IMG/VR virus record: IMGVR_UViG_3300045947_000237
Span: 1-21,703 of that record
Length of the DNA: 21,703 nucleotides
Strand: one strand, 5' to 3'
Source: a virus
Shown: positions 1 to 21,703 of the stretch, in pieces
Numbering within the stretch: the first letter of the stretch is position 1
Layout of the letters: every line of letters begins with the position of its first letter
Made by a program: the position numbers and the translations under genes
Notes under the pieces: generated by a model
Told to the model about the DNA's origin: nothing
The model's input: only the letters and a program-made list of their open reading frames with translations
Database searches by the model: none

Positions 1-2007
1 TTACGGTGCGGTGGCGTAAAGGATCCTGTATGCGCCGCCGAGCGGGATGTGCTCCTGGAGGGCGCGCTCAAGACGGTACTGATTGCGTGAACGCCCCCGG
101 TAATAGTGGGAGCGGGAATTGCCGACCTGGCCGCCGGCCTCCCACATGTAGTCCGCGGAGGGGAAGTTTCCGTCGAAATAGTCGAGCAGCCGGGAGTCCT
201 CTTCGACGAGGAGCTGGTCGGCCTGGAAGCGCATGAAGCTTCTGGTCGTGAACGGTCCGTTGGCGACGATCGCCTCCCACTTGGCGCCCTGGTAGGTGAC
301 GTGCGCGAGCGGTCCGTATCCGGCGGTCGCGGACCAGTTCGGGGCGGAGGCGGTGCCGGTGTAGGGGCGCCAGACCTGGTCGTCGCTGTCCGGCGGGATC
401 GGCCCGAAGAGGTACTGGACGCTGTTGGCGGCGTAGCCGACGATCAGGTCCAGGGTGCCTGAGTGGGTGACCGCGGTGGTGAAGGTGACCTTGATGCGGT
501 CCCACGGAGCCCCGCCGGTCGTGGGGTAGATCCTCGAAGTCTCGCCCCGTACCCATTCGGATCCGTCGTGCGCCCAGATGGTGACGGGCACGGACTCGAA
601 CTTCGGCCGCACGTACGCGGACGCGGTGTAGGTGGTGTCGGGCTTGAGCTGGTCGATCAGCGCGTTCCCGGAGGTCACCGCGCGCATGCCGGTGCGCTGT
701 ACGCTGCCGTCCACGAGCACCTGGACCGCGAAAGGGCCGGTGATCTCGAACTCCGCGCAGCCCGGGGTGACGCCCTCACCGCTGCGTGTGATCTTGGTGG
801 TCAGCTCGGTGGCGGCGTTGGTGCGGTAGCCGGTCACGTTGTTCTGGAAGCTGGGGTTGGAGACGTAGTTGACACGGTTGGCGCGGAGCTTGACGGTGAG
901 CTGCTTGGCGGGCTGCCAGGGCCTGGCCGGCGACGCTCCGGCGGGCCGCCCGGCCTGTGTGGTGGGCAGCATGAGGCGGTGTTCGTCGGCCCAGAAGGTG
1001 ATGGTGGTGAGCGTGGTGGCGGCGGTGATGCGGGGGACGACGGCGGCCCACACGGTGTTCGCGGGCATCTTCACGTAGCCCCAGGCGGTCTGCCAGCGCC
1101 TGGCTCCGGCGGTGGCGATGCGGGACTTCTGGATGACGGTGGAGTCGGGGTTGTCGATGTCGACGGGGTCCTGGCGGGCGATCATCGGGCTGCCGATGAA
1201 GTTGAAGTTCGCGTCGTAGGCGTTGACCTGGCAGTAGAAGCCGAGGCTGGGACGGTCGGTGGCGGCGGAGACCTGCGCGCGGTAGATGAACCCGGCCTGC
1301 ACGGGAACGAGCGCGTCGCGGGTCGGCAGCAGTCCGTAGCCGCCGGGCCCGGGAAGAGGCTGGACGGATCCCGTGGACACCTTCTGTCCGCCGTCGGCCG
1401 GTGTCCAGGGGGTGTAGCGCACACCGGAGTACGTGGATCTTTTGTTGCGGACGTTGGTGTACGTTCCGAAGTTCTTGACCTGGTCGTAGCTGTTGCCGGG
1501 TGTGGGACTGATGTAGCGGTAGAAGCCGGCGTACTCGCCGCAGGAGACGACGTCGGTGACCCGGCGGAACGTGGCGTTGTCGTCGACCAGCTGGTAGGTC
1601 GAGGCCACCGACGTCGGCAGGTACAGCACGCGGCCCTCGTAGGATCCCTGCTCCATCGTCAGCAGGTTCTGGCCCACCAGGTCTTCTTCGATGTCGGTGG
1701 CCGGCGGGGTCTTCTCGAACTGCATGTATGACAGCTGATGGATCTCTGCGTCGGCGGCCGAGGAGACGTAGCTGTAGGGGCGGGCGAACGCGGCCCGGGG
1801 GTAGACGTACCGTCCGGCCAGCCCTGGATAGTTGTTGGGGGCTGTCGCGGTGAGGGACAGCCGCAGCCACTGGTTGTTCGTTGCTGCGCCGGGAACGCGT
1901 ACGGTCCCCGCTGTCGCGTGGGAGAAGGCGGGGTCGTTGATGGACTGCTCGTCGGGGACGTGGGCGAACTCGGCGAAGGCTCCCTCGATGGGGCTCGGTG
2001 TGCTCAC
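1..2007 (-). CDS. Tail fibre / minor tail protein with CBM4/9-like domains
   Basis: 668 residues from GTG 2007, which overlaps the gpI-like stop as GTGA; the TAA is at bases 1-3, so the gene is complete. Residues ~225-347 (VPVQAGFIYRAQVSAATD, WGYVKMPANTVWAAVVPRI, ITFWADEHRLML) and ~377-550 (NRVNYVSNPSFQNNVTGY, LKPDTTYTASAYVRPKFESV, WDRIKVTFTTAVTHSG) look like two galactose-binding-fold CBM4/9-type domains, as in actinophage minor tail proteins. The end (~607-636, LLDYFDGNFPSADYMWEAGG then NSRSHYYRGRS) is the YFDG...Y.WEG...S.S motif common in those proteins. The first 200 residues have no match that I recognise. It is likely a surface-exposed adhesin. Open frame continues upstream to 2787 but is only a shadow of the preceding gene. 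Confidence 0.8.
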   Translation of the reverse strand: MSTPSPIEGAFAEFAHVPDEQSINDPAFSHATAGTVRVPGAATNNQWLRLSLTATAPNNYPGLAGRYVYPRAAFARPYSYVSSAADAEIHQLSYMQFEKTPPATDIEEDLVGQNLLTMEQGSYEGRVLYLPTSVASTYQLVDDNATFRRVTDVVSCGEYAGFYRYISPTPGNSYDQVKNFGTYTNVRNKRSTYSGVRYTPWTPADGGQKVSTGSVQPLPGPGGYGLLPTRDALVPVQAGFIYRAQVSAATDRPSLGFYCQVNAYDANFNFIGSPMIARQDPVDIDNPDSTVIQKSRIATAGARRWQTAWGYVKMPANTVWAAVVPRITAATTLTTITFWADEHRLMLPTTQAGRPAGASPARPWQPAKQLTVKLRANRVNYVSNPSFQNNVTGYRTNAATELTTKITRSGEGVTPGCAEFEITGPFAVQVLVDGSVQRTGMRAVTSGNALIDQLKPDTTYTASAYVRPKFESVPVTIWAHDGSEWVRGETSRIYPTTGGAPWDRIKVTFTTAVTHSGTLDLIVGYAANSVQYLFGPIPPDSDDQVWRPYTGTASAPNWSATAGYGPLAHVTYQGAKWEAIVANGPFTTRSFMRFQADQLLVEEDSRLLDYFDGNFPSADYMWEAGGQVGNSRSHYYRGRSRNQYRLERALQEHIPLGGAYRILYATAP

Positions 2008-5000
2008 GTCTTCTGTACCCTTTCCAGAATCCCGATTCCGAATTCGGTGTTGTTGGTGGAGTTGGTGACGTCTGCCAGCTGCTTCCACCCGCTGGCGTAC
2101 GTTCCCAGCTCTCGGACGTGGACCTGAATCCTGGATGTTCCGATCGTCACGCGCATGCGCGACCCGTACGGGAAAGCCGTCCAGGTGGCGAGCGGCGCCT
2201 GCTGGTCCACGGCGGTGACGTTCCCCGACGCGTCGAAGGTGATGAGCGTGTAGGTGAGCCGTTCGCGTGAGGCGAGGAAGTAGCGGCCCTGCGTGGATGT
2301 GCCGCCGTAGCGGAAGCACAGGCCGTGCTCCATCGTCGCGCCTTCGATCGGCTGCGGCGGGCTGACGAACGTCACGTACGCGGTCTCGTCGGTGGTGGCG
2401 GTGGTGTAGATCCAGCTCCGGTTGAACCGCAGGACCCGGCCGGCCTGCTTCTCCAGATCGGTGCTCTGTCCCCAGCTGGTGGGGTAGACGAGCCCGTTCT
2501 TGGTGGTGAAGTTGCCGCGCGCCCTGATCCAGGGGATCTGCACGCCCATCTGCCAGGGCGCCGGGACCGGCGGCGGCGTGGGCGTGGGGTTGGAGGACGG
2601 CGGGTAGATCGCTCCGTCGAACTCGAACCGGTCCAGGAGCTGCTGACGCGGGTCGTCGACCCGGGTGATGCCCATGCTGGAGCCCAGAGCGTCGTACCAC
2701 TGGATGGTGTTGTGGACCTGTGTGGTCCCCGCGGAGCGGTGGTGGTGGGAGGTGAAGGTGTACTTCTGCACGTCCAGTCCCAGCCACCGCCAGGACCGGT
2801 TGTTCGTGGAGTCACCGCTGGGCGCAGTCGAACGCACCTCGGGCAGAGCGCACTGGTAGATGTTCGAGGCCAGGGAGACGGTGTCGCCCTTCTTGTACAG
2901 GCTCGTGGAGTTCCATGCGGGCCGCACCGGCAGCGGGATGCACTGGTCGTGGACCTGCGCGGGATCGGGCAGCGACTGGTTGTCGTCCGGCTTGGGCCTG
3001 GAGGTCAGCTCCCACAGCCTGGGGTTGACGTCCGGCTTTCGGTCTTCGCTGGACACCAGCGCCCGGTAGACCGGCTCGTAGGGAAGCTGCTGCGGGTTGT
3101 AGGTGACGAACTGGCCGGTGAGGTAGCGGGTGTTGGCGGCCCACCCGGTGGTCTTGATGGCGCCGCCGCCCATCATGAACAGCTGCGACGGCTTGGGCGC
3201 CGACCCGGTGACGGCGACCGCGAGGGAGTTCCCCGGATAGGGCGGCTTGGGCGTTCCCGAGGGCCACACGCCGGTGTCCGGGCCGCGCACGGAGATCCAC
3301 ATGTATTCGGTCGAACCGTCGAACCGGTCGTTGTACATCGCGTTCGTGGAGGATCCCGTGGGCCGCCATGCGACGTTCCAGTTGCCGTAGCCGTCGGTGC
3401 CCGGGTTCCACTCGGAGTCGAAGTCGCGCAGCTGTCCAGCGGTGACCGGCTGCCAGTAGGTGCTGCCGGGGACGTTGGGTTCCTGCCCGCGGTTGGGGAG
3501 AGCGTCACGGTGCTGGAGGGTGAAGAAGTTCAGCAGGATACGTTTGCCGGTGGACAGCGGGCTGACGCTGGAGAACGTGACGTCGAGCTTGTTGCCGGTG
3601 GGGGACAGGTTGACGGGCCCGAGCCGGACCGGGCTCAGCTGCTGGCGTCCCTCACGGTAGGTGTCCTGCGGGGTGAGCACCGCCGACGACGATCCTGTGT
3701 CATTGGTCCATTTCACGCTGACCCGGCATCCGTCGGGGTCGCCCATGAGCGTGACGAAAATGTAGTGGGCCGGCGACTCCGCCGGCGGGGCCGGGAACGT
3801 GATCCGGATCCCGTCGCCGACGTTGGTGGCCTCGTACTGGAAGACGCTGTGGTAGGGGTAGGCGAGCGGCTCGTACTGCTCGCTGACCACCCCGGAGGGG
3901 ATCGCGGAGATCCACGACGGATTGATCTGGCCGGCCGAGTAGTCGATGTACCCGGCGATGGAGCGGTAGAGGCTGCCGCCGTAGGTGACCACCGGCGCGT
4001 ATCGGGTGGGGCTGATGTGCGTGCCGTAGGTGGCGTCGGGATCCCACACCGGGTAGACGGGCGTGGCGAACGCGGCCATGTCCTGGTCGTGGAGGATGTT
4101 GTAGCCGTCGGAGACGTCGGCCCCCCAGCCGGTCATAGACTCCGAGAGCGCCTTCACCGCGACGGGCGTACCGCGGTCCCGCTGGATCATCAGCGCATCC
4201 CTCATATACAGACGACGCAACTCCGCCATCGTCGGCAGGCTGTCCAGCAGGCCCAGCTGGTAGGCGATCAGACCGAGCTGCCGGTCCGAGCACTTCTGCG
4301 TGTCGTTCATGAACAGCATCCGGTCGTTCTCGCTCTTCATGACGTCGAAGAAGAACCCGAACACGCTCACGAAGTCCATGAGCTGCTGATTGACCGGAAT
4401 GAAACTCGCCGTGGTCTCGACCTGCGACACCTTGTACGGGCGCGGGATCAGGTCGTACAGCCGCTGCGTGTAGCGGTGGTCCTTGACCGCCAGGCCCACG
4501 CAGTACCCGGCCCGGATCCACGGCGCGGTGACGTCGGTGACCTCCCACACCCCGTCGGCGACGTGCGCTGCGGGGGTGAGGTTCTTCGTGTTCACCTTCA
4601 GACAGCGGTAGGAGACACCGTTGTCGATGACCATGTCGCCCGGCTGGTAGGTGCGCCATGACACGTAGGTGTCGAGCTGGCTGGAGACGAACACCGCGTA
4701 GTAGTAGGGACGCCCGTCGACCACGTTGTAGTCCAGGAACAGGTTCTCCGGGTCACCCGGAGGGTCCTCGTCGCTCTTCTGCTTCCCCGACGCGACGTCC
4801 AGCAGGATCACGCCGTCCTCGACGGTGTCCGGCACCCCGTACGGGGAACGCACCAGACGCAGCCTCGACCAGTCCTTCACCCCGGCGAGCGTCTTGGAGT
4901 CCTTCGTCTGGGCCGGGTTGTCCCAGGACACCTCCAGCCGCGAGTAGCCGGTCTGCTCGGCGACCATGTTTCCGGCGTCGAAAGCCAGATAAAGCGGCTG

Positions 5001-5045
5001 CCCGTATTTTTCCTTGCCGTAGAAATCGATCGCGTACTGGGCCAT
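2004..5045 (-). CDS. Large gpI-like baseplate/fibre protein with four carbohydrate-binding-like repeats
   Basis: 1013 residues. Residues ~30-125 look fibronectin-like (SRLEVSWDNP, RLRLVRSPYGVP, GRPYYYAVFV). Residues ~205-320 are P2 gpI-like, as in the proteins that link fibres to the wedge (FFFDVMKSENDRMLFMN, GLIAYQLGLLDSLPTMAELR, RDRGTPVAVKALSESMTGWG). Four segments share a W..(5)..Y..G..V...Y..(C/A/I)L/I...W layout like CBM5/12 modules: about 130-170 (WRTYQPGDMVIDNGVSYRCL), 334-380, 634-682 and 711-756 (WNSTSLYKKGDTVSLASNIY). A Pro-rich linker (818-830) precedes a LamG-like C-terminal sandwich (~845-1010). ATG 5045 lies three bases after the previous stop and has no clear Shine-Dalgarno, so coupling is likely. 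It probably anchors to the wedge and binds glycan. The domain count is by eye. Confidence 0.82.
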   Translation of the reverse strand: MAQYAIDFYGKEKYGQPLYLAFDAGNMVAEQTGYSRLEVSWDNPAQTKDSKTLAGVKDWSRLRLVRSPYGVPDTVEDGVILLDVASGKQKSDEDPPGDPENLFLDYNVVDGRPYYYAVFVSSQLDTYVSWRTYQPGDMVIDNGVSYRCLKVNTKNLTPAAHVADGVWEVTDVTAPWIRAGYCVGLAVKDHRYTQRLYDLIPRPYKVSQVETTASFIPVNQQLMDFVSVFGFFFDVMKSENDRMLFMNDTQKCSDRQLGLIAYQLGLLDSLPTMAELRRLYMRDALMIQRDRGTPVAVKALSESMTGWGADVSDGYNILHDQDMAAFATPVYPVWDPDATYGTHISPTRYAPVVTYGGSLYRSIAGYIDYSAGQINPSWISAIPSGVVSEQYEPLAYPYHSVFQYEATNVGDGIRITFPAPPAESPAHYIFVTLMGDPDGCRVSVKWTNDTGSSSAVLTPQDTYREGRQQLSPVRLGPVNLSPTGNKLDVTFSSVSPLSTGKRILLNFFTLQHRDALPNRGQEPNVPGSTYWQPVTAGQLRDFDSEWNPGTDGYGNWNVAWRPTGSSTNAMYNDRFDGSTEYMWISVRGPDTGVWPSGTPKPPYPGNSLAVAVTGSAPKPSQLFMMGGGAIKTTGWAANTRYLTGQFVTYNPQQLPYEPVYRALVSSEDRKPDVNPRLWELTSRPKPDDNQSLPDPAQVHDQCIPLPVRPAWNSTSLYKKGDTVSLASNIYQCALPEVRSTAPSGDSTNNRSWRWLGLDVQKYTFTSHHHRSAGTTQVHNTIQWYDALGSSMGITRVDDPRQQLLDRFEFDGAIYPPSSNPTPTPPPVPAPWQMGVQIPWIRARGNFTTKNGLVYPTSWGQSTDLEKQAGRVLRFNRSWIYTTATTDETAYVTFVSPPQPIEGATMEHGLCFRYGGTSTQGRYFLASRERLTYTLITFDASGNVTAVDQQAPLATWTAFPYGSRMRVTIGTSRIQVHVRELGTYASGWKQLADVTNSTNNTEFGIGILERVQKT

Positions 5046-5048
5046 GAG

Positions 5049-5825
5049 CTACACCGTGTCACGTGCGTAGATCAGTCCGATATTGCAGCTCGCGTCCACC
5101 GAAGAAGACGTCACACCGTGCTGGGACACCTGCACCTCGACGTACTGGTCCTTGGACCACTTGCCGGCCCAGGTGATGTTCAGCCGGTGGAAGATACCGT
5201 CCTCCGATTCCAGCAGGGAATCCTGGCCGCCGATCTCCTGCCCGTTGACCAGCATCCGGGTGTGCACGAAGTGGAAGTCGCCGCGCCGGTAGGGTCCGGG
5301 GTCCGCCTTGATCTGCGCGGTGATCATCCAGAACCCCGTCAGCCCGCAGTAGATCCGGGTGCCGCCCTGGTACATCCTGAACGGATCCCACACCGCGGAC
5401 GTCCACCGGAACGTCGACCAGTCGTTCGCGCCGGCCGTCACCGGCTGCCCCGACGCACGGATCTGCGCCACCGGCGTCTTGGGCTGCGTCGGCTTCTGCG
5501 GCTTGATCGCCCCCGGCTCCAGGTCCGAGGCGTCCAGCTGGATCAGCGTGGTCGCCCAGGTGAGCTGGCGCTGGAGTGCGTCGAGGCGTGTGCCGATGTC
5601 CGCGTACTTCTTGGCCCGGCCGAGGGCCAGTTCCGGGGGCGGCATTCTCTCGTTGGCGATGAAGGGCATGTTGAATCCCTCCCAGTTCGCGGGATTCGTG
5701 CCGACCGTCTTCTCGATGGCAGTGACCTCGTTCTGGAGGTCGTTGACGTGCGCCGCCCAGACGGTATCGATATTGTCCGTTTTCGGCAGGAAGGTCTTCA
5801 CCGATACCGGGTACACAGCAGGCAT
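5049..5825 (-). CDS. Small tail fibre / receptor-binding protein with C1q-like C-terminal domain
   Basis: 258 residues, from ATG 5825 with AAGGAG seven bases upstream. Residues 15-45 (KTDNIDTVWAAHVNDLQNEV, AIEKTVGTNP) are a phage fibre N-terminal motif often seen in Gram-positive phages. Residues about 67-97 form a short helical region (ALGRAKKYADIGTRLDALQR), possibly a trimeric coiled coil. A Pro/Lys-rich linker (101-120) leads to a jelly-roll-like domain (about 140-258: GLTGFWMITAQIKADPG, FHFVHTRMLVNGQEIGG, QYVEVQVSQHG) that resembles C1q/TNF-type heads. It probably attaches to the baseplate by its N-terminus and binds the host surface. The target is unknown. It sits between the gpJ and gpI-like genes, a normal place for fibres. 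Confidence 0.8.
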   Translation of the reverse strand: MPAVYPVSVKTFLPKTDNIDTVWAAHVNDLQNEVTAIEKTVGTNPANWEGFNMPFIANERMPPPELALGRAKKYADIGTRLDALQRQLTWATTLIQLDASDLEPGAIKPQKPTQPKTPVAQIRASGQPVTAGANDWSTFRWTSAVWDPFRMYQGGTRIYCGLTGFWMITAQIKADPGPYRRGDFHFVHTRMLVNGQEIGGQDSLLESEDGIFHRLNITWAGKWSKDQYVEVQVSQHGVTSSSVDASCNIGLIYARDTV

Positions 5826-5836
5826 TCTTGAACTCC

Positions 5837-7363
5837 TTACACGCCGCCCGCAGCGACGATCTCCATGAACCCAAGAACAGGAATCTCAAAATCCCGGCAC
5901 ACGATGTCCGCCGTCGAAGTAAATGTCTGATCACTACGCCGCATCAGCTGAATCTGAGCCCAGTCCACACCCGGCACCGACTGAATACGCCGGTACACCT
6001 GACTCAGGGAAACCCGCGAGCCGAACGTCGTCGCCGACGGAGAGAACAGACGCTGCATCGCCTTTTCCACCGCCAGCCTCACCGTGTCCCGCCGATACCG
6101 GGGCAGAACCTGAAGAAGAACCGGCAGCGTAGGCGGAGTACCCGCCGCGGAAAAATCGATCCGAACCAGAGCACCATTGGCCACCGTCACCACCACACCG
6201 GCCAGCGACCTCGCCGACACATACCGCACCACAGCATCCCGCTGCGCCTGCGTCGGCATATTGTTGTTCGGCCCCAGAACAAAAATCGTCACCGACGAAG
6301 CCGACACCGCGACCGCCTTGGCATCCCCGATACCCGGCACCGCAAGAGCCAGATCCGCATAGTCCTTCGCCGACACCGCACGCCCCAGCGTCCGAAACAG
6401 CCGCGGAGCATTCCCCCGGATCTGCTCAGTCGACTCCGCATCCGCCCCGCCGGCCATCGAAGAAGAAGCCTTGATCTCCACCCCCGACAAAGCTTCCGAG
6501 AAATCACGGATACGCCCCGACGGAATGTTCCCGTACGCCCCGCCACCCGTCCGGTACGCCGCACAGATCCGCAAGCCCGGCGGAGGAATCGCACCATCGG
6601 AACCGTCACCGAACACCACGTGCGTCGTACCGCGGTCGTCCGTGAAGGCCGTGAAAATCTGCGCGTCCGCGTCGGCGAGAAGAAAGTCCTGCCTGCGCAC
6701 CCACTCATCGCCGGCGACCCCGTCGTCCACGAACACGCGCACCGTGTCCAGCAGCACCGGGCCCTGGGCGAGGGTGAAGTCCTGGCTGAGCTTGCCGTCC
6801 GAGACGCCGATGTCCTCCACCAGCACCGAAACACCCGTGGTGGTGTCGCTGTCCGGATACAGGGACAGCAGCCGCGAGCCCTGCGTACGGCCCTCGACCA
6901 CCTTCACGTTCGTCTCCGATCCCGCCGCCGCCGACACCACCGCGTCGGCCGCCGTCTCGTACACCAGCGGCGAGTCGTACGCCTCCATGAACGAGGTGAT
7001 CACCCGCGTCCCCGCAGGAACCGTCACCGTCGTCGTCTGCCCCGGCGCCGGAGCCAGCGTCACAATCCCCGAAGCCGGAATCGCCACATGCGGCTCATAA
7101 CCGAGCTGCCGGGCAATCGCCACCACCGAAGACCGCTGCGTAGCCGTCAGCAGATACGCCTCGTCCTGAATCCTGTCTTGGTAGAAGCTGACGATGTCCC
7201 CGAGATAGGAAAACATCTCGACCAGCATCACACCGAAGTCAGCCGGCGACCTCGACGTCCACTCGGGAAAAACCTGCGTAGCGTACGCCAGCAGCGACTC
7301 GCGGTACCCCGTGTAATCCCGCGAGGTGTAATCCACCTGCGCGAGAATCCCCGTATCGGCCAC
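5837..7363 (-). CDS. Baseplate wedge protein, gpJ/gp6-like
   Basis: 508 residues from GTG 7363. The N-terminus (VDYTSRDYTGYRESLLAY, then SRSPADFGVMLVEMFSYLGD, TATQRSSVVAIARQLGYEP) is the usual opening of large gpJ-type wedge proteins. The centre has beta domains (VTVPAGTRVITSF, FGDGSDGAIPPPGLRICAAY, GGGAYGNIPSG). Then LFRTLGRAVSAKDYADLALA and VPGIGDAKAV form the hallmark of the family. The C-terminus (AVEKAMQRLFSP, LSQVYRRIQSVPGVDWAQI) matches the end domain. Six dimers form the wedge ring that couples receptor contact to sheath contraction. It follows gp25 and precedes the fibre genes, as in P2 and Afp. It ends with TAA, and the next gene's ribosome site overlaps this stop. Start could instead be GTG 7447 (28 more residues). 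Confidence 0.93.
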   Translation of the reverse strand: MADTGILAQVDYTSRDYTGYRESLLAYATQVFPEWTSRSPADFGVMLVEMFSYLGDIVSFYQDRIQDEAYLLTATQRSSVVAIARQLGYEPHVAIPASGIVTLAPAPGQTTTVTVPAGTRVITSFMEAYDSPLVYETAADAVVSAAAGSETNVKVVEGRTQGSRLLSLYPDSDTTTGVSVLVEDIGVSDGKLSQDFTLAQGPVLLDTVRVFVDDGVAGDEWVRRQDFLLADADAQIFTAFTDDRGTTHVVFGDGSDGAIPPPGLRICAAYRTGGGAYGNIPSGRIRDFSEALSGVEIKASSSMAGGADAESTEQIRGNAPRLFRTLGRAVSAKDYADLALAVPGIGDAKAVAVSASSVTIFVLGPNNNMPTQAQRDAVVRYVSARSLAGVVVTVANGALVRIDFSAAGTPPTLPVLLQVLPRYRRDTVRLAVEKAMQRLFSPSATTFGSRVSLSQVYRRIQSVPGVDWAQIQLMRRSDQTFTSTADIVCRDFEIPVLGFMEIVAAGGV

Positions 7364-7463
7364 CGCACACTCCCTCGAATCCTTGGCAGGAATGAGTGAG
7401 AAATGAATGCCAGGCTGATCGTCCCAGTCTACGAACACACCCCCCACACGCCGGTAATCTCCG
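7364..7463 (-). other. 100-nt leader between the gp25 fusion and the gpJ-like gene
   Basis: This is the longest gap in the cluster. It is open in the gpJ frame back to a GTG at 7447, but the codons near its end (ATT, CAT, TCA, CCT, GAT) are A/T-ending, unlike the neighbouring genes. The homology of the gpJ product also begins right after it. I therefore treat it as untranslated. No clear promoter or hairpin is seen. Confidence 0.4.
7370..7376 (-). promoter_or_regulatory. Ribosome binding site of the gpJ-like gene
   Basis: GAGGGAG lies six bases before GTG 7363 and supports that start over the in-frame GTG at 7447. Confidence 0.6.
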
Positions 7464-9875
7464 CTACCCTGTCGCCGTCGGCGGCCTGGTGTACCCGGGT
7501 GTCAGCGACACGGTGCCGCCCACCCCGATCCGCACGTTCCTCGCTGCCGTGTTCCCCGACCCGGGCGCAACGTCAGCTCGCGCCACCTGGACGCGTACGT
7601 TCACCAGCCCCAGCTGCTGGTTGACGTCCGTGTCCACCGCGACGATCCGCGCGGTCGGCTCCCAGAACGCCACCCCGTCGGAGATGGCCTGCTCCAGCTC
7701 CGCCTTCGCCGCGTCCGCGGGCAGGAACAGCTGCTGCGACGTCGGCACCCCGTAGGACGGGCGCATCACACGCTCCCCAGGCTGTGTGGAAACCAGCGTG
7801 TGCACCCGGTCCAGGACCATCAGGAACTCGTCCGTCGTCGTGGAGACCCAGCCGTTGGCCGTCACCGCAAACGGAATCCTGGCGGTGACCGTGTCCACAT
7901 CCGGGATCGGGCCGCCCGGCGCGAAGACGCCCCGCGACGGAAGCGGCCTGACCGGCAGCCGGTCCGGAGGCAGTGCCAGCAGCGGCAGCTTGTACAGGGC
8001 CAGGACGCGTCGGCCCGGCGCCACGTCCCCCACCGAATACCCGAACCACAGCTCGGGCCCGGCCGGCCCGTAGAACACGTTGTACGCCTCCGGCTCGCGC
8101 ACATCGAGATCCGGGTCCGCGCCCTGGAAGACGCGCTCGACGAACCGGCCGTCCAGGCGCACCGCGCCCAGGTACTGGTTGCCCGGCGGCTTGTTCCCGT
8201 CGACCCCGTAGGCGTTGCCTTCCTGGAAGTACAGGTACTGGCCGAACAGGCACATCGTCTGGAACGTCCCCACCCGGCCCACGTCGGGGAACTCCGACAG
8301 CGGAACGAAGTTCCCGGCCTTGAAGTCGTCCAGGTCGAACAGCGTGTACGAGATCCCCTTCGCCGGCGGGGCCTCGGTGTGCCGCACCAGAATCCTGCGC
8401 GTGGGGATGTCGATGGCGTTGAGGACGACCCGGTCCCCAGACACCGGGTCGAACTTCTGCACTGCCGCGTCCGAGGACGTCACCACCGCCCCGTCCACGA
8501 ACTTCGTGCGCCCGACCTTCGTGCCGTACCCGTACGTCCCGTACCGCACCGCGGCGGCCTCGGTCCACAGGTACACTTCGCCGCCGAACACCTCCACGCC
8601 CAGGCTCGTACCGTGCCCCATCCCCAGCAGGAACATGTGCCCGGTGATCACCCCGGCCGCGTCCAGCCGGGTCACACAGATGTCTCCGTCCGCGCCGCGC
8701 TCGGCGTACGTCTTGGCCTCGCTCTCGCCGGGGAACTGACGCCCTCCCTGGATCACCTGTGACACGAACATCGTGTCATCGAGACGGTTGAACGCGATCT
8801 GCTGCGGCGCCCCCACCTCATGCAGGATGAACGGGTCCATCACCTTCTGCGCCTTGGCCTGAAGGTCGAACCGGCGCGTCGAAGGAGTCTCCGGATCCGG
8901 AGCCAGCACCTCGAACGCATACAGCACGATGCGCCGCGCGCCCGCATCGCCCAGGGCAAACCCGAGAACCAGCTGCATGCCGTCCGCTGTCGAGCGGACG
9001 GCCAGCGTCTCCGGCTCCCGGTACTCCAGCTGCGGCTGCTGCACCTGGTGCACGCGCTCCACCAGGGCGCCGGTGGACACGTCGGATACGACCACGTACG
9101 TGTTGCCCGGCGCGAGGTTCCCCGGGTCCACGTAGTACGAGCCCTCCAGCTCGTACAGGTAGCGGCCCCACAGCACGAAGTTGTGGTAGGTGTTCCCCGC
9201 CGGGATGTTCGTCGCGAACCCGGAAATCGGCGCAAAGTCCCGGGCGAGGAAATCCCCCAGCGCGTACATCAGGAAGAAGCGCCCCTGATTGGCGTCCTTG
9301 TAGTGCACGATGATCCGGTTCGTCGACACGTCCACGCTCGCGGTGACGCGCAGCATCCCCGGCACCGGGTCGTAGGACTCCACCGGCACACGGAACCACT
9401 GCGGGGCCGGCGGGTCGGGCTGCGTGATCGGATCGTTGATCCGCGAGTTCCCCGAGTCGACGAGCCCGTTGTCGACGAACCGGAACCGGCCGACCTGCGT
9501 CCCCCACGCGTAGGTGCCGTCCCGGACCGCGGCTGTTTCCATCCACAGGAACGTTTCGTCCTCGACCGGCTCCGCGGTCACCCCCCACCCGTGCCCGGCC
9601 CCCCGCACATACATGCGTCCCGTCTGCGCGCCAGCGGCGTTCAGCCGGGTCACCATCAGGTCACCGCGCTGCTCGCGGATCGTCCCCGACAAGGCTGCGT
9701 CCTCGTCGATCAGCTTCACGCCGCTGGGCATGATCTGCACCACGAAGATGTGCCCGTTGACGCTGTCGAACGCCGACGACTGGTGCACCCGGGCGTTACC
9801 CGGGATCGGCTGGTCGGCCAGGACCGTCGACCAGGTGGACTCCAGATTGAACCGGCGCGTAGTGGGGACTGCCAT
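7464..9875 (-). CDS. Two tandem TagC/P68-type beta-propellers fused to a gp25-like baseplate wedge domain
   Basis: 803 residues. Residues about 5-322 and 332-630 are two copies of one domain: RRFNL/RRFDL openings, GDLMVTRLNAAGAQTG and GDICVTRLDAAGVITG, GAGHGWGVTAEP and GMGHGTSLGVEV, FLWMETAAVR and YLWTEAAAVR, then REPETLAV and REPEAYNV near the end of each. These match the P68 RBP/TagC-like beta-propeller, found in receptor-binding and surface proteins. After a Pro-rich linker (630-658), residues 662-785 are gp25-like: IPFAVTANGWVSTTT, LVSTQPGERVMRPSYGVP, LEQAISDGVAFWEPTARI. gp25 is normally ~130 residues and forms the wedge core that nucleates the sheath. The only possible internal start for gp25 (GTG 7898) has no ribosome site, so the fusion looks genuine. 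The gpJ-like wedge follows. Confidence 0.9.
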   Translation of the reverse strand: MAVPTTRRFNLESTWSTVLADQPIPGNARVHQSSAFDSVNGHIFVVQIMPSGVKLIDEDAALSGTIREQRGDLMVTRLNAAGAQTGRMYVRGAGHGWGVTAEPVEDETFLWMETAAVRDGTYAWGTQVGRFRFVDNGLVDSGNSRINDPITQPDPPAPQWFRVPVESYDPVPGMLRVTASVDVSTNRIIVHYKDANQGRFFLMYALGDFLARDFAPISGFATNIPAGNTYHNFVLWGRYLYELEGSYYVDPGNLAPGNTYVVVSDVSTGALVERVHQVQQPQLEYREPETLAVRSTADGMQLVLGFALGDAGARRIVLYAFEVLAPDPETPSTRRFDLQAKAQKVMDPFILHEVGAPQQIAFNRLDDTMFVSQVIQGGRQFPGESEAKTYAERGADGDICVTRLDAAGVITGHMFLLGMGHGTSLGVEVFGGEVYLWTEAAAVRYGTYGYGTKVGRTKFVDGAVVTSSDAAVQKFDPVSGDRVVLNAIDIPTRRILVRHTEAPPAKGISYTLFDLDDFKAGNFVPLSEFPDVGRVGTFQTMCLFGQYLYFQEGNAYGVDGNKPPGNQYLGAVRLDGRFVERVFQGADPDLDVREPEAYNVFYGPAGPELWFGYSVGDVAPGRRVLALYKLPLLALPPDRLPVRPLPSRGVFAPGGPIPDVDTVTARIPFAVTANGWVSTTTDEFLMVLDRVHTLVSTQPGERVMRPSYGVPTSQQLFLPADAAKAELEQAISDGVAFWEPTARIVAVDTDVNQQLGLVNVRVQVARADVAPGSGNTAARNVRIGVGGTVSLTPGYTRPPTATG

Positions 9876-9883
9876 GAAGGTCT

Positions 9884-9889
9884 CCTCCT
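9884..9889 (-). promoter_or_regulatory. Strong ribosome binding site of the propeller-gp25 fusion gene
   Basis: AGGAGG lies eight bases before ATG 9875. It is the best Shine-Dalgarno in the window and overlaps the spike gene stop. It supports initiation at the N-terminus of the fusion. Confidence 0.75.
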
Positions 9890-10478
9890 AGATCTTCCGG
9901 TACCGCAGTCCGGACATGAACACCGACACCGGCTGGGTCTCGGGCGCCACGTCCTTGACGATGCGGAACTGCACCGTGCCGTCCTTGACGATCCCCACCC
10001 GCATGTACGCGCCCAGCACCGTCTCGTACGTGGATGTCGATCCCGCTACCGCGTACGCGTCGTTCGCCGGCGTCCACCCGTTGGGCAGCTTCGCCACCGA
10101 CCTCGTCCCCGCCGCCGGGACCACCGTCGAAGTCACCGCCCCGTCCAGCTCGATCATGCCGTCACCCGTCACCCGCGCCACCGGACGCCCGTAGCGGGCA
10201 TCGGGATGCGCCGCCCAGCCAGACAGCATCACCAGCGGCTGCCAGCCCAGCTCTGCCCCCTTGGGGAACGGCCAGAACACCGGCCAGTGCACCACCCCGC
10301 CCGAGAAGGCGATCTTCACCTGGTCCCCGACCGCGACCGCCCCCGGCACCGCGGGATCGGCCCAGCCGCTGACCCCCAGCCCGGAAACCTGCGGCACCCG
10401 CACCCGCACCCGGCCCCGGGCCTCCGGATCCTTGATGTCGGCGATCACACCGTCGAAAGTGCCCCACAGATCCGTCAC
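9888..10478 (-). CDS. Baseplate spike protein: gpV/gp5 OB-fold with fibre-knob-like C-terminus
   Basis: About 196 residues. The N-terminal ~75 (GTFDGVIADIKDPEARGRVR, VPQVSG, PGAVAVGDQVKIAF, HWPVFWPF) are the OB-fold of phage baseplate assembly protein V / T4 gp5. There is no beta-helix repeat or PAAR tip after it. Instead, residues about 84-196 (MLSGWAAHPDARYGRPVARV, GDGMIELDGAV, KLPNGWTPAND, RVGIVKDGTVQF) resemble the trimeric beta-sandwich knob often found at the ends of phage tail appendages. Two adjacent GTG codons (10481, 10478) can start it; the second gives a GTGA overlap with the hub stop like other junctions here. The OB-fold is certain; the knob is a pattern-based inference. Confidence 0.85.
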   Translation of the reverse strand: MTDLWGTFDGVIADIKDPEARGRVRVRVPQVSGLGVSGWADPAVPGAVAVGDQVKIAFSGGVVHWPVFWPFPKGAELGWQPLVMLSGWAAHPDARYGRPVARVTGDGMIELDGAVTSTVVPAAGTRSVAKLPNGWTPANDAYAVAGSTSTYETVLGAYMRVGIVKDGTVQFRIVKDVAPETQPVSVFMSGLRYRKI

Positions 10479-11677
10479 CACGTACCGTCCATGTACTGGG
10501 CCCGCCAGCGGCCGTTCACCAACACCGTCTCCCCGAAACGTTTCAGCTGCGCGGACACCGGCAGCACGATCCGGTCGATCTGATTACGGCCCAGAACCAC
10601 ATCGCACTGGTAATCGGTCTGCACCATGTCGAACCAGTTCGGCTTGAACCGGTGCGTCACCGACCGCACCATCCACGTCCCCGAGTTCTCTGTGCCGATG
10701 CCGTTCCCGCCCAGCTCCACCAGCGCCCCCGGCCGCAGCCGCGAGTCCCCGGTCACCGTGCACTGGGACTCCACCCACAGCCACTCCACCTGCGAGGCGA
10801 TGTTGTTCACCGCCCGGTCGTAGGAAGTCGAAGGCCGCTGGCTCCAGAACTGGGTCAGCAGCGGCGCCCGCTCCCCGGCCCTCGGCGGCTTCGACCGCGG
10901 CTGCGTGTACGTCGCGGGCATCAGCTGTCCCGTACGCCGGTTCAGCGACACCGTCTCGTACCGGGCCCGCACACCGCCCACCGGATCCGTCTCGCCGGCC
11001 GTCGACTCGAACGACCGCAGGGAATTGAACGAGCCCTGCGCCTTCCACAGCTCGAACTTCGGCACCCTGGGATCACCCGTCGGCTGCGCCACGTCCCTGG
11101 ACACGAACCACAACGCCGTCTCATCCACATACACGCGGTAGCCGACGTAGTCGCAGATCTCCGACAGGAACGCCCAGTCGGACGTGACCTGCATGCGCTG
11201 CTCGAACCTGACCGAGGAGGTCTCCACGCGCGGCTGGAGGCTGTGCTCGAAGGCGATCTGCCGGGCGATGGCCGACAGCGTCGTGGCCGGCCACAGCCGG
11301 TTCTTCACCGACTGCATCGTCATCGACACGCCCACCAGCGTGTACCTCACCGTCAGCTGCACGATGTGCAGGAACGAAGGGTGCCGTTCGGAGTTCACCA
11401 CCTGGGCGCTGGCCACGTACCCGTAGAAGTTCGCCGACAGATTCGACTGCAACCCCCACTTGAAGTGCACCGCCGTGGCGTCGGTCCACACCGAGCCACC
11501 GGGCTGCCACCAGTCCTGCGAGGGTATCGTCGCCGGATAGTGCTGCTTGAGCGTCAGCTCGGCGACCTGGTGGGCGTTCTCCGCCTGGTAGAGGACCATC
11601 TCCTCTATCCAGTCGTTCGGCATCATCACCGGCTCGACCAGCGTCAGGTGCGGAACGTAGCGGTCATACAGTGCCAC
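10475..11677 (-). CDS. Baseplate hub protein (gp27/gpD/VgrG N-terminal-like)
   Basis: 400 residues from GTG 11677. Features of the hub family are the beta-barrel segments (FYGYVASAQVVNS, LTVRYTLVGVSMTMQSV), the middle SALSAIARQIAF-like helix (TLSAIARQIAFEHSL), then VTSDWAFLSEICDYVGYRVY, which is the classic late-control-D signature of a helix followed by a barrel strand. The C-terminal third has RLRPGALVELGG and GTWMVRSVTHRF, also typical. Trimers form the central hub between tube and spike. It lies between the LysM gene and the spike gene, as in P2, Afp and type VI systems. The start overlaps the previous gene and has only a weak Shine-Dalgarno, consistent with coupling. Confidence 0.9.
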   Translation of the reverse strand: MALYDRYVPHLTLVEPVMMPNDWIEEMVLYQAENAHQVAELTLKQHYPATIPSQDWWQPGGSVWTDATAVHFKWGLQSNLSANFYGYVASAQVVNSERHPSFLHIVQLTVRYTLVGVSMTMQSVKNRLWPATTLSAIARQIAFEHSLQPRVETSSVRFEQRMQVTSDWAFLSEICDYVGYRVYVDETALWFVSRDVAQPTGDPRVPKFELWKAQGSFNSLRSFESTAGETDPVGGVRARYETVSLNRRTGQLMPATYTQPRSKPPRAGERAPLLTQFWSQRPSTSYDRAVNNIASQVEWLWVESQCTVTGDSRLRPGALVELGGNGIGTENSGTWMVRSVTHRFKPNWFDMVQTDYQCDVVLGRNQIDRIVLPVSAQLKRFGETVLVNGRWRAQYMDGTW

Positions 11678-11945
11678 GGGGCACCATCACCCTCGACCCC
11701 GCCGGCAGCTGCGTCCAGTCCAGCACCTGCGGATTGGCCTCACCGATCATCCACCACGCCTCAGCCACCCCGTACGCACCCGCAGACACGGTGTCCACCC
11801 GCGAGAAGTCACTCCACAGGTGATCGCTCACCACCAGGTTCTGCACCGCGGGCGGCCGGCGCAGCACCATCACCTGCTGCCTTCCGCGCCGGTCGGTGAC
11901 CTGAGCCGTCCCGTTGCGCTGGTACCTCGACGTCGCAGAAATCAT
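11664..11945 (-). CDS. LysM/gp53-like small baseplate protein
   Basis: 93 residues. The second half, DFSRVDTVSAGAYGVAEAWW followed by MIGEANPQVLDW and LPAGSRVMVPR, matches the LysM-like fold of T4 gp53 and P2 gpX-type proteins (a run with YG, WW, I..AN and PG..V.VP). In contractile baseplates this part clamps the hub or wedge to the tube. Its ATG overlaps the preceding stop as ATGA, and its last 14 nt overlap the hub gene, so expression is probably coupled. No signal peptide is present, so it is unlikely to be a free cell wall-binding LysM protein. Confidence 0.85.
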   Translation of the reverse strand: MISATSRYQRNGTAQVTDRRGRQQVMVLRRPPAVQNLVVSDHLWSDFSRVDTVSAGAYGVAEAWWMIGEANPQVLDWTQLPAGSRVMVPRGTV

Positions 11946-12727
11946 CGCGCCACTCCTGCCGGGACAGTCATCAGGTCAATGTTCACCGTGAACGCACCAC
12001 GGGTGGGAGCCATCCGCTGCGTGAAATGCGTGTACGTCATGCTGATGCTCGTGACGTATCCGAAATAGCGCATCGACGAGTGCGCGGGAAGCTGCCGGTA
12101 GATCGTCGTGTTCCGCGGGTTCATGAAATTAACCCACACATACCGCAGCTGCATCACCCCGAGAAAATCACCCGGCTTCGGATTCCCGGTGTCCGTCGTG
12201 TCCTCGGCCGCCGCCGTGGGCTTCTCGTTCATGCCGACCATGTTGTAGATGACATGCGAATCCGCCAGCACCCCCAGATCCCCTGCCCACGTTCCGTGCT
12301 GACTCGGGTCACTCATCTCATAGGTGCGGTCGAACAGCAGGCTGAAGCTCAGAGAACCACCGGTCAGGCCAAGCAGCTTCGCCGACCCCTGATCCCCCAA
12401 GTACATGCCCGGCACCGGCCGCGACTTCGCCCCCAGCGCATAGTTCACCGACACCGAAGAAGGGTTGTACCGGAAGAACAGCCAGTACTGCGACTTGTTC
12501 TCCCCGGCTGTAAGCGGCTCGCCGTCAGTCTTCGTGGCCGTCTTCATGTACCCCCGGTAAAGGAACTTCTCGAAACCGTCCTGCTGAAGCGACGGAAACG
12601 AATCAAGCCGCGTGTCCTCCATCGGATTGACCCGAAGATCCCACGACGCCACAGTGCCCTTGTTCATGCCACTGGAGCGCGGATCATCCGGACGCACATA
12701 CTCAGGGTTCTCACCAGGATGCGCCAT
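11942..12727 (-). CDS. CIS-tube-like baseplate/tube initiator protein (Afp7 N-terminal type)
   Basis: 261 residues from ATG 12727. Residues about 80-135 (YWLFFRYNPSSVSVNYALG, then TGGSLSFSLLFDRTYEM) and 195-255 (LRYVWVNF, YFGYVTSISMTYTHFTQRMA, GAFTVNIDL) fit the contractile injection system tube domain, known at the N-terminus of Afp7/Pvc7-type proteins. There it is normally followed by a LysM domain in the same chain; here LysM is a separate downstream gene. The role would be to join the first tube ring to the hub. The N-terminal ~75 residues have no obvious match. It follows the tape measure directly and overlaps the LysM gene by ATGA. It could also be seen as a counterpart of P2 gpU-region or T4 gp48/54 initiators. 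Confidence 0.72.
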   Translation of the reverse strand: MAHPGENPEYVRPDDPRSSGMNKGTVASWDLRVNPMEDTRLDSFPSLQQDGFEKFLYRGYMKTATKTDGEPLTAGENKSQYWLFFRYNPSSVSVNYALGAKSRPVPGMYLGDQGSAKLLGLTGGSLSFSLLFDRTYEMSDPSQHGTWAGDLGVLADSHVIYNMVGMNEKPTAAAEDTTDTGNPKPGDFLGVMQLRYVWVNFMNPRNTTIYRQLPAHSSMRYFGYVTSISMTYTHFTQRMAPTRGAFTVNIDLMTVPAGVAR

Positions 12728-12729
12728 GC

Positions 12730-15654
12730 CTACCACCCTCCAAGCAGCGACTTGATCCGCTCATCCGCAGCGATAAACGACACAAACTGCTCCGCAGCAG
12801 ACTGCGCGCCCTCAGCAGAAGCCGACGGCATATTGATCACCACAGACCCCTCGCTGAACGTCAACGTCACCGCAGCACCCCCAGCGCCCCCCGACGGCAG
12901 CCCCGCATACGCCTGCTCACTGAGCGCCTGCCGCACCGTCGAAGCCTGCTCACGGGTCAGCACCATCTCCCCGCCGTGCAGCTGCGCCACCTGCTCGCCC
13001 GGAATCTCCCACGCGCCGGCCGTGTACCAGTTCCCGACGTCCTTGCCGTTGATCGGCACCCGGGCTTTCCAATGCGCCAGCGCCTTCGACGGAGAACCGT
13101 ACGCCCCCCGGATATAGTTCAGGCCCCACGCGATCTGCTTCTCCGGAGAATTCCGCCACGCATCGTTATTGGTTTCCGGGTACAGATTGCTCATCGCCTG
13201 CGGAATCCCGTACGCGTCAGACCCCGGGTTGTCGGCGTTGTGCCTCCAGTTCGACTCCTTCGTCCACAGGTCGAACAGCGCATCCCACTCCCCGCCCGTC
13301 CAGCCGTACGGAGCAGCCGCAGCCATCGTCTTGCCCAGCGCCGCGTTCCCCGACGGATTGTCCGGCGCCGGCGCCACAGACTCGCCCGCGTCGCTGTTCT
13401 GATCCGACACGTTCTGCGGGCCGCCCGAACCACCACCACCTCCGCCGGCGAGGGCAGCAGCAAGGATGTCCTTCTCCTCACCGCCCCCGGACGCACCCCC
13501 GCCGTTCCCTCCAGGCCCCCACGACTTCGTCGCGTCGTTCTCACTGCCCCCCAGCAGGCCCGTGGCCCGGTCACCGCCGGACATGATGCGCTTGGCGTGC
13601 GTGTACTTCCCCGACCAGCCGATCGGCTTCTCCACCACCCCGTACTGCGGGCTGGACGCCTCCACCACGCTCCCGTTGCCCGCGTACAGGCCAACGTGGG
13701 AGTTGTCCCCGTAGAACACCAGGTCACCGGGGAGCAGTTTGTCCAGGCCGACCTCGACGCCCTCCTTGACCTGGTCGTAGGTCACCCGCGGGATCTTCTG
13801 CCCGATCGAGGCAAAGGCGTGCTGCACGAGGCTGGAGCAGTCCCAGGCGTCCGGTCCGGTCGCACCCAGGATGTACCGCTTGCCGACCTCGGCCCGCGCG
13901 GTTGCGATGACCTTGTCCATGTCACCCGACACCAGACCGGGAGCCGACTGATCCTTCCGGCCCGGCACACCCGCATGGTCGGGCTCACCCAGCGTGCGCT
14001 GCTTGTTCTGCTCCTGTCCCATACGCTTGCCGAACGTCGCCGACGCACCGCCTCCGCCCTGACCACCCGGCGGAGAATTCATCGCCGCGCCCAGGTACGT
14101 TCCGAGAATAGGGATGGAGGCAACACCCTTCTGGAACCAATTACTCTCCTCCCCGCTCGATTCCGTAGACCACCCTTCCTTGCTGAACAAGTTTCCCTTG
14201 ATGTTGTTCCACGCCACCGCCCCCTTACCGACCAGCCCACCCTGCTCGCCGGCCGCCTTGTACTTCGCGAACGGCTCCAGCACGGGTTGCAGCATGTCCT
14301 TGATCGCGATCGTCGCATGCGCGGCGTCCACCAGAGCGTTCTGCACGCCACCGGAAGCCGCCAGCATGTGCTCGCGTTCCTTGCCCCGCTTCCGGTACTC
14401 CACATCGACCGCGGTCTCACCGAAATCCTTCAACCCAGGCGTCTGCTGAATCTTCTGACGGGCCGCCTTGGCCTTCTTCTCATCCTTGCCGGCCGCGTCC
14501 GTGAACAGCTTCTCGACGTCCGTCTGACTCAGGTCCGGGAACTGGTCCGCGACCTTCTTCTGGTTCTCGATGGTCTTCACCATCGCCTCGGCCTGGGTGG
14601 CGTCCATCCCCAGCTCGGAAGCGAACGTGTCGATGTTCTGCGACAGATAGCCGCCCGGCCGCAGAGCGTTCGCCAGGTGCTCGGCGTTGATCTGCCGCAG
14701 GTTCGACACCCCGAACGTCTGCGTGGCCAGCCGGGCCGCCATCGTCTGCGTGCCCACCACGTTTCCGCCGACCTGCCGCGACGGCCCCAGCCCCATCGCC
14801 AGCGACGTGTAGAACCCCTGCCCCGAACCGATCTTCGTCTGCATGTCCAGCGCGCCCGACGCCCCCAGCCCCGGTGTCCCCATCGCCAGCGCCGCGGCCT
14901 CGTTCATCATCCGCGGACGCTGCTGGGCGTTGTAGTTCCGCATGAACCCCGAGCCGGCCGAGAAAAGATCCTCGTTCGACGTCGCATAATTCTGCAATCC
15001 AGCGTCGAACAAAGGCTGAGCCGCAGCCTTCGCCCGCGCACCCATCGTGGCACCCGCCACCGGCTGCATACCCATCGTCCGCTGGTAGAACTGCGACTGG
15101 GCGAACGCGAAGTTCCGCTCATACGGAGCCCCCGCCGACACCGCCCCCGCAGCAGCCCCCAGCGTCTGCCCCACCGCCGCCATGCGGTTCATCCGCACCT
15201 CGGCGCTGTGCTGCGTCTCCAGCTGCTGCCGCTGCGCCGTCATGTTCGACCGCGCGTGCAGGAACCGGTTCGTATCCAGTTCCCGGTCCGCCTCCAGCCG
15301 CCGCACGCCGATGTTGTAATCACCGCGGCTGATCTGGCCCGCCGCCAGGCGTCCGCTCAGCCGGTCGTGGTCCTCCCGCGCACGCCTGCGCGCCTCAAGA
15401 AAGGACTGCGAAGCGATCGACTGCTGCCGGTCCAGCTGCTCGGACCGCGTGGTGTAGTACTGCTGCCCCCGCCCATGCTGCTGGCCCAGCCCGCCCAGCG
15501 CCCCCCACGGGGAGCCCGACGCCCCGCGCGACATCCCCTGCGTCAGCTGCGAAATCGCACGCGTCAGCTGACCCATCTGGCCGGCGAGCTGGTTGGTGCC
15601 GACGATCTGCGGGTTGCCCTGCTGGGGGCCGGGGCCCGGTACGGGATTGCTCAC
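12730..15654 (-). CDS. Tape measure protein with NlpC/P60 and lytic transglycosylase-like domains
   Basis: 974 residues from GTG 15654. Residues 1-570 are helical, Gln/Ala-rich and low in complexity (for example 75-160, RSEQLDRQQSIASQSF onward), as in tape measures. About 580-691 is an NlpC/P60 peptidase: Cys606 in WDCSSLVQHAF, His653 in DNSHVGLYAGNG, and Glu665 in VVEASS, spaced like the Cys-His-Glu triad of RipA. Gly/Ser-rich linkers follow. About 785-865 resembles a transglycosylase: Glu800 in KESNWRHNADNPGSDAYG, IPQAM, and NYIRGAYGSPSKALAHW. The C-terminus has GGEMVLTREQAS, common in phage tape measures. It sets tail length and probably cuts peptidoglycan on injection. The stop overlaps the region just before the next start. 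Family and catalytic residues are seen; activity is inferred. Confidence 0.93.
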   Translation of the reverse strand: MSNPVPGPGPQQGNPQIVGTNQLAGQMGQLTRAISQLTQGMSRGASGSPWGALGGLGQQHGRGQQYYTTRSEQLDRQQSIASQSFLEARRRAREDHDRLSGRLAAGQISRGDYNIGVRRLEADRELDTNRFLHARSNMTAQRQQLETQHSAEVRMNRMAAVGQTLGAAAGAVSAGAPYERNFAFAQSQFYQRTMGMQPVAGATMGARAKAAAQPLFDAGLQNYATSNEDLFSAGSGFMRNYNAQQRPRMMNEAAALAMGTPGLGASGALDMQTKIGSGQGFYTSLAMGLGPSRQVGGNVVGTQTMAARLATQTFGVSNLRQINAEHLANALRPGGYLSQNIDTFASELGMDATQAEAMVKTIENQKKVADQFPDLSQTDVEKLFTDAAGKDEKKAKAARQKIQQTPGLKDFGETAVDVEYRKRGKEREHMLAASGGVQNALVDAAHATIAIKDMLQPVLEPFAKYKAAGEQGGLVGKGAVAWNNIKGNLFSKEGWSTESSGEESNWFQKGVASIPILGTYLGAAMNSPPGGQGGGGASATFGKRMGQEQNKQRTLGEPDHAGVPGRKDQSAPGLVSGDMDKVIATARAEVGKRYILGATGPDAWDCSSLVQHAFASIGQKIPRVTYDQVKEGVEVGLDKLLPGDLVFYGDNSHVGLYAGNGSVVEASSPQYGVVEKPIGWSGKYTHAKRIMSGGDRATGLLGGSENDATKSWGPGGNGGGASGGGEEKDILAAALAGGGGGGSGGPQNVSDQNSDAGESVAPAPDNPSGNAALGKTMAAAAPYGWTGGEWDALFDLWTKESNWRHNADNPGSDAYGIPQAMSNLYPETNNDAWRNSPEKQIAWGLNYIRGAYGSPSKALAHWKARVPINGKDVGNWYTAGAWEIPGEQVAQLHGGEMVLTREQASTVRQALSEQAYAGLPSGGAGGAAVTLTFSEGSVVINMPSASAEGAQSAAEQFVSFIAADERIKSLLGGW
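12736..12741 (-). promoter_or_regulatory. Ribosome binding site fixing the CIS-tube-like gene start
   Basis: GGAGGG, inside the last codons of the tape measure gene, is eight bases before ATG 12727. It overlaps the in-frame GTG at 12736, which is therefore not the start. Confidence 0.65.
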
Positions 15655-16656
15655 GCCATGCTCCTCTCCGCCCTCCACAGGGCCACAGCCACCCAATGCC
15701 TGCGCTCACGCACCGGCAGCGCCCTCAGCACATCCAGCGGCCACGAGGGATACGCATCAGCGACCAGCTCGATCTCCTCGTACGCGCGCGCGTAGTCAGA
15801 AGCCGCGAAACAGCACCCCGAGATTGATCGGGAGGGGGACCTCCTCTCCGCACGTCTCGTGCGTCCACACCGCCTCCCCGTACTGCGGGCCCGGCTGGCT
15901 CTGCACCAGCCACCGCACCAGCACCCGCCGGTCGGCCATCGACATCCGCTGCGCGAAGTCGTTGCGGACCTCCTGCACCCCGTCCGGGAGCCGCAGCCCC
16001 AGCACACACCGGTTGAGCATCTCCGAGTTCACCTTCGCCGCGGAGGCGCCCTTCATCTTCATCGCGTGCGCCTGGTCGGCCCCGTTGGGAATCCGCACCC
16101 TGGCCACCGCACCGCCGGCCAGGGGAACCTCGTAGAACTCCTGCTGCGGGTCCTCCATGCGCCGCACCGGCAGGTCGTCCAGGTGGTAGTCGAGGTCGGT
16201 CAGCTCCCCGCAGTTCGCGCACGGCAGCTTCTTGTACTCCACGAAGTCCCCGAACGTCGCGCGCCTCACCGCCAGGAGCAGCTCCTCGCGCTCTCCCATG
16301 ATCAGCTCGGAGGCGACCTGCCGGTTCATCTCCACCGCGCCGATCCCCACCACGCCGCGGACCAGGGCCGTCTCGAACGCCTTCAGCTCATCACCTCCCG
16401 CGGCCTCGATCGCTTCCTCGTCGGCTCCGTTCAGCTCCCGCAGCTCCGCCTCGCAGTGCCAGGTGCCGCCGCGCAGGATGCCGTGCTGGAGGATCAGGTG
16501 GCGGGAGGAGGGAGGGGTGATCTGCGGGCGCGGAATGTTCTTGGCGTCGGCGAGAACCTGCTGGGTGGCCGCCATCGCGGCCTCGGGGTTGGTCAGGCCG
16601 CTGATCGCTTCGCCGCCGAAGGCGTTCCAGTCCGGGAGGGTGCTCGGGCTTGTCAC
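15651..16656 (-). CDS. Extended tail assembly chaperone made by probable +1 (or -2) frameshift
   Basis: Predicted join of 16656-15808 with 15806-15651, giving 334 residues if the slip is at TTT-C. The 51-residue extension (AASDYARAYEEIELVADAYP onward to ERSMA) reads like real protein, helical and well balanced, and ends at the TGA overlapping the tape measure start. Its own frame has no ATG, GTG, TTG or CTG between the shadow of the upstream gene and the Leu of EIEL, so independent initiation is unlikely. In siphophages and many myophages the longer chaperone form (GT) is made this way and binds the tape measure. A sequencing frameshift or a 38-residue peptide starting at CTG are the alternatives. 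Confidence 0.7.
15661..15665 (-). promoter_or_regulatory. Ribosome binding site fixing the tape measure start
   Basis: AGGAG lies six bases before GTG 15654. The GTG overlaps the TGA of the frameshifted chaperone as GTGA. The ATG at 15659-15657 just upstream is in the chaperone extension frame, not the tape measure frame. Confidence 0.65.
15781..15819 (-). promoter_or_regulatory. Candidate programmed frameshift signal
   Basis: In mRNA sense the zero frame reads GGG GTG CTG TTT CGC GGC TTC TGA C. TTT followed by C (15810-15807) lets tRNA-Phe re-pair perfectly one base downstream on TTC. GGGGTG lies three bases before the TTT and resembles a Shine-Dalgarno element at the short spacing that stimulates +1 shifting in the release factor 2 gene. 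A 14-base palindrome, TACGCGCGCGCGTA (15794-15781), follows 12 bases after the slip site and could fold into a GC-rich hairpin. GGGG (15819-15816) is a second possible +1 slip site. Confidence 0.55.
15796..16656 (-). CDS. Tail assembly chaperone, T4_baseplate-like, zero-frame product
   Basis: 286 residues from GTG 16656, with AAGGA upstream. The middle resembles the T4_baseplate (gp26-like) family found next to tube genes in many contractile systems: HCEAELRELNGADEEAI (68-84), GEREELLLAVRRATFGDFVE (121-140), then CANC (146-149). A further Cys (ETC, 267-269) lies near the C-terminus. The cysteines may bind zinc, but only one clear CxxC pair is present. Its slot, between the tube and tape measure genes, is that of the G/GT-type tail assembly chaperones, which coat the tape measure while the tube polymerises. 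The frame ends at a TGA (15796-15798), after which coding potential continues in the +1 frame, giving a longer form described separately. Confidence 0.8.
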   Translation of the reverse strand: MTSPSTLPDWNAFGGEAISGLTNPEAAMAATQQVLADAKNIPRPQITPPSSRHLILQHGILRGGTWHCEAELRELNGADEEAIEAAGGDELKAFETALVRGVVGIGAVEMNRQVASELIMGEREELLLAVRRATFGDFVEYKKLPCANCGELTDLDYHLDDLPVRRMEDPQQEFYEVPLAGGAVARVRIPNGADQAHAMKMKGASAAKVNSEMLNRCVLGLRLPDGVQEVRNDFAQRMSMADRRVLVRWLVQSQPGPQYGEAVWTHETCGEEVPLPINLGVLFRGF

Positions 16657-16677
16657 GTGTAGGGTTCCTTTTCTCGT

Positions 16678-17268
16678 CTAACTGAACAGGGCTATCGAAT
16701 CGGGTCCGGTCTTGTCTGCGATCTTAAAGTCCCAGCCTTCATGCGCGAGAACCACCTGGCTGATGGCAATTCCGTTGCCGCCGGCGTTGAGGTCGGAGAA
16801 ATTCAATGCCTTGGGCCAGCAGTTGTAGAGCCGCCACCCGGCTTTGTACGGAGAGTTGATCGAGGTGATCGGGTGGTCGAGGAGATAGATGTCGACGGTC
16901 GCCCTGAAGTCCGTGCCCTTCGAGTTCCCGCCGACGCCCTGCATCACCTGGAACACACGGGTCATCCACGTGTAGATGTAGGAGTCCCCGAGGACCAGGC
17001 CGCGGGAAAGGGTGACGTCGGAGTACGTGGCCTGGAGGGGCATCTGCTGCACGGTGGTGTTCATGCCGCCCTGCCGGTAGGCCGTCGACTCCGCGGAAAT
17101 CGACAGCCCTGACACCGACATGAACCCCAGATTGCCTCCGTTGTAGTTCCCCGAGTTCTTCGCGCCCTGCTGGCTGATGATCACGCGGAACTTGAAGTTG
17201 CGCAGGGGATCGACGTCGATGTTCGAGAGAGAAGAACTCTGGGAAGTCCAACCCCACTGTCCCGGCAT
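16678..17268 (-). CDS. Tail tube protein 2 (gp19-like paralogue)
   Basis: 196 residues from ATG 17268. It shares with tube protein 1 the motifs DPLRNFKFRV, GFMSVSGLSI, YRQGGMN, VTLSRGLVLGD and AHEGWDFKI, each in the same order and spacing. It differs in loops, for example an NSGNYNGGN insertion before the GFMSV motif, and has a longer C-terminus (ADKTGPDSIALFS). Two tube paralogues after the sheath recall Afp1/Afp5 of extracellular injection systems, where one forms the shaft and the other the baseplate-proximal ring. By position next to the chaperone and baseplate genes this could be the ring-type tube, but that is inference. A GTG six bases upstream is a less likely start. Confidence 0.92.
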   Translation of the reverse strand: MPGQWGWTSQSSSLSNIDVDPLRNFKFRVIISQQGAKNSGNYNGGNLGFMSVSGLSISAESTAYRQGGMNTTVQQMPLQATYSDVTLSRGLVLGDSYIYTWMTRVFQVMQGVGGNSKGTDFRATVDIYLLDHPITSINSPYKAGWRLYNCWPKALNFSDLNAGGNGIAISQVVLAHEGWDFKIADKTGPDSIALFS

Positions 17269-17275
17269 CGTCACA

Positions 17276-17280
17276 CCTCC
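17276..17280 (-). promoter_or_regulatory. Ribosome binding site fixing the start of tube protein 2
   Basis: GGAGG lies seven bases before ATG at 17268 but only one base before the alternative GTG at 17274, so the ATG is the likely start. Confidence 0.7.
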
Positions 17281-17295
17281 GCTCGGCTCCGTCGG

Positions 17296-17865
17296 TCAGA
17301 AGGAGACGGCTTCCCTCGGCCCGAAGTTCTTCGCGATCTTGAAGTCGAACCCCTCATGAGCCAGGGTCATCTGCTGCAACTCGACCCCGTTTGCCCCGGC
17401 GTCCAGGTCACCGAACGCCATCGAGGTGACCCACGCGTTCCAGATCCTCCAGCCCGCCTTGTAGGTGACCTTCTCCGACGTCACCGGGTGATCGATGATG
17501 AACACATCAACAATCGCCCGGTAATCCGTGTCGCCGTTGTTGCTGCCATCACCCCCCCGCGTCACCTTGAACAGCTGCTGCACCCAGTTGAAGAAGTTCG
17601 TGTCACCGCAGATAAGACCGCGGGACAGCGTGATCGGAGCGAAGTCACTCTGCCCGGCCATCTTCTGCGTGGTCGTGTTCATCTCGCCCTGCCGGTACAC
17701 GATCACATCCGTCGTGATCGAAAGACCCGACACCGACATGAACCCGGCCCGACCCCTTCCACCGGCCCCCTTGAACGCAATGTGCACGTGGAACTTGAAG
17801 TTCCGAAGGGGGTCCGTTTCGATGTTCGCCAGCGAAGACTTCTGCGTCGTACCAGTGAGAGGCAC
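17296..17865 (-). CDS. Tail tube protein 1 (gp19-like)
   Basis: 189 residues of the contractile tail tube family. Family signs are DPLRNFKFHV (about 18-27), GFMSVSGLSI (43-52), the YRQGEMN loop (58-64), ITLSRGLICGD, and the C-terminal LAHEGFDFKI. Hexamers of this fold stack into the inner tube that is driven out on contraction. GTG at 17865 is chosen because GAGG lies seven bases upstream. Position directly after the sheath is standard, and its stop is 27 nt before the next tube start. It is clearly paralogous to the following gene along its whole length. Being first after the sheath, it is the better candidate for the major tube subunit, though the sequence does not settle that. Confidence 0.93.
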   Translation of the reverse strand: MPLTGTTQKSSLANIETDPLRNFKFHVHIAFKGAGGRGRAGFMSVSGLSITTDVIVYRQGEMNTTTQKMAGQSDFAPITLSRGLICGDTNFFNWVQQLFKVTRGGDGSNNGDTDYRAIVDVFIIDHPVTSEKVTYKAGWRIWNAWVTSMAFGDLDAGANGVELQQMTLAHEGFDFKIAKNFGPREAVSF

Positions 17866-17877
17866 TGCTCCACCTCA

Positions 17878-17899
17878 TTTCCGTGAAGGCCGCCGGAAA
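17878..17899 (-). other. Inverted repeat between sheath and first tube gene
   Basis: In the mRNA sense, TTTCCG and CGGAAA form a perfect 6-bp stem around a 10-nt loop (GCGGCCTTCA). It sits in the 61-nt gap between the sheath stop and the tube start, just before the ribosome binding site. It lacks a U-tract, so it is not a standard terminator. It could stabilise or mark processing of the tube mRNA, or be chance. Confidence 0.3.
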
Positions 17900-17926
17900 C
17901 GAATAGCAACGAGAGGCGGAGACCAG

Positions 17927-19924
17927 TTACAGCTGCGTACCGTTGCCGCCCGCGACATCCGAGGCGGTCAGACCTCCCTGGTACTGGGAGATGTCGATGA
18001 CGATGAACTCGGCCGGCGACGCCAGAGCGACACCCACCTTCACGTGGATTTCCCCGTTCGCCACCGTCTGAGGCGGATTGTTGCTCTCGTCGCAGATGAC
18101 GAAGAACGCCTGCTCGGGCAGCGTCGACTGGAACCTGCCCGCCTGCGTCATCGTCATCAGCTGCTGCGTCACCAGCGTCGTGATCTGGTGCCACAGATCC
18201 GGACCATTCGGCTCAAAAATGGCGAACCTGGTCGTACGCTCCAGCATGTCCTCCAGGAACACCAGCATCCTGCGCACGCTGACGTACCGGTCCGGCATCC
18301 CCATGCGCAGGGTCCGCGCGCCCATGATGCAGAAACCCACCTGCGGGATCGGACGGCAGACGTTGATCCCCCGCTCGTTCAGCCTGTCCAGCTGCTCCAG
18401 CGTGAACAGATGCTGCACCCCGACCACGCCCACCAGCGGGTAGTCCACACCCGCCGCCGCCCTGTTCGGGCCCACCAGCGCGTCGGCGAGCGCGTACTGG
18501 CCCATCACCGCGCCGCCCGCAGGCAGCAGCCGCATGCTCGTCAGCGACGTCCCCGCAGGGTCCGCCACCGCCAGCCACGGCCCGTACACCGCAGCCCACG
18601 ACGTCGAGGCCGGAAGGGTGCGCTCATACTCCGAGACCACCGTCGCCGTGTCGGGCCGGTCGACGTTGGGGACGTCCACCACCATGAACGCACGCCGCCG
18701 CTTCTCCACCCACTTGACCGCGGCGTCGATCTGCGTCTTGTCCGGCACCCCGTCGTTCACACCGGTCATACCGCACAGGTTGATCAGCAGCACGTCGTGA
18801 ATCGAGCCGAAGCCCTTCTCCAACGCAGCCGCCAGGTCCGGCGCCGGGGTATCGGGGTTGTCGGAGTCCTTGCCGCCCGCGAACGGGTCACGGCCCTGGG
18901 TGGACTCCAGCGACCACGAACCGTCCGGAGTCGGCGACGTACCCGCCACCGGCGTCGCCGGCGGCAGCAGATTCTTCGCGCTCACATAGTTCGAACCGCC
19001 CGTAGGCGAGTTCATCATGCCGATCACATACCGCGGGTCCGCCGGGTGCAGCGACACGTCCTGCCACGTCTCCACGACCCGCGCCGTGTCCGCCGCCTCC
19101 CCGTAGGAGATGACCACGTGCGCCCGCGTACGGTCCGCCGGATCCCACGACCGCGTCACCTCCACCCACAGCTGGTTGCCGTAGGCGCCCTCACCCTTCG
19201 CCGTCAGCTCCATCGCCGGAACGGGCGTGTTGTTCGGGCCCGTGGTGAACACCGGCACCGGATCCTGCTTCGGACCCTCCGCGGTCCCCTTGAACGGCAC
19301 GATCTCCACCCGGTACTCGGTGGCCACCGACAGGCCGGTGAACGTCACCTCCGGCTTCGTCGTCCCCACCTGCGGCACCCACACATCCCCCGGCTGGATC
19401 GGAGTCTGCGAACCCGCCAGGAAGAACCGCACCCGGTAGGCATCCACCGCGGCAGCAGGCAGCGCCGTCCACGTCAGCCAGATCCCCTTCGCCTTCGCCG
19501 GGAACTTCTCCGACAGGCCGGCGATCGGATTCGGCGGCGCCGTACCCGTACCCGTCGGCGCCTCACCCACCGGGGTCTGCACCCAGTCCGGCGGCAGATC
19601 CGGAGGATTCGGCACGTTGATCAGCGTCGCCTTCGCCGCCACCGCCCCCGTCTTCGCCGCCCGCAGCACCCACGTCTGCGCACCGCCGTTGGCGAAATAG
19701 TTGTAGACGGAGAACGGCAGGATGTTCAGGCCGTCGCCGAAGCCCCCGTACAGGGCCTGGAACTGCGACCAGGACGAGATCTTCACCGGCTTCGTCGGAC
19801 CCACCGTGTGCGTACCCACGAACGCCGCAATAGCCTGCCCCGGCGCCGTCACCGGCTCCGGAAGCGGCTTCAGGGTTTCGTTGATGTACACGCCCGGACG
19901 CTTGTACAGAAACGGCGTAGTCAT
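17927..19924 (-). CDS. Contractile tail sheath protein with an inserted fibronectin-type III-like domain
   Basis: 665 residues. The N-terminus (YKRPGVYINE, residues 7-16) and SSWSQFQALYGGF (50-62) are typical sheath motifs. The C-terminal domain (about 545-650: VRRMLVFLEDMLERTTRFA, FEPNGPDLW, then GRFQSTLPEQAFFV and VGVALASPAEFIVIDI) is the conserved sheath core with the interlocking C-terminal arm. Residues about 143-228 form an insert resembling fibronectin type III (GIWLTWTALPAAAVDAYRV, VTFTGLSVATEYRVEIVP). An insert there would sit on the outer face of the sheath. The sheath surrounds the tube and contracts to drive it through the envelope. ATG at 19924 has GGAG six bases upstream, overlapping the TAG of the preceding gene. 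The tube genes follow directly. Very confident on function; the fold of the insert is inferred. Confidence 0.95.
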   Translation of the reverse strand: MTTPFLYKRPGVYINETLKPLPEPVTAPGQAIAAFVGTHTVGPTKPVKISSWSQFQALYGGFGDGLNILPFSVYNYFANGGAQTWVLRAAKTGAVAAKATLINVPNPPDLPPDWVQTPVGEAPTGTGTAPPNPIAGLSEKFPAKAKGIWLTWTALPAAAVDAYRVRFFLAGSQTPIQPGDVWVPQVGTTKPEVTFTGLSVATEYRVEIVPFKGTAEGPKQDPVPVFTTGPNNTPVPAMELTAKGEGAYGNQLWVEVTRSWDPADRTRAHVVISYGEAADTARVVETWQDVSLHPADPRYVIGMMNSPTGGSNYVSAKNLLPPATPVAGTSPTPDGSWSLESTQGRDPFAGGKDSDNPDTPAPDLAAALEKGFGSIHDVLLINLCGMTGVNDGVPDKTQIDAAVKWVEKRRRAFMVVDVPNVDRPDTATVVSEYERTLPASTSWAAVYGPWLAVADPAGTSLTSMRLLPAGGAVMGQYALADALVGPNRAAAGVDYPLVGVVGVQHLFTLEQLDRLNERGINVCRPIPQVGFCIMGARTLRMGMPDRYVSVRRMLVFLEDMLERTTRFAIFEPNGPDLWHQITTLVTQQLMTMTQAGRFQSTLPEQAFFVICDESNNPPQTVANGEIHVKVGVALASPAEFIVIDISQYQGGLTASDVAGGNGTQL

Positions 19925-19927
19925 GCG

Positions 19928-20557
19928 CTACTCCAAAGGAACCAGAGGGCCGTCGATGATCTGCTCGACCTCCAGGAACCTCTTCAGCACCGGAGTGAGC
20001 ATCTTGATCTCGTACAGGAAAATCTCCGCCGAGACCTGAATCGACCAGGACGCGCTGAACAAACGCTTACCGAGTTCGTCCTTCGACTCGAAATACTCAG
20101 GGCCGCCCAGGATGTCCAGCCGGCGAACCGTTCCGTCCTCGGGAACGGCCAGATACCCGAACCTGGGAGGAAGAAAATGCAGACTCATCAACTGCGGAGT
20201 CAGCTCGATCATGTGCAGTTGCTTGCGCGTGTACAGGTCAACCTGATAGTCGATGTTCATCGGAATCGGAGTCTCCGCGTAGTACGGAGAATCTCCGGGC
20301 TTCGTCATGTCCGCCCACGGATCGAACCCCTCAGGCGCGTACCCGATGTGCGTAACACCCCGCGACTCACGCTCCTCGTCCTTCGAGATGCGCGTATGAG
20401 AAAGCAAGACCAGCGGATACACGGAATCAGCCAGCTCGTACTCAGGATTCTTGTACCGAACTGTCACTGGACGCCCACTACCGGAGGTCGCGTCATGCAC
20501 CTTCAGACCCTGGAGCTTACGCTTCAGGGCCCTGTCTTCTGTTTCCAGAAAAGGCAT
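19928..20557 (-). CDS. Putative tail terminator / neck protein upstream of the sheath
   Basis: 209 residues, soluble, mixed alpha/beta, with no signal peptide or membrane segment. I do not recognise the family with certainty. The assignment rests mainly on position, directly before the sheath gene (3-nt gap), where contractile systems commonly encode the terminator or tail-completion protein. The segment from about residue 95 (PIPMNIDYQVDLYTRKQ) to 150 (RRLDILGGPE) and the closing SWSIQVSAEIFLYEI suggest a compact beta-sheet fold like tail-completion proteins. ATG at 20557 is preceded by CGGAG six bases upstream. Alternatives are another neck or connector protein, or a functional counterpart of the Afp16 cap of injection systems. 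Confidence 0.5.
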   Translation of the reverse strand: MPFLETEDRALKRKLQGLKVHDATSGSGRPVTVRYKNPEYELADSVYPLVLLSHTRISKDEERESRGVTHIGYAPEGFDPWADMTKPGDSPYYAETPIPMNIDYQVDLYTRKQLHMIELTPQLMSLHFLPPRFGYLAVPEDGTVRRLDILGGPEYFESKDELGKRLFSASWSIQVSAEIFLYEIKMLTPVLKRFLEVEQIIDGPLVPLE

Positions 20558-20572
20558 GGGGCACTCCGGTAT

Positions 20573-20591
20573 GGGCGCATGTTTATCGCCC
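20573..20591 (-). other. Small GC-rich inverted repeat in the 69-nt gap before the neck gene
   Basis: GGGCG and CGCCC (5 bp) flank a 9-nt AT-rich loop, ending about 15 nt before the start at 20557. There is no U-run after it, so it is not a convincing terminator. It may be a small mRNA structure or chance. The rest of the gap (20558-20626) holds only the ribosome binding site and no recognisable promoter. Confidence 0.2.
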
Positions 20592-20626
20592 TTCCAGGAT
20601 GCATTGTCTGCGCCCTCCGCCGTTAA

Positions 20627-21703
20627 TCACGTGACAGTCAGATCCTTGAACAACGGCCGGCATGCAATGTCTAGAAGTGACCCGTTCGAGATGTGCACGT
20701 ACTGGCCGCGGAACTCAGAGTTTGCTGTCGTCGTTGACACATCCGGCTCCACGTCGGTCCGCGTCAGCGTCACGTCTGTCGCCGTGATGTCGATTCGGAA
20801 CGTCATCGCTGTCCCCGCTACCGGAACGCCGGCCGCAACCGCGGTGCCGAGCCCCGTACCGGACGCGCTGCCCGGAGTGTGCTTGAAGAGCTGCATCTGA
20901 CCGTTGTGCCGATACACCATGTGGTAGCCGCCCACCGCCGGATCCGTACCAAACTGATAGCGGCTGTCGTCCACCTTCCCGAAAGCGATCCCGGCGTGCT
21001 CGGTCACCGTCGTGGAAATCTGCGGGAACGTCATCGTGAACGTGATCGTCTGCACGTTCTTCGTACCGTCAGCCCCAAGCTCACCGATCAGCGCAGCGCC
21101 GGCTACCTGATCGACGTGCGCACTGCCGTCGGCGTCGTACTTCAGCGCCCAGCCACCGGAATATGTCTGGAGTCCGATCTCACCGGGAGACTTGATCCGG
21201 CGCCCCCACTGCGTGGCCGTACGAATCCTGTCGGTACGCCGGGCGTAGATTCCCTCCGCGCACATCATTCCCTTGACCCCGAGCCCGAGGTACTTGACCA
21301 CCTCGGAGCGGCGGTGGATTTCCCAGACGATCACTGTCTTGCCACCGGGCCTCGCCACCACCGCCTGGACGTTCGCATTCGTCATCGCGGTGGGGACACC
21401 CCACATCGAGGTGACAGCATCCTTGGCGTCCATGGCAGCCTGCGTAGTGCCGGCGTCCACGTAGACCCAGGTCCGGAATCCGTTGTCCCGCGCCCACTGC
21501 AACGAGGCAGTGGAAGCGCCGATGTGCGCTTTCCACACGACGGACTTGTTGGCGTTGGGGAAACGGCTCGTCAGCATCTGCTGGATGGGCGCGATTCCGG
21601 ATACCTGCTTGGGCTCCAGGAAGATGATCGCCCTGCCGATGTACCGGTTGAGTGCCTCGGCGAGGGTGGGCACCGGCTGGGTCTGCCATCCGGTGCCGAG
21701 GTA
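20627..21703 (-). CDS. GDPD-like phosphodiesterase domain with C-terminal beta-sandwich, 5' truncated by the window
   Basis: The frame stays open to base 21703, so the N-terminus lies outside the window; 358 residues are visible. The first ~165 resemble the second half of a glycerophosphodiester phosphodiesterase TIM barrel. They open with PVPTLAEALNRY and IIFLEPK, where the Glu and Lys of LEPK match the metal-binding Glu and Lys of the usual IEIK motif. Later there is VKGMMCAEG, like the late barrel strands. The remaining ~185 residues are beta-rich (HAGIAFGKVDDSRYQF, HMVYRHNGQMQLFK) and look like a LamG/concanavalin-type sandwich. GDPDs cleave glycerophosphodiesters, and in phage tails they are thought to act on teichoic acid. 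The first catalytic His (HRG motif) would lie upstream, so activity cannot be judged. The GTG at 21673 is an in-frame codon, not the likely start. It lies 69 nt upstream of the probable terminator gene. Confidence 0.7.
   Translation of the reverse strand, partial: YLGTGWQTQPVPTLAEALNRYIGRAIIFLEPKQVSGIAPIQQMLTSRFPNANKSVVWKAHIGASTASLQWARDNGFRTWVYVDAGTTQAAMDAKDAVTSMWGVPTAMTNANVQAVVARPGGKTVIVWEIHRRSEVVKYLGLGVKGMMCAEGIYARRTDRIRTATQWGRRIKSPGEIGLQTYSGGWALKYDADGSAHVDQVAGAALIGELGADGTKNVQTITFTMTFPQISTTVTEHAGIAFGKVDDSRYQFGTDPAVGGYHMVYRHNGQMQLFKHTPGSASGTGLGTAVAAGVPVAGTAMTFRIDITATDVTLTRTDVEPDVSTTTANSEFRGQYVHISNGSLLDIACRPLFKDLTVT

Follow-up and report, generated by a model that had tools for sequence, protein, structure and literature searches.

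Background

Sheath initiators of the gp25/BW1 family (PF04965) include T4 gp25, Pvc9 of PVC and pyocin PA0617; the members of solved structure that we found are 108-239 aa long. The T4 baseplate contains six copies of gp25, located in its upper dome (PMC3004832), and BW1, the gp25 orthologue, accepts the first sheath subunits (PMC10811340). The receptor-binding proteins of the studied phages attach to BW3 or BW2 (PMC10811340). The nearest precedents to the fusion discussed below take several forms: Gp119 of phage Vp4 is a BW3 with carbohydrate-binding modules (PMC11406892), the tail spike of phage Milano is disulphide-bonded to BW1, and in SPO1-like phages BW4 is fused to BW1 (both PMC10811340).

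Two other families are relevant here. Propellers of the P68 type (PF21311) are known from the P68 fibre (6iab/6iac), from Gp17 (9m7x) and from the tail fibre of Bacillus phage 019DV002, i.e., from separate tail fibre proteins. The poly-gamma-glutamate hydrolase PghP of Bacillus phages (3a9l, 21dc; PF05908) is also a separate protein in known phages; proteins of the PghP type are reportedly covered by PF05908 over their whole length (PMC4497714).

The window considered below is the whole 21.7 kb (21,703 nucleotides) of the IMG/VR virus record IMGVR_UViG_3300045947_000237. Its closest cultured phages are of the Streptomyces Borockvirus type (J about 39-40% identical, sheath about 37%). BRock, GiJojo and LuckySocke have the gene order sheath-tube-TMP-hub-spike-gp25-J, as in the window; however, their gp25 is bare and encoded by a stand-alone gene (137 aa), whereas the gp25 of the window is fused to other domains. 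Neither PF21311, in the three Borockvirus-type genomes searched, nor PF05908, in the genomes searched, was found.

Results

A single contractile-tail module, encoded on the minus strand, was recognised in the window (Pfam and PHROGs), in the order sheath, two tube proteins, T4-type baseplate protein, tape measure, hub, spike, fusion protein, J and fibre-like proteins (Table 1); GC is even throughout, 63-69%. With the spike, J, hub, sheath and tube genes as its neighbours, the fusion gene sits in a real contractile-tail module. The J protein is about 61-63% identical to those of the related contigs L016, L023 and L183.

Table 1. Coordinates of the fusion gene, its parts and the main baseplate and tail genes in the window
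Feature	Position	Strand	Evidence
Whole fusion gene (propeller-propeller-linker-gp25)	7464..9875	-	ORF, translation; SD AGGAGG 8 nt upstream of ATG
Propeller 1, P68/TagC-type RBD propeller, aa ~6-333	8877..9860	-	PF21311; own-profile match aa 6-335
Propeller 2, aa ~335-643	7947..8873	-	PF21311, best stretch aa 398-520; own-profile match 335-643
Pro/Gly-rich linker, aa ~644-665	7881..7946	-	Translation; start-codon/SD scan
gp25/BW1 sheath-initiator domain, aa ~666-797; Pfam core 7587-7817	7485..7880	-	PF04965, alignments, PDB profiles
Baseplate spike (OB domain), upstream neighbour	9888..10481	-	PF04717, 3.2e-8
Baseplate J (T4 gp6-like), downstream neighbour; GTG start at 7363 assumed	5837..7363	-	PF04865, 2.1e-19
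Baseplate hub (gpD-like)	10475..11677	-	PF05954 / phrog_52
Tail sheath with fn3 domain	17927..19924	-	phrog_23, 1.5e-47; PF04984, PF00041

Some other genes of the module deserve mention. The fn3 domain of the sheath scores 4.4e-5, slightly below the Pfam cut-off. Two tandem genes for tail tube proteins of the T4 gp19 type (17296-17865 and 16678-17274, minus strand; both PF06841) possibly represent a tube duplication or a tube protein with a tube initiator. The tape-measure-like protein (12730-15696, minus strand) includes an NlpC/P60 peptidase domain (Pfam, 7.7e-17), and a Tail_P2_I-like protein of 1013 aa (2004-5045, minus strand) has CBM_5_12 carbohydrate-binding modules in three stretches (Pfam, 1.1e-6). 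The product of 20627-21673 (minus strand, 348 aa) has no convincing match in Pfam or PDB; its N-terminal half appears GDPD-like by eye, which neither Pfam nor PDB confirmed.

The fusion gene is one uninterrupted frame of 803 aa (ORF list and translation). Its product matches PF21311 (Phage_RBD_prop) in two stretches with 45.3 bits against a cut-off of 23.7, and PF04965 at aa 687-763 with 44.5 bits against a cut-off of 27.2 (49 bits in a separate profile search); both domain families reach E-values of about 1e-11 (Pfam). Considering these E-values together with a Streptomyces protein that matches the propellers at 35% identity, the domains of the fusion are beyond chance. PHROGs assigns the propeller part to tail proteins and the gp25 part to “baseplate wedge subunit”. 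The first-pass annotation had described two repeats of about 310 residues and a gp25 domain behind them in the same frame, and both statements hold: all the motifs it quoted are found (YREPETL and VREPEAY, GDLMVTRL and GDICVTRL, GAGHG and GMGHG in the repeats, STQPGERVMRPSYG in the gp25 part), the repeats share 37-38% identity, and PF21311 occurs twice with PF04965 in one protein.

The domain, the slot before J and the motifs GERVMR..YG and EP are common to the window protein and the described gp25/BW1 initiators; the difference is that the gp25 domain of the window lies behind about 665 residues made up of a linker and other domains. E739-P740 is invariant within the sub-clade of the window, and the following R is replaced by S or T (EPTA in the window), whereas the PVC gp25 proteins have R after EP. 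The GHG and REPE motifs are likewise shared with the P68-type, Gp17 and 019DV002 propellers, which belong to separate fibre proteins, while the window has two of them in tandem on a wedge core protein. The gp25 profile matches PVC Pvc9, T4 gp25 and the pyocin initiators in PDB, and the propeller profile matches Gp17 (9m7x, 1.1e-6) and the P68 tail fibre (6iac/6iab, 1.6e-3). AlphaFold modelled the window protein poorly (pLDDT 45, mostly beta predicted), and the putative five-bladed propeller fold is therefore assigned from sequence profiles.

The propeller-gp25 version is known from one contig, and its propellers resemble secreted proteins of the host, so that an artefact of assembly or gene calling, which joined a host TagC-like gene to the phage gp25, has to be considered. 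We regard it as very improbable. The frame is uninterrupted, the two propellers have diverged, the gene order is intact with the correct phage genes on both flanks, GC is even, and relatives bear additional domains at the same place. Moreover, the host TagC-like proteins mostly have a twin-arginine leader and one propeller, whereas the window protein starts with MAVPTTRRFN, without an export leader (leaders were judged by eye), and has two propellers.

The gene starts right behind the stop of the spike gene with a strong ribosome-binding site (Table 1). A scan of start codons and SD sequences revealed no internal start before gp25 with a convincing ribosome-binding site in the fusion gene. This bears on a possibility already listed in the first-pass annotation, the release of gp25 through an internal start or through cleavage; the propellers of such a polyprotein would be located elsewhere on the virion. 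Relatives with bare gp25 do exist, and a GTG codon is present at aa 660, just ahead of the gp25 domain; however, no SD-like sequence accompanies this codon, in contrast to AGGAGG at the gene start, and none of the six fused relatives scanned has a strong internal ribosome site. A cargo that is always removed also need not stay fused at one end over a long history. Such a dual product seems to us quite unlikely.

Relatives with J identities of up to about 62% were gathered by J and gp25 profile scans of IMG/VR and of bacterial genomes. Many of the nearest ones have a long in-frame part before gp25, which is the poly-gamma-glutamate hydrolase PF05908 (E from 1e-33 to 1e-55); PF05908 is not present in the window. 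We gathered 13 distinct hydrolase-gp25 fusions, of which one (L224) lies on a Streptomyces genome contig; one-frame fusions of this kind occur in a dozen IMG/VR contigs and in Streptomyces sp. CBMA29. In other members of this clade gp25 is bare (L017, L018, L096, L176 and L177). We define here the clade “gp25 with N-terminal cargo”, to which the window belongs by its extra in-frame domain before gp25, its tail module and the adjoining J.

In L285 (IMGVR_UViG_3300046536_000476, 4842-6039) the hydrolase and gp25 parts are in different overlapping frames, which reflects either a frame break in a fused gene or a sequencing error. The long frames before gp25 in L269/L270, L227, L248, L241 and L234 were rejected as cargo, being out-of-frame readthrough in high-GC DNA. 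The “gp25” of E217 was also set aside, as it is a capsid protein in the literature and belongs to a different family.

No second propeller-gp25 contig was found in IMG/VR by scans with the whole fusion, with the propeller profile or among the other relatives. INPHARED has 0 records covering 80% of the window fusion protein and, likewise, 0 records covering 80% of the hydrolase-gp25 fusion. An arrangement as separate genes was looked for as well, and no tested relative has a propeller gene beside gp25. A fusion of gp25 to a propeller or a hydrolase is absent from the open-licence full texts searched, which is weak evidence. In these searches the propeller-gp25 combination occurred in the window only, and the earlier statement that no such fusion has been described agrees with INPHARED, the IMG/VR relatives and the literature searched.

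The J tree places the window as the sister of the hydrolase-carrying L016, L023, L183 and L261 (95/92), and in the hub+spike+J tree it again stands next to them (92/96), with hydrolase-carrying lineages on the outer branches around both; the baseplate and hydrolase trees were rooted at midpoint. The branch of the window is long, and its placement support (92-95) is good but below maximal. The 13 fused hydrolase domains all group in one clade with the L285 copy, whose frame is broken (100/98), and the branching within this clade mirrors that of the baseplate genes. A single clade congruent with the baseplate genes makes one old fusion with vertical inheritance the simplest history: as the trees suggest, one hydrolase-gp25 fusion would have been followed by several losses and by replacement with propellers in the lineage of the window. 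Considering the bare gp25 in L017, L018, L096 and L176, losses and swap may have come in a different order. The propeller fusion thus looks like one state of an older exchangeable cargo site at the N-terminus, a point that the first-pass annotation missed.

In PghP, changes at His40, Glu45, His78, Thr80, His103 or Glu165 impair activity (PMC6506827). In the sister group (L016, L023, L180, L183 and L261), each of the five copies differs from PghP at H78, T80 and E165, and H103 is also changed except in L016, so in four copies; H40 and E45 are retained. The full set of six is present in the group of L020, L264, L265, L266 and L267 and in L021, while E165 is changed in the fused copies of L019 and L224. 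The stand-alone hydrolases compared keep all six with the sole exception of H78Y in L276. The fusions of relatives thus share with PghP the fold and, in some lineages, all the catalytic residues. Selection on the hydrolase module remains purifying (dN/dS 0.17-0.43), and this, together with the loss of catalytic residues, suggests a shift from cutting to binding in the sister group, whose cargo may have become a catalytically degraded binder. A binder-like cargo in the sister branch would fit a replacement by binding propellers in the window.

The sister fusion L023 gave a better structure model. Its hydrolase domain is modelled with confidence and matches PghP (3a9l, 21dc); its gp25 domain is of fair quality and matches T4 gp25 (5iw9). 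The 34 residues between them (211-244) have pLDDT below 50 and are predicted to be disordered.

Discussion

We believe that the N-terminus of gp25 in this clade is an exchangeable docking site and that the window encodes a wedge protein with two tethered envelope-binding propellers, which are accessory and not the trigger; on the available evidence we consider this reading probable. The site would first have gained a poly-gamma-glutamate hydrolase through one old fusion. Depending on the lineage, the hydrolase would then have been kept with all its catalytic residues, degraded to a probable binding-only module or lost, and in the lineage of the window the tandem propellers would have replaced it. 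We presume that each wedge still takes up one copy of gp25, that the flexible N-terminal tether lets the propeller pairs reach outward from the core, and that the ligand of the propellers is a cell-wall glycopolymer, for instance teichoic acid, through which they would hold the baseplate on the wall. The six copies of gp25 per baseplate given in the first-pass annotation are right for T4 (PMC3004832); twelve propellers per baseplate would be an extrapolation from that number.

It is tempting to propose a more direct role, as the first-pass annotation did, with the receptor sensor built into the wedge core and coupling binding directly to contraction. The propellers would then be the main receptor sensor and relay binding through gp25 straight to the sheath, bypassing the relay from the fibres to the periphery. 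The location of gp25 at the top of the dome beside the sheath (PMC3004832) does place the cargo suitably, and central wedge proteins alter their shape on contraction (PMC10811340). However, a Pro/Gly-rich linker separates the parts in the window, and its equivalent in the sister fusion is predicted to be disordered, which fits a tethered accessory binder better than a rigid trigger. Close relatives with the same baseplate genes have no cargo at all, so that contraction needs none and the cargo is accessory; the window also has other candidate binders (the CBM_5_12 modules in 2004-5045). We therefore consider the direct trigger unlikely. For the accessory binder that we prefer, the most likely role of the cargo is to raise the affinity for the wall or to select the envelope type.

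The receptor-binding parts of contractile phages are normally on the outer wedge (BW3/BW2) and not on the conserved core, and the window would depart from this rule. As in Vp4 and Milano, surface-binding parts are carried on a wedge protein or joined to it covalently; the decoration of Vp4 is on BW3 and the link in Milano is a disulphide, whereas in the window it is a genetic fusion at the N-terminus of gp25/BW1. Since the clade swaps cargo on this end of gp25, the end appears free and tolerant, and the clade presents natural examples of modules borne by a contractile baseplate core. It also shows a hydrolase apparently passing from cutting to binding, and it offers a testable case of whether a binder tethered to the core affects triggering.

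The host of this uncultured virus is probably a Streptomyces-like bacterium. The first propeller is 34% identical to a Tat-type secreted propeller of Streptomyces, and in the tree both window propellers fall among actinomycete propellers, apart from the Bacillus phage type; the actinomycete proteins grouping with them are mostly Tat-type secreted and have a single propeller. The two window propellers pair in the tree (91/69, weak), which is compatible with an internal duplication. Actinomycete propeller genes occur in 25 of 394 genomes, and neither gp25 nor J was found near them in the 20 stretches examined. In one actinomycete genome (L350, 292-2679, plus strand) a propeller is followed by a tail-fibre-like C-terminal part; this may be a prophage fibre whose propeller belongs to the same family.

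Follow-up and report, generated by a model that had tools for sequence, protein, structure and literature searches.

A tail assembly chaperone family of contractile-tailed phages with a conserved UUU_C site for a probable +1 frameshift

How are 51 codons expressed that follow the end of a phage tail gene in its +1 frame and run up to the start of the tape measure gene? The window, i.e. the whole stretch of 21,703 nucleotides analysed here (a virus record from IMG/VR), carries on its minus strand the tail module of a contractile-tailed phage whose kin are the Streptomyces phages BRock, LuckySocke, Alone3, pSt2308 and GiJojo. Along the minus strand, the module comprises the sheath gene, two tube genes, a gene in the chaperone slot, the tape measure gene and then baseplate genes. 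The chaperone-slot gene (15796–16656, GTG start at 16656) encodes 286 aa in the zero frame; a tail tube gene of the gp19 family (16678–17274; PF06841, E = 1e-28) lies directly upstream and the tape measure gene (12730–15654; phrog_329, NlpC/P60 domain) downstream. The tube–chaperone–tape measure order is kept in annotated relatives, and a tube gene directly precedes the chaperone gene in 39/39 locus representatives. The window has two tube genes in tandem (16678–17274 and 17296–17865; 50% identity over 189 aa), and most related loci have one; locus L083 also has two in tandem, and L084 has a second tube match downstream of the chaperone gene. Scanning the window for Rfam families and tRNAs gave no matches.

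On the minus strand, the zero frame ends with ATC AAT CTC GGG GTG CTG TTT CGC GGC TTC TGA (stop at 15796–15798). The putative slip site TTT_C occupies 15807–15810 (P-site UUU at 15810–15808, C at 15807), and the +1-frame extension (15651–15806) consists of 51 codons plus a TGA (15653–15651) that overlaps the GTG start of the tape measure gene (GTGA). The codon immediately 5' of the slip codon, in the E site, is CTG (15811–15813); its three bases separate the TTT from a Shine-Dalgarno-like run, GGGGTG (15814–15819), and a 14-base GC palindrome, TACGCGCGCGCGTA, spans 15781–15794. The original prediction had placed the stop, GGGGTG, CTG, TTT, C and palindrome correctly. Its proposal that the two frames form one long protein is also borne out by the reading frames: when TTT+C is taken as one step, a single open frame of 334 residues results (...LGVLF-AASDYAR...ERSMA).

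We then compared homologues taken from the records of six isolate phages and from three profile scans, two over viral contigs and one over bacterial genomes. This gave 94 distinct sequences with a complete end, down to ∼30% identity to the window protein, and a representative set of 40 homologues under 80% identity, 29 of them high-GC. All 94 have an in-frame TTT shortly before the zero frame ends, with an open +1 extension directly after it, as expected for the +1 programmed frameshift that had been predicted, and a single continuous frame, which would have spoken for a sequencing error, was found in 0/94. At 66% GC, open frames arise easily; nevertheless, the frame arrangement is beyond chance because it recurs in all 94 homologues. 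A sequencing error or a decayed gene might be suspected in a metagenome-type virus record, but the same frame step recurs in phage isolates and across the 94 distinct relatives, which come from numerous projects; these homologues refute the explanation, and its probability is negligible.

The slip codon itself is strictly conserved. TTT is followed by C in 90/94 distinct homologues and by T in the other four, and among the representatives TTT is present in 40/40 and TTTC in 39/40. This does not reflect general codon usage: in the 29 high-GC representatives, the other Phe codons are TTC in 216/229 cases and TTT in 13/229 (5.7%), compared with TTT in 29/29 at the slip site. By contrast, the surroundings vary. 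The following codon may be CGC, CGT, CGG, CAG, CTC, CTT, CCG, CCT, TTC or, once, TGA; the zero-frame residue after TTT may be R, Q, L or P, and the +1 residue is likewise variable. Some relatives (e.g. L015) have the +1 frame closed three codons before the slip site, and in others (L309 and L039) the zero frame ends 0–1 codon after TTT. Because the frames are closed so near on both sides, the only codons common to all homologues are those around NTG-TTT-CNN. Since the zero-frame stop varies in type and distance (0–8 codons) while TTT stays invariant, the slip can be placed at UUU_C, and a +1 shift there is strongly supported by the sequence comparison. Within NTG-TTT-CNN, three good base pairs are kept only by a move from UUU to UUC (or, in the four homologues with TTTT, from UUU to UUU), in agreement with the predicted slip, in which tRNA-Phe would re-pair fully one base on.

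The window also conforms to the UUU_CGN motif, with an in-frame UUU, then C, and CGC in the A site; an A-site CGN occurs in 23/40 representatives. A -2 shift, as in phage Mu, would bring the ribosome into the identical frame. It would, however, require tRNA-Phe to re-pair from UUU to UGU with a mismatch in the middle position, where the +1 move gives a perfect UUC, and would leave the invariant C after TTT unexplained; we therefore regard it as very improbable. A canonical -1 heptamer (X_XXY_YYZ) was sought at the window slip site and rejected, since the site reads CTG TTT CGC and is followed by an extension in the +1 frame. The base directly before the slip TTT is G in 37/40 representatives, which exceeds the expectation from leucine codon usage: Leu codons elsewhere in these genes end in G in 570/1213 cases (47%). 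This E-site G might help the +1 slip or might guard against a -1 slip.

The extension evolves as protein, under protein-level selection. Differences at +1-frame codon positions 1:2:3 amount to 1393:1098:3667, a descriptive count over 224 equal-length related pairs with shared ancestry. Its length in the homologues is about 47–83 residues (one is shorter, at a contig end), and the alignment has a conserved Trp and an RER / ER-W motif. When the short form and the extension were folded separately, the extension was predicted to form three helices (pLDDT 94.3); a fold search with the 51 residues returned no significant match.

Alternatively, the 51-codon frame could be a small gene of its own, with its own start or coupled to the end of the upstream gene. 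Stop and restart signals of phages often overlap tightly, and the GenBank records of BRock, LuckySocke, Alone3 and GiJojo do treat the extension as a small gene in its own right that starts further downstream. The annotated spans (L002, 5869–6051; L003, 5878–6033; L004, 5878–6033; L006, 5830–6027) start inside or adjoining the conserved domain, and in the pSt2308 record (L005) the extension is not annotated. Yet the conserved part of the extension starts right at the slip site, and no ATG, GTG or TTG occurs within the first 20 extension codons of the window and of 28/40 representatives, so the claim that the extension has no start of its own stands over that stretch; where start codons do occur in the other representatives, their positions differ. 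Nor would a separate gene account for an invariant TTT C within the gene upstream of it. Overall, separate expression of the extension appears very unlikely in this family.

The bacterial release factor 2 gene (prfB) offers another model of a +1 P-site slip. Its shift needs CUU, a stop codon in the A site and a Shine-Dalgarno element three bases away. The original prediction saw a release-factor-2-like architecture at the locus; in a shift of this type, Shine-Dalgarno pairing and the in-frame stop would drive the slip, with a 3' hairpin. Some sequences do resemble it: GGGGTG precedes CTG-TTT in the window, a GGGG run occurs in one large group of relatives, and relative L309 has TTG TTT TGA, with the stop in the A site, as a natural variant of the release-factor-2 type. 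But none of the three prfB requirements is conserved in the phage family. The slip codon is UUU, not CUU; in the window CGC directly follows TTT and the stop comes three codons on, and in the relatives TAA, TGA or TAG occurs 0–8 codons after TTT. A stop so variable in identity and distance neither belongs to the slip signal nor acts as an A-site trigger.

Predicted pairing to the 3' end of 16S rRNA upstream of the slip site was compared with that of synonymous codon alternatives. It was better than 90% of the alternatives in 5/40 representatives, where four are expected, so an element three bases 5' of the slip codon shows no sign of selection over the 40 representatives, and several relatives have no GGGG run. 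The 60 bases 3' of the site fold no better than mononucleotide shuffles (mean z = +0.16 over the 40 representatives; +0.44 in the window), and the GC palindrome, pointed out in the original prediction, is not conserved and shows no sign of a function. A-site codons are not rare either (CGC 90 and CAG 313 in the window). Our results thus give no support to a release-factor-2-like architecture, and we consider such a shift quite improbable. Among Shine-Dalgarno pairing, 3' structure and a slow A-site codon, no stimulator was found beyond the tetranucleotide and, perhaps, its 5' neighbour.

We next consider which protein is extended. The zero-frame protein belongs to PF12322 (T4_baseplate; E = 1.6e-6, 28.4 bits against a cut-off of 24.5) and matches phrog_150 (baseplate hub; E = 1.3e-7). 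Together with its position between tube and tape measure, this accords with the predicted tail-chaperone slot. The short form is predicted to fold with pLDDT 91.8, and its best BFVD matches are predicted hub assembly proteins of T4-like phages (E = 5e-21). In the PDB, no match was found by sequence and none significant by fold: the HK97 tail assembly chaperone (2ob9) ranked fifth, below significance (E = 1.6, probability 0.41, TM 0.46–0.48 on the target), and this modelled resemblance is only a hint. Two features expected of a two-form tail chaperone are present: (i) the gene is flanked by those for the tail tube and the tape measure; and (ii) a conserved frame step near its 3' end, common to the 94 homologues compared, adds a C-terminal domain.

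We consider it highly probable that this gene encodes a PF12322 tail assembly chaperone made as two proteins through a +1 slip at UUU_C, with a long form of 334 aa. Most ribosomes would end at TGA and release the 286-aa short form. A minority, presumably at low efficiency, would slip with tRNA-Phe (anticodon GAA) in the P site: the tRNA would quit UUU, where it forms a G-U wobble pair, and re-pair with UUC, skipping one C. Reading of 51 further codons would then give the long form with its extra three-helix domain. If the two forms divide their work as gpG and gpGT of phage lambda do, the tape measure protein would be covered by the short form, and the less abundant long form would bring in subunits of the tail tube. 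As in lambda, one gene placed ahead of that for the tape measure would yield two proteins, and a frameshift right at the gene's 3' end would supply the extension; unlike in lambda, the shift would be +1 rather than -1, and the zinc-ribbon PF12322 protein has no detectable sequence match to gpG.

The UUU_C motif would be a bacterial-phage case of a known kind. A TTT-CGC candidate for +1 shifting was proposed in the tail assembly chaperone of HF1-group/HSTV-2 haloarchaeal myoviruses (PMC7230728; reviewed in PMC5009743), and we confirm the sequence GAG AAG TTT CGC AGA TAG in HF2. The original prediction had called such a +1 signal in a tail chaperone unusual; this holds relative to -1 shifts, but not in view of the earlier halovirus proposal of UUU_CGC (PMC7230728). 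Both systems have in common the slot between tail tube and tape measure, the frame step and TTT CGC near a stop. By contrast, the halovirus hosts are archaeal and that proposal was based on six close genomes, a narrower comparison than the present one. By eye, the HF2 chaperone has no evident sequence relation to PF12322; if the two are indeed unrelated, the motif would have had a second origin in the HF1 group.

In influenza A, a UUU_CGN +1 shift produces PA-X, as shown by protein sequencing (PMC3498833), and a wider UUU_C class has been predicted by Firth et al.; UUU_CGN shifting has also been proposed for plant amalgaviruses (PMC5052127). The P-site slip from UUU to UUC is the same as that proposed here. 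These are, however, RNA viruses using eukaryotic ribosomes, the E-site codon is UCC compared with mostly CTG in the phage family, and the A-site codon of the phage family is often not CGN (CAG, CTC, CTT or CCG). The Listeria phages PSA, A118 and A500 also use +1 shifts in structural genes; these encode capsid and tail shaft proteins rather than a chaperone, and the slip is at a proline site, CCC_U (PMC5009743).

More distant relatives differ in the direction of the presumed shift. Bacillus phage SP-15 (TTT CAC) and phage GXN1 (TTT CGT) both have +1 extensions; a Flavobacterium phage has TTT CTT, Listeria phage LIS04 TTT TTT AGT and Microcystis phage Mel-JY01 TTT TTT TGG. Among 24 distinct IMG/VR relatives of the Bacillus/Listeria-type group, 19 have UUU_C, one has UUU_U and four have neither. 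These four (L213, L216, L218 and L219) share TTY AAT CCC AGT in place of UUU_C (gene end matched at 1501), and their +1 slip may instead occur at CCC_A. Cyanophage S-SM2, Vibrio phage ValKK3, GAP32, Atu_ph07 and PA5oct, on the other hand, have NNT TTT TTC with an extension in the -1 frame. In cyanophage-type relatives, the canonical -1 heptamer T_TTT_TTC and a -1 extension occur at the corresponding place in 78/78 distinct sequences. The gp26 genes with NNT TTT TTC and a gp51-like -1 extension come from cyanophage-type, Vibrio and jumbo phages (L103, L107, L102, L105, L095, L101 and L112–L191). The -1 extensions of S-SM2 and ValKK3 are annotated as separate genes under the name of T4 gp51, baseplate hub assembly catalyst. 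Because an ATG lies within many of the -1 extensions, their independent initiation is a serious alternative in this group. No shift is visible in Agricanvirus gp80 (L094). When the extension profiles of the three groups were compared with each other, scores were 21–33, against 12–14 at most for column-shuffled controls.

These comparisons bear on T4, the listed exception to the conserved tail-chaperone frameshift (PMC5009743). A T4 review describes both gp26 and gp51 as hub assembly chaperones, with gp51 absent from the particle, and calls their role in hub assembly unknown or contradictory (PMC3004832). They have the Pfam and PHROG families in common with the window family. PF12322 covers residues 1–206 of 208 in gp26 but only 1–201 of 249 in gp51. 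In phrog_150, gp51 is covered throughout (profile 13–280), S-SM2 gp26 only to 232, and the S-SM2 extension lies at 241–281; phrog_634 links the -1 extensions to gp51 residues 147–246. The long-form profile of the window family aligns with the gp51 profile from end to end (probability 95), whereas with the gp26 profile it aligns only up to the slip point (probability 95).

Cyanophage extensions match gp51 with probability 96. Directly, the window-group extension matches gp51 weakly (19.8, shuffled maximum 14.2), and it scores 24.0 against the cyanophage extensions (shuffled 13.3). Compared with single T4 proteins, the extension profile scored gp51 no better than gp28, so the link to gp51 rests on family profiles. 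By way of the cyanophage extensions, we infer that the extension of the window family is homologous to the C-terminus of gp51. The simplest reading of these alignments is that T4 would encode the short form as gp26 and the long form as gp51, in two complete genes and with no frameshift, in contrast to the window family.

It is likely, in our view, that gp26 and gp51 serve the T4 supergroup as its short- and long-form tail assembly chaperones and that expression in two forms is ancestral there. Most relatives would make both from one gene by a slip at a conserved Phe site, forward (UUU_C) or backward (U_UUU_UUC) by lineage, and T4 and its close kin would have exchanged the slip for two genes. 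If true, this would explain the place of T4 as the exception and point to a role for both proteins. A literature search, with most subscription journals outside its scope, found no prior report of a gp26/gp51 frameshift. The use of one Phe site for +1 or -1 shifting by lineage, replaced in T4 by two genes, appears to be new.

Few +1 shift motifs are known in bacteria and these are poorly defined; according to one prediction tool, no general forward-shift motif is known (PMC10885494). A large and divergent phage family in which UUU_C stays fixed while A-site codon, stop and neighbouring sequence can change would offer a natural series for +1 slippage, in a family that appears to change shift direction at one codon. 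Many annotations that give the extension as a separate gene, or leave it out, would be corrected.

Three further observations concern other genes of the window. The tail sheath gene (17927–19924) encodes a fibronectin type III-like insert at residues 144–224. By eye, a frame at the window end (20627–21703) has an N-terminal part like glycerophosphodiester phosphodiesterases. Besides its NlpC/P60 peptidase domain, the tape measure protein contains a transglycosylase-like region (phrog_12661), and it probably combines two wall-cutting activities.
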